From Bacteroidota bacterium (GTDB lineage: Bacteria; Bacteroidota; Bacteroidia; Sphingobacteriales; Sphingobacteriaceae): a DNA stretch of 64,000 bases. The notes under the pieces are model-generated. The model worked only from the letters and a program-made list of their open reading frames with translations, did no database searches and was not told where the DNA came from. The DNA lies in contig JABDHD010000007.1 in assembly GCA_013285685.1 (NCBI GenBank), positions 1-64,000 of the forward strand. Reading direction: 5' to 3'. Position 1 is the stretch's first letter. Each line of letters starts with the position of its first letter. Positions 1 through 64,000 of the stretch are shown here, piece by piece. Made by a program: the position numbers and the translations under genes.

Positions 1-1
1 G

Positions 2-187
2 GGCAACGATCCGAAAACGTCTATTTTGAACGAATGGAACCAGGTACACAGCTGCAAAAATGTTTATGTAACGGATGGCGCCTGCATGACGTCTACATCA
101 TGTCAGAACCCGTCGCTTACCTACATGGCGATGACCGCTCGTGCAGCCAATCATGCTGTAGAAGAGTTGAAGAAGGGGAACGTTTAA
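2..187 (+). CDS. GMC family oxidoreductase, C-terminal fragment (5' end outside window)
   Basis: The last 61 codons of a gene that starts upstream; the frame opens at base 2 and stops at TAA 185-187. The visible tail contains [19 protein letters not shown] followed by an alanine-rich helix, which is the typical end of glucose-methanol-choline flavoenzymes. The Asn of the NP pair is normally one of the two catalytic residues next to the flavin. Its neighbours are a Tat-exported Gfo/Idh/MocA protein and two gluconate-2-dehydrogenase-subunit-3-like small subunits. By family knowledge, GMC large subunits of this group pair with such Tat-bearing small subunits, which carry them across the membrane, and they oxidise sugars or glycosides, often at C3. 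The substrate is inferred from context only, because most of the protein is not visible. Confidence 0.8.
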
Positions 188-190
188 AAA

Positions 191-277
191 CCTCACCCCA
201 AACCCCTCTCCAAAGGAGAGTGGCTTAAAGAAGAGTGTGCTTTTAAAGCCCTCTCCATTGGAGAGGGTTGGGTGAGG
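191..277. repeat. Nested inverted repeat between GMC and Gfo/Idh genes
   Basis: Left arm 191-211 and right arm 260-277 (GGAGAGGGTTGGGTGAGG) are near-perfect inverted complements. Each arm also carries its own small hairpin, CTCTCC-AAA-GGAGAG at 206-220 and CTCTCC-ATT-GGAGAG at 251-265. The whole element can fold as one long stem or two short ones. It lies between two co-directional genes and could act as a processing or attenuation site. A related C/T-rich hairpin occurs at 32342-32440. No T-run follows, so a simple intrinsic terminator is less likely. Confidence 0.75.
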
Positions 278-311
278 CGAAAATTATCTAACAAGTTGAA
301 ACGAAAAACTA

Positions 312-1736
312 ATGACTGAAGAAGAGAAGCCTGCAAATTCAAGTCCCAACAGGCGGGAGTTTTTAAAAACAAGCGCTGTTGCGGCAGCCAGCTTTATGAT
401 CGTTCCACGTTTTGTTTTGGGCGGTAAGGGCTATACGGCGCCGAGCGACCGCCTGACCGTGGCCAGCGTAGGCGTAGGCGGCAAAGGCTGGAGCGATATC
501 AATTATTTTGATAAAAGCGGTAAAGCTAACGTCGCTTTTTTGTGCGATGTGGACGACCGCAGCATGGCGCCGGCTGTAAAAAAATTCCCTAACGCGAAGA
601 CTTATAAAGACTGGCGTAAGCTGTTTGATGAGCAGTCGAAGAATTTTGATGCCGTGTCTGTTTCAACGCCCGACCATACCCACGCCATAGTGGCTTACCA
701 TGCCATGCAACTGGGCAAGCACGTTTATGTTCAAAAACCATTAACGCATGATATCGCCGAGGCGCGTTTGTTAACCCACGCGGCAAAGCAATACAAGGTG
801 GTTACGCAAATGGGCAACCAGGGCGCGTCAAATGAGGGAACACGACTGATGTCTGAATGGTATGATGCCGGTTTAATAGGCGATGTACATACCATTTACT
901 GCTGGACGAACAGGCCGGTTTGGCCGCAGGGCATCGCTTGGCCTGCAGCTAATCCCAATATCCCGAAAGAACTCGACTGGGACTTGTGGCTTGGTACGGC
1001 TCCTCAAAAAGATTATGTAGATAAGTTGGTGCCGTTTAACTGGCGGGGCTGGTGGGATTATGGCACCGGCGCTTTGGGCGATATGGGCTGTCACCTGGTT
1101 GAGGCCCCTTTCAGGGCGCTGGGCCTTAAATATGTAAAGGACGTGCAGGCTAGCGTAGGGACCGTGTACGTGGACGAATTTAGGGAGGGTCATTTCCCCG
1201 AGAGCTGCCCGCCCTCAAGTCATATTACGCTAACGTTCCCAAAAACTGAAAAGACGCAGGGCGATATTACCATGCACTGGATGGACGGCGGCATACAGCC
1301 TGAGCGTCCTGATGAACTTGGCCCGTCGGAGAACTACGGTGGCGAAGAAGGCAATGGTACATTATTCATTGGCACCAAAGGAAAAATGTATGCAAGCACC
1401 TATTCTGATGCGGCAACTTTGCTTCCCAAAAGCCTCACACAGCAAGCACATGCGCCTCAAAAATGGGCACGTGTGCCGCATGGAGCTGAGGGCCACTATG
1501 CACAGTGGATAGAAGGTTGTATTGCGGGCTATGGTAAAACAGAATTAAGCTCATCATTTGACGTAGCCGGCCCGCTTACCGAGGCGCTGCTAATGGCGAA
1601 CCTGGCCGTACGCGGCCACAGCCTAAAAGGCGGCCGCTTGAAGTACGTGTGGGACAATGAGAACATGAAGGTTACCAACTTTGATGCCGTTAACCAATAT
1701 GTTAAACGTACCTACAGGGAAGGATGGGCGATATAG
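312..1736 (+). CDS. Tat-exported Gfo/Idh/MocA family oxidoreductase
   Basis: A 474-residue protein with a twin-arginine signal (NRREFLKTSAVAAASF, about residues 13-28). The N-terminal Rossmann fold begins at VASVGVGGKGW (about residue 50), and the usual EKP motif appears as VQKPL near residue 140. The C-terminal alpha/beta domain contains GALGDMGCHLVEAP. The family uses NAD(P) to oxidise or reduce sugars. Exported members resemble glucose-fructose oxidoreductase, which carries its nucleotide bound across the membrane. Position between a GMC oxidoreductase and its small subunits suggests action on an oxidised sugar (for example a 3-keto-glycoside) in the periplasm. The exact substrate is not readable from sequence. 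Confidence 0.88.
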   Translation: MTEEEKPANSSPNRREFLKTSAVAAASFMIVPRFVLGGKGYTAPSDRLTVASVGVGGKGWSDINYFDKSGKANVAFLCDVDDRSMAPAVKKFPNAKTYKDWRKLFDEQSKNFDAVSVSTPDHTHAIVAYHAMQLGKHVYVQKPLTHDIAEARLLTHAAKQYKVVTQMGNQGASNEGTRLMSEWYDAGLIGDVHTIYCWTNRPVWPQGIAWPAANPNIPKELDWDLWLGTAPQKDYVDKLVPFNWRGWWDYGTGALGDMGCHLVEAPFRALGLKYVKDVQASVGTVYVDEFREGHFPESCPPSSHITLTFPKTEKTQGDITMHWMDGGIQPERPDELGPSENYGGEEGNGTLFIGTKGKMYASTYSDAATLLPKSLTQQAHAPQKWARVPHGAEGHYAQWIEGCIAGYGKTELSSSFDVAGPLTEALLMANLAVRGHSLKGGRLKYVWDNENMKVTNFDAVNQYVKRTYREGWAI

Positions 1737-1871
1737 TTTTGAGTTATTGAATTATTGATTTATTGAATATTAAATCCGACATTCATTCAATAATTGAATA
1801 ACTCAATAATTCACTAACTCAATAATTCACTAATTGAAATAATTCACTAACTCGATAATTCAAAACTAAAA
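1737..1871. repeat. AT-rich intergenic repeat, TTATTGAATT/AATTCACTAA units
   Basis: The 5' part reads TTGAGTTATTGAATTATTGA and the 3' part holds repeated AATAATTCACTAACTC-type units, so the two halves are roughly complementary and can form a long hairpin between two genes of the cluster. The same word family fills the next two intergenic regions (2499-2644, 3275-3427) and the region before the ABC ATPase gene (20848-20909). No gene, and no T-run that would define a terminator. Confidence 0.65.
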
Positions 1872-2498
1872 ATGAATAGAAGAGACGCAATAGGTAGGGT
1901 AGCCATTTTGATGGGCGGCGCGGTAATTGGCGCCGAGTTTTTCCTGTCGGGTTGTAAACCCAGCGGCGCAAAAAGCGTCGACGACCTGTTTACCGAGGAT
2001 AATACGGCTTTTTTAAACGAAGTGGCCGATACCATTTTGCCCGATACCAAAGCATCGCCCGGCGCAAAGGCGGCAAACGTAGGGAGCTTTATGGCTATAA
2101 TGGTACGCGACTGTTACACTCCGGCCGATCAAAAAACATTTGTAGAAGGTATAGGCAAACTAAACGATGCCGCAAATAAAAAATCAGGCAGCAAGTTTGT
2201 CGATTTAACCCCGCAGCAACGTACCGATCTGTTGGTCGACCTGGATAAAGAACAAAAAGCATTTTCGGCAGACAGGGACAAACAACTGGCGGCCGATGCG
2301 GCAAAACATAAAGGCGAAGCCAATTACAAGGGCCCTGTATTGCCGAGCCACTATTTCAGGATGATGAAGCAGCTCACTTTACTGGGTTACTTTACTTCCG
2401 AGATCGGCGCAACCAAGGCGCTGCGTTATATTGCAGTACCGGGCCGTTATGATGGCTGTGTTCCGTATAAAAAAGGCGATAAAGCCTGGGCAACTTGA
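1872..2498 (+). CDS. Gluconate 2-dehydrogenase subunit 3-like protein, copy 1 (sugar dehydrogenase small subunit)
   Basis: A 208-residue protein starting MNRRDAIGRVAILMGG, a twin-arginine type signal, followed by FFLSGC, a lipobox that would make it a lipoprotein. The mature part has ADTILPDTKASPGAKAANVG and HYFRMMKQLTLLGYFTSE, hallmarks of the gluconate 2-dehydrogenase subunit 3 family. Members act as the small subunit of periplasmic GMC dehydrogenases, carry the Tat signal for the complex and are needed for maturation. A closely similar second copy follows 146 bases downstream. The cytochrome c gene at 8341 is a possible electron acceptor. Substrate inferred from context. Confidence 0.87.
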   Translation: MNRRDAIGRVAILMGGAVIGAEFFLSGCKPSGAKSVDDLFTEDNTAFLNEVADTILPDTKASPGAKAANVGSFMAIMVRDCYTPADQKTFVEGIGKLNDAANKKSGSKFVDLTPQQRTDLLVDLDKEQKAFSADRDKQLAADAAKHKGEANYKGPVLPSHYFRMMKQLTLLGYFTSEIGATKALRYIAVPGRYDGCVPYKKGDKAWAT

Positions 2499-2644
2499 TT
2501 TAATTAGTGATTTAGTGAATTGGCGAATTAGTGAATTAGGTGCGCCGGGTTAATTCGAAATGGCAAACATCCACGAATGCATTAATTCAAACCTTCTAAA
2601 ATCACTAAATCACTAATTCACTAAATCACTAATTGATAACCAAT
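2499..2644. repeat. Mirrored TTAGTGATTTAGTGAATT / AATTCACTAAATCACTAA intergenic repeat
   Basis: Just after the first small-subunit gene the sequence carries TTAGTGATTTAGTGAATT units (about 2502-2539). Just before the second copy it carries the complementary AATCACTAAATCACTAATTC units (about 2600-2634). The arms can pair over roughly 35 bases around a GC-richer centre. The element lies between two paralogous genes, so it may have taken part in the duplication or may set transcript processing. Confidence 0.7.
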
Positions 2645-3274
2645 ATGAATAGAAGAGACGCCCTCAGCCGCGTAGCACTGCTTATGGGCGGCGCAGTAAT
2701 AGGCGCTGAGTTTTTCCTGTCGGGATGCAAGCCAGCTGGTGCGTCCAACGTAGACGACCTTTTCAAGGCCGATAACATTGCTTTTTTAGATGAAGTGGCG
2801 GATACCATTTTGCCTGATACTAAAGCCTCGCCAGGGGCAAAAGCGGCAAAGGTTGGCCAGTTTATGGCCGTGATGATACGCGATTGCTATACGCCGGCTG
2901 ATCAAAAAACATTCATAGCAGGCATCGGCAAATTGAATGATGCTGCCAAAAAACAATCCGGCAGTAATTTCATCGATCTGCCCAACGACAAGCGCACGGC
3001 TTTGCTTATTTCTCTTGATAAAGAACAACAGGAATACTATAAACAGCTCTATAAAAAAATAGATGCTGATATGGCCAAACATAAGAGCGATCCCAATTAC
3101 CAGGAGCCTGATCAGCCAAACCATTACTTCAGAATGATGAAGGAGTTAACCCTATTCGGCTATTTTACTTCGGAGGTCGGTGCAACCAAAGGTTTACGCT
3201 ATATCGAAACCCCCGGCCACTTTGATGGCTGCGTACCTTACAAAAAAGGTGATAGGGCCTGGTCGGAAGATTAA
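2645..3274 (+). CDS. Gluconate 2-dehydrogenase subunit 3-like protein, copy 2
   Basis: A 209-residue paralogue of the preceding gene with the same architecture: MNRRDALSRVALLMGG Tat-type signal, FFLSGC lipobox, ADTILPDTKASPGAKAAKVG and HYFRMMKELTLFGYFTSE. The ATG at 2645 is chosen because it aligns with the start of copy 1; the upstream TTG at 2633 would add four residues ahead of the signal. Differences concentrate in the central part (about residues 115-160), which is where partner specificity could lie. Two small subunits with only one GMC large subunit visible is notable: either a second large subunit lies upstream, or the copies serve enzymes encoded elsewhere. Confidence 0.87.
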   Translation: MNRRDALSRVALLMGGAVIGAEFFLSGCKPAGASNVDDLFKADNIAFLDEVADTILPDTKASPGAKAAKVGQFMAVMIRDCYTPADQKTFIAGIGKLNDAAKKQSGSNFIDLPNDKRTALLISLDKEQQEYYKQLYKKIDADMAKHKSDPNYQEPDQPNHYFRMMKELTLFGYFTSEVGATKGLRYIETPGHFDGCVPYKKGDRAWSED

Positions 3275-3427
3275 GCAGTTTTGAGTTAGTGAATTAGTGA
3301 TTTGGTGAATTGAGCAAAGCTTTACTATGATTTTTATGCAAAATCACCAAACAACCAATTCAAAAACTCGCTAATTTGCAATTATAAAAATCACTAATTC
3401 ACTAATTCACCAACTCACTAATTAAAT
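3275..3427. repeat. Third mirrored TTAGTGAATT / AATTCACTAA intergenic repeat
   Basis: GAGTTAGTGAATTAGTGATTTGGTGAATT-type units at about 3282-3311 face AATCACTAATTCACTAATTCACC units at about 3389-3424, again giving long complementary arms around a less repetitive centre. The right arm ends directly in front of the ATG at 3428, so the hairpin could cover the translation start. Same family as 1737-1871 and 2499-2644. Confidence 0.65.
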
Positions 3428-4597
3428 ATGTCTCACAGAAAACTCCGTATGGGGATGATTGGCGGGGGAAAAGATGCGTTTATAGGCGCAATTCACCGCA
3501 TCGCTGCTAATATGGACGGCCAGGTCGAACTGGTTTGCGGCGCATTAAGCATCAACAAAGAAATTGCGATTGACAGCGGTCATATGCTTTTTTTACCTGA
3601 AGATAGAGTTTACACCAATTTTGAGGAAATGATCAATGCGGAGAGCAAACGCCCGGCAGATCAACGAATGGATTTTGTGACCATCGTTACACCCAATTTT
3701 GCGCATTTTGCACCGGCGATGATGGCGCTTGACCATGGATTCAACGTAGTGATTGAAAAACCCATAGCCTTTACCCTCGACGAGGCAAAACAGCTGAAGA
3801 AAAAGGTTGAAGAAACCGGCCTGATGCTGCTGCTTACCCACACTTATTCGGGCTACCCCTTGGTAAAAGAAGCCAGGGAGCTGGTAAAAAAAGGCGCCTT
3901 TGGCAAGATCAGGAAGATTTATGTAGAATATCACCAGGGATGGCTGAGTAAGCTATCCGAACGCGAAGGCAACGCACAGGCCGCTTGGCGCACCGACCCC
4001 TCAAAATCAGGAAAGAGCGGTTGCATGGGCGACATAGGTACCCACGCGGCCCATTTGGCTGAGTATATCTCCGGACAAAAAATTTCGCAGCTATGTGCAT
4101 CTCTTAATGTAGTTGTCGACGGCCGCATGCTGGATGACGACGGCGCGGTTTTATTGCGGTTTGACGGCGGTGCAACCGGAACGCTTTCAGCCAGCCAGGT
4201 TGCAGCCGGCGAAGAAAATGCACTGAAAATCCGCATATATGGCGAAAATGGCGGCCTGGAATGGGCACAACAGGAGCCGAATACATTAACATTGAGATGG
4301 CTTGACAAGCCTGCACAAACCCTGCGGGCCGGAAGTAATTACGGCGACAGGGAATCGACATTTGCTACCCATAACTGCCGCACGCCCGGCGGCCACCCGG
4401 AGGGCTACCTGGAAGCATTCGGCAACCTGTACCGCAATTTTGCGCTGGCATTAATGGCGAAATTAAATAATGAGCAACCCAAACCCGAATGGCTTGACAC
4501 ACCGGGCGTGGAAGATGGTATCAGGGGAATGGCATTTATTGAAAATGTGGTGGCATCGCACCAAAGCAATGAAAAATGGCGCGATTACGTGGTATGA
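3428..4597 (+). CDS. Gfo/Idh/MocA family oxidoreductase (cytoplasmic)
   Basis: A 389-residue NAD(P)-dependent sugar oxidoreductase without a signal peptide. The Rossmann segment MGMIGGGKDAFIGAIHR is at residues 7-23. The signature VVIEKPIAFTLDEA near residue 110 carries the catalytic Lys of the EKP motif, and GDIGTHAAHLAEY near residue 200 carries the conserved Asp/His. Family members interconvert hydroxyl and keto groups on sugars or inositols. In contrast to the exported relative at 312, this one would act in the cytosol, plausibly reducing an imported keto-sugar. The next catabolic gene (TIM barrel at 5519) lies about 0.9 kb downstream. Confidence 0.88.
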   Translation: MSHRKLRMGMIGGGKDAFIGAIHRIAANMDGQVELVCGALSINKEIAIDSGHMLFLPEDRVYTNFEEMINAESKRPADQRMDFVTIVTPNFAHFAPAMMALDHGFNVVIEKPIAFTLDEAKQLKKKVEETGLMLLLTHTYSGYPLVKEARELVKKGAFGKIRKIYVEYHQGWLSKLSEREGNAQAAWRTDPSKSGKSGCMGDIGTHAAHLAEYISGQKISQLCASLNVVVDGRMLDDDGAVLLRFDGGATGTLSASQVAAGEENALKIRIYGENGGLEWAQQEPNTLTLRWLDKPAQTLRAGSNYGDRESTFATHNCRTPGGHPEGYLEAFGNLYRNFALALMAKLNNEQPKPEWLDTPGVEDGIRGMAFIENVVASHQSNEKWRDYVV

Positions 4598-4667
4598 TGT
4601 TCGGATATGCAGATGTGTGAATGTGCAAATGTGCAAAATACGGACGAGTTGATACGGGCGTACGGAA

Positions 4668-4700
4668 AAACTTACGAAGTTTTCAAAACTTCGTAAGTTT
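4668..4700. repeat. Perfect 15-bp-arm palindromic hairpin
   Basis: Arms 4668-4682 and 4686-4700 are exact inverted complements (AAACTTACGAAGTTT) with a 3-base loop. It lies 70 bases after the Gfo/Idh gene and 90 bases before the DUF6090-like gene. It could end transcription in both directions, but only three T residues close the stem. The rest of 4598-4790 contains short direct repeats of ATTCGTGAAATTCG type and no gene. Confidence 0.8.
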
Positions 4701-4790
4701 CGCTCAAAATGCCAAAGCGACAGGAATTCGTGAAAATTCGCTCCTATTCGTGAAATTCGTGTCAATAAATTAGTGTCTATATAATATTGA

Positions 4791-5516
4791 ATGGCCGAAG
4801 ACGAGATCATAAAAAAGCACACCAAAGCCGCTTACAAAGCATGGCGCGACCCTGAAAAAGATTGGAAGCACAAGCTTAAGGAAATCCTGCTTGAGGTGCT
4901 GATCATTGTTTTCGCGGTTAGTGTTTCCATTTGGTTTCACAATTGGTCGGAAAGCATAAAGGACCACCACGAGGAAAAAGAATTTTTGAAAGGCTTAAAA
5001 GGCGATATTCAGGCCGATCTGAAAGAAATGAACAGCGACAGGGCGGCCCTTCGCAAAGGATTTTTGGCTGTGCGGTATTTCGAAAAGGTTGGCGCCGGGC
5101 AAACATTGAAAGGAGACAGTCTCAATAAAAACCTTTGGATATTTTTTTCGCAGGCGCAAATAAATCCGCGTATCGGCAGGTATGAGGCTTTAAAGGCAAG
5201 CGGCCGGTTTGACATTATTACCAATAAAAAATTGCAATATGATATCATTGACCTTTATCAAAAGGATTTCCCGGAAATTTTCAGACTTAACGCGTTTATG
5301 AATTCGTTAATAGCCGATAAGGTTGATCCCTATATCGGCGATTACATATCGTTTGATAGTAAAGGGGTTACTAATGCTGAGCTGATGCTGCGAAAACCCA
5401 AAATGCGCTTTTTGCTGTTACAGTGCGAGGGTATTTCCAACAGTGCAGAGGCATATTCACGGGGCATCAGCGAAGGCAATCAAATAATAAAAGAGATCGA
5501 CAAAGAATTACAATAA
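4791..5516 (+). CDS. Single-pass membrane protein resembling DUF6090 family
   Basis: A 241-residue protein with a charged N-terminus (about 1-35), one membrane segment EVLIIVFAVSVSIWFHNW near residues 42-59, and a soluble alpha-helical remainder. The segment HNWSES followed by KEFLKGLKGDIQADL is typical of the Bacteroidota DUF6090 proteins, which usually read INNWNE and a helical domain after the membrane helix. No catalytic motif is seen and function is unknown for the family. The downstream TIM-barrel gene begins 2 bases after its stop, so the two are probably co-transcribed, but a functional link is not evident. Confidence 0.7.
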   Translation: MAEDEIIKKHTKAAYKAWRDPEKDWKHKLKEILLEVLIIVFAVSVSIWFHNWSESIKDHHEEKEFLKGLKGDIQADLKEMNSDRAALRKGFLAVRYFEKVGAGQTLKGDSLNKNLWIFFSQAQINPRIGRYEALKASGRFDIITNKKLQYDIIDLYQKDFPEIFRLNAFMNSLIADKVDPYIGDYISFDSKGVTNAELMLRKPKMRFLLLQCEGISNSAEAYSRGISEGNQIIKEIDKELQ

Positions 5517-5518
5517 AT

Positions 5519-6574
5519 ATGAAAACCATAAAAGGCCCTGCAATATTTATAGCACAATTCATCGGCGACGAGGCGCCGTTTAATAGTTTGGAAAGTATTT
5601 GTACCTGGGCAAAAAACCTGGGGTACAAAGGCGTTCAGCTGCCAACGCTTGATCCGCGCTTTATCAATCTGCAAAAAGCTGCAGAAAGTAAAACTTATGC
5701 CGACGAGCTGAAAGGCAGGGTAAATGCCTGCGGCGTTGAGATTACCGAACTTTCTACCCACCTGCAGGGGCAATTGGTTGCGGTGAACGCCGTTTATGAC
5801 ACATTATTTGATGGTTTCGCGCCCGAAAATCTGCGTGGTAATCCAAAGGCACGGCAGGCGTGGGCTGTGCAGCAATTAAAATACGCGGCAAAGGCTTCAC
5901 AAAATTTGGGTTTGAATGCTTCCGTTACCTTCAGCGGCGCGTTGTTATGGCCCATGGTTTACCCCTGGCCGCAAAGGCCGGCAGGTATTGTGGATACCGC
6001 TTTTGAGGAATTGGCTAAACGCTGGACACCAATCCTGGATGTTTACGAAGATTGTGGTATCGACCTGTGCTATGAAATTCACCCGGGCGAAGATTTGCAC
6101 GACGGCATCACTTATGAAATGTTCCTGGATAAAGTAAATCAACACAACCGTGCCTGCCTGTTATTTGACCCCTCGCACTTTGTTTTGCAATGTCTTAATT
6201 ACCTGGAATATATCGACAACTACCACGAGCGCATCAAAATGTTCCATGTAAAAGATGCCGAGTTTAATCCTACCGGTAAACAGGGTGTTTACGGGGGGTA
6301 TCAAAACTGGATCGACCGCGCGGGCCGTTTCCGTTCATTAGGCGATGGGCAAGTTGATTTTAAAGGAATTTTTAGTAAACTTACACAATATAACTACCCG
6401 GGTTGGGCAGTGTTGGAATGGGAATGTGCACTGAAACACCCGGAGGACGGCGCAAGGGAAGGTGCTGAGTTTATTAAAAACCATATTATAAGGGTTACCG
6501 AAAAAGCGTTTGATGATTTTGCGGCATCGGGTTCAAATGATGCATTTAACACGAAAACGTTAGGCATTGATTAA
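5519..6574 (+). CDS. Sugar phosphate isomerase/epimerase (xylose-isomerase-like TIM barrel)
   Basis: A 351-residue protein. The ATG at 5519 is preferred because the longer reading would extend 32 residues into the upstream gene with unrelated composition. Putative metal ligands of the AP-endonuclease-2-like barrel are visible: YEIHPGED (Glu), LLFDPSHF (Asp), MFHVKDAEF (His/Asp) and VLEWECA (Glu). The family isomerises or epimerises sugars and related polyols, and some members act on keto-sugars. There is no signal peptide, so it is cytosolic. Together with the Gfo/Idh enzyme at 3428 it could complete conversion of an imported oxidised sugar. Substrate is unknown. Confidence 0.87.
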   Translation: MKTIKGPAIFIAQFIGDEAPFNSLESICTWAKNLGYKGVQLPTLDPRFINLQKAAESKTYADELKGRVNACGVEITELSTHLQGQLVAVNAVYDTLFDGFAPENLRGNPKARQAWAVQQLKYAAKASQNLGLNASVTFSGALLWPMVYPWPQRPAGIVDTAFEELAKRWTPILDVYEDCGIDLCYEIHPGEDLHDGITYEMFLDKVNQHNRACLLFDPSHFVLQCLNYLEYIDNYHERIKMFHVKDAEFNPTGKQGVYGGYQNWIDRAGRFRSLGDGQVDFKGIFSKLTQYNYPGWAVLEWECALKHPEDGAREGAEFIKNHIIRVTEKAFDDFAASGSNDAFNTKTLGID

Positions 6575-6629
6575 TATGGATATGCTTATTATATTGACAA
6601 TTGTTTAATAACACGCATCGCTTCTACAA

Positions 6630-6950
6630 ATGGACGAAATTCATTCAAAAATCATAGCTGATTTAAACCTTGATATAAAAGTCTTAGATATGCAATTAGA
6701 CGTATTGTTGACTCAAAATATCGACTTAAAGAAACAGCTAAATGAAAAGTTAGTCGAAATTGGAAATGCAAATAATACCATAAACGAGTTATGTTCTTGT
6801 TTAGAAAATTTGCAAGTTACAAGTAAAGCGGCCATAGAAGAATTAATAATCCAAAGAGATCAGCTCCAGGTTCATTTAAAGGATGTCACAGATAAGGCGA
6901 TGGAAGCTTCGATAGTGTACAATGAGCTGATTGAAAAAAAATCGAAATAA
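6630..6950 (+). CDS. Small coiled-coil protein, unrecognised
   Basis: A 106-residue protein made almost entirely of heptad-like helix (IIADLNLDIKVLDMQLDVLL, then QLNEKLVEIGNANNTINEL). No signal peptide, membrane segment or catalytic motif. Codon use and base composition are clearly more AT-rich than the sugar genes on both sides, with many AAA, ATA and TTA codons, which suggests a different origin. It is flanked by short AT-rich spacers and has no obvious operon partner. It could be a structural or adaptor coiled coil; no function is proposed. The long open frame with coherent amphipathic pattern supports a real gene. Confidence 0.6.
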   Translation: MDEIHSKIIADLNLDIKVLDMQLDVLLTQNIDLKKQLNEKLVEIGNANNTINELCSCLENLQVTSKAAIEELIIQRDQLQVHLKDVTDKAMEASIVYNELIEKKSK

Positions 6951-7060
6951 CGGTAACCTGTGAAAAATATATGTGCGCAATTTTTAGGTTGCCGGTTATT
7001 AAAATGAAAATGTTCTGGAAACGAACCAATTTAAACTAACCATAACTAAATTATTGAACA

Positions 7061-8284
7061 ATGCAAACTAACCGTACAGCGTTATTCAGGGCCAGTTGTT
7101 TGTCCCTGTTGGTAACTTCATTATCATTTGGTATCCGGGCAGGCATACTTAATAAGCTTGGATCCGATTTTCACCTCGATAAGACACAACTGGCTTCAAT
7201 TACGGCGACCGCTTTTTGGGGTTTTCCGCTGGCTGTTGTATTTGGCGGAGTGATTGTAGATATCATTGGAATGAAAAGGCTGCTGATCCTTGCCTTCATA
7301 TTTCATCTTTTAGGGATTGTGCTAACCATTAGTACGCCATATTTGTCAAACCCGTTTTGGACGTTATTTTCTTCAACCTTATTAATCGGGCTTGCTAACG
7401 GTACGGTGGAGGCAGCGTGCAACCCTCTGGTTACTACGCTTTATCAGGATAATAAAACAACTAAGCTAAACCATTTTCATTTGTGGTTTCCTGGTGGTAT
7501 TGTAATCGGCTCTTTACTGGTGCTTGTTTTTAATAAGATCGGGCTTGGCTGGCAAATACAGGTAGCAACCATGCTTATACCTACTTTGATATACGGATAT
7601 TTGTTTTCGCGACTTGATTTTCCTGTTACTGAGCGCGTTTCATCAGGTGTTTCAACAGCCGGGATGTATAAAGCGCTTTTGAACCCATTGTTTTTGTTCA
7701 TGTTTATTTGCATGTTCGGCACAGCAATAACCGAGTTATTTACAGGACAGTGGATAGATGTATTGTTGAAGAATGTGACCCAGAACGCCATTTTGATATT
7801 GACTTTGGATACCGGAGTAATGGTAGTTGGGCGTGCTTTCGCCAAACCGGTTTTAAAACTGTTTTCACCGCAGGTTTTGTTATTGATCTCGACCATTTTA
7901 GCTGCATTAGGCATTTACCTCCTGAGCACTTTAACAGGTGACGCTGTTTTCTTCGCCGCAATAATTTTTGGTATGGGTGTTTGTTATTTTTGGCCAACTA
8001 TGCTTGGTTTTGTTAACACGAACCTGCCAAAAACCGGTGCAATTGGTTTAAACTTAATGGGTGGTGCAGGAATGTTCGCGGTTTCTGTTTATACCATTTT
8101 TATGGGTGCTCATTATGATAATATTGTGAAGGCAGCGGGCGGAGATAACAGTACTGCCGGGCAGCAGATATTACAAACCACGCTGATAATCCCACTTGTA
8201 TTAATTGTAGCTTTTACCGGTTTAGTTATTTACATGCGTTTCAAAGGAAAGACTGCTCCGGCAATAGCATCTGCGGCACACTAA
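7061..8284 (+). CDS. MFS transporter, sugar-type (FucP-like)
   Basis: A 407-residue protein with about 12 hydrophobic segments. After the fourth segment it has GLANGTVEAACNPLVTTLY and HLWFPGGIVIG, the pattern of the FHS/FucP-like branch of the major facilitator superfamily, which moves sugars with protons. It lies between the sugar isomerase gene and the cytochrome c/NupG pair. A likely role is import of a mono- or keto-sugar released in the periplasm. The substrate cannot be read from the sequence; no substrate-binding Asp/Glu pair of true FucP was verified. Confidence 0.82.
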   Translation: MQTNRTALFRASCLSLLVTSLSFGIRAGILNKLGSDFHLDKTQLASITATAFWGFPLAVVFGGVIVDIIGMKRLLILAFIFHLLGIVLTISTPYLSNPFWTLFSSTLLIGLANGTVEAACNPLVTTLYQDNKTTKLNHFHLWFPGGIVIGSLLVLVFNKIGLGWQIQVATMLIPTLIYGYLFSRLDFPVTERVSSGVSTAGMYKALLNPLFLFMFICMFGTAITELFTGQWIDVLLKNVTQNAILILTLDTGVMVVGRAFAKPVLKLFSPQVLLLISTILAALGIYLLSTLTGDAVFFAAIIFGMGVCYFWPTMLGFVNTNLPKTGAIGLNLMGGAGMFAVSVYTIFMGAHYDNIVKAAGGDNSTAGQQILQTTLIIPLVLIVAFTGLVIYMRFKGKTAPAIASAAH

Positions 8285-8340
8285 AAAAGAATAAATCGTA
8301 ACTTTAAACATCCCAATAAAAATCAATAAACTCACCCAAA

Positions 8341-8736
8341 ATGAAAAAAGTTCTCATAGTTCTGGCTATCAGCGCGGCAATGCTCAGCGCCTGCGGTGGC
8401 GGGGGTAAATCCGGCGGCGCCGACAGCTCGGCAGCAGCAAAACCTGATTCAGCAGCAGCACAAAGATCAGTCGACACAACGAATGCAGGCGGTAAATTAA
8501 TTGCCAAGAACGATTGTTTAACCTGCCATAAGATCGACACCAAGGTGATCGGCCCGTCGTATGCAGATGTAGCTGCGAAATATCCGTCTACAGAGGCTAA
8601 TATTGATACGTTGGCCGACAAAGTGATCAAAGGCGGTTCGGGGCATTGGGGCTCTGTAGCGATGGCCGGGCATCCAACAGTTTCGGAGGCTGACGCAAAA
8701 GCCATGGTTACCTATATTCTTTCGCTAAAAAAATAA
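8341..8736 (+). CDS. c-type cytochrome lipoprotein (c551/c552-like)
   Basis: A 131-residue protein with a lipoprotein signal (ISAAMLSAC, lipid Cys at 18), a Gly/Ser/Ala-rich linker to about residue 48, and one class I cytochrome c domain. The haem site CLTCH is at 59-63, GPSY follows at 71, and the distal Met is probably Met108 in VAMAGHP. It would sit on the outer face of a membrane and take electrons from periplasmic dehydrogenases, here most plausibly the GMC/small-subunit enzyme. It lies 11 bases before the NupG-like permease gene, so the two probably share a transcript. A TAACTTTA stretch at 8299-8306 could be its -7 element. Confidence 0.9.
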   Translation: MKKVLIVLAISAAMLSACGGGGKSGGADSSAAAKPDSAAAQRSVDTTNAGGKLIAKNDCLTCHKIDTKVIGPSYADVAAKYPSTEANIDTLADKVIKGGSGHWGSVAMAGHPTVSEADAKAMVTYILSLKK

Positions 8737-8747
8737 GCACCTATAAA

Positions 8748-9998
8748 ATGACGGCAGGCATCCGCATTAAGCTTTCGCTAATGATGTTCCTCGAATTTTT
8801 TATTTGGGGAGCATGGTTTGTTACGATGGGGACGTACCTGATGACGAATTTGCACGCTACCGGCGTACAAAATGCCAGCGCTTATGTAACCCAGGCTTTT
8901 GGAGCGATACTGGCGCCTTTTGTCGTGGGACTTATTGCCGATAAGTATGTTTCGGCCCAAAAAATACTGGGCGTATTGCATTTGGGCGGCGCAGCGTTAA
9001 TGTATTATTGTACGGTGGCCGGAAACTTTACACAGTTCTATCCGGGCATTTTGCTATACATGATCATTTATATGCCAACAATTGCCCTGGCCAATTCGGT
9101 AGCATTCAGGCAGCTGACTAACCCTAATAAGGAGTTTCCTTTTATCCGGGTTTTCGGCACCTTAGGATGGATGGTCGCCGGACTTTTAATAGGATGGTTT
9201 AACTGGGAACACAAGGGCAGCCTCGCACTCACTTTTCAAATGGCAGCTATTGCGTCACTCATCCTCGGGCTGTTCAGTTTTGCTTTGCCTGACACGCCGC
9301 CTGCAAAAAGAGGGCAAAAAGTTACTGTAGGCGAGATTATGGGGATAGAGGCTATCGGCCTGCTAAAAAGAAGATCCTTCCTGGTGTTTTTCCTTGCTTC
9401 GGTAGCAATTTGTATCCCGCTAGCTTTTTATTACAACTTTACCAACCCCTTTTTAAACGAAGTTGGCATGAAAAAAGCGGCGGGCATTCAATCGCTCGGC
9501 CAGTTTTCTGAGTTATTTTTTATGGCCGCCATGCCGTTTTTCTTTGTACGTCTCGGCGTAAAGAAAATGCTGGCTATCGGCATGCTGGCCTGGGGGCTGC
9601 GTTACCTGTTTTTTGCTTATGGTGATGCAGGCAACAACTATTGGATGCTTATTGCAGGTATTGCACTTCATGGTATTTGTTACGATTTCTTTTTTGTCAC
9701 CGGTCAGATTTATACCGAAAACCACGCCGGCGAACGCTTCAAAAGCTCAGCACAGGGGTTTATTACCCTGGCAACCTACGGTGTGGGGATGTTAGTCGGT
9801 TATATTATATCCGGGCCTATTGTGGACCATTGGCGAACCGGTGAGTCATCGCACAATTGGCAAACCATTTGGCTCATACCAGGTGGTATTGCCGTAGTGG
9901 TTCTGATTTTATTCTTATTATTCTTCCGCGACAAAGAACACACCGAAATGAGACCGGGTTTAGATATTGAGGAACCTTCTCCGCAAATAGAAATATAA
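8748..9998 (+). CDS. NupG/XapB-type nucleoside:H+ symporter-like MFS permease
   Basis: A 416-residue, 12-segment membrane protein. The start (LSLMMFLEFFIWGAWFVTMG) and FIRVFGTLGWMVAGLLIG are typical of the nucleoside:H+ symporter branch that includes NupG and XapB. Bacteroidota relatives are often found in sugar-catabolic clusters rather than with nucleoside genes, so the cargo here may be a glycoside or keto-sugar rather than a nucleoside. It sits between the cytochrome c gene and a Tat-exported hydroxypyruvate-isomerase-like barrel whose start is 12 bases downstream, which supports one operon. Confidence 0.82.
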   Translation: MTAGIRIKLSLMMFLEFFIWGAWFVTMGTYLMTNLHATGVQNASAYVTQAFGAILAPFVVGLIADKYVSAQKILGVLHLGGAALMYYCTVAGNFTQFYPGILLYMIIYMPTIALANSVAFRQLTNPNKEFPFIRVFGTLGWMVAGLLIGWFNWEHKGSLALTFQMAAIASLILGLFSFALPDTPPAKRGQKVTVGEIMGIEAIGLLKRRSFLVFFLASVAICIPLAFYYNFTNPFLNEVGMKKAAGIQSLGQFSELFFMAAMPFFFVRLGVKKMLAIGMLAWGLRYLFFAYGDAGNNYWMLIAGIALHGICYDFFFVTGQIYTENHAGERFKSSAQGFITLATYGVGMLVGYIISGPIVDHWRTGESSHNWQTIWLIPGGIAVVVLILFLLFFRDKEHTEMRPGLDIEEPSPQIEI

Positions 9999-10010
9999 AC
10001 GCAACCAATT

Positions 10011-10898
10011 ATGGCAGACAAACAAAACAGGAGATCGGCGATCAAAAACATAGTGGCCGGCACGGCGGCAGTTACCGCAGCAGGCATGTTTTCATCCTTT
10101 AAAACAGAAGAACGAAAAGAAATGCTGACAAATGCGCTTAAAGGCAATATTAATCATTCCGTTTGTCCCTGGGCATACAAGATGCCACTGGCCGATCTTT
10201 GTGTGGCAGCGAAAGACATAGGCCTGGTAGGTATTGATCTGTGCGGGCCGAAGGAATGGCCGGTAATTCAGAAATACGGCCTCGATTCGCCGATGTGTAA
10301 TGGCGCCGAGATCAACCTGACCGATGGATTTGGGGATAAACAATTTCATGCCACGCTGTTTAAAAATTATTCGGAGATGATCCCCCTGGTCGCGAGGGCC
10401 GGTTACACAAACCTGATCTGTTTTAGCGGCAGCCGAAGAGGGAAAGACGACGAAACCGGCTGGAACAATTGTGTGGAAGGGTTGAAACCCCTGATCACTA
10501 TTGCCGAAAAACACAAGGTAGTATTAACCATGGAGCTTTTAAACAGTAAGATCGACCATAAAGACTATCAGTGCGACCGCGTAGAATGGGGTGCTGAACT
10601 GGCCAAAAGACTGGGTTCCGAAAACTTTAAACTGCTTTTTGATATTTATCACATGCAGATAATGGAAGGCGATATCATCAGGAACATAACCAACTATCAC
10701 CAGTATATTAACCATTACCATACCGGTGGCATACCCGGAAGGCATGAAATAGATGATACCCAGGAACTATATTACCCTGCTGTAATGCGGGCAATAGTAG
10801 CCACCGGGTTTAAAGGCGTTGTTGCCCAGGAATTTGTTCCCTCGCGGCCGGATCAAATAGGCTCGTTGAGGCAGGCTATCAGTATTTGTGATGTGTGA
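10011..10898 (+). CDS. Tat-exported hydroxypyruvate-isomerase-like TIM barrel protein
   Basis: A 295-residue protein. A twin-arginine signal NRRSAIKNIVAGTAAVTAAG is followed by an AP-endonuclease-2-like barrel. The start of the mature part (NINHSVCPWAYKMPLADLC) and likely metal-site segments LTMELLNSK, LLFDIYHMQ and INHYHTGGIPGRHE match the hydroxypyruvate isomerase branch. Classical Hyi is cytosolic, so the export signal points to a different substrate, probably a periplasmic keto-sugar or its cleavage product. The final segment VVAQEFVPSR supplies the last Glu ligand. Confidence 0.82.
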   Translation: MADKQNRRSAIKNIVAGTAAVTAAGMFSSFKTEERKEMLTNALKGNINHSVCPWAYKMPLADLCVAAKDIGLVGIDLCGPKEWPVIQKYGLDSPMCNGAEINLTDGFGDKQFHATLFKNYSEMIPLVARAGYTNLICFSGSRRGKDDETGWNNCVEGLKPLITIAEKHKVVLTMELLNSKIDHKDYQCDRVEWGAELAKRLGSENFKLLFDIYHMQIMEGDIIRNITNYHQYINHYHTGGIPGRHEIDDTQELYYPAVMRAIVATGFKGVVAQEFVPSRPDQIGSLRQAISICDV

Positions 10899-10992
10899 GG
10901 GTTGTTGTAATGTTGTAATGTTGTTTTTGTTTAAACCTGCAACTTTCTACCAATGAACTAATGAACAAGTGAACCAATGAACTAACAAACCA
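10899..10992. repeat. AATGTTGTAATGTTG / CCAATGAACTAATGAAC low-complexity spacer
   Basis: The spacer after the Hyi-like gene opens with GTTGTTGTAATGTTGTAATG and closes with tandem AACCAATGAACTAATGAACAA-type units running up to the next ATG. The spacer at 11872-11999 is built the same way. Such word-like repeats in front of start codons recur across this cluster. No gene fits. Confidence 0.5.
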
Positions 10993-11871
10993 ATGGACCA
11001 GACAAGAAGAAAATTTCTAAAACAGGCCGGCATCGCTTCAGCAGCGGTCATGGCTTCATCCAGGCTATTTGCCGCGCCGGCCGGCAATGTAGTAGGACTG
11101 CAATTATACAGCCTGCGCGATCAGCTGCCAAAAGATGTTAAAGGATGGATCGCAAAAGTAGCGGCAGCTGGGTATAAAGAAGTTGAACCATTTGGTTATA
11201 CAAAAAAGGACGGTTTTTGGGGGCTGGATGCCAAAGCTTTCAGCGCGCTTTTAAAAGCGAATGGCCTAGCAACCGCCAGCGCACATTTTGGAATGGATCA
11301 GTATTTTGTCGAGGGTAAAACCGATGATTTGGAAACCTACATTGAAGCGGCGAACATCACTGGTATGAGTTATTTGATTATACCTTCGGTAAACGAAGAC
11401 GTGCTGAAAACTGTCGACCAGTTTGCTAAAGCGGCCGATAAAATGAATAAAGCTGCTGAAATATGCAAAAGATCGGGCCTGATGCTTGGCTATCATAACC
11501 ACAACTTTGAATGGAAATCGGTTAACGGGACAAATTTCTACGAAGTGTTGATGAAGGAAACCGACCCGGCGCTCGTTCACATGGAAATGGATATTTACTG
11601 GGTGGTGCGTGCCGGGCAGGATCCGGTAAAGCTGTTTAATAAATATCCGGGACGATACGCGCTGTGCCACATCAAAGATATGTATAAGCCCAATCACGAC
11701 TTGAATACAGAGATCGGCAAAGGCGCTATCGACTTCAAAACTATTTTAAGTCACCGGAAACAAGCCGGCCTGAAGCATTTTATCGTCGAGCAGGAGAATT
11801 ACCAGCACATTGATCCATTCACCAGCATTAAAGAAAGCTGCAGTTATTGTAAGAATGTGTTAAAGGTGTAG
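10993..11871 (+). CDS. Tat-exported sugar phosphate isomerase/epimerase-like protein
   Basis: A 292-residue protein with a twin-arginine signal (TRRKFLKQAGIASAAVMAS) and a TIM barrel starting VVGLQLYSLRDQLPKD near residue 33. Barrel motifs include LGYHNHNFEW (His/Glu), VHMEMDIYWVVRAG (Glu/Asp) and HIKDMYK (His), then HFIVEQENY at the C-terminus. This is the common secreted epimerase branch in Bacteroidota, usually beside DUF1080 and Gfo/Idh/MocA genes, exactly as here. It probably acts on the same periplasmic keto-sugar as its neighbours. The reaction is inferred. Confidence 0.87.
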   Translation: MDQTRRKFLKQAGIASAAVMASSRLFAAPAGNVVGLQLYSLRDQLPKDVKGWIAKVAAAGYKEVEPFGYTKKDGFWGLDAKAFSALLKANGLATASAHFGMDQYFVEGKTDDLETYIEAANITGMSYLIIPSVNEDVLKTVDQFAKAADKMNKAAEICKRSGLMLGYHNHNFEWKSVNGTNFYEVLMKETDPALVHMEMDIYWVVRAGQDPVKLFNKYPGRYALCHIKDMYKPNHDLNTEIGKGAIDFKTILSHRKQAGLKHFIVEQENYQHIDPFTSIKESCSYCKNVLKV

Positions 11872-11999
11872 GTTGTTGGGAGGTTGGAATGTTGTAAGGT
11901 TGAAAAGTTGTAACGTTAACCGCACATCGTTCTACCATGAACTATCAACCATGAACCAAAAGGAACTATGAACTAAAAATTGAACCAATAAACTAAAAA
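11872..11999. repeat. GGTTGGAATGTTG / ACCATGAACTATC low-complexity spacer
   Basis: Same design as 10899-10992: GTTGGGAGGTTGGAATGTTG units first, then ACCATGAACTATCAACCATG and GAACTATGAACTAAA units leading into the DUF1080 gene. The shared composition of consecutive spacers suggests that they spread as repeats. No terminator or operator can be assigned. Confidence 0.5.
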
Positions 12000-12764
12000 A
12001 TGAAATATCCAATATTACTAACCGCCCTATTAGCCGGAACGGCTTTTATGGCAAACGCACAAAAGGCAAAACCCGAAGACACTGAAATTTGGGAGCCCGT
12101 ACCTAAAGTGGTTACCCCGGCAGCAACGCCAGGCGGCGCACCTTCGGACGCAATTGTATTATTTGACGGCTCGAATTTGGACCAATGGGTGCAAAACAGC
12201 GATGGTTCGCCAGCCAAATGGGACGTGAAGGATGGCATCCTGACGGTCAATAAAAATTACGGCAATATCGAGACCAAACAAAAATTTACTAACTACCAGT
12301 TGCACATTGAATGGCGCGAACCGTTGGGCCTTGAAGGCACGGGTCAGGGCAGAGGCAATAGCGGGGTGTTTTTAGCATCGACCGGAAAGGGCGATGATGG
12401 TTACGAGCTGCAGGTGCTTGACTCCTACAACAACAAAACTTATGTAAATGGCATGGCCGGCAGTCTTTACAAACAGGCCATCCCGCTGGCAAACCCAGGC
12501 AGGCCGAACGGCGAATGGCAAACTTACGATGTGATTTGGACAGCCCCGACTTTTAACGACGATGGCACAGTAAAAACTAAAGCAAAAGCTACAGTGCTGT
12601 TCAATGGCGTGGTAGTTGAAAATAATTTCGAGTTGTGGGGGCCAACTTTATACATTGGCAAACCTGTGTATAAACCGCATGGGCCCGAACCGATAAAATT
12701 GCAGGCCCATGGCGACAAGAGTAAACCGCTGAGCTTCCGTAATATATGGGTTAGGGAACTATAA
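12000..12764 (+). CDS. DUF1080 (3-keto-disaccharide hydrolase-like) secreted protein
   Basis: A 254-residue protein with a Sec signal (LLTALLAGTAFMANAQ, cleavage near residue 20) and one concanavalin-like DUF1080 domain. Typical landmarks are IVLFDGSNLDQWVQ near residue 56, LHIEWREP, GNSGVFLAS and YELQVLDSYNN, then FRNIWVREL at the end. Some family members cleave 3-keto-glycosides made by periplasmic dehydrogenases. With the GMC/small-subunit enzyme upstream and Tat-exported barrels beside it, this protein is the natural cleavage step of the island. Catalytic activity is family inference and was not shown here. Confidence 0.88.
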   Translation: MKYPILLTALLAGTAFMANAQKAKPEDTEIWEPVPKVVTPAATPGGAPSDAIVLFDGSNLDQWVQNSDGSPAKWDVKDGILTVNKNYGNIETKQKFTNYQLHIEWREPLGLEGTGQGRGNSGVFLASTGKGDDGYELQVLDSYNNKTYVNGMAGSLYKQAIPLANPGRPNGEWQTYDVIWTAPTFNDDGTVKTKAKATVLFNGVVVENNFELWGPTLYIGKPVYKPHGPEPIKLQAHGDKSKPLSFRNIWVREL

Positions 12765-12789
12765 ATTAGACGAAAATCGAAATGATTTT

Positions 12790-12895
12790 TTACCACAAAG
12801 AACACTAAGACGCAGAGAACGCAAAGAAAAAAATGCAAATTATTTAGGCTTTGCGTCCTCCGTGTCTTCTTTGCGTCCTCCGTGGTAAAACTTTT
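12790..12895. repeat. CACAAAG/CTTTGCG inverted repeat, copy 1
   Basis: TACCACAAAGAACACTAAGA with GCAGAGAACGCAAAG on the left faces CTTTGCGTCCTCCGTGTCTT and CTTTGCGTCCTCCGTGGTA on the right, forming an imperfect long hairpin after the DUF1080 stop. Related copies lie at 33421-33516 and 58982-59095. Being dispersed and always intergenic, this looks like a mobile or amplified non-coding repeat family. Confidence 0.7.
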
Positions 12896-12926
12896 AGGCG
12901 TTTTTACATCGAAGTCCCTTTTCAAC

Positions 12927-12973
12927 AGACCATAGTAAATTGTTCAATTTAAAAAAACCATTTGCTATGGTCT
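12927..12973. repeat. AGACCATAG / CTATGGTCT inverted repeat before the GtaA-like gene
   Basis: Nine-base arms at 12927-12935 and 12965-12973 lie 28 bases before the ATG at 13001, with a third CTATGG at 12979-12984. The AT-rich loop could carry a promoter, so the arms might be operator halves or a leader hairpin. Neither role can be decided from one site. Confidence 0.5.
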
Positions 12974-13000
12974 TTTGTCTATGGAAAATAATCATCCGGT

Positions 13001-15457
13001 ATGAAGAAGATATTTTTGTTTGTATTTGCAGTAACCTTTTTTGCCGCTCAATTAAATGCACAGGCTACCAAGGCCCCGGCTTACCCGCTGATCGATCATA
13101 ATACTTATTTCAGCATCTGGTCCTTCACTGATCAGCTAAACGCATCAACTACCAAACATTGGACAGGTAAAGACCAATCTTTGCTTGGCCTGATAAAAGT
13201 TGACGGCAGTATTTACCGTTTTATGGGCAAAAAAGCCGAAGACTACCATACGATAGTACCGGCCGCTGACGAAACCGCCTGGCAATGCAAGTATACCGAA
13301 ACTCAGCCCCAGGGTGATTGGAAAGATATCCAATACGATGATAATGGCTGGAGTACCGGTACGGCGCCCTTCACAGATGACAAGCAGCAGGCCAAAACCT
13401 TATGGAACAGCAAAGACATCTGGATCCGGCGGACGTTCACCTATGCCAACCAGGATATAAACAAATTGGTGTTAAAACTTTGGCACGATGATAATATTGA
13501 AGTGTACCTGAATGGCGACGAAGTTTATAATTATACCGGCTGGACGAGTGACTATAAATACATACCCTTAAAGGATAAGTTTAAAAACCGGCTAAAAAAC
13601 GGGCAAAACGTGATAGCCATACACTGTGCAAATACGGCTGGTGGTTCCTGGCTGGATGTTGGCCTGGTTGATGAAGTAAAAGAGACTGCAAATGATGTTT
13701 TACTGGCGAAGCAAAAAAGTGTTGAGATCAACGCCACGCAAACCATTTATGATTTCGACTGCGTCGGCGTTGATTTGAAAGTGACCTTTACTTCACCTTT
13801 GCTGATGCACAATCTCGACTTGTTCTCTCGTCCCGTGTCCTACATTAGCTACCAGGTAAAATCGACCGACGGGCGGAACCACAATGTGTCCGTGTTTTTC
13901 AGCGCTTCGAGCGACATTGCGGTAAACACCCCGGGGCAGGAGGTAACCGCTCAAAAATACACGTCATCGGGTTTGTCCATTTTAAAGGCCGGCACTATTG
14001 CCCAGCCCGTTTTGCAAAAAAAGGGAGATGACCTGCGCATCGACTGGGGCTATATGTATGCGGCGACGCCCAATTCAAACAATGTTGTCCAATACATTAC
14101 GCCACTGGAAGATGTAATGTCCTCGTTTGCTGCAAAAAAATTCGTTTCGACCATAAAGAGTGGTCGTGGGCTGGCATTAAACACCATTTTAAACTTTGCT
14201 GCGGTAGGTTCAACGCCAAAGGAGCAGTTTGTTGAATTAGGATATGACGATTTGTATTCTGTGCAATATTTCGGGCGAAATTTACAGCCCTGGTGGAAAG
14301 CCGGCGGGAGAGTGACGATTGAGCAGGAATTAAAAGCCGCTGCCGGAAATTACGCGTCCGTAATGAAGCAATGCGACGATTTTAACAAAAGCATGTATGC
14401 CTGGGCGCTAAAGGCAGGCGGTAAAAATTATGCAGACTTGTGCGTTCTGGCTTACCGGCAAAGTATTTCTGCTCACCAGCTAATGAAAAGCCCGCAGGGT
14501 GATATACTTTTCCTGTCCAAGGAAAACTTCAGCAACGGCTCAATCAACACGGTTGATGTGACATATCCCTCGGCGCCATTATACTTGTTTTATAACCCAC
14601 ACCTGCTCGAAGGTATGCTAAATGGCATCTTTCATTATTGCGAAAGCCCGGCCTGGTCGCATAATTTCGCCGCCCACGACCTGGGTACTTACCCGCTCGC
14701 AAACGGCCAGACTTATGGCGAAAATATGCCTGTGGAAGAGTCGGGAAACATGATCATACTGACGGATGCCATCGCCAGGGCTGAAGGCAACGCCGATTTC
14801 GCCAAAAGGCATTGGAAAACACTGACCGCCTGGGCGGCTTATCTCAGCAATAATGGATTCGACCCCGGCAACCAGCTTTGTACCGACGATTTTGCCGGGC
14901 ATTTGGCCCATAACGCCAATTTATCAATAAAGGCGATTGTTGCACTCGGCAGCTATGCCGACCTGGCCAATCGCCTTGGCAAAAAGTCGGTGGCCGCGCA
15001 ATACCACACCCTGGCAGTAAGCCTGGCGGGCAAATGGCAAACCATGGACCAGGCCGGCGACCATTACGAGCTTGTTTTTGGCAACAAAGACTCCTGGAGC
15101 CAAAAATATAACCTGGTTTGGGACAAAGTTTTGGGGTTAAACCTGTTCCCGCCGGCTGTCGCGAAAACGGAAATTAACTATTACCTCACCCGGCAAAACG
15201 CATTTGGTTTACCGCTGGACAGCCGCAAAACTTACACCAAATCCGACTGGATATTGTGGACCGCTGCATTGGCCGATAATCAGAAAGATTTCCAGGCACT
15301 GATAGATCCGGTCTACAAATATGCTACTGAGACCCCAACACGCGTACCGCTGAGTGACTGGCACGAAACGACCGACGGCAAAATGGTGGGCTTCCAGGCG
15401 CGCAGCGTGGTGGGTGGCTATTTTATGAAAATGCTGGAAACCAGGTGGGTGAAATAA
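13001..15457 (+). CDS. GtaA/DUF4965-type secreted protein (glutaminase-like)
   Basis: An 818-residue protein with a Sec signal (to about residue 20). The start APAYPLIDHNTYFSIW matches the DUF4964 segment. Residues about 90-230 form a beta-rich region (LVLKLWHDDNIEVYLNGDEV) like a galactose-binding module inserted into the family. After this come the DUF5127-like part, the DUF4965 part and the DUF1793 part with the diagnostic HDLGTYPLANGQ, MPVEESGNMIIL and DWHETTDGKMVGFQARSVVG. Fungal relatives are called glutaminase GtaA, but Bacteroidota homologues are numerous near glycan genes and their substrates are unknown. The protein is probably periplasmic or surface-exposed. Confidence 0.87.
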   Translation: MKKIFLFVFAVTFFAAQLNAQATKAPAYPLIDHNTYFSIWSFTDQLNASTTKHWTGKDQSLLGLIKVDGSIYRFMGKKAEDYHTIVPAADETAWQCKYTETQPQGDWKDIQYDDNGWSTGTAPFTDDKQQAKTLWNSKDIWIRRTFTYANQDINKLVLKLWHDDNIEVYLNGDEVYNYTGWTSDYKYIPLKDKFKNRLKNGQNVIAIHCANTAGGSWLDVGLVDEVKETANDVLLAKQKSVEINATQTIYDFDCVGVDLKVTFTSPLLMHNLDLFSRPVSYISYQVKSTDGRNHNVSVFFSASSDIAVNTPGQEVTAQKYTSSGLSILKAGTIAQPVLQKKGDDLRIDWGYMYAATPNSNNVVQYITPLEDVMSSFAAKKFVSTIKSGRGLALNTILNFAAVGSTPKEQFVELGYDDLYSVQYFGRNLQPWWKAGGRVTIEQELKAAAGNYASVMKQCDDFNKSMYAWALKAGGKNYADLCVLAYRQSISAHQLMKSPQGDILFLSKENFSNGSINTVDVTYPSAPLYLFYNPHLLEGMLNGIFHYCESPAWSHNFAAHDLGTYPLANGQTYGENMPVEESGNMIILTDAIARAEGNADFAKRHWKTLTAWAAYLSNNGFDPGNQLCTDDFAGHLAHNANLSIKAIVALGSYADLANRLGKKSVAAQYHTLAVSLAGKWQTMDQAGDHYELVFGNKDSWSQKYNLVWDKVLGLNLFPPAVAKTEINYYLTRQNAFGLPLDSRKTYTKSDWILWTAALADNQKDFQALIDPVYKYATETPTRVPLSDWHETTDGKMVGFQARSVVGGYFMKMLETRWVK

Positions 15458-15547
15458 GCAAGTAATATTTTACGTATTTATCCGGTTTGTTACGCAATAA
15501 ATTTCGATAATAGGCTGAGAAAGATTTAATTTCGTCCTAAATTTTCA

Positions 15548-16348
15548 ATGCTTTTTACAATGACCAACTTTAAATCACTCTTCCGCTTTTTTATTTTATT
15601 TTTTGCGCTTTCAGCTGGTTTTTTCGCGAAAGCCAATGCCGCCCCCAAATATTATTACGAGATCAAAATCTATCATCTCAAAACACAGGCGCAGGAAGAC
15701 CAGCTGGATAGCTACCTGCAAAATGCCTATTTACCCGCCTTGCACCGGCTGGGTATAGCAAATGTCGGCGTATTTAAACCAGTTGCCGCCGATACGCTCG
15801 GTAAGCGGGTGTACGTGTTTATCCCCTTTAAAACATGGAAGCAACTGGAAAACCTCGACGTTCAGCTTATGGGCGACCATGATTACCTTACTGCCGGGGA
15901 AGATTATATAAATGCCGTTTACAACAATGCGCCATACACGCGGATAGAAACCATAATAACCCGCGCTTTCCCAAAAATGACGGCGCCGGCCGTGCCTGAC
16001 CTAACCGCCAATAAGGCCGACCGGATATATGAGCTGCGGAGCTATGAAAGCCCGACCGAAAAATATAACCTCAACAAGGTTGGTATGTTTAACGATGGAG
16101 ATGAAGTTGCGCTTTTTAAAAGGCTTGGTTTTAACGCGGTATTTTATTCGGAAGTTTTGGTTGGTAGTCATATGCCCAACCTGATGTATATGGTGACCTT
16201 TAACAGCATGGCTGATCACGACCGGCTGTGGAAAGCTTTTGGTGACGACCCTTATTGGAAAACGCTTTCCGCAAAGCCTGAGTACCAGAATAATGTGAAT
16301 CATATCGACGCTATATTTCTGCACCCGACTGCTTACTCCGATTTTTAA
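15548..16348 (+). CDS. Secreted NIPSNAP family protein with two ferredoxin-like domains
   Basis: A 266-residue protein with a hydrophobic signal (FFILFFALSAGFFAKANA). Two NIPSNAP-type units follow: YYYEIKIYHLKTQAQEDQL from about residue 35 and RIYELRSYESPTEKYNL from about residue 158, the second ending PYWKTLSAKPEY. An internal ATG at 15560 would trim four residues without changing the signal. The fold is a dimeric alpha/beta barrel; family roles are poorly defined. The stop codon abuts the ATG of the flavoprotein gene, so the two are translationally coupled and may act together. Confidence 0.88.
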   Translation: MLFTMTNFKSLFRFFILFFALSAGFFAKANAAPKYYYEIKIYHLKTQAQEDQLDSYLQNAYLPALHRLGIANVGVFKPVAADTLGKRVYVFIPFKTWKQLENLDVQLMGDHDYLTAGEDYINAVYNNAPYTRIETIITRAFPKMTAPAVPDLTANKADRIYELRSYESPTEKYNLNKVGMFNDGDEVALFKRLGFNAVFYSEVLVGSHMPNLMYMVTFNSMADHDRLWKAFGDDPYWKTLSAKPEYQNNVNHIDAIFLHPTAYSDF

Positions 16349-17785
16349 ATGCCGCTTGAAAGACGCGATTTTGATGCAATAGTAGTCGGCTCCGGCCCGA
16401 ACGGATTAGCGGCCGCGATACTGATGCAGCAAAAGGGTCTTTCTGTATTATTGATTGAAGGAAAAGAAACCATTGGAGGGGGCCTGCGCTCTGCGGAGTT
16501 AACGCTGCCGGGATTTACCCACGATATTTGTTCAGCGGTGCACCCATTGGCAGTCTCTTCACCCTTTTTTTCGAAGCTGCCGCTGGATCAGTTTGGTTTG
16601 GAGTTTATTTACCCGCCAATCGCCGCGGCGCATCCTTTTGACAACGGTTTGGCGGCGGTGATCAAATCATCCATCTTAGAAACTGCTGCTTTGCTGGAAG
16701 CTGACGAAAACGCTTACCTTGACCTGATGCAACCGATTGTCCGGGATTGGCCCAGGATTGCCCCGGATGTACTGGCGCCGCTGCATTTTCCAAAATACCG
16801 GTTCGCGATGGCAAGTTTTGGCTTAAAGGCGCTGACGTCCGCATCGCATTTATCCAAACGTTTTAAGACTGAAGAGGCTAAAGGACTGCTGGCCGGAATG
16901 GCGGCGCATTCTATTCAACCCTTAACCAATATAGCCACCTCGGCCGAAGCGCTGGTTTTAATGGCTTTGGCGCATTTAAAAGGATGGCCTGTTCCCAAAG
17001 GAGGATCGAACCAGATCGCGAACGCATTGGCGGGTTATTTTAGATCGATAGGAGGTAAGTTTGAAACTAATCTTTATATCCAGTCCCTGGAGCAGCTTCC
17101 GTCTGCGCACGCGGTTTTATTTGATATTACCCCAAAACAACTGCTGCAAATTGCAGGACACAAATTCTCATCGTTGTACAAATGGCAATTGGAACGGTAC
17201 CGATATGGCATGGGAATTTTTAAGGTAGACTGGGCATTAGATGGGCCAATCCCTTTTACTGCCAGCGGATGCGAAAAGGCGGGTACGGTACATATCGGCA
17301 ATACATTTGAAGAAATAGCAAGTACGGAACAACAAAGTTCGGACGGTAAGATTACCGAAAAACCTTTTGTTTTGCTGACACAGCCGTCATTGTTCGATCC
17401 GACACGCGCACCGGATAACAAACATACAGCCTGGGCTTATTGCCATGTGCCAAATGGATCGATGACTGATATGACCGATGCGATCGAAAAACAAGTGGAA
17501 CGTTTCGCCCCCGGTTTCAGGGAACGGATACTTGCAAAGCATTCTATGAATTCCGTTCAAATGGAAGAATATAACCCCAATTATATTGGCGGCGATATCA
17601 ATGGCGGCGTGATCGATATCGGACAACTGTTCACCCGCCCGGCCCTGCGCTGGTCGCCATATAAAACTTCGGCAAAGGGATTGTATATCTGCTCTTCGTC
17701 CACACCGCCGGGAGGCGGCGTGCATGGGATGTGTGGCTACCATGCAGCCAAACGGGCGTTGAAAGATGTTTTTAAAATTGTCTGA
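16349..17785 (+). CDS. Phytoene-desaturase-like NAD(P)/FAD-dependent oxidoreductase
   Basis: A 478-residue flavoprotein. The dinucleotide-binding motif AIVVGSGPNGLAAAILMQ is at residues 9-26 and is followed by GGGLRSAELTLPGF, the second FAD contact. The C-terminal FAD segment is GLYICSSSTPPGGGVHGMCG near residues 442-461. This is the CrtI/PYROXD2-like branch rather than a true carotenoid desaturase, and no other carotenoid genes are present. No signal peptide is seen. Its start directly follows the NIPSNAP stop. The substrate is unknown; oxidation of an isoprenoid or other hydrophobic compound is possible. Confidence 0.87.
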   Translation: MPLERRDFDAIVVGSGPNGLAAAILMQQKGLSVLLIEGKETIGGGLRSAELTLPGFTHDICSAVHPLAVSSPFFSKLPLDQFGLEFIYPPIAAAHPFDNGLAAVIKSSILETAALLEADENAYLDLMQPIVRDWPRIAPDVLAPLHFPKYRFAMASFGLKALTSASHLSKRFKTEEAKGLLAGMAAHSIQPLTNIATSAEALVLMALAHLKGWPVPKGGSNQIANALAGYFRSIGGKFETNLYIQSLEQLPSAHAVLFDITPKQLLQIAGHKFSSLYKWQLERYRYGMGIFKVDWALDGPIPFTASGCEKAGTVHIGNTFEEIASTEQQSSDGKITEKPFVLLTQPSLFDPTRAPDNKHTAWAYCHVPNGSMTDMTDAIEKQVERFAPGFRERILAKHSMNSVQMEEYNPNYIGGDINGGVIDIGQLFTRPALRWSPYKTSAKGLYICSSSTPPGGGVHGMCGYHAAKRALKDVFKIV

Positions 17786-17825
17786 ACCGTTGATCTAGTT
17801 GATTTTTATGATTGCGCTGAAGGGC
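17786..17825. repeat. CTGAACCGTTGAT-type half repeat
   Basis: CTGAACCGTTGATCTAGTTG followed by ATTTTTATGATTGCG resembles the left arm of the inverted repeat at 24036-24135. It stands alone here, without the complementary arm, directly after the stop codon of the flavoprotein gene. Confidence 0.5.
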
Positions 17826-17892
17826 TAACGCTGCCATTCTTTAATCCTAAAATTCCTTTAATCATATAAATCTTAGTTCCAAATTCGAACTT

Positions 17893-17912
17893 TTTGTCCG
17901 ATATCGGACAAA
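17893..17912. promoter_or_regulatory. Perfect 20-bp palindrome, likely enhancer site for the efflux operon
   Basis: TTTGTCCGATATCGGACAAA is an exact palindrome centred between 17902 and 17903. It lies about 61 bases upstream of the -24 element and about 86 bases upstream of the predicted transcript start. This is the arrangement expected for a dimeric NtrC-type activator site. The operon it precedes encodes such an activator (24149-25522). Confidence 0.75.
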
Positions 17913-17961
17913 TTCACAACAATATAAAAAACTAAATGACACATAACCAGTAAATTATGTT

Positions 17962-17977
17962 TGGTACACCTATTGCA
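17962..17977 (+). promoter_or_regulatory. Sigma-54 type -24/-12 promoter of the efflux operon
   Basis: TGGTACACCTATTGCA matches the TGGCAC-N5-TTGCA consensus, with GG at 17963-17964, GC at 17975-17976 and exactly 10 bases between them. Transcription would begin near 17988, 14 bases before the ATG at 18002. A longer open frame from 17957 would overlap the promoter, which argues for the later start. Confidence 0.78.
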
Positions 17978-18001
17978 TATAACTATGCAATACAAGGTAC
18001 T

Positions 18002-19249
18002 ATGGACAAAGAGATAACACAAGAGGTTTCAGCGCAGAACAGGAAGAAGACGATTTTTGTCGTGATCATATCTGTAGCGGTTTTGGTGATGGCGGTATGG
18101 TTACTGCGCACCACCCTTAAATCAACCGTAAAGAGATCGGAGATAACCACCGCTGCGGTAAAAACCGGCAATATCGAAAATACGATCAACGCAACCGGAG
18201 AGGTATTGCCGGAATTTGAAGAAATACTTACCAGCCCCATCAGCGCATCCATCAAAAGCGTGAGCCTTGACGAGGGCAGCAAAGTACAGGCTGGCCAATC
18301 CATTCTGACGCTGGATAAAACCTCTGCCCAAAACGACTTCGACAAACAGAAATTTCAACTTGAATCAAAAAGGGATGAAATCCAAAAACTGAAGCTCGAT
18401 TTAAATAAAAGCTTCTTCGATATACAATCCAACAACGATATCAAGCAATTACACATCAGCGACCTGGCGGATGCCGTTGAAAACGCCAAACGCCTGTTTG
18501 CAGCCGGCGGCGGTACCCGCGAAAGCATCGAGCAGGCCCAATTGAACCTTAAAGTGGCGCAGCTGGAAAAGAAGCAGATCGAGAACGAGATCAAAAATAA
18601 ACAGCAAACCATGCAGATCGAAATAAAAGAGGCTGAGCTGGCTGCAGATGTGATGCAAAGCGATCTGAATGTCCTGCAGCACAAGCTCGACCTGGCAAAC
18701 ATTGTGGCCACACGCGCCGGGGTGGTAACCTATGTAGATAAGAACATCGGCGCAAATATTAAAGAAGGTGAATCATTGGCAAGGATTGCCGATCTGAGCA
18801 GCTTTAAGGTGCAGGGAAGTATTTCCGATAATTCATTGGATCAGCTGCATGCCGGCACACCCGTGATTGTGCTGATCAATGACATCCAGTTGCGGGGGCA
18901 TGTGACAAATGTCTCTCCATCTATACAAAACAGTATTATCAGTTTCGATATACAATTAGACGACCGCAGCAACAAGGCCCTGCGGCCGAATATGAAAGTG
19001 GATGTTTACCTGGTTACGGCCGCACATACCCACGTGATGATGGTAAACAACGGCGCCGCATTTAAAGGGGCAAATACGCAGGACATTTTTGTGGTAAACG
19101 GCAATAAGGCTGTCAAGCGGACGGTACATATCGGACTGTCCAATTTCGACGATGTTGAGATTAAAGACGGCGTAAAACCCGGTGATGTAGTCGTCACGTC
19201 AGATATGAGCGCCTTTAAAAATTCAAGCGAAGTGACGATAGAGGAATAG
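18002..19249 (+). CDS. HlyD/MacA-type periplasmic adaptor subunit of an efflux system
   Basis: A 415-residue protein. One N-terminal membrane helix (TIFVVIISVAVLVMAVWLL) is followed by a barrel-sandwich half (ISASIKSVSLDEGSKVQAGQ). A long coiled coil (about residues 115-225, rich in Q, K and E) leads into the second lipoyl half (ATRAGVVTYVDKNIGANIKE) and a beta-barrel end. It would link the inner-membrane ABC permease to the TolC-type channel. The start at 18002 is chosen over 17957 because the sigma-54 promoter lies between them. First gene of a seven-gene set; the TolC gene follows closely. Confidence 0.9.
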   Translation: MDKEITQEVSAQNRKKTIFVVIISVAVLVMAVWLLRTTLKSTVKRSEITTAAVKTGNIENTINATGEVLPEFEEILTSPISASIKSVSLDEGSKVQAGQSILTLDKTSAQNDFDKQKFQLESKRDEIQKLKLDLNKSFFDIQSNNDIKQLHISDLADAVENAKRLFAAGGGTRESIEQAQLNLKVAQLEKKQIENEIKNKQQTMQIEIKEAELAADVMQSDLNVLQHKLDLANIVATRAGVVTYVDKNIGANIKEGESLARIADLSSFKVQGSISDNSLDQLHAGTPVIVLINDIQLRGHVTNVSPSIQNSIISFDIQLDDRSNKALRPNMKVDVYLVTAAHTHVMMVNNGAAFKGANTQDIFVVNGNKAVKRTVHIGLSNFDDVEIKDGVKPGDVVVTSDMSAFKNSSEVTIEE

Positions 19250-19254
19250 TTTGG

Positions 19255-19297
19255 AAGAGTCAGAAAAGTCCGGAAAGTCGGAAAAGTCCGAAAGAAA
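19255..19297. repeat. GAAAAGTCCGGAAAGTCGGA tandem words
   Basis: Short near-tandem units of AAAGTC-CGGAAAGTCGGAAAAG type fill the spacer between adaptor and TolC genes. Similar words, inverted, occur at 33617-33657 (CTTTCGGACTTTCC). The units could be read as coding from a TTG at 19251, but they would put 20 Ser/Glu/Lys residues ahead of a good signal peptide, so they are treated as non-coding. Confidence 0.5.
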
Positions 19298-19310
19298 AAA
19301 ACTAAGCAGA

Positions 19311-20765
19311 ATGAAACTTTTATTTACGATATTATTTTTAACGATCAGCCTTAAAGCATTTTGCGGTGGGGGCGATACCACGCGGCTTACGCTGGAGGAT
19401 GTGGTGGCGCTGGCCAAAGGTAACTCCATCGCTGCGAAACAGGCGGCCACTACGCGCGAAACCAATTATTGGGTATGGCGTACTTTTAAATCCAACTATG
19501 AGCCGCAATTATCATTAAGCGGCAATTTGCCCGGCTATAGTAAAACCAGCACGCCGGTGGTACAGCCTAACGGATCGATACTGTTTCAATCCATCCACTA
19601 CGACAATTCCGCGGTGACCTTGAATTTCAGCCAAACCATCACCGCCACAGGCGCTACGATTTACGGCGAGACGCAAATGCAGCGGTTTGACGATTTTGAC
19701 CATAACAGCATTTTATACAACGGCGTGCCCTACGCCATAGGGTTTAGCCAGCCCATCGGCCAGTATAACAGCCTTAAATGGGATAAAAAGATACAGCCGC
19801 TGCTGTACGATGAAAGCAAACAGGCCTACATAGAAGCGCAGGAACAGATATCCATCACCGCGACCGGCTATTTCTTTGACTTGCTGCTGGCCCAGGTAAA
19901 CCTGCAAACAGCGACCAATAATTTGGAGAACACCCAAAAGCTGTTAAAAGTATCTAACCTGAAATTTGAACTGGGCAAAGTATCCAAAAACGATATTTTA
20001 CAGTTGCGGCTGGAAGAACTCAATGCTAAAAAGGCAATGGGTACCGCAAAACGGGACGTGGAGATCGCCACCCTTAACTTAGGGGCCTATATTGGCCATG
20101 AAGGGGATGATAAACTGGTGCTGATGGTGCCGCAAACCATCAGCCAGATGAATGTTACCGCCGATAAAGTGCTGGCCCAGGCCTTTGAAAACCGGTCGGA
20201 CGCCATTGCTTTTGTGCGACGCATTGCCGAGGCTAAGCGCAATGTAGCGATAGCGCATGGCCAAACCGGTTTCACCGCAACTTTAACAGCCAACCTGGGT
20301 ACTTCAAATTCGGCAAGCAGTATTCCGGGAGTATACCGGTCGCCCCAAAACCAGCAGCTGTTGGAATTGCAGTTTTCCATACCAGTGCTGGACTGGGGCC
20401 GGTCGAAAGCCAAAATTAAAACCGCTGAAGCTAACCAGCAGCTGACGATAGATTCGGTTGAGCGCGACAAACAGACTTTTAAACAGCAAATTGTAACGCA
20501 GGTATCGCTTTTTAATATGATGCGCGAACAATTGGCCTATACCGCCGAGGCGGACAGCATCGCTTCCGAAAAATACAAAATTGCGCGCGACCGCTATGTT
20601 TTGGGCGACCTGAGCATCACCGACCTGAGCATCGCCTTTACCGAAAATGACCAGGCCAAACGGGATTACGTCCAATCCCTCCGTGATTTCTGGAGCGCTT
20701 ATTACGAACTGCGCTACCTGGCGCTATACGACTTTGAAAAAAATGAAAAGATAACTTATAAATGA
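19311..20765 (+). CDS. TolC-type outer-membrane efflux channel
   Basis: A 484-residue protein starting MKLLFTILFLTISLKAFCGG, a Sec signal; the ATG at 19311 is preferred to a TTG 60 bases upstream, which lies in a repeat. Two outer-membrane-factor repeats are visible, with TRLTLEDVVALAKGNSIAAKQ at the mature start, LKFELGKVSKNDILQL in the middle, LELQFSIPVLDWGRSKAKI, and KYKIARDRYVLGDLSITDLS near the end. The phrase PVLDWGR is strongly diagnostic of the family. It forms the outer-membrane part of the tripartite pump with the adaptor and the MacB-type ABC genes. Confidence 0.9.
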   Translation: MKLLFTILFLTISLKAFCGGGDTTRLTLEDVVALAKGNSIAAKQAATTRETNYWVWRTFKSNYEPQLSLSGNLPGYSKTSTPVVQPNGSILFQSIHYDNSAVTLNFSQTITATGATIYGETQMQRFDDFDHNSILYNGVPYAIGFSQPIGQYNSLKWDKKIQPLLYDESKQAYIEAQEQISITATGYFFDLLLAQVNLQTATNNLENTQKLLKVSNLKFELGKVSKNDILQLRLEELNAKKAMGTAKRDVEIATLNLGAYIGHEGDDKLVLMVPQTISQMNVTADKVLAQAFENRSDAIAFVRRIAEAKRNVAIAHGQTGFTATLTANLGTSNSASSIPGVYRSPQNQQLLELQFSIPVLDWGRSKAKIKTAEANQQLTIDSVERDKQTFKQQIVTQVSLFNMMREQLAYTAEADSIASEKYKIARDRYVLGDLSITDLSIAFTENDQAKRDYVQSLRDFWSAYYELRYLALYDFEKNEKITYK

Positions 20766-20771
20766 GGTGAA

Positions 20772-20848
20772 TCCGCCGTCGCTAAAGCTATGGCGGACGA
20801 GGAGCCGAAAGGCGAAAGGTAAAAGGCGAAAGGTAAAAGGAAGAAATC
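20772..20848. repeat. TCCGCC/GGCGGA hairpin and GGCGAAAGGTAAAA tandem words
   Basis: A small hairpin (TCCGCC 20772-20777, GGCGGA 20792-20797) is followed by tandem GGCGAAAGGTAAAA units at about 20810-20840. Then AATTCACTAACTC-type words of the family seen at 1737-3427 continue to 20909. The spacer splits the efflux operon between TolC and ABC genes and might lower downstream expression. Confidence 0.55.
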
Positions 20849-20909
20849 ACTAATTCAGTAACTCAATAACTCAATAATTCACAACTCACTAACTCACTAA
20901 TTGATTCCC

Positions 20910-21575
20910 ATGATACACTTACAAAACATCGAAAAAGTTTACCGCACCAGCACGGTGGAAACCCTGGCGCTCAATAGCATCAGCCTCGACATCGCCAAAG
21001 GCGAATTCCTGTCGATAATGGGCCCATCCGGCTGTGGCAAAAGTACCTTGCTGAATATAATGGGGCTGCTGGATGCACCCTCAAAAGGCCAGGTTAAGAT
21101 AGACAACCAGCAAACGGAACATTTAAAAGACAAGGAGCTGGCGCATTTCCGCAACCAGAAGCTGGGTTTTATATTCCAGAGCTACCATTTGATCAATGAC
21201 CTGCAGGTACTTGACAATGTAGAACTGCCGTTGCTGTATCGCGCGACAACTGCAAAAGAACGCAGGAAGCTGGCGTCAGAAGCACTGGAAAAAGTTGGCC
21301 TGGCCAACAGGATGAAGCATTTCCCAACGCAGCTTTCCGGCGGCCAAAAGCAACGTGTGGCCATTGCAAGGGCTATTGTAGGCCGACCGGAGATCATCCT
21401 TGCTGATGAGCCAACTGGTAACCTGGACAGCGCCATGGGCAACGAGATTATGGACATATTGACGCAGCTGAATCAAAATGACGGCACTACCATCGTAATG
21501 GTAACGCACGACGAAAATATGGCGCATAAAACGCATCGTTTGGTACGCTTGTTCGATGGTTCGCAGGTACAATAA
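20910..21575 (+). CDS. MacB/LolD-type ABC transporter ATP-binding protein
   Basis: A 221-residue ATPase from ATG 20910. It has Walker [10 protein letters not shown] near residue 38, the Q-loop at FIFQSYHLI, signature [14 protein letters not shown], Walker [13 protein letters not shown] and the switch His in VMVTHDEN. The [11 protein letters not shown] and TGNLDSAMG wording is typical of the family that powers MacB- and FtsX-type permeases. It would energise the two permeases encoded downstream, which lack their own ATPase domains. The spacing to the next gene is 23 bases. Confidence 0.93.
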
Positions 21576-21598
21576 TATCAACCTAAAAAATTAAGATC

Positions 21599-22825
21599 AT
21601 GCTAAAAAATTATTTTAAAATAGCCATAGCGGTTTTAAGGCGACGGAAGTTTTTCACCTTCATCAGCCTGTTTGGCATCAGCTTTACGCTGACTATATTG
21701 CTGGTGTTAACCGCATTTATTGAAAAGGTGGTGGGCGACAACTATCCCGACCGGAAAAGAGATCGCTCGTTATACATCGTGCGAATGGAAGAAGAAGGAA
21801 AAGGTAATATGAGTTCAGGTGCCCCGTCCTACTATTTCCTCGAGCATTTCACCAAAAACCTGAAGACACCTATTAATATTGCCATATCTTCCGGGGCCAA
21901 CGGTACCAATACCTACGTCAACGACAAAAAGATAGCCGTCAACTATAAATACACCAATGCGGCTTATTGGGACATCCTGGAATATGATTTCGTAGAAGGT
22001 AAAGCTTTTAACAAACAACAGGTGGATAATGCCGAGAAAGTTGCCGTGATATCGCAGGACATGAAAAATGAATATTTCGGCGATGTTCTATCGGTAGTCG
22101 GCAAATATATCGAAGCCGACAATGTAAAATACCGGGTTATCGGCGTAGTAAAAAATGTGCCGGTAACCAGCTATCTGACTTACAGCGATATCTACCTGCC
22201 CTACACTGTTTCCAAAAGCGATTACCGGAACAAGGGTTACCAGGGAGGGTATACGGCTGTCTTGCTGGCAAAGTCAAGCGGCGATCTGCAAAAAATGCAC
22301 GATGAATACGAACAGGTGGTACAAAAAATACCTATGGAAAGCAAGGATTTTAACAAGCTATACAGCCACGCTGACAAGTACATTGCTGCCTATGTTGATA
22401 CCGGTAACGAAAATCAATCGGGCGTAACGCTGGTGCTTACCATTATAAGCGTATTTGTATTCCTGTTTATGCTGCTGCCCACGTTAAACCTGGTGAATAT
22501 CAACATTACCAGGATCATGGAACGCTCATCCGAAATCGGCGTTCGCAAAGCATTCGGCGCCTCATCGCGCACGCTGGTATACCAGTTTATCGTCGAAAAT
22601 ATCATTCTAACGCTATTAGGTGGCGCTATCGGGCTGGTGCTTTCCGTAGTAGTGATTTATTTCATTAACAGTGCGCATTTGATAGCAAACCTCGAGCTTT
22701 CGGTAAACTTTATGGTGTTGTTTATCGGTTTGCTTATCTGCCTGGTGTTCGGTTTATTTTCAGGCGTTTACCCGGCATGGCGCATGTCTAAATTAAACGT
22801 AGTAACCGCCCTGAAAGCACAATAA
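21599..22825 (+). CDS. MacB/FtsX-type ABC transporter permease 1
   Basis: A 408-residue protein. One N-terminal membrane helix (FFTFISLFGISFTLTILLVL) is followed by a large periplasmic MacB-core-like domain (about residues 45-270). Three C-terminal helices surround SSEIGVRKAFGASSRTLVYQ, the conserved coupling segment of FtsX-type permeases. It ends GVYPAWRMSKLNVVTALKAQ. MacB-type systems use periplasmic force transfer to push substrates from the periplasm through TolC. It probably pairs with the next permease as a heterodimer. Confidence 0.9.
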   Translation: MLKNYFKIAIAVLRRRKFFTFISLFGISFTLTILLVLTAFIEKVVGDNYPDRKRDRSLYIVRMEEEGKGNMSSGAPSYYFLEHFTKNLKTPINIAISSGANGTNTYVNDKKIAVNYKYTNAAYWDILEYDFVEGKAFNKQQVDNAEKVAVISQDMKNEYFGDVLSVVGKYIEADNVKYRVIGVVKNVPVTSYLTYSDIYLPYTVSKSDYRNKGYQGGYTAVLLAKSSGDLQKMHDEYEQVVQKIPMESKDFNKLYSHADKYIAAYVDTGNENQSGVTLVLTIISVFVFLFMLLPTLNLVNINITRIMERSSEIGVRKAFGASSRTLVYQFIVENIILTLLGGAIGLVLSVVVIYFINSAHLIANLELSVNFMVLFIGLLICLVFGLFSGVYPAWRMSKLNVVTALKAQ

Positions 22826-22850
22826 TTATCAACCTTTAAATCAAGATATT

Positions 22851-24035
22851 ATGTTTAAGCATTTATTTAAACTGATCTGGAATAAAAAGAAGCAAAACTT
22901 TTTATTGATGTCGGAGATATTGGTCTCCTTCCTGGTCATATTCGCCGTATTTACGCTGGTAGTGTATTACTATCATAACTATAAAAAGCCAATGGGGATT
23001 GATTACCAGGACGTATGGGTGGTTACTTATGGCAACTCCTATCAAACCAAAAATACCGATTCGCTCGACTTATATTATCAAACGCTGGTACAAACCATTA
23101 AGGCGCTACCACAGGTAAAAGAGGTGGGTTTTACCGCCGGAAACATCCCTTTTACCCAAAACCGCAACTCGGGCGGTATTACATTTAATAACCAAAAGGC
23201 AGACGACATCGACTGGTATAACGTTGATGACAGTTACCGCAAAGTGTTTAACATGCAACTGCTGGAAGGCCGATGGTTTGACAAAGGGGACGATATTGCC
23301 AAAGATAAACCCATTGTGATCAATACCGACCTGAAAGAAAAGCTATTTGGCAGCGGCGAGGCACTTGGAAAGATCATTGGCGATGGCGACAACAAAAACA
23401 AGATGAAAATTATAGGCGTGGTGCAGAGTATAAAAATTAAAGGTGATTACGCCACTACCGGAGCCGGCCTTTATCAACGGATTGATACAGGATCGTACCG
23501 TTGGCTGGATAGAATGGTGATAAAGGTGACCCCAGACGCTGACGCAGCCTTTGAGGGAAAACTATATAAAACCATTGCCAATTACATGAAGAACTCGGAT
23601 ATCGAGATTGAACACATGACCGACAAACGTATCAGCATCAATTACTTTAGCCTGGTGCCAATGATCGCGCTGTTGATTGTGGCCTGTTTCCTGATTATTA
23701 ATGTGGCCCTCGGTTTATTTGGCGTGCTTTGGTATAATATTAACAAGCGGCGTGGAGAGATCGTTTTACGCAGGGCTGTTGGGGCCACAGGTAATGGTGT
23801 TTCAACACAACTCGTTAACGAGGCGATGATATTGGCTACACTTTCCTTAATTATCGGCGCCTTTTTCGCCGTACAGTTCCCGCTCCTGAATTTATTTAAC
23901 TTGCCCGCCAGTGTTTACATAATTGCCCTATTTTTATCGATTATATTTATTTACTTGCTGGTGCTGGTTTGCTCGCTGTATCCGGGCAAACAGGCGGCGG
24001 CGATTTATCCGGCGGTTGCTTTGCATGAGGAGTAA
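22851..24035 (+). CDS. MacB/FtsX-type ABC transporter permease 2
   Basis: A 394-residue relative of the preceding permease: N-terminal helix (LLMSEILVSFLVIFAVFTLVV), periplasmic domain (about 45-260), then three helices around RRGEIVLRRAVGATGNGVST. The ending YPGKQAAAIYPAVALHEE fits the family. Two different half-permeases and one ATPase suggest an asymmetric pump. It is the last transport gene before the regulators and is separated from them by an inverted repeat. Confidence 0.9.
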   Translation: MFKHLFKLIWNKKKQNFLLMSEILVSFLVIFAVFTLVVYYYHNYKKPMGIDYQDVWVVTYGNSYQTKNTDSLDLYYQTLVQTIKALPQVKEVGFTAGNIPFTQNRNSGGITFNNQKADDIDWYNVDDSYRKVFNMQLLEGRWFDKGDDIAKDKPIVINTDLKEKLFGSGEALGKIIGDGDNKNKMKIIGVVQSIKIKGDYATTGAGLYQRIDTGSYRWLDRMVIKVTPDADAAFEGKLYKTIANYMKNSDIEIEHMTDKRISINYFSLVPMIALLIVACFLIINVALGLFGVLWYNINKRRGEIVLRRAVGATGNGVSTQLVNEAMILATLSLIIGAFFAVQFPLLNLFNLPASVYIIALFLSIIFIYLLVLVCSLYPGKQAAAIYPAVALHEE

Positions 24036-24135
24036 GTCTGAACCGTTGATTAAGCTGATTTTATTGATTAAGCTGATTTGCCTGAAGCTAAGAATCAACG
24101 AAATCACAAAAATCAGCTTAATCAACGGTTAAGAC
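24036..24135. repeat. 27-nt-arm inverted repeat between permease and regulator genes
   Basis: The left arm at 24036-24062 contains AACCGTTGATTAAGCTGATT. The right arm at 24109-24135 is its inverted complement with one mismatch. The arms flank about 46 bases that include a partial third copy (TGATTAAGCTGATTTG). The structure begins at the permease stop and ends 14 bases before the regulator ATG, so it may uncouple expression of pump and regulator. A half copy is at 17786. Confidence 0.8.
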
Positions 24136-24148
24136 AAAATTTTAAAAT

Positions 24149-25522
24149 ATGATCCTGATCATAGACGATGATATTGCCGTAAGGGCTTCATTGCTCCTGT
24201 TGTTAAACGACGGGGGCTTTGATGCTTCGGCTTGTGCCGGCCCGGCGGAGGCGATGAAGATGATCAAAAAACAGCAACCGGAATTGATCATCCTCGATCT
24301 TAATTTTTCCAATGATACTTCCGGCAAAGAGGGGATGGAGCTATTGGGTAAGATCAAACAGATCAACCCAGCAATACCGATCATATTAATTACCGGTTGG
24401 GCGAGTATTGAGCTGGCTGTGCAGGGCATGAAGGCAGGAGCAAACGATTTTATCAATAAGCCCTGGGGCAATGAACATTTGCTGCAGTCGGTAAAGACGT
24501 TGCTTGACCTTAAGGAGAAGAAGACGGAACACCATACCCGCAAACAGCTGGATAAAACGTATAACTTTCCGCATATTATTGGCGAAGATTCCCAAATGCT
24601 GGAAATTTTGGAAACTATAGGGCGGGTGGCGACTACTGATGCGTCTATCCTGATTATGGGCGAAAGCGGGACAGGCAAAGAGTTGATTGCTGAGGCTATT
24701 CACGAAAACAGCCTTCGAAAAAATAAACCGTTCGTCAAAGTCAACCTTGGTGGTATCTCTACTTCACTTTTTGAAAGTGAAATGTTCGGCCACGTACGCG
24801 GTGCCTTTACGGATGCAAGGTTCGACAGGGCCGGCCGCTTTGAGCTGGCAAATAAAGGAACGATTTTTTTAGACGAGATAGGCGACCTGGACGGCGGTAG
24901 CCAGGTAAAACTGCTGCGCGTTTTGCAGGACCGCACCTATGAAGTGCTGGGCAGCAGCCGGACCAAAACGGTGGACGTGCGCGTGGTGTGCGCCACCAAC
25001 AAAAGCCTGGATGACATGGTAAGCAGGGGCTCGTTCCGCGAAGACCTGTTGTACCGCATTAATTTGATCACCATTTACCTGCCGCCCTTGCGCGACAGGC
25101 CAAAGGACATCCCACTGTTGGTTAATTTTTTCATCAGCAATTTAAAGGAAATTTATAACCGGCCTAAATTATCAGTGGCGACATCGGCTATTAAATGGCT
25201 GCAACAATTGCCTTTACCCGGCAATATCAGGCAATTAAAAAATTTGGTAGAGCGCACCATACTCGTTAGTAAAAACGATGAATTGGAAATAGAAGATTTC
25301 CGCTCCCAGCTGGAGTTGTCGCCTGTAAAAAAGGGCAATTTGCAACTGCCGGGTATAGGTACTTTAACTTTGGAAGAAGTGGAGGTTGCCATGATCAAGC
25401 GCGCTATGGAATATCACCACAACAAGGTATCAAAAGCTGCCGTATCTTTAGGGCTTACCCGCAGCGCCCTGTACCGGCGGCTGGAGAAGTATCAAATACC
25501 TTACGATGAGGCTGAGGACTAA
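24149..25522 (+). CDS. NtrC-type sigma-54-dependent response regulator
   Basis: A 457-residue protein with three domains. The receiver (1-120) has Asp50 in LIILDLNFS as phosphate acceptor and Lys104 in INKPWG. The AAA+ domain (about 142-370) has Walker A GESGTGKE at 171-178 and Walker B GTIFLDEIG at 237-245. A Fis-type helix-turn-helix (HNKVSKAAVSLGLTRSALYR) ends the protein. The sigma-54 contact loop reads GAFTDA (218-223) rather than the classical GAFTGA. It overlaps the kinase gene by 17 bases and probably activates the -24/-12 promoter at 17962. Confidence 0.93.
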   Translation: MILIIDDDIAVRASLLLLLNDGGFDASACAGPAEAMKMIKKQQPELIILDLNFSNDTSGKEGMELLGKIKQINPAIPIILITGWASIELAVQGMKAGANDFINKPWGNEHLLQSVKTLLDLKEKKTEHHTRKQLDKTYNFPHIIGEDSQMLEILETIGRVATTDASILIMGESGTGKELIAEAIHENSLRKNKPFVKVNLGGISTSLFESEMFGHVRGAFTDARFDRAGRFELANKGTIFLDEIGDLDGGSQVKLLRVLQDRTYEVLGSSRTKTVDVRVVCATNKSLDDMVSRGSFREDLLYRINLITIYLPPLRDRPKDIPLLVNFFISNLKEIYNRPKLSVATSAIKWLQQLPLPGNIRQLKNLVERTILVSKNDELEIEDFRSQLELSPVKKGNLQLPGIGTLTLEEVEVAMIKRAMEYHHNKVSKAAVSLGLTRSALYRRLEKYQIPYDEAED

Positions 25523-26807
25523 GTACATCTTATTTGTCGTTATCATTCACATGGTAGCGCTTGTCCTTGCCTGGTTTATTTTCTGCCAAAACAGGATATT
25601 CTTTATCATCTCGGAAGTATTTGTCATCATTTCAATTGTAATTGCCTGGCAGCTGTATGTACAATTGCTGCGGCCCTTAACAATGCTGATGCAAGGGGTG
25701 GAGGCTATTAAAGACCGCGATTTTAACGTAAAATTCCTGTCAACCGGCAAGTACGAGATGGATAAATTGATCGGAGTGTATAACCAGATGATGGATGAGC
25801 TGCGCGCTGAACGAACACGACAGGAGCAGCAGCACTTTTTCCTGGAGAAACTGATTTTTACTTCGCCTACCGGGATCATCATCCTTGATTTTGACGACCA
25901 CGTGCAGCAGATCAACCCCAAAGCATTACAACTACTTGGTTTTAAGGCCGAACAATTATTAAAGTATCCCGTGGACCGGCTGGAACACCCTTTGTTGCAG
26001 CAAATCAAGTATTTAAAATCAGGGGAGGCGATAGTTGTTAAACCTGATGGCGTGAGCACATTTAAGCTTCAAAAATCGCATTTTATCGATAGGGGCTTTT
26101 CGCGGCATTTCGTAATGATAGAAGACCTGACGGTTGAGATATTAGCCGCCGAGAAAAATGTTTATGGTAAGGTGATCAGATTGATGGCACACGAAGTGAA
26201 CAATACGGTTGGGCCCGTAAATTCCATCATGCAATCGGCATTGAAAACCACCCGGCTTTGGGAAAAAGACGACGTTAAGGCGGTAAAGGATGCCTTGCAG
26301 GTGGCCATTGACCGTAACCAAAACCTGAATTTATTTATGCGGAACTTTGCCGACCTGGTGAAACTACCCGCGCCGAACAGAAGGCCCCTTGACTTGCACA
26401 AGCTGGTCAATTCCATAAAAACGCTCATGCAAAGTAAAGCCGATGAAAAACATATCAACATTGATATACAGCTTGCTGACAGTCCGTTTATCGTACAGGC
26501 AGATGAGCAGCAAATGGAGCAGGCGCTTATCAATATTGTAAAAAATGCGATTGAAGCGATTGGGCGCGATGGGATGATCAGCATGCAAACATCTTTAGAA
26601 AATAAAACCCTTGTCATCTCTGATACAGGCCCGGGTATTGACGCTGCCAATGCCGCCAATCTTTTTTCCCCGTTCTTCAGCACCAAAAAAGACGGGCAGG
26701 GGATAGGCTTAACACTCGTACGCGAGATACTTGTAAATCATGGCTTTGACTTCTCCTTAAAGACCATAATTCAAAAGCAAACGGAGTTTACCATAGTGTT
26801 TCGGTGA
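25506..26807 (+). CDS. Sensor histidine kinase (NtrY-like) of the efflux operon
   Basis: A 433-residue kinase. Two membrane helices (about 7-27 and 31-50) leave only a few residues outside, so it probably senses the membrane or cytosol rather than a periplasmic ligand. A HAMP-like linker, a PAS-type domain (about 112-210), the phospho-acceptor His229 in RLMAHEVNNTVGP and an ATPase domain (IVKNAIEAIG, ISDTGPGID, GQGIGLTLV) follow. It is translated by overlap from the response regulator gene and is its evident partner. Its signal may be envelope stress or pump substrate; that is inference. Confidence 0.93.
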   Translation: MRLRTKYILFVVIIHMVALVLAWFIFCQNRIFFIISEVFVIISIVIAWQLYVQLLRPLTMLMQGVEAIKDRDFNVKFLSTGKYEMDKLIGVYNQMMDELRAERTRQEQQHFFLEKLIFTSPTGIIILDFDDHVQQINPKALQLLGFKAEQLLKYPVDRLEHPLLQQIKYLKSGEAIVVKPDGVSTFKLQKSHFIDRGFSRHFVMIEDLTVEILAAEKNVYGKVIRLMAHEVNNTVGPVNSIMQSALKTTRLWEKDDVKAVKDALQVAIDRNQNLNLFMRNFADLVKLPAPNRRPLDLHKLVNSIKTLMQSKADEKHINIDIQLADSPFIVQADEQQMEQALINIVKNAIEAIGRDGMISMQTSLENKTLVISDTGPGIDAANAANLFSPFFSTKKDGQGIGLTLVREILVNHGFDFSLKTIIQKQTEFTIVFR

Positions 26808-26825
26808 CATTTTATTTTTGTTAAG

Positions 26826-26859
26826 GTTGTGCTAAATGAAAATTTGTTGTATAACTTTA
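26826..26859 (+). promoter_or_regulatory. Possible Bacteroidota-type promoter of the aquaporin gene
   Basis: TTGT at 26826-26829 and TAACTTTA at 26852-26859, 22 bases apart, resemble the -33 TTTG and -7 TAnnTTTG elements of primary-sigma promoters in this phylum. The aquaporin ATG follows 31 bases later. The match is imperfect. Confidence 0.35.
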
Positions 26860-26889
26860 ATGAATTATAAACCCTAATCAAATTCAGTT

Positions 26890-27663
26890 ATGGAAACAAA
26901 ACCTCTAACTAAGTATGTTGCTGAGCTACTGGGCACATTCTGCTTGGTGCTTTTCGGTTGCGGCGCGGCGGTAATAGCCGGCGCAAATGTTCCGGGCGTG
27001 GGTGCCTCGGGGATCGGGCTGTTGGGCATTTCACTGGCATTTGGCGTTAGTGTTGTGGTGATGGCGTACACCATCGGGCCTATTTCAGGCTGTCACATCA
27101 ATCCCGCTATTTCTATTTCGATGATGGCCGCGGGCAAACTGTCCGTTAAGGACACTATTGGCTATGTAATTTCACAGTGCCTTGGCGCTATCGCCGCTTC
27201 AGGTATTTTATATTTGCTGGCAACCGGCAATAGCGGTTTTACGATGGGCGAGTATGCGCTCGGCGCCAATGGATGGGGTGCCGATTACCTGGGCAAATAT
27301 TCGACAGAGTCGGCTTTTATCGGCGAAGCAGTATTTACCTTTCTTTTCCTGATCGTAATATTTGGTACCACCGCAAAGCGCGCAAATCCTGCGTTTGCCG
27401 GTCTTGCTATTGGTTTGTCATTGGTTTTGATTCACCTGGTGTTGATCCCGATCACCGGAACATCCGTAAACCCGGCACGCAGCCTCGGTCCGGCACTCTT
27501 TGCCGGCGGTAAGGCGCTCAGCCAGTTGTGGCTGTTTATAGTGGCGCCGATACTCGGCGGACTGGTTGCCGCAGGCTTTTATAAGTTGTTGTTGGACGAA
27601 AAAGACACCGTTACCAAAAAGATGGTAGAAGTTCACGAGGACATTTCGATCAACAGGTTATAA
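26890..27663 (+). CDS. aqpZ: Aquaporin Z-type water channel
   Basis: A 257-residue MIP-family channel with six membrane helices. The two pore half-helices carry NPA at 71-73 (SGCHINPAIS) and at 194-196 (TSVNPARS). Arg197 and the His in VLIHLVLIPITG are the selectivity residues expected of the water-selective AqpZ group. The final cytosolic tail is charged. It has its own spacer, a possible promoter and a clear terminator, so it is probably a single-gene unit. It would allow rapid water flow across the inner membrane during osmotic change. Confidence 0.92.
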   Translation: METKPLTKYVAELLGTFCLVLFGCGAAVIAGANVPGVGASGIGLLGISLAFGVSVVVMAYTIGPISGCHINPAISISMMAAGKLSVKDTIGYVISQCLGAIAASGILYLLATGNSGFTMGEYALGANGWGADYLGKYSTESAFIGEAVFTFLFLIVIFGTTAKRANPAFAGLAIGLSLVLIHLVLIPITGTSVNPARSLGPALFAGGKALSQLWLFIVAPILGGLVAAGFYKLLLDEKDTVTKKMVEVHEDISINRL

Positions 27664-27687
27664 TTTAATACTACCAAAATCCTTGTT

Positions 27688-27723
27688 ACCTCCGCCTACT
27701 TTTGTAGACCGGAGGTTTTTTAT
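27688..27723 (+). terminator. Intrinsic terminator after the aquaporin gene
   Basis: Stem ACCTCCG (27688-27694) pairs with CGGAGGT (27710-27716), with extra inner pairing of CTAC (27696-27699) and GTAG (27704-27707). The stem runs directly into a T-rich tract at 27716-27726. This is the cleanest rho-independent terminator in the window. Confidence 0.85.
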
Positions 27724-27805
27724 TTTCAGCGACAGCTAAGCAACCATTTTATAAAGCCAGACGTACCTCAATCAGTTCCGGTAACCAACCGTACACCGCA
27801 CAAAA

Positions 27806-29476
27806 TTGAGGCATACTTTAAAAGGTATTTTCGCTATTCTAACAAGCAAGGAAAGGATAACGCTATACAAGCTTATTCTTTTTGACCTGGTTATCGGCCT
27901 GCTGGATATTGCTTTCCTCGGGGCGCTCCTGCTTATTGTCAACTTTTATACTAAAGGCAGCATCCCGTCAAAAGTTTCGGCTCTCCCGGTATCATTGCTA
28001 AATCCCAACTCCGTATTGCTGATCGGCATCTTCTGCCTCCTTTTCATCATCAAAAATTGGTTCGGCTTCGCCGGGCTTAAATCGCAGCATCATTTCTTTT
28101 ATGCGGTTGCCTCGCGCTTATCCAAACGGAACATGAAGCATTATTTTGATAATGACTATCTCCGGTTTGTTAATGTCGACTCCTCGGTTTATACCCGGAA
28201 CATCAGCCAGCAACCAATTGAATTCAGCAGCTATATCCTAACCAATTTCCAGCAGGTTGTTTCGCAGTTGATATTGATCATCTTTACCGTGTGCGCCATT
28301 CTTTTTTATCACCCTGCACTCTTCCTTGTTTTGTTTTTGCTGTTGGCGCCGCCGGTTGTTTTGCTGGGCTGGTTTATCCGGGGTAAATTGAGGCATATTC
28401 GCGCACAGATAAAACGGACAAGCGAGAAAACCCTTCAGCACCTGCATGAGTCACTCGCTGGATATGTCGAAAGCAATATTTATGATAAAAGTGACTTTTT
28501 TACAGATAGGTTCCATGCTTACCAGCAGCAACTGGATGACAACATTGCCACCCAGCAAACCTTGCAAAGCCTTCCGTCGCGCCTTATCGAGGTTTTTGCC
28601 GTTGCCGGCTTTTTTATGCTGATCGCCATCAATAAACTATCGGCGAATAACCCGGCGGTCGATCTGCTCACGATAGGGATATTTATGGCCGCCGCCTACA
28701 AGATCATCCCCGGGATCATTAAAATATTGAATAGCACCGGCCAGATAAAAACGTACCAGTTTGTGATCAGCGATCTGCTGCTGCCTGAAACTGAAAAGCC
28801 GGACTCCGCGCCAGGAACACCCCTGGCTTCAATAACATCGGTTCAGTTTCAAAATATCTATTTTAAACATGGCGATCACCAGGTATTAAGCAACTTGAGC
28901 TTTAACCTATCCGGCGGCGATTTTATGGGTTTGTCAGCCCCATCGGGCAAGGGGAAAACAACCGTTATCAACCTTTTGCTGGGTTTTTTGCGGCCGGGAT
29001 GCGGTAACATTTATATCAACGGTGAAAGTAGCGATGCCGATGGGTTAAAAACTTACTGCGGACGCATTTCGTATGTGAAACAGCAGCCATTTTTTATTCA
29101 CGACTCAATGCTCAAAAATATTACGCTGGCGGATGGACCTGCGGACCAGGCTAAATTAGATAATATTATCTCCATTTGCGGGCTTGAATCGTTTTTGGAG
29201 AAATACCCGGAAGGCATTGAAAAAGTTATCACCGAAAATGGTAAAAACATAAGCGGGGGCCAGCGGCAACGGATCATGCTGGCGAGGGCGCTGTACCACG
29301 ACTTTGACCTCCTTATTTTGGACGAACCATTTGGTGAAATAGATGATCATTCGGAAAAAGCCATACTTACCCGGCTACAGGGAATTGCCAGGGCCGGGAA
29401 AATGATCCTGCTTATCACACACAATAAATCGAGTTTATCGTTTTGTAATAAAATGCTTTTGCTGGATGGAGAGTAA
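27806..29476 (+). CDS. ABC exporter, fused permease and ATPase
   Basis: A 556-residue half-transporter: five to six membrane helices (about 20-310) and a C-terminal ATPase (about 335-556). The ATPase has Walker A SAPSGKGKTT, signature NISGGQRQRIMLARAL, Walker B LLILDEPFGEID and a switch His in LLITHNKSS. The Walker A begins A-P-S rather than G-P-S. The start is TTG at 27806 because no earlier in-frame ATG exists. It overlaps the next glycosyltransferase gene by 11 bases, so the cargo is likely a lipid-linked sugar or glycan precursor, as in MsbA/PglK-like flippases. The cargo is inferred from context. Confidence 0.85.
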   Translation: MRHTLKGIFAILTSKERITLYKLILFDLVIGLLDIAFLGALLLIVNFYTKGSIPSKVSALPVSLLNPNSVLLIGIFCLLFIIKNWFGFAGLKSQHHFFYAVASRLSKRNMKHYFDNDYLRFVNVDSSVYTRNISQQPIEFSSYILTNFQQVVSQLILIIFTVCAILFYHPALFLVLFLLLAPPVVLLGWFIRGKLRHIRAQIKRTSEKTLQHLHESLAGYVESNIYDKSDFFTDRFHAYQQQLDDNIATQQTLQSLPSRLIEVFAVAGFFMLIAINKLSANNPAVDLLTIGIFMAAAYKIIPGIIKILNSTGQIKTYQFVISDLLLPETEKPDSAPGTPLASITSVQFQNIYFKHGDHQVLSNLSFNLSGGDFMGLSAPSGKGKTTVINLLLGFLRPGCGNIYINGESSDADGLKTYCGRISYVKQQPFFIHDSMLKNITLADGPADQAKLDNIISICGLESFLEKYPEGIEKVITENGKNISGGQRQRIMLARALYHDFDLLILDEPFGEIDDHSEKAILTRLQGIARAGKMILLITHNKSSLSFCNKMLLLDGE

Positions 29477-30524
29477 GCCCGAAACATTGGTTATTCTCAG
29501 TCCCGGCTTCGCTGCAAACGAGGCCGATACTACCTGTATGCCGCCGATGCAGCTTTTTGTGAAGGCGCTCAAAGAGGTTTGCCCCGGCCTGAATGTTATC
29601 ATTATAGCCTTTCAATATCCAAATATTCCCGGTGAATATGATTGGAATGGTGTAAAAGTAATCGCACTCGGGGGGCGAAACCGGGGCAGGCTTCATCGTT
29701 TGCAAACCTGGCGGAAAGCCTGGTCCGTTTTATGCGGGTTAAACAGGCAATACGAATTGATGGGCCTGCTTAGCTTTTGGCTTGGGGAATGTGCTTTTGT
29801 GGGCAACTATTTTGCCAAACGAAACCGGTTGACGCATTACGCCTGGATATTGGGCCAGGATGCCAAACGCGGTAATAAATATGTCAGGTGGATAAAACCG
29901 CCGGGCCATACGCTCATCGCCTTATCTGATTTCATTGCCCGCGAATTCAGGCAAAATTATGGGCTCCGGATAAGCCAGGTTGTACCGGTTGGGATAGATA
30001 CTTCATTATACGGCCCGGCGCCGGCAAAAAGGGACATCGACGTCATGGGTGCAGGCTCGCTGATCCCTTTGAAGCAATACCACCTATTTGTGGAGTCTAT
30101 TGCTTTTTTAAAGAAGTTTTTTCCCGGCATAAAAGCTGTCATTTGCGGGAAAGGGCCTGAAATGGAGAATCTTAAAGAACTTTCGAAAAAGCTGGATCTA
30201 ACAAACAATCTCACCTTTGCCGGCGAACTGCCTCATGCGGACGTGCTGGCGATGATGCAGCACGCTAAAGTATTTCTGCATACTTCAAACTATGAAGGGT
30301 TCGGGGCGGTAATGGCGGAAGCCCTTTATGCCGGCGCGCATGTTGTGAGCTTTTGCAAACCCATGGATAAGGAATACCGGCATCACCATGTAGTAGGCGA
30401 CGTATCGGAAATGAACGAAGAGATTGTAAGGATACTCAAAAACACCCGGCGGGGGCACGACCCGGTGCGGCTATGTACCACCCAGCAGATCGCTAAAAAT
30501 ATGATCAGCCTGTTCGTGGGTTAA
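29466..30524 (+). CDS. Family 4-type glycosyltransferase
   Basis: A 352-residue GT-B enzyme. The donor-binding half contains VMGAGSLIPLKQYHLFVESI near residue 195, AVICGKGPEME, and the EX7E-type signature HTSNYEGFGAVMAEALYAG near residue 275. No signal peptide or membrane segment. Coupled by overlap to the ABC exporter gene, which suggests that it builds or extends the molecule that the exporter moves. Acceptor and sugar donor cannot be assigned. Confidence 0.88.
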   Translation: MESKPETLVILSPGFAANEADTTCMPPMQLFVKALKEVCPGLNVIIIAFQYPNIPGEYDWNGVKVIALGGRNRGRLHRLQTWRKAWSVLCGLNRQYELMGLLSFWLGECAFVGNYFAKRNRLTHYAWILGQDAKRGNKYVRWIKPPGHTLIALSDFIAREFRQNYGLRISQVVPVGIDTSLYGPAPAKRDIDVMGAGSLIPLKQYHLFVESIAFLKKFFPGIKAVICGKGPEMENLKELSKKLDLTNNLTFAGELPHADVLAMMQHAKVFLHTSNYEGFGAVMAEALYAGAHVVSFCKPMDKEYRHHHVVGDVSEMNEEIVRILKNTRRGHDPVRLCTTQQIAKNMISLFVG

Positions 30525-30688
30525 TCATTCCCGAGCAGCATTCCAGCTTATTGTTTACCCCTAAAAATAAGTAAAAAGTATTAGGAATAGTTTGGTTTTT
30601 TATTTAGATATTTGATAGAGGGTCGACTTAACCATTTGATTTTCAGTTAAAAAGTATTCTTAATTCGTAAACTTCACAATTTTCAATC

Positions 30689-31168
30689 ATGAAAACCAGC
30701 TTAAAAATCAATTTTTTTGTATTGACAGCCATTGCGCTTGTTGTTGTTTCGTGTAAGCCGAAATCGGGCTCGGGTACCGTGTCGGCCACAAATTCAACTA
30801 CTGCGGCATCGGCAAAAGGAAATTCGGTTATGGATTCATTAAGCATCACCGACCCTGACGAGAAAAAGATATGTGCATTATATGACAACGCCATCACCGA
30901 TTATTTAACCAATATGAAAACCCTTACCACCGATACTACGGCCGCTGCAAAAGCGAAAAGAGACGAACTGGACAAAAAATGGAGGCAAAGAGATTCGACA
31001 ATAAAGCCACAAGTGGAAGCCCTGCAAAGAAAGATTGCAATGAACCCTTCGGAAGCATTGAAATTTGCCCAGTTTTCGGCCTATGAAAGTAAGCGGCTTA
31101 TGGGGATCATGATGGAGTATGAGAAGGCAATGATGAAAAATATGCCTACGACTACGCCGGGGAATTAA
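30689..31168 (+). CDS. Small lipoprotein, unrecognised
   Basis: A 159-residue protein with a lipoprotein signal (FFVLTAIALVVVSC, lipid Cys near residue 22), a Ser/Thr/Ala/Gly-rich linker and a charged alpha-helical domain (ITDPDEKKICALYDNAITDY and onwards). No known domain was recognised. The gene converges on the glycosyltransferase gene of the opposite strand, and the two stop codons share TTAA at 31165-31168. It is not evidently part of the polysaccharide operon. Confidence 0.75.
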   Translation: MKTSLKINFFVLTAIALVVVSCKPKSGSGTVSATNSTTAASAKGNSVMDSLSITDPDEKKICALYDNAITDYLTNMKTLTTDTTAAAKAKRDELDKKWRQRDSTIKPQVEALQRKIAMNPSEALKFAQFSAYESKRLMGIMMEYEKAMMKNMPTTTPGN

Positions 31169-32265
31169 ATCAAACACTCGGCGATAGCGTGGATCTTTTG
31201 GGCGATGGCCTCAAAAGACAGGTTTGATTTAAAATATGCCAGCGCCCTGGTTTGCTTTGCCTGCAAACCGGGGCGTTTTGTATCCACCAGTGCTGATAGC
31301 AGGCCCTCTTCGTCGCCAGGTTTATATAGCCAACCGCATTCGCCCCCATCAGTTATCATCCGGAACGAAGGTATGTAGGTAACAATGGGTACGCAGCCGC
31401 ATGACATCGCTTCGCAAAGGGCTGTGCCGCTGCCCTCATAATGTGAACCGGAGATAAAAAAGTCGGCGCTGTTATACCAGTATAGCATTTCGTCGTGCGC
31501 TATTTTTCCAACAAGGATGACCTTATCCGCTGCAATTCCTTCTTTTAAAAGCTTTTTTATTTGCGGCAGCAATTCGTCGGTATGGTACAGCATATACAAC
31601 CGGGCATCGGGGTTAATGCCTGCATATCTTATAAATGCTTTCACTACGGTCAATGGGTCTTTGTTGTCGTTAAGCCGGCCAACCCATAAAAAGGTGGGAT
31701 TGCCGGAAGCCCCCGTTTTTAACTTTGCAGGTTCTTTTTTGACGTCACGAAACCTTGAGGACACTTCCATCACCTCATGTAATTTTGCCGGCGAAGAAAT
31801 GATCTTTTTTTCTACCCACTCAAGCCCCATTTCGTGGGATGCGAAAAGGTATGCGTGTATAAAGCGGTCAGCCGCCTTTTGGATATACCTTTTCCATCCT
31901 GTAAATGGCTTTTCGGCATGATGATGGGCGATAACTTTTATTTTTTTACCAGCCAGTAAACAAAGCTGGATCAACTGTAAGGGTTTGTTAAGGCCTTGAA
32001 TGATCACCACGTCGGGGGCTAAGCGGGTGACATATCGATTGAGTTTGAAGGGGAATAAAGTATTTTTTTTGCCGAAATTCTCAAACCGGTAATCGATCCC
32101 GTTGTGCATGCAATTACCGGCGTAATTTATCTGTTTGATGTTGATCACTTCATTGTCGCGGCTCAAACACTCCAATATACCCGCGTAACCCTCAGTGCGT
32201 TTAAACCAACTTTCCGGGGTGCTGTAATCGTGTGAGTAATTATAGTTGACGGATACGTATCTCAT
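31165..32265 (-). CDS. Family 4-type glycosyltransferase
   Basis: A 366-residue GT-B enzyme on the minus strand. The C-terminal half has FLWVGRLNDNKDPLTVVKAF, KVILVGKIAH and the signature ISGSHYEGSGTALCEAMSCG with the conserved Glu pair, which identifies the GT4 family. The N-terminal half includes VVIIQGLNKPLQL and a His-rich VIAHHHAEKP. No signal peptide. It is the last gene of a minus-strand set that begins near 37.5 kb. Donor and acceptor unknown. Confidence 0.88.
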   Translation of the reverse strand: MRYVSVNYNYSHDYSTPESWFKRTEGYAGILECLSRDNEVINIKQINYAGNCMHNGIDYRFENFGKKNTLFPFKLNRYVTRLAPDVVIIQGLNKPLQLIQLCLLAGKKIKVIAHHHAEKPFTGWKRYIQKAADRFIHAYLFASHEMGLEWVEKKIISSPAKLHEVMEVSSRFRDVKKEPAKLKTGASGNPTFLWVGRLNDNKDPLTVVKAFIRYAGINPDARLYMLYHTDELLPQIKKLLKEGIAADKVILVGKIAHDEMLYWYNSADFFISGSHYEGSGTALCEAMSCGCVPIVTYIPSFRMITDGGECGWLYKPGDEEGLLSALVDTKRPGLQAKQTRALAYFKSNLSFEAIAQKIHAIAECLI

Positions 32266-32341
32266 CGCTTACAGATACGAAATGATATACCGCAACCTGT
32301 TTATTGGAGGAAAAACAATGAAGGAAGCAGGGGCGGTGCGA

Positions 32342-32440
32342 ATCCCCTCTTGAGAGGGGGGGAGGGGTGTGTTAACCGACATGCCCGCAAACACACCCCC
32401 GCTACCGCGCGGTCCGGCGCACTCCCTCTCAAGAGGGGAG
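32342..32440. repeat. CCCCTCTTGAGAGGG / CCCTCTCAAGAGGGG inverted repeat
   Basis: Left arm (about 32344-32373) contains CCCCTCTTGAGAGGG and AGGGGTGTGTT. Right arm (32390-32440) contains AACACACCCC and CCCTCTCAAGAGGGG. Each arm is partly self-complementary, so two hairpins or one long stem can form, as in the element at 191-277. It fills the space between two minus-strand genes of the polysaccharide locus. Confidence 0.7.
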
Positions 32441-32473
32441 CTATGACGGCGACAGGGGTTCAACCTCAGTTCC

Positions 32474-33391
32474 TCAAAATAATCCCTCAATATTCGCATA
32501 ACTACTTTTCTTAAACTGCAAAAATCCAACATGATATAGCGATAAAGGGTCGGGTTTAATTTGTTTTGAATTTACAACTTTGCCGATCATCAGCATGTGA
32601 TAGCCCATTTTTTTGTGCTGAACGATCTCGATTTCTTTATAGGAGCCGGTAAAGTCAGGTACCGGGAAACCAAACTGCTCACTGTCGGTTAGCCCGAAAG
32701 AGAGTTCGTTCTTTTCTGTTGGTGATTTACTTGAATGTTTCCCGAGTTTATAAACGGTTTCCAGCTCAACGGTGTCCGTATCGCAAACCACAACTTTTTT
32801 TGACTCGAGTATTTTGCCAAGCGTGAGGTTCGTGGTCCTCAAACCCAACAGATAGATATCTTCCTCTTCAATAAATCCCTGGATATCCATCGGGAAGATA
32901 TTGTAATAGCTTTCATCGCTATACGATACGATAATGATTCGTCGCGGGTAGGAGTAAAGCGCGCTAATAACCCTGCGGCTATAAAAAGTGTTTGTTTTTG
33001 AGCGCAGAAAATAACCAAACAGCGCCAGGCGGTGCAGCAGGCTTAACTGGTGATTCTTTACCCCTTCAATTTTGTACAAAAACAATTGTCCTTTTGGGGT
33101 AGGGATCTTCTCAATAAATGATACTGCTATTTCGGCGTTTAGGCGGTTTTTAGATTTAAACTGAATTTCTACTTTTTCCGGATCAATTGAATCCGCCTCA
33201 TCGTTTGAAAGCCATGCCGCTATGCAGAAAGGGTCGAGGCAAATCATCGCGTGATGTTTGCTAATATCGATACGGCGCCTGCCGTTTTTCAGAAAAACGT
33301 TTTCCTGTACTTCGTTTTCGTGAAGGCGGGTTATCGCGAAGGTTCTGACGATCTCGTCTTTAAAAAGTAGTTTTTTTAATGGGTTCATCAT
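32474..33391 (-). CDS. Flavin-reductase-like protein with an extra N-terminal domain
   Basis: A 305-residue protein. The second half (about 155-290) reads RIIIVSYSDESYYNIFPMD, YLLGLRTTNLTLGKI and YHMLMIGKV, the pattern of an FMN-binding split-barrel of flavin-reductase type. The first 150 residues have no recognised domain. No signal peptide or membrane helix. Its place in a polysaccharide locus with an amidohydrolase and radical SAM genes suggests a modifying redox role, but this is inference. It could also be a non-catalytic flavin-binding protein. Confidence 0.6.
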   Translation of the reverse strand: MMNPLKKLLFKDEIVRTFAITRLHENEVQENVFLKNGRRRIDISKHHAMICLDPFCIAAWLSNDEADSIDPEKVEIQFKSKNRLNAEIAVSFIEKIPTPKGQLFLYKIEGVKNHQLSLLHRLALFGYFLRSKTNTFYSRRVISALYSYPRRIIIVSYSDESYYNIFPMDIQGFIEEEDIYLLGLRTTNLTLGKILESKKVVVCDTDTVELETVYKLGKHSSKSPTEKNELSFGLTDSEQFGFPVPDFTGSYKEIEIVQHKKMGYHMLMIGKVVNSKQIKPDPLSLYHVGFLQFKKSSYANIEGLF

Positions 33392-33420
33392 TCTTCTGAA
33401 TAGCTAACTATTAAAAATTT

Positions 33421-33516
33421 ACCGCAAAGAGTGCAAAGGGGAAGACACAGAGGCCACAAAGCCTTAATAGTTTGTCATTTTTTTCTCTGTGTTCTTAGTG
33501 TTCTCTGTGGTTAACA
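33421..33516. repeat. CACAAAG/CTTTGTG inverted repeat, copy 2
   Basis: ACCGCAAAGAGTGCAAAGGG with GACACAGAGGCCACAAAG on the left faces TCTCTGTGTTCTTAGTG and TTCTCTGTGGTTAA on the right. The centre, GCCTTAATAGTTTGTCATTT, is close to the inverted complement of the centre of copy 3 at 58982-59095, so the two lie in opposite orientation. The remaining spacer to 33655 has inverted AAAGTCCGAAAG words and no gene. Confidence 0.72.
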
Positions 33517-33655
33517 TTAATTTCCTTTTTTGCCAGTTATTTTTACCGAAACATCAGGCCCTTGTTTCAGACTTCGGTGTAACTCAAGTTATTGTAGTCG
33601 AAACTTCAGTTGCAGCGTCTTTCGGACTTTCCGTCTTAACTGACTTTCGGACTTA

Positions 33656-34606
33656 TCAAAAAGTATCAATATCTGCTGATGTGAATTTAATTTGCTCCAA
33701 ATGGATGCCCGCGCCCAGGTCCTTAAATATCACGGGAAAAGAGGGGATAGGCTGGCAAACCGTTAAAAACAACCCGTGCAGTGTGGTTCCGGGGCTGGCA
33801 TGAAATTGCAACTCATTTAGCCCAAGGCGCGATGCCAGCTTTTTTAACCCATTCATTGTAATTCCGAATTCACCTTCTCTCATCAACATATCGCCAATCA
33901 AAAGCACATTATTTATTTTAAGCCAAACCATCGAATTTTCGATCCTGACGACGTAGCTTTTGTTGTATGTCTTATAGCGTAGAAATCCATCGGTACGGCA
34001 AATACCTCCAAAACCCTCATCAACCACTGAATTTGCAACACCTAACTGATTTAGCACATTTTTTTTCAGCACGTTTTTTCTCCGCGCTTCCGCCGCGTTT
34101 TTCAATAAAGACACCTTGCTCAAAACTTTTGGCAGGGGTTTTACTGCTACCTGTATGCGGAAACAGTCCATCCTTTCCGTTGTTTGCCAGCCTAATTTAT
34201 TGATGAAACCCGGCAGGGAGTTTTGATTTGGAAAACCGAAAGCCAGCCGGATACCCAAACTACGGCAAAGCTCGAATGTACGTGTCGCCAATTCCACAAA
34301 CAATCCTTTAAAACGATAATAGGGATGCGTCATGGTATCAGCTGACTGGCCTGCGAGGATCTGGGCTTCATTTATGCCGATAAAGCAAGGGATAACCGCA
34401 TAAAATGCTATAGGCATACCGTTCCGATGGTAAGCCATAAAGCCCACGTGCTGTATGCCGGCAAACGCGGTGTTATATTTCGCCGAAAAAAAACCGGGCC
34501 GCAGTTTTATGCCATAAACTGCGGCATGTAATTGTTCAGCATCGGCGATATTATCATCGCTAAGCCTCCGTATCCTGTACTCCAATGCCTGCTCAGTGGT
34601 GTTCAT
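33656..34606 (-). CDS. GNAT-type N-acyltransferase (Acetyltransf_9/FemAB-like)
   Basis: A 316-residue protein. It starts YRIRRLSDDNIADAEQLHAA, then GFMAYHRNGMPIAFYAVIP and AGQSADTMTHPYYRFKGLF, where the acyl-CoA-binding motif of GNAT enzymes would lie. GIRLAFGFPNQNSLPGFINK is typical of the Acetyltransf_9/Eis-like shape. A second domain follows from about residue 190. The polysaccharide deacetylase gene is directly upstream and overlaps it by 14 bases. Together they could remove an N-acetyl group from a sugar and replace it with another acyl group. The acyl donor is unknown. Confidence 0.72.
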   Translation of the reverse strand: MNTTEQALEYRIRRLSDDNIADAEQLHAAVYGIKLRPGFFSAKYNTAFAGIQHVGFMAYHRNGMPIAFYAVIPCFIGINEAQILAGQSADTMTHPYYRFKGLFVELATRTFELCRSLGIRLAFGFPNQNSLPGFINKLGWQTTERMDCFRIQVAVKPLPKVLSKVSLLKNAAEARRKNVLKKNVLNQLGVANSVVDEGFGGICRTDGFLRYKTYNKSYVVRIENSMVWLKINNVLLIGDMLMREGEFGITMNGLKKLASRLGLNELQFHASPGTTLHGLFLTVCQPIPSFPVIFKDLGAGIHLEQIKFTSADIDTF

Positions 34607-35606
34607 AGCTGCGCTTTATGGTTGCGTACATTTGGTTATGCGTTGAAATAAACGGGTTCACGGTGAACCGCTCAAGCAAGGCAGGGTCGTTTATGTCCTG
34701 CGGAAATTTAAAATCCATAGCAAGTAATTGCCGATAGCCTGCGCCCTTTGCTGCTTCAACTACTTCGGGGCTATAAGAACCATAAGGAAACGCGAAACTC
34801 TTTATTTTCCTGCGCGTTACACTTTCGAGGTATTGTTTCGAAAGGATCAGTTCCTCAGCGGTGTCGCTTATTTTTATCCTTGCAAGGTCGTTATGATAAT
34901 ACCCATGCGATCCGATGGTGACATAAGGCGATGCAGCCAGTTTTCGGATCTCTTTGGGTGTCATTTGCAGCCAGTAATCCATGTCGGCCTGGTTTATTTT
35001 AAAAGGTACCTGCGGATAAAGTAATCTCATCATGTCGGCTTTTTCCGTGAAACCTGCGTTGCGGAGTTTATCGGCCAGGCTGATTCCATCAGTAACTGAG
35101 ATGTATTTGTTAACATTGTCTTTGCGATACAATTTCCTTTTGTAGGTCAGATTTTCAGGGCCATATTTACTTACGATGCTTAAAAAATCATTCCATAAAA
35201 TATCATAGCCGGCGGCCCCGATAGCTGTTATAAAAAATGTTGCGGGCAGTTGGTATTTTTCGAGCAAGGGTAATGCGTACTTGTAATTATTTGCAAAACC
35301 ATCGTCAAACGTCAGGCAAACGTTAAACCGCTCGTTGCTGAAATTTCGTGCATAATAATCATCCAGCGAAATAACATTAAAATATTTTTTATAGAATTTG
35401 AGGTGATCTTCAAACCTATCCTTTGTTAAAAAAATAGGGTTAAAACGGGTTGGGTCTTCCTTACACAGCCCGTGATAGATCAATATCCGGCATCCGCGTG
35501 CCGAACGATAGAAACGGCTATAAAGCCCAAGCCTATAGCCCGTTTCGCGAAGCAGGTATTTGCTTTCGCGATAAATTTTCAAACCTATTTTTCGGGAGAG
35601 GCTCAT
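34593..35606 (-). CDS. Polysaccharide deacetylase (NodB/CE4 family)
   Basis: A 337-residue protein with the NodB motifs: CLTFDDGFANNY near residue 116 (catalytic Asp and metal Asp), IGSHGYYHNDLARI near residue 230 (metal His pair), and SFAFPYGSYSPEVVEAAKGA near residue 268. It removes acetyl groups from GlcNAc-type residues in a polysaccharide or lipid-linked sugar. No convincing signal peptide, so it may act in the cytosol on a precursor. It overlaps the acyltransferase gene downstream and lies 3 bases from the amidohydrolase gene upstream, so these are one transcript. Confidence 0.88.
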   Translation of the reverse strand: MSLSRKIGLKIYRESKYLLRETGYRLGLYSRFYRSARGCRILIYHGLCKEDPTRFNPIFLTKDRFEDHLKFYKKYFNVISLDDYYARNFSNERFNVCLTFDDGFANNYKYALPLLEKYQLPATFFITAIGAAGYDILWNDFLSIVSKYGPENLTYKRKLYRKDNVNKYISVTDGISLADKLRNAGFTEKADMMRLLYPQVPFKINQADMDYWLQMTPKEIRKLAASPYVTIGSHGYYHNDLARIKISDTAEELILSKQYLESVTRRKIKSFAFPYGSYSPEVVEAAKGAGYRQLLAMDFKFPQDINDPALLERFTVNPFISTHNQMYATIKRSYEHH

Positions 35607-35609
35607 CGG

Positions 35610-36773
35610 TCATTCAGCATTAACAGTCGTTACCGGAAAATTTGCCCCGGGGTAATACTCAAGTATCTGCGCCATCAGGTCCGGCAGATTGCCCTGTACA
35701 TACTTGCAGGCGCCATTTACATAAACTCTGCTAAAATTATCGAGATCAACTGTTTTTAGCTGGGCTGCCACCGTTTCGTCGAACAAACGGACATTGCCCC
35801 GGTGGATAACCAGTAACAAGTCGGCCGGCCGCAGCGAAAAAAAGGCATGATAATCACGCATACCCTTTTTTGTTTGCGCCACAACAATATCAGCATCCTT
35901 GCCAGGTTCAATCGAGCCCGAGTTTAACGCCCAGGTACTGGCGGCATTTTGGTTTAGCGTATAGTACAATTCCTCGTCATCAAGCAGCCTGGTTTGCCTG
36001 GCAATGCGCAGGTGCTCCCAAATGTCCCAGTTGCCCGTTAAAGTGGAATCTGTTCCGAATAATATTTCGGCATTCTTTTTTAAAATGTTGATCGATGCAG
36101 TTTTATTCAGCAAAAAGTAATTGGATTCCGGGCACCATATCAGCGCTTTAAATTTTTTGGCCTGCTTTTCTGACATTGCTACGGCATGTACGCCGATTAA
36201 GGTCCGTCCGAGCAGGTTCCAGCGGGTGAGTTGATCGATCTCGCTGAACGACCGCCAGTCGTCTCCTTCACCAACGTGGATGCATACCGGGAGTTTGGCA
36301 TTTAAGGGGTTATTTAATTTAAAACGCCAGGCGCTTTCGAAACCTACCGAGTGCAGCGTTTGCATATGCTCAAAAATCGTGATCAGGTCATCTTTCAATC
36401 CTGATAACTCACCATGATTAATCACGGTTGTAACCCCGCAGAGCAGATTTTTAAACACCCCCCATTCGTAGCGCAAAACAGACGGCACTTTCAACACTGC
36501 GGCTATTTCGGGTTTATAGTTTTTATGAATATACCGGCCCCATTCTGTATAATTACCATAGGTGTTTTGACCTAATTGGGGGTAAAGGTTAAAGTCGAGA
36601 TGATCATGTGAATTGATCAGGCCTGGAAAAACCAGTGCATTTTCAAAACTTAAGGTCAGTGGGTCGCTCGTATCAATAATTGCATCAGGTAAAACAGACG
36701 CTATTTTATCGTCGATGATCCTGATGTTTACAGGATCATCCGTTCCGGCCACTATCAGGTTGTTCAGGATCAT
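35610..36773 (-). CDS. Amidohydrolase superfamily protein
   Basis: A 387-residue metal-dependent hydrolase. The first metal motif is NSHDHLDFNLYP (H-x-H) near residue 58. VCIHVGEGDDW and IGVHAVAM carry further His ligands, and FGTDSTLTGNWDIWEHLR carries the catalytic Asp. The C-terminal small beta-domain reads SGSIEPGKDADIVVA. This is the ATZ/TRZ or cytosine-deaminase-like branch, which deaminates or hydrolyses C-N bonds. It shares TGATG with the upstream methyltransferase gene, with AGGAGG 8 bases before its start. In this locus the substrate is probably an unusual amino or guanidino group; unknown. Confidence 0.83.
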   Translation of the reverse strand: MILNNLIVAGTDDPVNIRIIDDKIASVLPDAIIDTSDPLTLSFENALVFPGLINSHDHLDFNLYPQLGQNTYGNYTEWGRYIHKNYKPEIAAVLKVPSVLRYEWGVFKNLLCGVTTVINHGELSGLKDDLITIFEHMQTLHSVGFESAWRFKLNNPLNAKLPVCIHVGEGDDWRSFSEIDQLTRWNLLGRTLIGVHAVAMSEKQAKKFKALIWCPESNYFLLNKTASINILKKNAEILFGTDSTLTGNWDIWEHLRIARQTRLLDDEELYYTLNQNAASTWALNSGSIEPGKDADIVVAQTKKGMRDYHAFFSLRPADLLLVIHRGNVRLFDETVAAQLKTVDLDNFSRVYVNGACKYVQGNLPDLMAQILEYYPGANFPVTTVNAE

Positions 36774-37525
36774 CAGCCCCTCCTGAAATGTATCCCGTAA
36801 ATGACAGGGAAACCTTTAAACTTTTCATAAACATGGTTCGCATTTTGGGCCGCATAATAGTGCGCTACGGCTTCGTCAACCTTTTTCTCTTCTTCGTTGA
36901 CCACGACAAAGCCATTACGCATCAATATTAATTTGATCAGGCTTACCGGGTGGACAAAATTTCGAACTGCTACCTGTTTATTTTCGTGTGTGAATGTTCT
37001 TTTGCCACCAAAGGCTAAAGCATCCGGGTGGAAATCGGTGACAAGGATATCTGCCTTATATCGAAGTATCCTGCACCAGGCTTCCAGGGCTTCTTCAATG
37101 TCTTCAATATGAGCTACAGTTAATGTTGATATGATTACGTCAAAAACGCTATCTTCAACTGTTGCAAAACTGTTATCGGTTATGGTATGAACTTCCGCTT
37201 GCGGGAATTTGGTCGTCAGTTTATCTAACATCCCCGGCGAAACATCGAAACCGGTTAAACCCGCTGGCTTTTTTTGTAATAATTTGGGCCAGTGCCTGCC
37301 GGTCCCGCAACCTATATCGGCGACTTTTTTATCGGTTAGATCGATAAAGAAAAGAAAATAAGAAACGAGTATTTCGTCTAAGTCAAGCATAAGGTTGCCC
37401 GGCTGGGCATCATAGCTGCCTGCCCACAGGTCATAGGCCTCAACTACGTCACGCTCTTTTACTGCCGGCGCAAAAACATGCCGGCTAATATATTTTTTCA
37501 GGGATTTGATCAAGGTTTTAATCAA
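36773..37525 (-). CDS. Class I SAM-dependent methyltransferase
   Basis: A 250-residue protein. Motif I VADIGCGTGRHWPKLL is near residue 68, motif II FDVSPGMLDKL follows, and motif IV is VFDVIISTLTVAHIED. The start is the TTG at 37525, because a TAA stands immediately before it and the first in-frame ATG is 45 codons later. It is the first gene of the minus-strand set 37525-31165 and is coupled by one base to the amidohydrolase gene. The methyl acceptor is unknown; a sugar, amino group or carboxylate is plausible. Confidence 0.85.
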   Translation of the reverse strand: MIKTLIKSLKKYISRHVFAPAVKERDVVEAYDLWAGSYDAQPGNLMLDLDEILVSYFLFFIDLTDKKVADIGCGTGRHWPKLLQKKPAGLTGFDVSPGMLDKLTTKFPQAEVHTITDNSFATVEDSVFDVIISTLTVAHIEDIEEALEAWCRILRYKADILVTDFHPDALAFGGKRTFTHENKQVAVRNFVHPVSLIKLILMRNGFVVVNEEEKKVDEAVAHYYAAQNANHVYEKFKGFPVIYGIHFRRG

Positions 37526-37582
37526 TTAATAGGCCATACCATGAACTGTCTTCTGTGTGAGTTACGGGCATCAGGATTTAAA

Positions 37583-37618
37583 GGTTGCCAGCGGATATAT
37601 TTAAACCCATTGGCAACC
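37583..37618. other. GGTTGCCA/TGGCAACC hairpin in the divergent intergenic region
   Basis: Eight-base perfect arms at 37583-37590 and 37611-37618 enclose a 20-base AT-rich loop. It lies 58 bases upstream of the methyltransferase start (minus strand) and about 160 bases upstream of the radical SAM start (plus strand). As an operator, the loop size would place the half sites about three helical turns apart; as RNA it is a stable hairpin. Confidence 0.6.
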
Positions 37619-37686
37619 CTTCCGTTTTAACGGGCGTATTTGTTACAGTTAGAGTTTGAGTAGTAATTGGGTTTGTTGTTTTTATT

Positions 37687-37751
37687 ATGTCCCCCGTCAA
37701 AGTGGGTGAAAAATACCGGCGGGCCAACGCCTGCCGGTATTACGGGGGCAT
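37687..37751 (+). other. Two-tier structured leader before the first B12-type radical SAM gene
   Basis: The outer stem pairs CCCCCGT (37691-37697) with ACGGGGG (37742-37748), extended by ATG/CAT past one bulge. An inner stem pairs AATACCGGC (37712-37720) with GCCGGTATT (37733-37741) and continues by a G-U pair and three G-C pairs to a four-base loop. No T-run follows, so it is not a terminator on this strand, and the ATG is 30 bases downstream. It could be a cis-regulatory RNA, or a mobile palindrome. Confidence 0.65.
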
Positions 37752-37781
37752 AAAAGGCTGAATACCCCATGTGATGATAAA

Positions 37782-39281
37782 ATGAATAAAATAATCCTCT
37801 TTAATCCCAAAAGCGCCGAAGGCAAATACCGCATTCCAAATTCCATATTAAGCATTGCAGCTTCTGTTGAGGGCCGCTTCGATTGGACGATCGTCGATGG
37901 TAACCGCGACCCTGAACCGCTAAAGGTAATGGAAGATTACCTAAACACCGGTCAGTATAAATACATCGGCTTTACAGTGATGCCCGGCCCGCAGCTACGT
38001 CAGGCCATTCCGATTGCAAAGGCTATAAAAGAAAAGTTTCCTTTTACCACGATGATATGGGGAGGTTATTTCCCTTCAACGCAGCCAAAGGTCATACTCG
38101 AGTCGGGCTTTGTAGACTTTGTTATTAACGGCCCTGGCGACCATGCATTTCCGGCACTGATCGATGCGCTGGAGCGCAATACGCCTTACGAGTTTATTAA
38201 AAACATTATCTACAAAAGCGGAGGCGATATTGTAAAAACAGCCAAGGAAGACCTGATGGAACAGGACCCACTGCCCCCGCTTCCCTATAATAAGCTCAAT
38301 GACATTTATTATATCGACAAATACCTTGGCAAAACCTTTTTGGGCGAAAAGACCCTGGCCTATCATTCCAGCATCGGTTGCCCGTTCACCTGTTCGTTTT
38401 GTGCAGTGGTGCCCATTTTTGAAGCCAGGTGGAAGGCCAAATCGGCACAGCTGGTTTATAACGATATTAAATACATAAAGGATAAATGGGGCGCCGATGC
38501 CATCGAATTCCACGACAATAATTTCTTCGTATCGGAAAAAAGAACGGTTGAGTTTTCGAAACTGATCAGGCCTGAAAAGATGTCGTGGTGGGGGATGGCG
38601 CGTATTGACACCATGGATAAGTTTAAAGACGAATCGCTGGCGTTAATACGCGAAGCCGGCTGCAAGATCATCTTCTTCGGGGCCGAGAGCGGCAACAATC
38701 TCATACTGGAGCAGCTGGACAAAGGCGGCACCCAAACCGGCGACCAGATCATCCGCTTTGCGGAAAGGCTGAAAAAATTCGACATCATACCCGAATACTC
38801 GTTCGTGCTTGGTACGCCGGCGCCCACCGAAGAACAGGTGCAGGCCCAGATAGACTTTGAAATAGATTTTATAAAAAAGGTAAAGGCGGTAAATCCGCGT
38901 ACCGAGATCGTATTATATACCTATAGCCCGGTGCCCACGGAAGGTTCGACATTATATAAACAAGTGCAGGCGCTGGGCTTTAAATACCCGCAGGTATTGG
39001 AAGATTGGGTTAGCCCGGCGTGGGAGAATTTTGATATGCGGAAAAACCCACTTACCCCATGGCTAAAACCCGAAATGATTGACCAGATAAGGGATTTTGA
39101 AACCGTGCTGAATGGCGCCTATCCAACAGTTACTGACATACGTTTGAGTACATTAAAGCGAAAGGCGCTGCAGGTTGTTGCCGGCCTGCGTTTTAAAACC
39201 AATATTTATAAATACCCCTATGAAATAAAGCTGCTGCATAAAATGTGGCGATACAGGCAGCCGGAGATACAGGGGTTTTAA
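37782..39281 (+). CDS. B12-binding-type radical SAM protein 1
   Basis: A 499-residue protein. The N-terminal Rossmann-like half (1-150) has the shape of a cobalamin-binding domain (MIWGGYFPSTQPKVI, VINGPGDHAFPAL) but lacks an obvious D-x-H-x-x-G motif. The radical SAM cluster is Cys200, Cys204 and Cys207 in IGCPFTCSFC, followed by EFHDNNFFVS and FFGAESGNN. A helical C-terminal tail follows. Members of this class methylate unreactive carbons or rearrange lipids and natural products. It starts a plus-strand run of radical SAM genes. Substrate unknown. Confidence 0.87.
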   Translation: MNKIILFNPKSAEGKYRIPNSILSIAASVEGRFDWTIVDGNRDPEPLKVMEDYLNTGQYKYIGFTVMPGPQLRQAIPIAKAIKEKFPFTTMIWGGYFPSTQPKVILESGFVDFVINGPGDHAFPALIDALERNTPYEFIKNIIYKSGGDIVKTAKEDLMEQDPLPPLPYNKLNDIYYIDKYLGKTFLGEKTLAYHSSIGCPFTCSFCAVVPIFEARWKAKSAQLVYNDIKYIKDKWGADAIEFHDNNFFVSEKRTVEFSKLIRPEKMSWWGMARIDTMDKFKDESLALIREAGCKIIFFGAESGNNLILEQLDKGGTQTGDQIIRFAERLKKFDIIPEYSFVLGTPAPTEEQVQAQIDFEIDFIKKVKAVNPRTEIVLYTYSPVPTEGSTLYKQVQALGFKYPQVLEDWVSPAWENFDMRKNPLTPWLKPEMIDQIRDFETVLNGAYPTVTDIRLSTLKRKALQVVAGLRFKTNIYKYPYEIKLLHKMWRYRQPEIQGF

Positions 39282-39317
39282 GGACGCCACTTATGACCGG
39301 ATTAAAAGCCTGCAATT

Positions 39318-39493
39318 GCGCCGTTAGGCGCAAAATATCGGTAGAAAAAATAAAGAAAAGAAATTAGCCTCGCATGTGCGGGACAACTAACGAAGCGACA
39401 TTTGCGACGATACACAGCGGGTGTTCCGTACCTGACGGCACGGGCATACGTCCATGCTTGTTTTTTCTACCGATATTTGACCCCGCTGGGGTC
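39318..39493. repeat. Compound element: hairpin, 18-bp inverted arms, core, hairpin
   Basis: From left to right: hairpin GCGCC-GTTA-GGCGC (39318-39331), arm AAATATCGGTAGAAAAAA (39333-39350), a core of about 110 bases, the exact inverted arm (39461-39478), and hairpin GACCCC-GCT-GGGGTC (39479-39493). The core contains GTTCCGTACCTGACGGCACG, which can also fold. The symmetrical design resembles a non-autonomous mobile element or a REP-type unit. It separates the first and second radical SAM genes. No coding frame. Confidence 0.75.
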
Positions 39494-39518
39494 TGTTTAT
39501 TAAAATTGTATCAAACCC

Positions 39519-40571
39519 ATGCAATCCTTTCCCCACACCATAAAGCGATATAACACGCTCCGCACACACATCATCTCCGCGTTGCCGGTAGTGATACTGA
39601 TGCCGCACAGCGCCTGTAATTGCCGTTGTGTGATGTGTGATATATGGAAAGACAATAAAAACCTGCAGCAGCTTACGGAAGATGATGTTTCGGGTTTGTT
39701 GGACGCATTAAAAAAGTTCGGTACACGACAAGTGGTAATGTCGGGCGGCGAGGCTCTGCTCAACAGCAATTTTTTCAAACTTTGCGAAATATTAAAGACA
39801 GCGCGAATCAAAATAACCGTCCTTTCCACCGGTTTATCCATTAAAAAAAATGCCGCGCAGTTATTAAAATGGGTGGATGAGATCATCGTTTCGCTGGATG
39901 GGGATGAGGCGCTGCATGATGCCATCCGCAATGTGCCCGGCGCCTTTAGTAAGTTAAAGGAGGGCGTAGAAGCGATCAAATCGCTTAGTCCCCGTTTTCG
40001 GATAACCGCCAGGACGGTTATTCACCGGCTGAATTTCCGCAACTGGGAAGCCATCATCAACGAAGCAAAGATCATGGGCATTGACCAGGTGAGCTTTTTG
40101 CCCGCGGATGTTAGCAGCCACGCATTTAACCGGCAAATGGCATGGACGGAACCAAAGCAACATGAAATATTATTGACTGAAAATGAATTACCCGAGCTGC
40201 AGGAAATTATTTCGCGCATCATCGACCAGCGCAAAAGCGATTTTGCATACGGCTTTATTGCTGAATCTCCGGCAAAGATCAGAGAGATTTACCAATATTA
40301 CGCTGCATTCTACGGCCTCAACGCCTTCCCCTTTAAAAAATGTAATGCGCCCTGGGTGTCAACGGTAATTGAGGCGGACGGTAGTGTACGTCCTTGTTTT
40401 TTCCATGAAGTTATTGGCAATATAAGAGACTCGTCCCTTCCTGCGATCCTGAATAATAAGGAAGCGGTAAATTTTAGAAAGACATTGGATATGCGTACTA
40501 ATTCTACTTGTGTAAAGTGCGTTTGTTCACTGAACCTGCCACCGAGAATGGACCCCGCGGCTTATTTTTAA
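39519..40571 (+). CDS. Radical SAM protein with SPASM-type C-terminus
   Basis: A 350-residue protein. The iron-sulfur cluster Cys are 33, 37 and 40 in SACNCRCVMCDIWKD. The barrel continues with QVVMSGGEALLN (GGE motif) and VSLDGDEALHD. The C-terminal part has CNAPWVSTVIEADGSVRPC and NSTCVKCVC, a Cys pattern for an auxiliary cluster of SPASM or twitch type. Relatives oxidise peptides, sugars or alcohols, for example as in aminoglycoside dehydrogenases. With two B12-type partners on either side, a joint multi-step modification is likely. Substrate unknown. Confidence 0.87.
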   Translation: MQSFPHTIKRYNTLRTHIISALPVVILMPHSACNCRCVMCDIWKDNKNLQQLTEDDVSGLLDALKKFGTRQVVMSGGEALLNSNFFKLCEILKTARIKITVLSTGLSIKKNAAQLLKWVDEIIVSLDGDEALHDAIRNVPGAFSKLKEGVEAIKSLSPRFRITARTVIHRLNFRNWEAIINEAKIMGIDQVSFLPADVSSHAFNRQMAWTEPKQHEILLTENELPELQEIISRIIDQRKSDFAYGFIAESPAKIREIYQYYAAFYGLNAFPFKKCNAPWVSTVIEADGSVRPCFFHEVIGNIRDSSLPAILNNKEAVNFRKTLDMRTNSTCVKCVCSLNLPPRMDPAAYF

Positions 40572-40678
40572 ACTTTGAACGTTGAAACGACTACCGCCCC
40601 TGATTCGATTTTTGGCAACCCTTTAACTTTTTAAGACGTAATTAAAATACAAACAGTAAAAAATAGCAGTCCGCAATT

Positions 40679-42145
40679 ATGAAGAACATTCTTTTCACTC
40701 ATTCCTATTTTTTGCGGTTTGATCCCAAGCAATGGCAATTGGGGCAACCCTACCCGCCCCTGGGTACCCTTTATGCTGCGGCGCTGATGCGCAAACACGA
40801 TTTCAATGTAAGCTTGTTCGATACCATGTTCGCCGTCGATCCTGAAGAAGTTATTGAGGCAATGGCCAAGAACCGCCCCGATTATTTTGTGATCTATGAT
40901 GACGGCTTTAATTATCTTACTAAAATGTGCCTTACCAATATGCGCGAGGCAGCGTTCAGCATGTGTAAAATAGCCAAGGCAAATGGATGCAAAGTGATCG
41001 TTTCCAGCTCAGACGCCACCGACCACTTTGCAGAATATCTTGAGCAGGGCGCCGATTTTATTATCATCGGCGAGGCAGAGCAAACTTTGCTTGAATTAAC
41101 CAAACAAATTGCCAGCGGCGCTGAAGACTTTTCGGGCATACCGGGCCTGGCCTATTTGAAGCAGGGAACAGCAATAAAAACCGCTGCACGACCGGTAATG
41201 AAAGATTTGGACAGCTTGCCGCTGCCAGCCTGGGATTTGGTTGATATGCAGCAGTACCGTGAGTCATGGCTTAACAACGCGGGTTATTTTTCGCTGAATA
41301 TGTGCACTACCCGCGGCTGCCCCTTTAAGTGCAACTGGTGTGCCAAGCCTATTTATGGCAATCGCTACAATTCGCGAAGCCCGGAGCATGTGGTTGCGGA
41401 GATCAAACTGCTCAAACAAAATTACGAGATCGACCACATCTGGTTTTGCGACGATATTTTTGGACTGAAGCCAGGCTGGGTTGAAGCGTTCGCCGCACTT
41501 TTAAAAAAGGAAAAAATAACCATCAGGTTTAAAATACAATCCCGGGCCGATCTGCTGGCCGAGGAAAGAACTGTAAAGGCGCTCGCGGCATCGGGATGCG
41601 AGAACGCATGGATAGGGGCTGAGAGCGGCTCGCAAAAGATACTGGATGCAATGGATAAAGGAATAACGACCGCGCAGATTCGCACCGCAACATTCCTGAT
41701 GAAAGCCCTGGGTATAAAGCCGTCTTTTTTTATCCAGTTTGGCTACCCGGGAGAGTTAAAGAATGATATTCAGCAAACGATAAGCATGATCAATGAACTA
41801 TTGCCGTTCGAGATTGGCATCTCGGTATCCTATCCGCTTCCTGGGACCGTATTTTATGATAAGGTAAAAGCCGAACTGCGGGGAAAAACCAACTGGACCG
41901 ATTCGGACGAAATGGCTTTGATGTTCCGGAATACCTATTCACCTACTTTTTACAAACAACTGCACCGCTATGTTCACCAAAATTACCGCAAACACCTGGC
42001 AAAAAGCAGCTTTGAAAAACTGGTAAAAAATCCACTAAAAATGAATGCGAAAAGCCTGCGAAAAGCATTGTCGGTGTTTTACCATGCACCGGCGGCTTTT
42101 ATTGAGGGCCTGCGATTAAAAAAGTTGGAGGAATTGGCCGGATGA
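40679..42145 (+). CDS. B12-binding-type radical SAM protein 2
   Basis: A 488-residue protein. The N-terminal domain (1-145) has YPPLGTLYAAALMRKHDFNV, VIVSSSDATDHFAEYL and the IIIGEAEQTLLEL segment typical of B12-binding radical SAM enzymes. The cluster Cys are 214, 218 and 221 in TRGCPFKCNWC. AWIGAESGSQKILDAMDKGI and FIQFGYPGELKNDI complete the barrel. It resembles bacteriochlorophyll, hopanoid or fosfomycin-type class B methylases in layout. The stop overlaps the methyltransferase start by 4 bases (ATGA). It is not a close sequence match to protein 1, so the two probably have different roles. Confidence 0.88.
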   Translation: MKNILFTHSYFLRFDPKQWQLGQPYPPLGTLYAAALMRKHDFNVSLFDTMFAVDPEEVIEAMAKNRPDYFVIYDDGFNYLTKMCLTNMREAAFSMCKIAKANGCKVIVSSSDATDHFAEYLEQGADFIIIGEAEQTLLELTKQIASGAEDFSGIPGLAYLKQGTAIKTAARPVMKDLDSLPLPAWDLVDMQQYRESWLNNAGYFSLNMCTTRGCPFKCNWCAKPIYGNRYNSRSPEHVVAEIKLLKQNYEIDHIWFCDDIFGLKPGWVEAFAALLKKEKITIRFKIQSRADLLAEERTVKALAASGCENAWIGAESGSQKILDAMDKGITTAQIRTATFLMKALGIKPSFFIQFGYPGELKNDIQQTISMINELLPFEIGISVSYPLPGTVFYDKVKAELRGKTNWTDSDEMALMFRNTYSPTFYKQLHRYVHQNYRKHLAKSSFEKLVKNPLKMNAKSLRKALSVFYHAPAAFIEGLRLKKLEELAG

Positions 42146-42963
42146 AAACTATCGTTGCCAACATGAACGAAACTTTAGCCGAAGCCGCTTTCAGCCGGCA
42201 GTCTGTGGTTTTTGATGAATTGTACGCTGGTAATACCATCGTAAATTATAAAAGGGAGCGGGTAAGGGATCATGTTTTAAAATACATGGCGCCGGGCAAC
42301 AGTATATTGGAGCTAAATGCCGGCACCGGCGAAGACGCGACTTTTTTTGCGCGAAAAGGTTTTAAGGTGCATGCCACGGATATTTCTGTGGGGATGCAGT
42401 CGGAGCTAAAGAAAAAAGCATTGGAAAATAAACTTGACGGTATGATCAGTACGGAGCTTTGCTCTTTTACTAAACTTGATCAACTCGAAAACAAAGGGCC
42501 CTATGATTTAATATTTTCCAATTTCGCCGGGCTGAACTGTACAAACGAACTGGATAAAGTACTGGCTTCGTTTGACAGTTTGTTAAACCCAGGTGGCGTA
42601 GTTACGCTTGTTATTTTACCAAAATTTTGCCTGTGGGAGATGTTGCTGCTGTTCAAGGGGAAGTTTAGAACGGCATTTCGCCGGTTTTTTAGCAAAACCG
42701 GTACGAAAGCGCACGTTGAAGACACTTATTTCAAATGCTGGTATTACAATCCTTCATATATCATCAAAAGGATCAGAAATAACTTTCAAGTGCTGGGTAT
42801 CGAGGGCCTGTGTACAATCGTTCCGCCATCTTATATAGAAGGTTTTGCCGAGAAGCATCCGCGGGCTTATCGCTTTTTGAAGGAAAAAGAGGATAAGCTA
42901 AAATCACGCTGGCCCTGGAAATATATCGGGGACTATTATATCATCTCGTTAAGAAAAGGCTAG
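42142..42963 (+). CDS. Class I SAM-dependent methyltransferase
   Basis: A 273-residue protein. Motif I ILELNAGTGEDATFFA is near residue 52 and is followed by VHATDISVGM and YDLIFSNFAGLNCT (motif IV). The C-terminal half is basic and may bind a membrane or an anionic substrate (LLFKGKFRTAFRRFF). It is coupled by an ATGA overlap to the second B12-type radical SAM gene and ends the plus-strand cassette. O- or N-methylation of the radical SAM product is a reasonable guess only. Confidence 0.85.
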   Translation: MKTIVANMNETLAEAAFSRQSVVFDELYAGNTIVNYKRERVRDHVLKYMAPGNSILELNAGTGEDATFFARKGFKVHATDISVGMQSELKKKALENKLDGMISTELCSFTKLDQLENKGPYDLIFSNFAGLNCTNELDKVLASFDSLLNPGGVVTLVILPKFCLWEMLLLFKGKFRTAFRRFFSKTGTKAHVEDTYFKCWYYNPSYIIKRIRNNFQVLGIEGLCTIVPPSYIEGFAEKHPRAYRFLKEKEDKLKSRWPWKYIGDYYIISLRKG

Positions 42964-42965
42964 TG

Positions 42966-43036
42966 TAAAGTCAAAAGTCTTTAGTCCTAAGTCTTTTTTC
43001 GATATGCTGACTTAAGACTTAAGACTCAAGACTAAG
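42966..43036. repeat. AAGTCTTTAGTCCTAAGTC / GACTTAAGACTTAAGAC inverted repeat
   Basis: AAAAGTCTTTAGTCCTAAGT on the left faces ACTTAAGACTTAAGACTCAA on the right. The two pair as an AT-rich hairpin between the convergent methyltransferase and nucleotidyltransferase genes, where it may serve as a bidirectional terminator. A fragment of the same words (CCTAAAGTCTTAAGTTGG) occurs at 55546. Confidence 0.62.
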
Positions 43037-43049
43037 GGTAAATTCATGG

Positions 43050-44006
43050 TTAGTGCACCAGCGAACCCTCGTAGTCTTTTAACAACCGATCCACCTTGCG
43101 CTCATATTTTAAAAGCAAATTAGCCTGGAAGTTTTTCGGATCAGGTTTTGAAAAATGCTTGCCGGTAACCATGGCCATCACCTCGCCGCGGCTGTTTAGT
43201 TGGTTATGAATGGTCTTTTTCCGCCATCTTGCGGCGGTGATTTTCATCAGCAATGTATCGACGGCGTTACCCAACGGGTTATCGAAAAAAAACTCGAAAA
43301 AGCTTTTAATAAACCATTTTTTTGTTGGTTTGGCTGAGGCCACGCGCATATTTTTATTTGGCAGGAATTCCCTTGTCCAGGCATTTGAAGCGTAGAATTT
43401 TTCAAAAACGATGTCGCCTTCCATTGGTATCAGCGTGCCGATCTCGATAGCGGTATAAATATTTTTCTCGGCGATCTGCAGTTCCTGCTCATCGATGTAA
43501 TAATTCATGCAAAAATAATGTTGCCTGTTAAACAGGAAGCTTATTTTTTTGAGACAATGCATGATGGTGCGTGCAATCCAAAGCCTGTTTTTAGCCGTAA
43601 TGATAAACAGATCGATATCAGATGTCTCGTCGGCAAAATTTTTGGATAACGAACCGGAGACAGCTACCCCGCGGACGTAAGGAAACCGGATGAGCATGCT
43701 GCCGACCCGCCGGGCGATGGCAATGAGTTCTTCAGCCTTTTTATTCCCCTCAACCCGCCTTAACGCCAGGTGGTGGTCATTTTTTAACATAAAAAACCGG
43801 TCGAACTGGTAAATCACGCCTTGGTTCACCAGTGTGCTTAATGCATCCTCAAAAAAATCGAAATGGTATTTTTTTCCGAGGAATAAATAGATCTCAGCCC
43901 TGGTTAAAGGGTACTTAAACATGTCGAAATAAGCCAGGGTGGTCAGCACCTTTTCTTTTATTTCAGACAAGTTCTTATTAATTAAGGGGAAGGATATGTT
44001 TTGCAT
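43050..44006 (-). CDS. Nucleotidyltransferase-domain protein with N-terminal winged helix
   Basis: A 318-residue protein. The N-terminal 90 residues look like a winged helix (FKYPLTRAEIYLFLGKKYHF). The Pol-beta-type nucleotidyltransferase motif GSLSKNFADETSDIDLFIIT (GS and D-x-D) is near residues 118-137. The C-terminal half is helical and basic. Such proteins transfer a nucleotide to a small molecule or protein, or act as toxins in MNT/HEPN pairs; no HEPN partner is present. It lies convergent to the radical SAM cassette and close to the polysaccharide genes. Function not assigned. Confidence 0.77.
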   Translation of the reverse strand: MQNISFPLINKNLSEIKEKVLTTLAYFDMFKYPLTRAEIYLFLGKKYHFDFFEDALSTLVNQGVIYQFDRFFMLKNDHHLALRRVEGNKKAEELIAIARRVGSMLIRFPYVRGVAVSGSLSKNFADETSDIDLFIITAKNRLWIARTIMHCLKKISFLFNRQHYFCMNYYIDEQELQIAEKNIYTAIEIGTLIPMEGDIVFEKFYASNAWTREFLPNKNMRVASAKPTKKWFIKSFFEFFFDNPLGNAVDTLLMKITAARWRKKTIHNQLNSRGEVMAMVTGKHFSKPDPKNFQANLLLKYERKVDRLLKDYEGSLVH

Positions 44007-44109
44007 TTTTTTGCTGTAGGGACCACCCTGATCTTATAATAATGACGGCATCAATAACCGTTTGGTTGCCTTTGTTGTAAATATTGTATCATATTTAAAG
44101 GACTGATAA

Positions 44110-45429
44110 TCAATATTGTATTTGAGCCTCAGTTAAAACTTTTTCCTCGGCTATTATAATCTTCAACTCGCCTGACCCAGGAATCTGATTTCCCTGTCTT
44201 TTTTCAACCGAAAACATAAAAAAAGAAAAAAAGAATGCGTAGAAAAATGTCCCTTTATCTACGTCGAGCAGGTTTTCAGAAACAGACACCAGTGCGATCA
44301 CCGTGATGAAAGCAAAAAATGGCAGGTCCTTTCTCGTAGTGGACGTTTTAAAACCCATGGCGATGGTCGCCAGGTAAACCAGGAGTCCTATAATCCCCGA
44401 TTTTAAGGCGATACTTAAATATTCGCTGTGTCCGTTAAGCCGCTGAAGGAATGAATCGTACATTTTTTTTCTGTAAAAACCATCCTGTAGCAGGCCGATC
44501 TCCGTACCTGCGCCATACCCTATGAGTGGCTTTTTTTTGATTAGTTCAAAAGTCGTTTCCCAACGCGTAAGGCGGCTGTCATAAGTTTCGCCTACGGTTT
44601 GTTCTGCTAAATCTGCCTTTAGCAAGGTGCCCAGCCTGTATTTAAATGTGGGGAACGCCAGAATTGCACTTCCGACGAAAATAGTAAGCGACATTGACGC
44701 TATAATAAATTTCACCCGTGCCCGGCCCCGGAACAAAAACCAGGGAATAGCAACATTTATAATGATAACCAGGGCGAGTAAAATAGATTTGGAACTCAAC
44801 TGGATGATGCCTGCCGTCAGAATGAGGCAGCATACAAAGTTAAATAGCCTGCCGAAACTATTGCGCTCCCTTATGATGTACGATAGCAGGTAAGCCAATG
44901 CCACCATTAACTGCATCGAAAAAAATGTGGCATGCATATCGATCGGCTCTGAGAAATTATGGTTGGTAAAACGGTCCGAGAAAATGGTTGACCACGACAG
45001 CCGATAATGCCTTATGGTGATAAATGCATCAGCATACAGGTAAATAACGGTTGCTGTACAAACCCATGCGAAAGTTTGCAGCAATTTGGGTTGATATTTG
45101 CGAATATCCAAGGGGTTTAGGCAAAATACCAGGGGGAAAACAAGGATCGTTATCTGTTTTCCCCATTCATTAAAAGCTTCCGGTTTATTGAAAGAATAGA
45201 TCGTGCTGCATACTGTAAGCAGGAACACGGATTGCAAAGCAAATACCCGGGTATTAAATATTGGTTTTATATGCTCCTTTTTTAGGTGTATAAGCGTATG
45301 AATAACATAGCTGATCAGGATCAGGTGACTGTAAAACAAATCAAAAGGCAGGCTGACCAGCAAGGCCATCAAATGATAATAGCTTATTTTATTAGCCAGG
45401 CTGTCTTTTATATTAAATAGTGCTGCCAT
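44110..45429 (-). CDS. O-antigen ligase/polymerase-type membrane protein
   Basis: A 439-residue protein with about 10-12 membrane helices. The large outer loop contains TYDSRLTRWETTFELIKKKP, LIGYGAGTEIGLLQDG and LNGHSEYLSIALKSGIIGLL, which is the Wzy_C/WaaL pattern (R-x3-W and H-x-E/D segments). The protein could ligate a finished glycan to its acceptor or polymerise repeats. It overlaps the DUF1972 glycosyltransferase gene by 17 bases and is last in the minus-strand operon. A second, divergent candidate polymerase is at 48568. Confidence 0.83.
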   Translation of the reverse strand: MAALFNIKDSLANKISYYHLMALLVSLPFDLFYSHLILISYVIHTLIHLKKEHIKPIFNTRVFALQSVFLLTVCSTIYSFNKPEAFNEWGKQITILVFPLVFCLNPLDIRKYQPKLLQTFAWVCTATVIYLYADAFITIRHYRLSWSTIFSDRFTNHNFSEPIDMHATFFSMQLMVALAYLLSYIIRERNSFGRLFNFVCCLILTAGIIQLSSKSILLALVIIINVAIPWFLFRGRARVKFIIASMSLTIFVGSAILAFPTFKYRLGTLLKADLAEQTVGETYDSRLTRWETTFELIKKKPLIGYGAGTEIGLLQDGFYRKKMYDSFLQRLNGHSEYLSIALKSGIIGLLVYLATIAMGFKTSTTRKDLPFFAFITVIALVSVSENLLDVDKGTFFYAFFFSFFMFSVEKRQGNQIPGSGELKIIIAEEKVLTEAQIQY

Positions 45430-46534
45430 GTTTGGTTTTATAGTGGCACTCCAGGATAAATTTTTCGTATTGATCGATAATGCCTTCCCAGTTAAACTGG
45501 TATTTTATTTTATGCAGGTTATTACTTACCATTACTTTTTCGGTTTCCTTGTGCTGAACAGTTTCAACAAGATGGCGTACCTCGTCGGCGCTCGAGAAAT
45601 AAAACGCATCCGCGTGCAAAACCGACTTATTGAACGGGTTATTATGTGCCGCGATTAATGCTTCACTGGCCATTGCTTCTAATAACGACGGGTTTGTGCC
45701 CCCAACGCTATGCCCGTGAAAATACAGGTACGAATTATTTTGCAATGCACGCACCCGGCCGTTGTCATATATCGCCCCGTTAAATTCAATGCGTTCGTCG
45801 TTTTTAAACCGATGCCGGATGAATTTTCCAAAACGGTTATCCGTGTTGCCCAATACCTTGAATTTCTTAGGCGAATTGCTGTTATTAAAACCTTCAAGTA
45901 TGGTTTCGATATTATTTTCGGGCTCCATTCTGGCCATCAGCAAAAAATAGTCCTCCTTTAGCGCTTCCCCCGTCTCCGGCTGTTCCCGCTCTTCATCGGA
46001 AAAGAGGTCTGCGCCGTAAGGAATGTACCTGCTCTCTATCTGGTATTTTTCACCAAGGTAGGATTTGATCACCAGCGAGTCGGATATGTAAAACTGGCTG
46101 TATTTTACCGCGAGCCGTTCAGCGTACTTTAAAAACTGCTGCACGGGCCCCGAGTATTTCGAACGCTTCCATTCCAGTCCGTCCATATTGGTGATGATCG
46201 TGCTTTTCGAAGGGTACAGTCTCCCCCAAACCGAGCTGCTGGTGTAACCCATCAGTAAAACCACGTCAAAATTTCTTTTCCTGGCGTCGAGCAGGCAGTT
46301 TAAGTCATAAATAAACTGGCCGGCGGCGCCCATGGACTTTTCAGGATCAAAACAATGTTTTATGTTCACACCGTTCCATTCCTTTTCTTGATAGGGATGC
46401 GTATCGGAGTTATAAACCGTGACCGAATGCCCCCTTTTTACCAAACCTACGGACACATATTCGGAAATATGTTCAAATCCCCCGTAATGGTTTGGAATCC
46501 CTCTCGTTCCCAGGATAGCGATGTTTAATTTCAT
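45413..46534 (-). CDS. DUF1972 glycosyltransferase (rhamnosyltransferase-like, GT4)
   Basis: A 373-residue GT-B enzyme. The N-terminus IAILGTRGIPNHYGGFE is the DUF1972 hallmark. HCFDPEKSMGAAGQFIYDLN and TNMDGLEWKRSKYS are also characteristic. The donor domain has LLMARMEPENNIETILEGF, FHGHSVGGTNPSLLEAMASE. Relatives include WchF- and Cps2T-type enzymes that add beta-1,4-rhamnose early in capsule assembly; the sugar here is inferred. It overlaps its neighbours by 17 bases downstream and 4 bases upstream, indicating one transcript. Confidence 0.87.
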   Translation of the reverse strand: MKLNIAILGTRGIPNHYGGFEHISEYVSVGLVKRGHSVTVYNSDTHPYQEKEWNGVNIKHCFDPEKSMGAAGQFIYDLNCLLDARKRNFDVVLLMGYTSSSVWGRLYPSKSTIITNMDGLEWKRSKYSGPVQQFLKYAERLAVKYSQFYISDSLVIKSYLGEKYQIESRYIPYGADLFSDEEREQPETGEALKEDYFLLMARMEPENNIETILEGFNNSNSPKKFKVLGNTDNRFGKFIRHRFKNDERIEFNGAIYDNGRVRALQNNSYLYFHGHSVGGTNPSLLEAMASEALIAAHNNPFNKSVLHADAFYFSSADEVRHLVETVQHKETEKVMVSNNLHKIKYQFNWEGIIDQYEKFILECHYKTKHGSTI

Positions 46535-47607
46535 ATTGCTAATGCGGTTTGATATGCTTTAAATGTTTGAGCTGCAGCCTGTCTCCAGGTATATTGATCC
46601 ATTATTTTTTTGCGTAGTGCTTCAGCCGGCTGCGCTGTGCTGGCCTTTTCTATCGCCTCAAGTATGCTTTTCGGGTCCGATGGATCGCAATAAAACGCTT
46701 CATCGCCGAAATATTCCCGGGTGTCACCTTTATCTGTTATCACGATGTTACATCCCATAGTAGCCGCTTCGATCGAGCTCAAGCCAGTCGTTTCAAACCA
46801 ACTCGGCAGCGCGTGAACTTTTGCCTCCAGGTAATATTCAACCAGCTTTTCCTGCGCCACATGGTCAATGAAAATGACGTTTTCGGCGGCAATCTTGCGG
46901 CATTCACTATAATAGTCGGGCTGGTTAGGCGCAGGCGCACCGATGATCAGCAAACGAAACCGGGTGTTATTTAACGCCCGTATCAGGCCCAACTGGTTTT
47001 TAATACCTTCTACACGCGCCGCACAAACTACCAGGTTGCCGTTTTTTTTGATGGTTCCATTGGTTTTAAATAGCGCCGGGTTAACGCCGTTGGGTATTAC
47101 CCTATAGTCGGCCTTTGTAAAATAACTTTGCCGGATGCGCCGGTATTCCGATTCTGAATTAGGAAGCAGCATATTAGCCCTGCCCAGTATTTCAACAATG
47201 CTATTGCGCTGGCCCTTCCAGGTATAAGACAGGCTGGCCAAATGATCACGACCGAGCAGCCACCGGGCTATGGTTTTCAGATACTCGATACTATCGCCGG
47301 GCAGCCAGGTAAATAATATGCCAATTCCCTTGCGGTGGTTTTTGTCGTACTCCTCGTAGTTGCAAAGTATGGTTGACACTACAAACGGTTTTTTTGCTTT
47401 TTTACAGTGATACAGAATATCAGCCGGCCGGACGATGTTAAAAAAGTGAAGCAGGCTATATTTTTCATAGGGGATATTTTGGTTGGATAGTAATATGTTT
47501 ACATCAACGCCGATAGCAATCAACTCCCTGGCGGTTTGCTCAATCTGAATCGTGTCGCCTCCGGGAGCAGTGTACAATGTCGATCTGGTTATAAATGCAA
47601 CTTTCAT
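46531..47607 (-). CDS. Family 4-type glycosyltransferase
   Basis: A 358-residue GT-B enzyme. It has TLYTAPGGDTIQIEQTAREL at the acceptor side, and VVCAARVEGIKNQLGLIRAL, VIFIDHVAQEKLVEYYLEAK and PSWFETTGLSSIEAATMGC at the donor side (EX7E motif). No signal peptide. Coupled by ATGA to the DUF1972 gene and separated by 11 bases from the GT2 gene upstream. It probably adds one sugar to the repeat unit. Confidence 0.88.
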   Translation of the reverse strand: MKVAFITRSTLYTAPGGDTIQIEQTARELIAIGVDVNILLSNQNIPYEKYSLLHFFNIVRPADILYHCKKAKKPFVVSTILCNYEEYDKNHRKGIGILFTWLPGDSIEYLKTIARWLLGRDHLASLSYTWKGQRNSIVEILGRANMLLPNSESEYRRIRQSYFTKADYRVIPNGVNPALFKTNGTIKKNGNLVVCAARVEGIKNQLGLIRALNNTRFRLLIIGAPAPNQPDYYSECRKIAAENVIFIDHVAQEKLVEYYLEAKVHALPSWFETTGLSSIEAATMGCNIVITDKGDTREYFGDEAFYCDPSDPKSILEAIEKASTAQPAEALRKKIMDQYTWRQAAAQTFKAYQTALAI

Positions 47608-47618
47608 CTTTGTTTTAT

Positions 47619-48581
47619 TTATGCCCGCCTGGCGCTCATCTTGTATATCCAGTTAATTAATCGTTCCGGCAAATAGCTCATGGTATAAATGATATAATTG
47701 TCCAGCCGGAATGGCTGCAGGTTCATCGCCCTTACCACGTTATACCTTGCTTTTTCGGGCTGATAATTGTTAACCAGGAATTTTTTACTGCATAGTGCGT
47801 AATAAGCGCCTTCTTTCTTTCGCGCGGGATATTGCTTCCCGCTGATCTGGTATAATTCCGTTCCCTGTTCCTCAGTTATGCTTTTGTTGCGCAGGCTGGT
47901 ATATTTTATAGACCGGAATTTCCGCGAATGCCATCGTTCATCCACCGTGATAGATTCGGGGTTGAGCCGGACTTTTATAAGCGCTTTTGACAGGTTACAT
48001 GCTTTTTGATTTCCCAGGATATTTACCCATAAAAAATGGTCCTCATAGGTATAAGCATGTTCATTATACCCGCCGTTGCTGATGATCAGCTCCTTTTTAT
48101 AAAGTACGCTGGAGTGAATAAAAGGACACACCGAGTATTTCAGTTGCTGTATTTCCTCGTTCAAATGGGCTATAGGGTAGTGGGTGAATATGTAATGACC
48201 GTCGGCGTCTACATAGTCGGCTGCGGAGCCTATTACGCTGTATTCGGGGTAGCTTGTTATAAAGTCGTATTGTATTTTGAGCCTGTCGGGATAGCAAATA
48301 TCGTCAGCATCAAACCTGGCAACGTAGGGCGCCCGTGCATGTGAAAGGCCGAGGTTAAGGGCTGCTGATACGCCTTTGTTTTGCTGGCTAAGAAGCATCA
48401 CGCGCGGATCTTTAAACGAAGCGATGACCTTAGCCGTGTCGTCGGTAGAGCCATCGTTGACGATCAATAGTTCAAAATCGGTAAAGGTTTGCTCCAGCAC
48501 CGACCTGATCGCGTCAGCAATATACCTTTCCGCATTATAGGCAGGCATTAAAACCGTCACTTTTGGCTCATTGCAGTTCAT
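47619..48581 (-). CDS. Family 2-type glycosyltransferase
   Basis: A 320-residue GT-A enzyme. KVTVLMPAYNAERYIADAI opens the fold, IVNDGSTDDT binds nucleotide sugar, and VARFDADDICYPDRL carries the D-x-D metal site. SYPEYSVIGSAADYVDADG and YEDHFLWVN (ED motif) follow. No membrane helix. The gene overlaps the polymerase-like gene upstream by 14 bases. It is one of at least five sugar transferases in the locus. Confidence 0.9.
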   Translation of the reverse strand: MNCNEPKVTVLMPAYNAERYIADAIRSVLEQTFTDFELLIVNDGSTDDTAKVIASFKDPRVMLLSQQNKGVSAALNLGLSHARAPYVARFDADDICYPDRLKIQYDFITSYPEYSVIGSAADYVDADGHYIFTHYPIAHLNEEIQQLKYSVCPFIHSSVLYKKELIISNGGYNEHAYTYEDHFLWVNILGNQKACNLSKALIKVRLNPESITVDERWHSRKFRSIKYTSLRNKSITEEQGTELYQISGKQYPARKKEGAYYALCSKKFLVNNYQPEKARYNVVRAMNLQPFRLDNYIIYTMSYLPERLINWIYKMSARRA

Positions 48582-50205
48582 TCAATGCTGGTTTTAATTT
48601 GTTTTCTTTAATGTTGAGGAGGAGCAGCAATTCAAAAAATACGATTACTGATAGCTGCTCAAACCAATAATCTATAAAAAACACGGCCAGCATCAGCGCC
48701 AGTACAGGCAGGCCGTAGCTGAGGTATTTATATTGCCTGATGAAGAAACCGAGATAAAAGATGCAAAAAGCCAGTACCCCCAATACCCCATACTCGGCAA
48801 GCAACTGATCATATACCGAAGAAGGGCTGTTTGCCAGTGAGTGCAACTCGGATTTTTTACTAAAAAAGTTTAGGTACACATCAAGATGGTTCGATATAAA
48901 ATCGTTGCTTATGTAGATATATTTGGCGGGATAACCACCCTCCAGGCCAAGCCCTGTCGCCTTAAATGCCACTTTGGATGAAAAGTTACCGATCCCGTCG
49001 CCGGCGATCATTTTAAGCGGATGATGCTGCAAAAAATTCAGCGTTTGCAGGAAAGCAATGCCCTTGCCCGGCAAACCATAGGAAAAGCTGTTTTTTGATG
49101 AAATGGGCAATTCTGATTTATGGGTGCCGATAAATGCCAGTAATTGCCTTTGTTCGCTGTCAGTATCCGTTGCTGTTTGAAACGGGGGTGTGTTAATATC
49201 AGGCCCCGGGACGATATACCTGCCCTTGCCAACGGATGGAATAATGCGGGCCGGCGATTTTTGCGGCTGATTTGCCTGGTTTTTGCTTTTGACGCTGTCG
49301 AGGTAATTTTGCGCGGTTTGACGTCTCAGTTCTTCTGGACTTAGAGACGGCTTACTAACGGCCCCCATTTGCGTAACGGGCGGAAGTGTTGGCGGTTTGA
49401 CTACATTCTTAATCGTCTGATAGGTGTAAAGGTCATTTTGCGGCGAAACCTTGGCCATAAAAATTGCCAGTAGCACAGTGCAAACAACAATGACACTCTT
49501 TTGGTCACGATTAGTTTTAAAAATGAACATTGCCATAAGCACGATCATTAAAGCCAGGTTGGTGAAATTGCTGCCGGTAAGCAGCATGATGGCCATACAG
49601 ACCAATACCATCAGCGAATTTTTTTTGACCAGGAAATAAATAACCCCAAAACCGTTGATCACGGCATTGGTTGTGGAAGTATCCAGGGTCACCCCGCGGA
49701 TATAGTCGCCGGTTTGTATAAAATATTTTTGATAATCCCCCTGGTAACGGTACGGATTTAGCGCGCCCGTTTCCCAAATGATCATGCCGATATTAAGCAG
49801 CGATATAGCGGCATTGATTATAAAAAATGCCAGGATCGTTCGGTGAATTACTTCCGTATCATTTTTTTCGACAGCTAATTTAACCTGGTGAATAGCCAGC
49901 AGGCACAAAGCCCAAAAAGTAAGCCCCATAAAAAATACGGGCAGGTAGTTTAATCCGTCAGCAGTATAATTTAATACAAGGCCGATAAAAGCAATGCCAA
50001 TAATTGCCGGGTAGAATAACGGAAGCCTTGAATTTTTGAAGCTAAACTTAAATCTGAAATTGAAACGCAATAAATAAATGACCAGGATGGCAAAAAATTT
50101 TACCGCAAGTTTAACATCTAAAAAAAGCGTCAAAAAAACCAGGAGTTGCCAGTCTACAGCATTAAGTACTCTTTTGAAATTTAAATTCCTGGGGCTATAA
50201 AACAT
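48568..50205 (-). CDS. Polymerase-like membrane protein with a long proline-rich outer loop (Wzy candidate)
   Basis: About 545 residues from ATG 50205; a TTG nine codons upstream is less likely. There are roughly eight helices before residue 260 and two to three after 480. The region between them (about 270-470) is hydrophilic and Pro/Gln-rich (VVKPPTLPPVTQMGAVSKPS), then contains MIAGDGIGNFSSKVAFKATG, which recalls the G-x-G region of O-antigen polymerases. With a Wzx-type flippase next door it is a good Wzy candidate, but no strong family motif was seen. Confidence 0.68.
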   Translation of the reverse strand: MFYSPRNLNFKRVLNAVDWQLLVFLTLFLDVKLAVKFFAILVIYLLRFNFRFKFSFKNSRLPLFYPAIIGIAFIGLVLNYTADGLNYLPVFFMGLTFWALCLLAIHQVKLAVEKNDTEVIHRTILAFFIINAAISLLNIGMIIWETGALNPYRYQGDYQKYFIQTGDYIRGVTLDTSTTNAVINGFGVIYFLVKKNSLMVLVCMAIMLLTGSNFTNLALMIVLMAMFIFKTNRDQKSVIVVCTVLLAIFMAKVSPQNDLYTYQTIKNVVKPPTLPPVTQMGAVSKPSLSPEELRRQTAQNYLDSVKSKNQANQPQKSPARIIPSVGKGRYIVPGPDINTPPFQTATDTDSEQRQLLAFIGTHKSELPISSKNSFSYGLPGKGIAFLQTLNFLQHHPLKMIAGDGIGNFSSKVAFKATGLGLEGGYPAKYIYISNDFISNHLDVYLNFFSKKSELHSLANSPSSVYDQLLAEYGVLGVLAFCIFYLGFFIRQYKYLSYGLPVLALMLAVFFIDYWFEQLSVIVFFELLLLLNIKENKLKPALNELQ

Positions 50206-50312
50206 TTTATCCTCAATCAACAGCAAAGGCAATTTTCGGGCCTTTTATTCAATGGAGTTACGGCCAAAAAATGTTATGGGTTGCCTGTCGGGAGACTTAA
50301 AACCGTTAAATT

Positions 50313-51725
50313 TTAGCTTAAAAGCCTTTTAAAAACATTTACGTCGGCCATCCGGAACTGTCTCGTGGAAATGATCAAAACAGTGTACGAACAGATTGAG
50401 GAGGCAAGCACCGGCAAGGTGTTATGAAATACGATTTTTGATACCATCCCGCATAAAACTGCGCACGCAATAGCGGCGATTAGCGGTTGCCAAACCGTTT
50501 TGAGCTCGTTTATTTGATTTTTTTTGAGATAGTAAATAGTTTGTACGATGCAGGCGGCCAGGTAGGCAAAGGCGGCCCCCTCATTCTTAAAAAAGGGAAT
50601 GAGCAATATGTCCCCAAATACGTTAACCGTAAAAGTAATAATGAACGATCTCAGAATCATCTTTAATTGCCCCTGTGCGAAATAGATGGTCCAAAAGAAA
50701 TTGTTCAGGTAAAGAAAAGGCAGGCAAAGAGATAAAATGAATATTGTTTTAACGTTTATCAGGCCATATTTGCCGGATGTTATTCCATCGATCACCGGCG
50801 ACCAGCAGACATTTAAAACCAAAACCGTAAGACCGGCAATTATCATCTCAATCCGTGCAAGCAGTTTGAGTTCCTTGGCAGGGATGATGGCCTGCCTGAA
50901 GATTTTGGTAAATCGCGGAATAAGCAAAGGCGCTATGGCCAATAAGGGCAGCGAGGATATTTCGAATATTTTGTAGGCAAAACTGTATTCCGCAAGTTTT
51001 ACTGCCGATACCATAAAACCGATGAATATCCAGTCGAAACGAGCGAGCGCAGAAGTGATTAGCACGACCCCTGTTTGCGGTAAGGCTTCGCGGAGCAAGC
51101 GGAAATATTTGGCCCGGTCCCATTTTATACCCGGAGACATTTTTGACGAAATAACAAATATCGAAGCGGCAAACACCAATTCGGCAGCATCACCGCCGAT
51201 AAACAGCACCATAATGTTGTGCAGGCTAAGCCGGGACGACAGACTCAGAAAAACAAGGCCGCCACAGCGAATGACGTTGGAAACGACGAGCATGGAGGCC
51301 AGCACTTTAAAACGTTCCATCCCGTTGGCGGCCTGTTTAAAAGGAGTGGAAAAGAAGATCATCAGCTTACCGGCGCCTAAGAGCAGTAACAACCAGTACA
51401 GCCTATTGGAGGTTGGCGCAAGAAAGTACGCTCCCGCTATGATCCCATAAAAAACGAGGCCGGTAAAAATAACGTGGCAGATATAAAGTGATAGCGTTGA
51501 CTTAATATCGTCGCCGGCTGCTATTTTCTTTACCACCAGTTGATCAATGCCGCAGGATAAGATGTTGAAAGCGGCTAACAGGATTGCAAGAGCAAGATTA
51601 ATCTCACCAAAGCTGCCTTTATCAAGCCCGGTTGAAAGGATATAAAATATACCAAGGCCTAATACCTGGTTTATAATAAGCTGAACTGCGTTGATAGACA
51701 GGTTTTGCAGCAATCGTCCTTTCAT
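50313..51725 (-). CDS. Wzx-type oligosaccharide flippase
   Basis: A 470-residue protein with about 12-14 membrane helices. It opens SINAVQLIINQVLGLGIFYI, and GSFGEINLALAILLAAFNIL, GIDQLVVKK and LFIGGDAAELVFAASIFVIS are typical of the polysaccharide-transport branch of MOP flippases. It would move undecaprenyl-linked repeat units across the inner membrane. It lies between the Wzy candidate and a GT2 gene, as in many Wzx/Wzy loci. Confidence 0.85.
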   Translation of the reverse strand: MKGRLLQNLSINAVQLIINQVLGLGIFYILSTGLDKGSFGEINLALAILLAAFNILSCGIDQLVVKKIAAGDDIKSTLSLYICHVIFTGLVFYGIIAGAYFLAPTSNRLYWLLLLLGAGKLMIFFSTPFKQAANGMERFKVLASMLVVSNVIRCGGLVFLSLSSRLSLHNIMVLFIGGDAAELVFAASIFVISSKMSPGIKWDRAKYFRLLREALPQTGVVLITSALARFDWIFIGFMVSAVKLAEYSFAYKIFEISSLPLLAIAPLLIPRFTKIFRQAIIPAKELKLLARIEMIIAGLTVLVLNVCWSPVIDGITSGKYGLINVKTIFILSLCLPFLYLNNFFWTIYFAQGQLKMILRSFIITFTVNVFGDILLIPFFKNEGAAFAYLAACIVQTIYYLKKNQINELKTVWQPLIAAIACAVLCGMVSKIVFHNTLPVLASSICSYTVLIISTRQFRMADVNVFKRLLS

Positions 51726-51773
51726 TGCCTAAAGGTAACCATTTTTGGCCCTGGTCCGTTGTTGCTGCTGCGT

Positions 51774-52571
51774 TCAGTATTCAACGGCGAGGTTGTCCTT
51801 AACTGCTTCCTTTTTATGCGGATGAACCTCCATCTGGTTAAGCAACTGGTATTTGCGATGGGTGTTTTTCAGGGTCGCCTTTGCTATTTTCCATCCTTCG
51901 CGCCCGTCAAGGAAACCAAGATAAAAAAGATAGTTTTTCATGAACCCGAACAATGGTGAAATATAGAGTTTAATGATGCCGGCCTTTTTTCCGTCACGGA
52001 GATATTGGCCGGCGCTTAGTTTGGCGTAATAATTGCATTTACGGTTATACTCTGCAAGGTTTTTTACGGAGTAGTGGTGAATATGCCCCTTTAATTTCCT
52101 TACTGTAGTGTTTTCCGGCATGATCAGCTTTTCATGGACCATCGTTTCAGACCATTTTACTGATTTGCGATTGAAAAGACGGATGTGATGATCTCTGCCC
52201 CAGCTGCCGAACCGGATAAGTTTTTGGCCAAAATACGAATGGAATTTTATGTCGTAAACCATAGCAGGCTCCTCCAGTTTTAAACTATGGAGCGATTTGA
52301 TTAAATCCGGGTCGGGTGCTTCGTCGGCATCAAGGCTTAATATCCAATCATATTTGGCCAGTTTGATCCCTTTGTTTTTATTGGCGCCGTAACCATCCCA
52401 GGGCAGGTTAAATATACGGCAGCCATAACCCGAGGCGACATCCAGGGTATGGTCAGTACTGCCACTGTCGACAATGACAACATCATCACTAATAAGCTTC
52501 GCATTATTTACGCAGCGGCTGATGAGGTCGGCTTCATTCTTGGTAATTATAACGATTGAAACAGGAATCAT
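51774..52571 (-). CDS. WaaE/LgtF-type family 2 glycosyltransferase
   Basis: A 265-residue GT-A enzyme. PVSIVIITKNEADLISRCV begins the protein, DVVIVDSGSTDHT follows, and LPWDGYGANKNKGIKLAKYD with WILSLDADEAPD carries the metal site. This is the WaaE/KdtX branch, which adds glucose or heptose to core-type acceptors. A conserved C-terminal segment reads FGFMKNYLFYLGFLDGREGW. It is the first gene of the minus-strand operon 52571-44110 and faces the sigma factor gene across a 344-base region. Confidence 0.88.
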   Translation of the reverse strand: MIPVSIVIITKNEADLISRCVNNAKLISDDVVIVDSGSTDHTLDVASGYGCRIFNLPWDGYGANKNKGIKLAKYDWILSLDADEAPDPDLIKSLHSLKLEEPAMVYDIKFHSYFGQKLIRFGSWGRDHHIRLFNRKSVKWSETMVHEKLIMPENTTVRKLKGHIHHYSVKNLAEYNRKCNYYAKLSAGQYLRDGKKAGIIKLYISPLFGFMKNYLFYLGFLDGREGWKIAKATLKNTHRKYQLLNQMEVHPHKKEAVKDNLAVEY

Positions 52572-52915
52572 TTAGTATTCGTTTATTGGCAATACCATTG
52601 CTTTAATTCTATCGGTTGCCTGCGCGGGAAATATTATTTTAATTTAGACGCAAATGCGTCAGTGAAGGCGCTCGGGAAAGAAATTTTTTGGCGCACATTA
52701 ATTTCTTTTAATGGAACAAAAAAGATTCGTAACTTGACAATATATTCTGTCAGTGATGGGCCGTCGTCCAAATGGCAAACCCATTCAAGCTGTTGATAAT
52801 AAGCAGTTTTAATGCAGGACAGGTTTTTTTGAACAAACAGGCAACCTTTATCCGCATATTTACGTGATGTACACGGGTAAAGGACAAATTAAATAAGGTA
52901 ACCGGTAAAACCCAT
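52572..52915. other. Divergent intergenic region, promoters for polysaccharide operon and sigma factor
   Basis: No open frame here is convincing. The only clear structure is a short palindrome, GACGCAAATGCGTC, at 52647-52660, about 76 bases upstream of the glycosyltransferase start on the minus strand. Both divergent transcripts must start inside this region. No standard promoter pair could be chosen with confidence. Confidence 0.5.
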
Positions 52916-53557
52916 ATGGGAGAAGAAGAGTTACGCCAACTGATCAGGGGCTGTATTAAGCAAGACCGGAAATGCCAGAAAATGCTGTATAAGGCGTTTT
53001 ATGGCTTTTCTATGGGCATTTGTCTGCGTTATGCCGGTAATAGGGACGAGGCTGCTGAGGTGATGAACCAGGGGTTTTTCAAGGTTTTTACACATATTGA
53101 AAGTTATGACACCACCAGGCCGTTTAAAGCATGGCTCGGAAAGATCATGATGAATGCGTCGATTGACTTTTACCGGGCAAACCTGAAAATGGCCTATGCG
53201 GAAGACCTGGATAGCGCAGAACATCTGAGCGATGGCGACATGGTTGATAAAAACCTGAATTATGAGGACTTGTTGAAAATGGTTCAGCAACTCCCGCAGG
53301 CTTATCGCACGGTTTTTAACCTGTTTGCGATTGAAGGCTATTCGCACGAGGAGATTGGCGCCATGCTGAACATCAATCCCGGCACCTCAAAGTCAAACCT
53401 GCACAAGGCAAGACAGAAACTTAAACAAATGATATTAAATGCAGACAAGTCTGCAAAGCAAACCAGGTATAACGATGGCAGGAATTATAACCCCATTGTA
53501 GCTATCAAGACGATGGATATGCAGGGGGTGTTTCTAAATAAAGGCATTAGAAAATGA
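52916..53557 (+). CDS. ECF-type RNA polymerase sigma factor
   Basis: A 213-residue sigma-70 family protein. Region 2 covers about residues 22-90 (MLYKAFYGFSMGICLRYAGN, then FKAWLGKIMMNASIDFYR). Region 4 covers about 120-175 (LPQAYRTVFNLFAIEGYSHE and AMLNINPGTSKSNLHKARQ). It lacks sigma regions 1 and 3. The stop overlaps the start of the next gene by 4 bases (ATGA), so the two are made together, and the neighbour is a probable regulator of this sigma factor. Confidence 0.92.
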   Translation: MGEEELRQLIRGCIKQDRKCQKMLYKAFYGFSMGICLRYAGNRDEAAEVMNQGFFKVFTHIESYDTTRPFKAWLGKIMMNASIDFYRANLKMAYAEDLDSAEHLSDGDMVDKNLNYEDLLKMVQQLPQAYRTVFNLFAIEGYSHEEIGAMLNINPGTSKSNLHKARQKLKQMILNADKSAKQTRYNDGRNYNPIVAIKTMDMQGVFLNKGIRK

Positions 53558-54777
53558 ACCAGGAGAATGAATTAGACGATCTGTTCAAAAAAAGACTGGA
53601 AGACCCCGTTGATAACGAAAGTTATAACGAGGCCGACTGGGATGCCCTTGAACAGATGCTTGACAAACGAAAAAAACGCAAGGGTGCAGTTTATTGGCTT
53701 CCACTTTTTGGCAGTGTTGCTGCCTTATTGCTTTTGTTTTTGGGATACATGGCATTTCGGCCCAAAACAACTGTTCCCAAGCCCCCTGTTGATAAGCAGG
53801 CAGTTGTTCCTCACAGTGCACAGTCCGGTAACAGCGGCGGGTCTATACGGCAACAAACAGACCATTCACCAAACGCATCAAAGCCTGTTCCAATAGCTGA
53901 AAACTTAACAAGCGGCAAGAATGGTGGTAAGAATAACCCATTCCTGCGCTCACCCGCCGAAGGAGACCGTCGTAACTCCGGCCTGGTAAAACAGGTATTT
54001 GCCAATCAAACAGAAAGCCGTTCCGATGAAGTGTTAACGGCGGCGGGAACGTCATATGCTTTGGGAAGTACACACATTGCTGTCGAGTCAATTTATGCCG
54101 TTAAGCTATCCGGAAATGTGGCTGCTATAGCGACGGCGGAAAACAAAAGCGCAGCCCGCATAAAAAAACCGGCGGGATACAGGCCGCAGTTTGCGCTAAG
54201 TGTTATGGCTGCGCCTGATATAAACGGTGTAGGGTCGTTCCAGCAAAGTAAAGTCGGCACAAATGAAGGGTTATTGTTTTCGGCCGGTCTTACGCGTAAA
54301 TTAACCGTTAGCACGGGGGCCATTTATTCGGTAAAACCCTATGCAACCGGTTTTGCAAACTACCACACCCTTTACCAGTTCCCGGTTAACCCCACAAATG
54401 TTCTTGCTGATTGCCGGATGCTGGATATTCCGCTAAATATCGGCTACCAGGTTTTTAATAGGCATCAAAATTCGATAACAGTGGGCACGGGCCTTTCATC
54501 CTATATAATGCTGCATGAAAGCTACAAGTTCAGCTATGCAAATACCTACTATACCGGGCCCGCGCAGTATACCGTGCCAAATTCGGACGGCTATTATTTT
54601 GGCATACTCAACCTAAACGCAACCTTTCAGCACCAGGTTAACTCAAAAGTTGGAATTATGGTACAACCTTACGTAAAACTTCCGCTAACCAGTATCGGGT
54701 ACAGCCAGGTACGGCTTCAAACAACCGGCGTAGCGCTCGGACTCACCTGGAACTTAAATTCATCTCCAAGGCCATAG
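53554..54777 (+). CDS. Membrane protein with anti-sigma-like N-terminus and beta-barrel-like C-terminus
   Basis: A 407-residue protein. The first 45 residues are charged (LDDLFKKRLEDPVDNESYNE, WDALEQMLDKRKKR), like the cytosolic part of Bacteroidota anti-sigma proteins. One membrane helix (VYWLPLFGSVAALLLLFLGY) follows. A low-complexity Ser/Gly/Asn linker runs to about residue 210, and a beta-rich domain (FALSVMAAPDINGVGSFQ, VGTGLSSYIMLHESYKF) resembles an outer-membrane barrel and ends TTGVALGLTWNLN. It could span the periplasm from inner to outer membrane and pass a signal to the sigma factor. Function inferred. Confidence 0.68.
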   Translation: MNQENELDDLFKKRLEDPVDNESYNEADWDALEQMLDKRKKRKGAVYWLPLFGSVAALLLLFLGYMAFRPKTTVPKPPVDKQAVVPHSAQSGNSGGSIRQQTDHSPNASKPVPIAENLTSGKNGGKNNPFLRSPAEGDRRNSGLVKQVFANQTESRSDEVLTAAGTSYALGSTHIAVESIYAVKLSGNVAAIATAENKSAARIKKPAGYRPQFALSVMAAPDINGVGSFQQSKVGTNEGLLFSAGLTRKLTVSTGAIYSVKPYATGFANYHTLYQFPVNPTNVLADCRMLDIPLNIGYQVFNRHQNSITVGTGLSSYIMLHESYKFSYANTYYTGPAQYTVPNSDGYYFGILNLNATFQHQVNSKVGIMVQPYVKLPLTSIGYSQVRLQTTGVALGLTWNLNSSPRP

Positions 54778-54895
54778 AAGAAGGAAAAATCGCAGGGATT
54801 TAAGGCGGGAAAATGATAAAATTGCCGGCTTATTTTCTGCAATTATTTTTTTCGAAATTAGTTTTATCTCCTATCTTTAGGCAAAAACCTTAGGT

Positions 54896-55543
54896 ATGAA
54901 AAAACTGTACTTTATCCTTTTAACTATTGCATTTCAACCCGCTTTTGCACAAACAAATCCATTTGGCCAGTTCGAAAGCTCGCTTGACGTCGGTCACCCT
55001 AAAAACGTTGGTTCAGCCAAATACGATCCGGTTACACATAGCTATATGCTTAAGGGATCGGGCTACAATATCTGGTTCGCCCGTGACGAATTTCATTTTC
55101 TGTACAAAAAAATAAAGGGCGATTTTACGGCTACTGCCAACTTTGACTTCGTTGGGCCTACCGGAAACGGTCACCGCAAGATCGGCTGGATGCTGCGTCA
55201 ATCTACTGACGAAAAATCCGGCGCTATCAATGCCGTTTCTCACGGCGATGGTTTAACCGTATTGCAATGGAGAAGCGCAACCGGCGAAACCATGAAAGAC
55301 CCGGAGGATGAAATATTTTATCCCGAAAAAACTTTTGAGGTTGTACAGTTGCAGCGTATAGGCAAACGCGTCATCATGCGCGTTGGCCACGTGGGCGAGC
55401 CGCTGGTAACCGTAGGCTCGCACGATATGACGAATATGCCTGATGATGCGCTCCTGGGTATTTTTGTCTGCTCACACGACCCGGAAATAAGCGAAGAGGC
55501 GCGCGTATGGGACGTGCATATCGATCAGCCGCTTGGGAAGTAA
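54896..55543 (+). CDS. Secreted concanavalin-fold protein (DUF1349-like)
   Basis: A 215-residue protein with a Sec signal (LLTIAFQPAFAQ, cleavage near 19). It contains one jelly-roll domain with DFTATANFDFVGPTGNGHRK, IGWMLRQSTDEKSGA and VVQLQRIGKRVIMRVGHVGE, as in DUF1349 and biopolymer-transporter TolR-related proteins. It ends AREVWD-like in EEARVWDVHIDQP. No catalytic residues can be fixed, so sugar binding or hydrolysis are both open. It is the first of several similar domains in the next 5 kb. Confidence 0.75.
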   Translation: MKKLYFILLTIAFQPAFAQTNPFGQFESSLDVGHPKNVGSAKYDPVTHSYMLKGSGYNIWFARDEFHFLYKKIKGDFTATANFDFVGPTGNGHRKIGWMLRQSTDEKSGAINAVSHGDGLTVLQWRSATGETMKDPEDEIFYPEKTFEVVQLQRIGKRVIMRVGHVGEPLVTVGSHDMTNMPDDALLGIFVCSHDPEISEEARVWDVHIDQPLGK

Positions 55544-55564
55544 GCCTAAAGTCTTAAGTTGGGG

Positions 55565-55660
55565 AGATTTTAATATCGAATGATGAATGTCGAATTTCGA
55601 ACGCCGGAGTTTGACCTTTATAATTCATTATTTGGCATTCGGTGTTCGATATTAAAATTT
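55565..55660. repeat. Inverted repeat ATTTTAATATCGAA / TTCGATATTAAAAT between convergent genes
   Basis: Arms at 55565-55580 and 55645-55660 are nearly exact inverted complements. The interior holds more words of the same type (AATGATGAATGTCGAATTTC, AATTCATTATTTGGCATTCG). The stop codon of the minus-strand gene (55652-55654) lies inside the right arm. The element probably terminates transcription from both sides. Confidence 0.75.
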
Positions 55661-56995
55661 CCTAGGCTGACGATACGGCGGAGAGGCGCTGGCAAAGGCG
55701 GCCCCGTCAAATTTTTCGGAGTATTTCCCGCCACCGGGAGTCGAGAGGCTTACATCTTTCACCTGCCCGGCACCTTCAAACTCGAAGCGAATGCCTGCTA
55801 TGCCGCCCAACGTGTTTTTTTGCGGGACGTTGATCACTGATTTGCCGTTTAGGTATACCCGGAAACGATGATTGGCAACAGTGCATTTCAAATCCTGGAA
55901 CTTGCTGAAATCGCAGCCCAGGCCGCTGAGGTCATGATCTTTACCGCTTATAAAACCATCGCCGGTCAACATGTCGATGTTAGAAATGCAGCCCTTGTCG
56001 CATAATGGCAGTATGATGGCTGACCCTTTAAGCAAAAGCACGGCATTAACCCGTCGACAAATGGATGCTTCAACTGACGATGTATTGCGAAGGTTGGTTT
56101 CGAAAATAAAGTTTTTTGGGTCGATGTTACTAAAATCGTGCACGTTCGCAAACTTTACCCATACCTCGTTAAATACAGGCGAACCTGTTTTTTGCTGAAG
56201 TATAGCCGGACTTATGCCCATGAAGCCGGCATTGTGGCATTCCTGTGCGGATAGGTAGGTTGGTACGGGGTCTTTCTCGATAATACCCTTCCAGCCGCGG
56301 GTTTGTATATTAACAACACATTCTTTTTTTACCTGGTTATCTACGATCAGCTTCGCCATGAAATAGCCCGGGTGATAGTAGATAGACGTATGTTGCCTGC
56401 CTTTCCCGTCAACGCGTTCCCGCCGCCTGGGGTCCCACGATTGTTGGATGTAAACGCTATCTGAATGAAAAGCGGATGCATCATAATTAAATATTACCGA
56501 ATTGGGCAGTGTGTCAGAAACCTTTATCGCTTCGAATTTTATTTTTGAAAGATCAACCTGCATCGGCGTTTTTTTCTTTAAAGCGAATACTGCAGCCAGG
56601 GCGACAACTCCCAAAGCGATGACGGCAATGAAGACGTTATATTTTTTTGATTTAAGCGCCAGCAAAGGCGCTGCCACGGTATCCGGCAGGGTAGTGGTCT
56701 CTGCAGCCGTTTTGGCTAGATTGGCCTCGTTTTTCTGGCGAAATTCCCGCCAGCTTTCATAACCCAAAAAGCCCGCCAAGGCATTCAGCGTGGCTGTAGT
56801 AGGCGAATTCTCATAACGCACCTTTCCCCAAATCCGCTTAAGCGTTGATATGCTCAGCTGTACCCGGGTTTTGTCGAATATTTTTTCACTTAAATGTTCA
56901 AAGTCGTCGTTGCTCCAGGTTTCGCTGTCGCCCCAGTTCAGCGTCTCCTCAATTTGCCGGCAGCAAAGCTGCAACAACTGTTTCTCTTTTTCCAT
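55652..56995 (-). CDS. Membrane-anchored protein: regulator-like N-terminus, outer concanavalin-like domain
   Basis: A 447-residue protein from ATG 56995; a longer frame adds 43 residues of unlikely composition. Residues 1-95 form a helical cytosolic part (LSISTLKRIWGKVRYENSPT and LNALAGFLGYESWREF) seen in many Bacteroidota membrane regulators and resembling a DNA-binding helical bundle. One membrane helix (YNVFIAVIALGVVALAAVFA, about 135-155) leads to an outer part that ends in a LamG-like fold (FRVYLNGKSVINVPQKNTLG). It may sense a ligand outside and act on transcription. Adjacent genes encode similar outer domains. Confidence 0.7.
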   Translation of the reverse strand: MEKEKQLLQLCCRQIEETLNWGDSETWSNDDFEHLSEKIFDKTRVQLSISTLKRIWGKVRYENSPTTATLNALAGFLGYESWREFRQKNEANLAKTAAETTTLPDTVAAPLLALKSKKYNVFIAVIALGVVALAAVFALKKKTPMQVDLSKIKFEAIKVSDTLPNSVIFNYDASAFHSDSVYIQQSWDPRRRERVDGKGRQHTSIYYHPGYFMAKLIVDNQVKKECVVNIQTRGWKGIIEKDPVPTYLSAQECHNAGFMGISPAILQQKTGSPVFNEVWVKFANVHDFSNIDPKNFIFETNLRNTSSVEASICRRVNAVLLLKGSAIILPLCDKGCISNIDMLTGDGFISGKDHDLSGLGCDFSKFQDLKCTVANHRFRVYLNGKSVINVPQKNTLGGIAGIRFEFEGAGQVKDVSLSTPGGGKYSEKFDGAAFASASPPYRQPRKF

Positions 56996-57130
56996 CAGGC
57001 CTAAAATAGTCACAGTAATTGATTTAATAAACAAGTAAAATGTTACAGTTAGATTGAACAAAATTGAAACCGTTTTGAATACGCGATTTACGCGCTGTTT
57101 TATGAGTTTTGATTGAAAATTCAAAAGACT

Positions 57131-57775
57131 ATGAACAGATTTTTATTTCCGTCGCTATTTGCACTTCAATTTGTCGTTGCCGTATGCTGCGGTCAGACCA
57201 TTAAGTACGATTTATCTCAGCTGCTTGCCGATCATAAATTAGCGGTGCTTAGCGGTGATACCTGCAAAGCACTTAGCGACGGACAGTACAAAGGCGTAAC
57301 CTGCTCGGGCATTGTTTGGTTAAACGGTGTCAAGTTTTCAACCGGCAGCATTGATGTTGATTTGCGTGGGAGGGATGTTTACCAGCAGAATTTTTTAGGG
57401 ATCGCCTTCCACGGTAACGATACCACCACCTATGACGCCGTTTACTTCAGGCCCTTTAACTTTCAAACACCCGATACACTGCGGCACAAACATATGGTGC
57501 AATATATTAGCGAACCGCTTTATCCCTGGGAGCGGCTGCGAAAGGAACACCCCCTGGTTTACGAAAACACGATAAGCCCGGCGCCGATGCCCCAAAATTG
57601 GCTGCATGCGCACATTGTGGTTACCCGGGACGAGATAACTGTCTATGTAAATCATTCAACCATCCCTTCGCTGAAGGTAAAAAAGCTGAACGACAAGAAT
57701 GAGGGTGGTATTGGCCTTTGGGATGTGTATTATGCCGGGGATTTCGCTAACCTGGTTATCAAAAATGATCATTAA
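57131..57775 (+). CDS. Secreted LamG/concanavalin-fold protein A
   Basis: A 214-residue protein from ATG 57131, with a Sec signal (FPSLFALQFVVAVCCGQ). The jelly-roll domain has NFLGIAFHGNDTTTYDAVYF, HIVVTRDEITVYVNHSTIPS and GGIGLWDVYYAGDFANLVI. It is clearly related to the protein at 59132 by the YFRP and G-x-W/Y-x-G landmarks. The start at 57131 is preferred to one at 57113, which would shift the signal. It diverges from the membrane regulator gene, and the DUF2911 gene follows 28 bases downstream. Confidence 0.75.
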   Translation: MNRFLFPSLFALQFVVAVCCGQTIKYDLSQLLADHKLAVLSGDTCKALSDGQYKGVTCSGIVWLNGVKFSTGSIDVDLRGRDVYQQNFLGIAFHGNDTTTYDAVYFRPFNFQTPDTLRHKHMVQYISEPLYPWERLRKEHPLVYENTISPAPMPQNWLHAHIVVTRDEITVYVNHSTIPSLKVKKLNDKNEGGIGLWDVYYAGDFANLVIKNDH

Positions 57776-57803
57776 TCGAATCAAACTAATTGTAAAAAAA
57801 ATA

Positions 57804-58928
57804 ATGATGAAAAAACTATTTACCACAGCTGTCATTACAGCTTTTTTGCAGATCACATTTGGCGGCTGGTGTTTTGCCCAACTGACCGTTTTGCCCAATG
57901 GCGGCAATAAAAGGGCATCCGTAACCGAGCAGGTCGGCCTTTGTGATGTAACGATCCGCTACAACCGCCCGCATGTTAATAAACGTGAAGGACATATTTG
58001 GGGGGAACTGGTGCCGGTGGGTTACGTTGATCAGGGCTTTGGTACTTCAAAAGCTGCCCCATGGCGGGCCGGCGCAAATGAAAATACGACCATGGAGTTT
58101 TCGACCGACGTAAAAATTGAAGGACAAACCCTGCCGGCAGGCAAATATGGGTTTTCAATTGTTTATGATCCTAATGCGTGTACGCTAATCTTCTCGAAAA
58201 ACTCTACATCCTGGGGAAGCTTTTATTACGACCCTGCGGAAGATGCGTTGCGCGTAAAAGTAAAACCGCTTGCCGCCGACAAAAGCGTAGAATGGCTGAA
58301 GTATGAGTTTGCTGATGAAACATCCTCGGGGGCCACGGTACAACTGGAATGGGAAAAACTGGTGATTCCTTTTAAAATCGAGGTCGACGCGGTGAATAAT
58401 CAGCTGACCTCGTTTAGAAAAGAACTGCGCAGCAACAAAGGTTTTACCTGGGAAGCCTGGAACCAGGCCGCCACATACTGTGTGCAAAATAAAACCAACC
58501 TCGATGAGGCCTTAACCTGGGCCAATAATGCCATCGGCCCCAATTTCGGCGGCAATCAAAGCTTTCCGGCCTATAAAACAAAGGCGATGATATTAAATAG
58601 TCTTGGACGGGGCACAGAGGCTATGGACCTGATGAAAACGGCATTGCCTTTTGCAAATGAGATTCAGCTTTACCTGTATGCCAACGACCTGGTGATTGCC
58701 AAAAAAGTTAAAGAGGCATTTGAGTTGTTTAAGGCAAATTATGATAAACATTCTGACGATTTGTACACCGATATGGGTATGGCCAGCGGCTATTCGGCAA
58801 TGGGCGACTACAAAACTGCACTCGGTTTTGCACAAAAGGCCAAACAATATGCAAAGGGCGCCAATGTGGGTATAGTTGATTTGGCCATTAAAGATTTGCT
58901 GAAAGGCCGGGATATGAATTTGGATTAA
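57804..58928 (+). CDS. DUF2911 protein with C-terminal TPR-like helices
   Basis: A 374-residue protein starting at ATG 57804 with a Sec signal (FTTAVITAFLQITFGGWCFA). The DUF2911 domain (about 30-190) shows TEQVGLCDVTIRYNRPHVNK, APWRAGANENTTMEFSTDV and LPAGKYGFSIVYD. The second half is a set of TPR-like helical pairs (AYKTKAMILNSLGRGTEAMD, GMASGYSAMGDYKTALGFAQ). The family is widespread in Bacteroidota and of unknown function; the fold may bind a ligand in the periplasm. It follows the LamG-fold gene closely and may share its transcript. Confidence 0.87.
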   Translation: MMKKLFTTAVITAFLQITFGGWCFAQLTVLPNGGNKRASVTEQVGLCDVTIRYNRPHVNKREGHIWGELVPVGYVDQGFGTSKAAPWRAGANENTTMEFSTDVKIEGQTLPAGKYGFSIVYDPNACTLIFSKNSTSWGSFYYDPAEDALRVKVKPLAADKSVEWLKYEFADETSSGATVQLEWEKLVIPFKIEVDAVNNQLTSFRKELRSNKGFTWEAWNQAATYCVQNKTNLDEALTWANNAIGPNFGGNQSFPAYKTKAMILNSLGRGTEAMDLMKTALPFANEIQLYLYANDLVIAKKVKEAFELFKANYDKHSDDLYTDMGMASGYSAMGDYKTALGFAQKAKQYAKGANVGIVDLAIKDLLKGRDMNLD

Positions 58929-58981
58929 GGCCGGCAGTCGGAAAGAAGCAGCAATTGCGGTGTCGACAACAACAACCGAGT

Positions 58982-59095
58982 TTTAACCACGGAGGACGCT
59001 AAGAAGGCGTGGAGAACACAGAGCGAAAAATTGACAAACTATCAAAGCCTTGTCGCCTCTGCGTCTTCCCCTTCGCGTTCCTTGCTGTAAAATCC
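58982..59095. repeat. CACGGAGGACGC / CTCTGCGTCTTCC inverted repeat, copy 3
   Basis: TAACCACGGAGGACGCTAAG and GAGAACACAGAGCG on the left face CGCCTCTGCGTCTTCC and CGCGTTCCTTGC on the right. The centre AATTGACAAACTATCAAAGC matches the inverted centre of copy 2 (33421-33516), about 25 kb away. It lies between the DUF2911 gene and the next LamG-fold gene. Confidence 0.7.
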
Positions 59096-59131
59096 CGCAC
59101 AGTTTAATTATACAGAACAAAACAGATAATC

Positions 59132-59767
59132 ATGAAAGCAAAACTTATATTGATAATTTTATTGGCTGCGAATTGCACTTTCGCGCAAACAGTCCATAAC
59201 TATTCAGTCATCGAAGCAAACCGATGGATCATTCCCCGCACAGATACCCTTGATTATTCTTTTGGCGAATACCAGGGTAAAAAAGCCTTGCTGATGACGC
59301 GCAAAATCGGCAATTATAAGTCGGCAAGCATTGCATATCCGACGAAGTCTAATTTTAAAGACGGCGTTATCGAGGCCGACATGGCCTGGCCCGGCAAGCA
59401 GGGCGGTTATATTGGTTTGGCTTTCCGGATAAAAGACGCACATCACTACCAGGTGGTTTATTTCAGGCCCGAAAGTTCCGGAACCATCAATGCCATCCAG
59501 TACATGCCGGAAAAGAAAGCCGAATTTAACTGGTGGGACTATGAGGCGGATAAATACCAGGCAAAAGCCGCGCTGCCCCTGCACGATTGGTTTCATGTAA
59601 AACTGGTGGTAAACGGCAATACGGTTACGGTATTCATAAATAATCAGCCCAAACCTGTGATGGTTTATGCGGCAATGGATAGCAGCCTGCAAAGCGGCGC
59701 CGTGGGTTATTGGCTGGGTAACACACAGGAAGGCGCGTTTAAAAATTTGACGGTGACGGGTAATTAA
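59132..59767 (+). CDS. Secreted LamG/concanavalin-fold protein B
   Basis: A 211-residue protein with a Sec signal (LILIILLAANCTFAQ). One jelly-roll domain: GVIEADMAWPGKQGGYIGLA, HHYQVVYFRPESSGTINAIQ, WFHVKLVVNGNTVTVFINNQ and AVGYWLGNTQEGAFKNLTV. It is a paralogue of the protein at 57131 and similar in size to DUF1080 proteins, but the IQYMPEK/NWWDYEA part is distinctive. Sugar-binding or hydrolytic roles are possible; neither can be shown. It stands downstream of repeat copy 3 and upstream of a convergent Tat-protein gene. Confidence 0.75.
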   Translation: MKAKLILIILLAANCTFAQTVHNYSVIEANRWIIPRTDTLDYSFGEYQGKKALLMTRKIGNYKSASIAYPTKSNFKDGVIEADMAWPGKQGGYIGLAFRIKDAHHYQVVYFRPESSGTINAIQYMPEKKAEFNWWDYEADKYQAKAALPLHDWFHVKLVVNGNTVTVFINNQPKPVMVYAAMDSSLQSGAVGYWLGNTQEGAFKNLTVTGN

Positions 59768-59789
59768 TACTATCTGACGCTTACCCTCT

Positions 59790-59860
59790 TTGCCGATTTC
59801 GGCAGAGCGGATAGTCGGGCGAAGTCCCGCAGTACGGGATCCGGCTGAGTCGACCCGGCG
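59790..59860. repeat. Clustered small hairpins between convergent genes
   Basis: TGCCGA-TT-TCGGCA (about 59792-59805) and TCCCG-CAGTA-CGGGA (about 59826-59840) are two short hairpins in the 124 bases between the LamG-fold gene and the Tat-protein gene. They may end both transcripts. Neither has a T-run of the usual length. Confidence 0.5.
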
Positions 59861-59891
59861 GACATTACCGCAATGCATTTACACTGAAGCA

Positions 59892-60575
59892 TCACCCCGC
59901 AAAGCAATAAGCACACCCGTGCTCCTGTGCGCGGCCCACGGCCCAAATACCGGATGGCGCCACTTGTACGCCCGGTAAAATCCCGGCCAGCCATTCCTGT
60001 TTTACCGCGGCCTCATCCTGGTTCGTACTTTTGGCAACAATGGCGCTGTGTACAGTTAGGGCCATATCGCACACGCAAAACAACACCCCGCTGGCCTGTA
60101 ACTCGTTTATCCCAATTTGTACTTCGCCCAGGCCAGGGATTTTAAAGGTTCCGGGTTTTGGCTCCCAGAAAGGGTTTTTAACGGCCGGCGCTTTTGTTGT
60201 ATCGTCATTGATCTTAAACAGCTCGCCAAACTTGTATTTTTCCCAAAGCTGGTGGTTCATGGCGTAGGGGACGGCGCTGTGACGCAAAACGACTACAACG
60301 CCGCATTCATTTTCCGGGGTGCCTGTTTTGGCATTGGTCATCATAAATACCCTGGGCCACGCAAAGGGCGATGTGCCGTTGGGCGCCGAAACGTCGAATA
60401 TGATGCGGTGCTTCCCTTTTACCTGTTTAAACCATTCGTCCGCATCTGAGACATCAGTGGAAATGACGGTATTTGCCGTCGATTGAAAAGGCGCCGCGAG
60501 GATACCTGTACCTAATACGGCCGCGCCGGTGGCAACCTGTTTTAAAAATGTCCGGCGTTGATTTGTTTTGTTCAT
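59892..60575 (-). CDS. Tat-exported DsrE-like protein
   Basis: A 227-residue protein. A twin-arginine signal NQRRTFLKQVATGAAVLGTG is followed by a spacer and an alpha/beta domain. IIFDVSAPNGTSPFAWPRVF, GVVVVLRHSAVPYAMNHQLW and ASGVLFCVCDMALTVHSAIV match the DsrE/DsrF fold, and GVQVAPSGIWAVGRAQEHGC resembles its last strand. Cys residues in FCVCDMA and HGCAYC could bind sulfur or a metal. It is divergent from the PQQ-dependent dehydrogenase gene. The role is unknown; assignment of the fold is by eye. Confidence 0.6.
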   Translation of the reverse strand: MNKTNQRRTFLKQVATGAAVLGTGILAAPFQSTANTVISTDVSDADEWFKQVKGKHRIIFDVSAPNGTSPFAWPRVFMMTNAKTGTPENECGVVVVLRHSAVPYAMNHQLWEKYKFGELFKINDDTTKAPAVKNPFWEPKPGTFKIPGLGEVQIGINELQASGVLFCVCDMALTVHSAIVAKSTNQDEAAVKQEWLAGILPGVQVAPSGIWAVGRAQEHGCAYCFAG

Positions 60576-60914
60576 GCCCAGCGAATTTAGGTTCTAAGAT
60601 AAATGATAAATTTTGTTCTTAATATCAGGGAAATCGCATTTTAAATTAATCACATCTTTTTCCATCACGGGGGCTTTCAAACCGGCGTTAGGGTGTTCAC
60701 GTTTTGCACACACACACACCCTCTAAACCGCAGGATAAACCGCAGACTTTTAGTCGTTTAAAATTTGATGGTGTACCAAATTGTCACGTTTTTGCGGAAT
60801 TTCGTGAACACTTACAGCGGATAACAGGTAAAACAGCGTGCCATCCAACATTTTTCTTTTCGCCATAATGTATTTAGCTTTAGCCGGTAAACCCGGTTGA
60901 CTAAACGCAATATA
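60576..60914. other. Divergent intergenic region with an inverted repeat and a CA microsatellite
   Basis: No gene fits. GTGTTCACG (60693-60701) and CGTGAACAC (60803-60811) are exact inverted complements 101 bases apart. A run of six or seven CA units occupies about 60706-60719, just beside the first arm. The arms could be distant operator sites for one regulator of both divergent genes. A possible -7 element TAGCTTTA lies near 60869 but lacks a clear -33 partner. Confidence 0.5.
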
Positions 60915-63095
60915 ATGAAAACCCGAATCCCCTTAGTTGTATTGGCAGCATCGTGCCTGCTTGTTTCCTGTAAAAAGCATCAGTCGGCTTCCCGCTACGC
61001 GGGGTGGGCAACTTATGCCGGCACGAAGGATGGCGACCGCTATTCCTCAAACGATCAGATCACGCTAAAAAACGTCAGCCGGCTTAAAGTTGCCTGGACC
61101 TATAGCACAGGCGATAAGGATGCCGCTAACCGCAGCCAGAACCAGTGCAACCCGATAATGGTTGACGGCATACTTTATGGTACAAGCCCCAAACTGAAAC
61201 TGTTTGCACTGGACGCAGCTACCGGCGAGCAGAAATGGCTCTTCGACCCGGTGACCGTGGATACCTCGAAGAAGAAAGACGCCATGGCCTTTTACAAGAT
61301 TTGCAGAGGTGTGGTTTACTGGCAGGATTCTACCGGCGGCAACAAACGCATTTTTTACAGCGTAGGGCAAAAAACATTTGCCATCGATGCTGAAAACGGC
61401 AAACCGATCATGGATTTTGGGAAAGGCGGCTATTTTGATCTGAGCGAAGACCTCGGCCGGAAAGTAAATTCATACATATCAGGAACAACACCGGGCGTTA
61501 TTTATAAGGATCTTTTAATAATAGGCGCCCGGGTGGACGAATCGGAAGATGCCGCACCAGGGCACATACGCGCGTACGATGTAATGACCGGTAAGCTGAG
61601 ATGGATATTCCATACCATACCGCAGCCGGGCGAGATTGGTTTTAATACCTGGCCCGACAGCACAGCCTGGAAGCACCTGGGCTCTGCCAATAACTGGGCG
61701 GGCATGGCGGTGGATGAAAAACGGGGTATTGTGTATGTTCCCACCGGTTCGGTTGGCGGCGATTTTTATGGCGGGCACCGCAAAGGCCCCGACCTGTTTG
61801 CCAACTGTTTGCTTGCGCTGGATGCCGTTACGGGCAAATACATCTGGCATTACCAGGTGGTACACCACGATCTGTGGGATCGCGACCTGCCCGCTAACCC
61901 CAACCTCGTAACCATTCAGCACGACGGCAAGACGATAGACGCAGTGGCCCAGATCACCAAACATGGATTTGTTTTTATGTTCGACCGCACGAACGGCCAG
62001 CCGATATTCCCAATAGAAGAAAAGCCCGTGCCGACTGCAAATGCCTTACCCGGCGAGCAGCCGTCGCCAACGCAACCGATACCTACCTTGCCCCAGCCCT
62101 TTGCCAGGCAGCATTTCGGGCCGGAGGATGTAACCGATATTTCCCCGGAAACGCATGCGGCGATGCTGGAGCGGTATAATAAAGTAAAGTACAATACCAT
62201 GTTTACCCCGCCCAGCAAGGATGGCGACTGGGTATTCCCCGGCTTTGACGGCGGCGGCGAATGGGGAGGGGCCGCAGTAGATCCGGAAACGAAGATCATG
62301 TATATCAGCAATACGGAAATGCCCTGGGCGCAGGTAATGATCGATGTACCAAAAAATGTTGATGAGCACACCCTGCAGGGCCTTGGCCATGCTATTTATA
62401 ACCGTTATTGTGTTACCTGCCACGGGCCTGAGCTTAAAGGCAACGGCACATCATTCCCCTCGCTGGTGAACATTGGTAAAAAATATAAAGGGGACCAGGT
62501 AAGCCAGATCATTGCCAGCGGGCGTAATATGATGCCTTCATTCAAGCAAATTTCGGCTGGCGACAAGCAGGCTTTGCTTGCGTTTTTACTTAAAATTCCG
62601 GCAAAACCATCCGATGCGGCAATTTTGGCCAAAGAGCCTCCTCCGACCGCCAAAAACGTACAGAACCCGGTGCCTTATATGATGGACGGCTACAAACGTT
62701 TCCTGGATAAAGACGGCTACCCCGGCATTAAACCACCCTGGGGTACTTTGGATGCCGTCGACCTTACTTCAGGCAAATTGTTGTGGAAAGTGCCATTGGG
62801 CGAATATCCTGAACTCACCAAACGCGGCATCCCCAAAACCGGTACAGAGTTGTACGGCGGCCCGGTGGTGACCAAAGGCGGGCTGGTATTTGTGGCGGCT
62901 ACAAAAGACGAAATGATTCATGCCTTTGATAAAAAAACAGGTCAGGAAGTTTGGTCGGCTAAGCTGCCGGCAGCCGGGTTTGCCACGCCGGCGGTGTATG
63001 CGATTGACGGCAAGGAGTACGTAGTGATTGCCTGCGGAGGCGGGAAGATCGGCAGTAAATCGGGGGATAGTTATGTGTGTTTTGCTTTGCCGTAG
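60915..63095 (+). CDS. PQQ-dependent dehydrogenase lipoprotein with cytochrome c domain
   Basis: A 726-residue protein from ATG 60915 with a lipoprotein signal (VVLAASCLLVSC). The beta-propeller begins WATYAGTKDGDRYSSNDQIT and has repeated tryptophan-docking motifs (FALDAATGEQKWLFDP, LLALDAVTGKYIWHYQ, HAFDKKTGQEVWSAKLPAAG). A cytochrome c insertion has the haem site CVTCHGPELKGNG near residues 499-511. The propeller closes after it (TLDAVDLTSGKLLWKVPLGE). Enzymes of this group oxidise glucose, alcohols or quinate in the periplasm and pass electrons to the respiratory chain. PQQ synthesis genes are not in the window. Confidence 0.9.
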   Translation: MKTRIPLVVLAASCLLVSCKKHQSASRYAGWATYAGTKDGDRYSSNDQITLKNVSRLKVAWTYSTGDKDAANRSQNQCNPIMVDGILYGTSPKLKLFALDAATGEQKWLFDPVTVDTSKKKDAMAFYKICRGVVYWQDSTGGNKRIFYSVGQKTFAIDAENGKPIMDFGKGGYFDLSEDLGRKVNSYISGTTPGVIYKDLLIIGARVDESEDAAPGHIRAYDVMTGKLRWIFHTIPQPGEIGFNTWPDSTAWKHLGSANNWAGMAVDEKRGIVYVPTGSVGGDFYGGHRKGPDLFANCLLALDAVTGKYIWHYQVVHHDLWDRDLPANPNLVTIQHDGKTIDAVAQITKHGFVFMFDRTNGQPIFPIEEKPVPTANALPGEQPSPTQPIPTLPQPFARQHFGPEDVTDISPETHAAMLERYNKVKYNTMFTPPSKDGDWVFPGFDGGGEWGGAAVDPETKIMYISNTEMPWAQVMIDVPKNVDEHTLQGLGHAIYNRYCVTCHGPELKGNGTSFPSLVNIGKKYKGDQVSQIIASGRNMMPSFKQISAGDKQALLAFLLKIPAKPSDAAILAKEPPPTAKNVQNPVPYMMDGYKRFLDKDGYPGIKPPWGTLDAVDLTSGKLLWKVPLGEYPELTKRGIPKTGTELYGGPVVTKGGLVFVAATKDEMIHAFDKKTGQEVWSAKLPAAGFATPAVYAIDGKEYVVIACGGGKIGSKSGDSYVCFALP

Positions 63096-63110
63096 GTAAT
63101 TGACTGGCAA

Positions 63111-63300
63111 TAGAGACGCAATATTTTTGCGTCTGCTGGCTGTAGAGACGTGATACTTCGCGTCTCGGACCCACGTGATTAGGATTATAGCTGATTGCCG
63201 GCTGCCGGTCCGGTTCATAAAATATCGCAGCGGGCTCCGCGACCGGAATCATCGTTAAATCCCGACATCGGGTCCGAGACGCAAAATATTACGTCTCTAC
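63111..63300. repeat. TAGAGACG inverted-repeat element with three arms
   Basis: Arm 1 at 63111-63134 reads TAGAGACGCAATATTTTTGC. Arm 2 at 63142-63172 and arm 3 at 63270-63300 are inverted complements over about 31 bases, with three substitutions. The arms enclose a GC-rich centre with CCGGCTGCCGGTCCGG and CGGGCTCCGCGACCGG. The element lies between the PQQ dehydrogenase and the UMF1-type transporter genes. Confidence 0.75.
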
Positions 63301-63349
63301 ATAGAAATGTTTTTGCAAACCCCGAAATTTCTATATTTTTAAAACCAGT

Positions 63350-64000
63350 ATGACAGAAAAAAATAACAAAAAAACCATCTGGGCATGGTGCATGTTCGAT
63401 TGGGCCAACCAATCCTATAATATGGTGATCACTTCAACCATATTTCCGGCTTATTATGTATTCTATACAACCTATCACAACACTAATCATGGCATAGTAA
63501 CCTTTTTTGGGCATCCCATTATAAACACCGTGCTGCTTACCTATGCACTCGGTACATCGTACATGGTTATCGTTTTACTTTTGCCTATACTCACATCCAT
63601 TGCAGATTACCGCGGAAGTAAAAAGTTGTATCTTCAATTTTTTACGTGGTTGGGCGCTTTATCGTGCGCGGGGCTATTTTGGTTTAAGCCGGTACCTATT
63701 GGCGTTCCAGCGCTCGAAATCCCGTTAATACTTTACGGGCTGGCGTGTATAGGCTACTGCGGCGGTTTTGTTTTTTACAACTCGTATTTGCCGCAAATTG
63801 CCACAGACGATCAGATGGATAACGTTAGCGCCAAAGGGTTTATGTATGGTTATGCCGGTAGTTTGGTGATGCAGTTATTGTGCTTGATCGTTATCCAGGA
63901 ACCAAAATGGTTTGGCCTTGCGGATAGCGATGCGAACCCCATAGCAGCGCGGATATCGTTCCTGTTAATTTTCTTCTGGTGGATGGGTTTTTCCATTATA
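63350..64000 (+). CDS. UMF1/Atg22-like MFS transporter, N-terminal part (3' end outside window)
   Basis: 217 codons from ATG 63350 run to the window end. The start KKTIWAWCMFDWANQSYNMV is the hallmark of the UMF1 family of the major facilitator superfamily. At least five hydrophobic segments follow, with LPILTSIADYRGSKKL between the second and third, and YNSYLPQIATDDQMDNVSAK in the fifth region. Cargo unknown; relatives are found in many bacteria and resemble yeast Atg22. No relation to the PQQ enzyme is evident. Confidence 0.87.
   Translation, partial: MTEKNNKKTIWAWCMFDWANQSYNMVITSTIFPAYYVFYTTYHNTNHGIVTFFGHPIINTVLLTYALGTSYMVIVLLLPILTSIADYRGSKKLYLQFFTWLGALSCAGLFWFKPVPIGVPALEIPLILYGLACIGYCGGFVFYNSYLPQIATDDQMDNVSAKGFMYGYAGSLVMQLLCLIVIQEPKWFGLADSDANPIAARISFLLIFFWWMGFSII

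Follow-up and report, generated by a model that had tools for sequence, protein, structure and literature searches.

A conserved palindrome and -24/-12 box suggest control of a MacAB-TolC-like exporter operon by its own NtrC-type regulator in Bacteroidota

Upstream of an operon of seven genes, which encodes a MacAB-TolC-like exporter together with an NtrC-type regulator and a histidine kinase, we identified a perfect palindrome followed by a -24/-12 box. We consider it very likely that the palindrome represents an enhancer and the box a sigma-54 promoter, and that the regulator encoded in the operon binds the palindrome and drives transcription of the operon. We infer binding, sigma-54 dependence, transcript start and the sign of regulation from sequence comparisons. 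According to the proposed mechanism, a signal would cause the kinase, which is encoded by the last gene, to phosphorylate the regulator, which would then assemble on the palindrome and on a degenerate copy located upstream of it, contact the sigma-54 RNA polymerase at a distance of about 50 bp and open the promoter. Pump, regulator and kinase would be raised together in a local positive autoregulation with apparently one target, and the first regulator molecules would presumably originate from basal transcription. We are less confident about the strength of the feedback than about the combination of enhancer, promoter and own regulator.

The palindrome TTTGTCCGATATCGGACAAA (17893-17912, not assigned to a strand) is located about 110 bp past the stop of the upstream FAD-oxidoreductase gene. 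As claimed in the earlier note, it is exact over its 20 bp, and no other perfect even palindrome of at least 20 bp is present in the window, i.e. the entire stretch of 64,000 nucleotides analysed here, for which 40 first-order Markov simulations gave an expectation of 0.10. No further copy with up to three mismatches was found within the window. All genome-wide scans were pattern searches, and in the draft genome (4.3 Mb, 71% complete) the core TGTCCG-N4-CGGACA, which corresponds to the conserved 16-bp sequence TGTCCGATATCGGACA at 17895-17910, occurs once at zero mismatches. The -24/-12 box TGGTACACCTATTGCA (17962-17977, plus strand) indeed has the GG-N10-GC spacing described before, matches TGGYAY-N5-TTGY and is conserved ahead of the gene start; the predicted transcript start lies near 17988, with a leader of about 14 nt. 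Only one additional strict match to TGG[CT]A[CT]N5TTG[CT]A is present in the window, at 41330 on the minus strand, and rpoN was found in the genome on another contig. Edge to edge, the 20-mer is separated from the box by 49 bp and the 16-bp core by 51 bp, so that the 61 bases given originally hold roughly from the centre of the palindrome to the GG, but not between the edges. A further sequence, TGATCGATATCGGACA, which reads on the opposite strand as the dyad variant TGTCCGATATCGATCA of many relatives, lies within the upstream coding sequence (17610-17625), probably by chance.

The operon (18002-26807, all genes on the plus strand) begins with a periplasmic adaptor of the HlyD/MacA-like type (18002-19249), whose start we place at the ATG at 18002 rather than at the in-frame ATG at 17957 ahead of the promoter, because homology begins at MDKEI. 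It is followed by a TolC-type outer membrane channel (19251-20765), assigned by profile match and conserved place, whose start may be located downstream of 19251, since homology begins inside the open reading frame, and by an ABC ATPase of the LolD/MacB type (20901-21575) and two MacB/FtsX-type permeases, A (21599-22825) and B (22851-24035). With its adaptor, TolC, MacB-type periplasmic core, FtsX permease domains and ABC ATPase, the system represents a tripartite ABC exporter of the MacAB-TolC type. The nearest named relatives are Mucilaginibacter. More specific assignments were rejected: the score for MacB proper (NCBIfam NF007826) was below the curated cut-off, with ATPase and permease being separate proteins; the darobactin exporter profiles DarC and DarD gave 76 of 450 and 258 of 375 bits, under their curated cut-offs; and Bce permeases of the BceB type have ten helices, a large loop and no adaptor, whereas two MacB-type permeases of about 400 residues and an adaptor are encoded here. 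That the operon ends in a sigma-54-dependent regulator and its kinase was confirmed. The regulator (24149-25522) belongs to the NtrC family and carries a receiver domain, an AAA+ sigma-54 interaction domain and a Fis-type helix-turn-helix domain with the helix LGLTRSALYRR, all above the Pfam cut-offs. Its sigma-54 contact loop reads GAFTDA, a variant of GAFTGA, which is shared by 141 of the 152 regulators analysed (window included), with GAFTGA in another four, i.e. one or the other in 145. The histidine kinase (25506-26807) comprises transmembrane helices at residues 8-26 and 32-50 separated by a loop of about five residues, a HAMP, a PAS and a HATPase domain. The same genome harbors a second module (L149, G000:C3:20000-36000, at 4535-10658), in which adaptor, ATPase and MacB-type permeases are oriented divergently from a further pair of regulator and kinase genes; the region between the two halves showed neither a clear dyad nor a clear -24/-12 box.

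The regulator lies inside the operon that it would control, and the order of pump genes, regulator and kinase is kept in 66 close relatives. The kinase gene overlaps the regulator gene, and the gap between permease B and the regulator is at most 25 bp in 44 of 65 relatives. The conserved order and the short gaps speak for co-transcription and for a positive loop, and from the genome comparison, activation of the pump operon most likely includes its own control genes; the loop claimed in the earlier note thus stands as a well-supported inference, short of a demonstration. One of the 66 relatives, Mucilaginibacter psychrotolerans, shows an apparent deletion (L100, 11313-12400) extending from within the TolC gene to within the regulator gene, with the kinase retained, which may be an assembly artefact. 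It is conceivable, though unlikely, that enhancer and regulator act as proposed while regulator and kinase are mainly transcribed from a separate promoter, so that no real positive loop exists. The gap of 113 bp in the window and the gaps of more than 25 bp in 21 of the 65 relatives would leave space for such a promoter, but the short gaps in the majority offer little room for it outside the permease gene, and the regulator and kinase genes come last in an operon that is co-directional and conserved. This alternative also draws on one draft genome (L109), in which pump and regulator are located on different contigs: the pump retains its dyad, and the regulator (L325, G947:C35:1030-2400) is 83% identical and has a helix matching this dyad, while neither a dyad nor a -24/-12 box was found within 1.5 kb upstream of it. 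This natural separation fits a regulator acting in trans, and, since the moved gene lacks dyad and promoter over this distance, the loop can apparently be lost and autoregulation is not universal.

The comparison of 81 upstream regions, i.e. 80 orthologues and the window, aligned on the -24 box, revealed that the -24/-12 letters are present in all of them, which supports the view that the box behaves as a real promoter element. The core dyad ends 51 bp upstream of the -24 box in 69 of the 81 regions, and in 75 regions this gap is within 50-52 bp; for the remaining six, a higher-scoring upstream copy of the dyad at a gap of 70-71 bp was chosen. By comparison, the distance from the box to the ATG is variable (11 to 35 bp). 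In two Chitinophaga loci (L095 and L099), just 11 bp separate the -12 box from the adaptor ATG, so that transcription may begin at this codon, or else the actual start codon may be located further in. Dyad and box carry about 1.2 bits of information per position, in contrast to 0.25 bits in the poorly conserved region from -125 to -68. Another dyad, weaker than the first, appears in the consensus 19 bp upstream of it (peak at gap 70), and the degenerate copy GTTCCAAATTCGAAC in the window (17875-17891, no strand assigned), recognised by eye, would correspond to this second dyad. Between clades the spacing of dyad and promoter is 51, 52-53 or 44-45 bp, the last of these determined by eye ahead of the adaptor gene in two distant families (L201-L204). 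As 44-45 bp is not a whole helical turn below 51-53 bp, the spacing is rigid within clades, but shifted between them.

Next to its position, the sequence of the dyad can be related to the regulator. For 152 regulators and their orthologous upstream regions from across the phylum, dyads were chosen by symmetry and distance without use of the consensus and accepted when a half-site carried G in its second and C in its fifth position, and the residue x in the recognition helix motif [ST]R-x-[AST]LYR was scored. Whereas 35 of the 152 rows failed automatic classification, helix residue and half-site base were concordant in all of the 117 classifiable cases: at half-site position 4, each of the 37 regulators with Phe at x was associated with G (GTGCG), and each of the 80 regulators with a different residue was associated with C or T (GTCCG/GTTCG). 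In addition, Gly at x pairs with TGTCCA in four of five cases. In a regulator tree built without the DNA-binding domain, helix residue and half-site base change twice, each time jointly; two independent pairs agree, which is too few for significance in a sign test, and one of these switches, between L226 and L322 of the same family, lies on long branches flagged by the tree program. The kinship of the sequences is the main limit of the co-variation test.

Scanning for further palindromes followed by -24/-12 sites, an idea contained in the earlier note, showed that the combination of dyad and promoter occurs almost nowhere but at this operon. A loose pattern, consisting of YCG-N4-CG, a fixed spacer and TGGYAYN5TTGYA, gave 22 matches in 151 genomes of the family, compared to eight for reversed-pattern controls. 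According to their coordinates, 18 of these precede the adaptor gene of this operon, one lies at an operon relic and three are chance-like, including a terminator-like sequence in the genome of the window itself. The relic (G094, L205, 1960-2220) consists of tandem dyads, a -24/-12 box and about 45 adaptor codons, after which the frame ends; the other operon genes were not found within the 13.5 kb fetched. Some distant orthologues have dyads or promoters that fall outside the strict dyad-promoter pattern. A search for the core dyad at two mismatches yielded 88 matches versus 227 for the reversed control, and therefore we claim no wider regulon. Elsewhere in the genome of the window (L187, G000:C83:6849-6928), a strong -24/-12 match precedes the gene of a small exported-type protein, with a terminator-like repeat where the dyad would be.

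Near-fixed spacing, near-confinement to the operon and co-variation with the recognition helix make the palindrome look like the binding site of the operon's own regulator, and the original prediction of such a site thus gains comparative support. We regard it as quite improbable that another factor, i.e. a repressor or a global regulator, binds the dyad while the NtrC-type regulator acts elsewhere. A dyad with a 4-bp spacer would suit other dimeric regulators, too, and it keeps a stricter distance to the promoter than sigma-54 enhancers usually do. However, such a factor would leave the co-variation of the half-site with the helix of precisely this regulator to be accounted for; the confinement differs from what is seen for sites of a global regulator, and the position well upstream of the polymerase footprint would be unusual for a repressor.

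With the operon's own regulator as the preferred activator, the nature of the promoter itself has to be considered. The sequence TAnnTTTG, which resembles the -7 element of the Bacteroidota primary sigma factor, overlaps the -24 box in the window (17956-17963) and in orthologues, at the same place in 32 of the 81 regions, and a basal promoter at this site could supply the first regulator molecules. Transcription of the operon by the primary sigma factor from this element, with an incidental match to the -24/-12 consensus, is very improbable in our view, as TAnnTTTG is absent from most regions in which the -24/-12 letters are kept, a -33 element at a fixed distance was not seen in the 81 upstream regions, and the regulator belongs to the sigma-54 activator class. 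A scan with the sigma-70 consensus, which does not model Bacteroidota promoters, was uninformative (18 found versus 16 expected), and an exact IHF-like consensus ahead of the -24 box occurs in just 14 of the 81 upstream regions. Finally, we give hardly any credence to the idea that the palindrome is unrelated to activation and serves the upstream FAD-oxidoreductase gene as an intrinsic terminator or RNA hairpin, and reject this reading: despite its location shortly beyond that gene, a T run after the dyad in most orthologues and terminator-like sequences in some distant relatives (L201), the copy in the window lacks a T run, all six arm pairs are intact in just nine of 78 orthologues, the T run is similarly common when the upstream gene has the opposite direction (18/23) or the same direction (43/49), an Rfam search gave no match, and both the near-fixed distance to the -24 box and the co-variation with the regulator would be left unexplained.

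For the proposed sigma-54 circuit, the kinase raises the question of the signal. In all 66 full-length close relatives, hydropathy indicates two hydrophobic membrane helices connected by a very short loop (about five residues), and no periplasmic sensor domain; this is the shape of intramembrane-sensing histidine kinases. Kinases of this shape partner Bce transporters, which are relatives of MacB (PMC7828314, PMC5985334). By analogy, we speculate that the pump may be the sensor and that the kinase may monitor the state of the MacB-type transporter. It is a tentative idea, which we hold to be somewhat less probable than its opposite, that this represents a Bacteroidota-wide counterpart of Bce systems, in which a tripartite MacB-type pump would sense for the kinase, and a dedicated sigma-54 activator would act on its own operon only, through a near-fixed enhancer and a one-residue recognition code. 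If the kinase indeed reads the pump, transporter-based sensing would be extended from Firmicutes to Bacteroidota. Independent of the signal, the predicted circuit offers a testable sigma-54 enhancer with apparently one target and near-fixed spacing in a phylum on whose sigma-54 circuits the literature searched contains little, and the relation of one helix residue to one half-site base makes it possible to test directly how Fis-type helix-turn-helix domains recognise DNA.

A sigma-54-dependent two-component system that activates its own operon is known in kind. Similar to ZraSR, for which autoregulation by ZraR is mentioned in PMC12316311, the system described here combines an NtrC-type regulator carrying a Fis-type helix-turn-helix domain with an adjoining kinase, a -24/-12 promoter and a predicted self-activation; unlike in ZraSR, the apparently single target is a seven-gene MacAB-TolC-like exporter, and the kinase is nearly devoid of a periplasmic part. 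With BceAB-BceRS of Firmicutes it shares a MacB-related ABC transporter next to a kinase lacking an extracellular sensor domain (PMC7828314, PMC5985334), but the output would proceed via sigma-54 and an NtrC-type regulator, the pump is tripartite with adaptor and TolC, and the kinase contains HAMP and PAS domains. Adaptor, TolC, and MacB-type permease and ATPase domains are those of MacAB-TolC, which is under PhoPQ control in E. coli and Salmonella (PMC5985334), whereas here the ATPase and the two permeases are separate proteins and a sigma-54 regulator is co-encoded. In a survey from 2025, COG0577/FtsX-like permeases of Bacteroidia were predicted to be under sigma-54 control, which the survey termed first evidence (PMC12316311). 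Our analysis likewise links sigma-54 promoters to this permease family in the same class, and in addition proposes an activator, an enhancer site and a feedback loop, none of which is named in the part of that survey considered here. What is unusual is that such a self-activating system is combined with a tripartite pump of the MacB type and with a kinase lacking a sensor domain.
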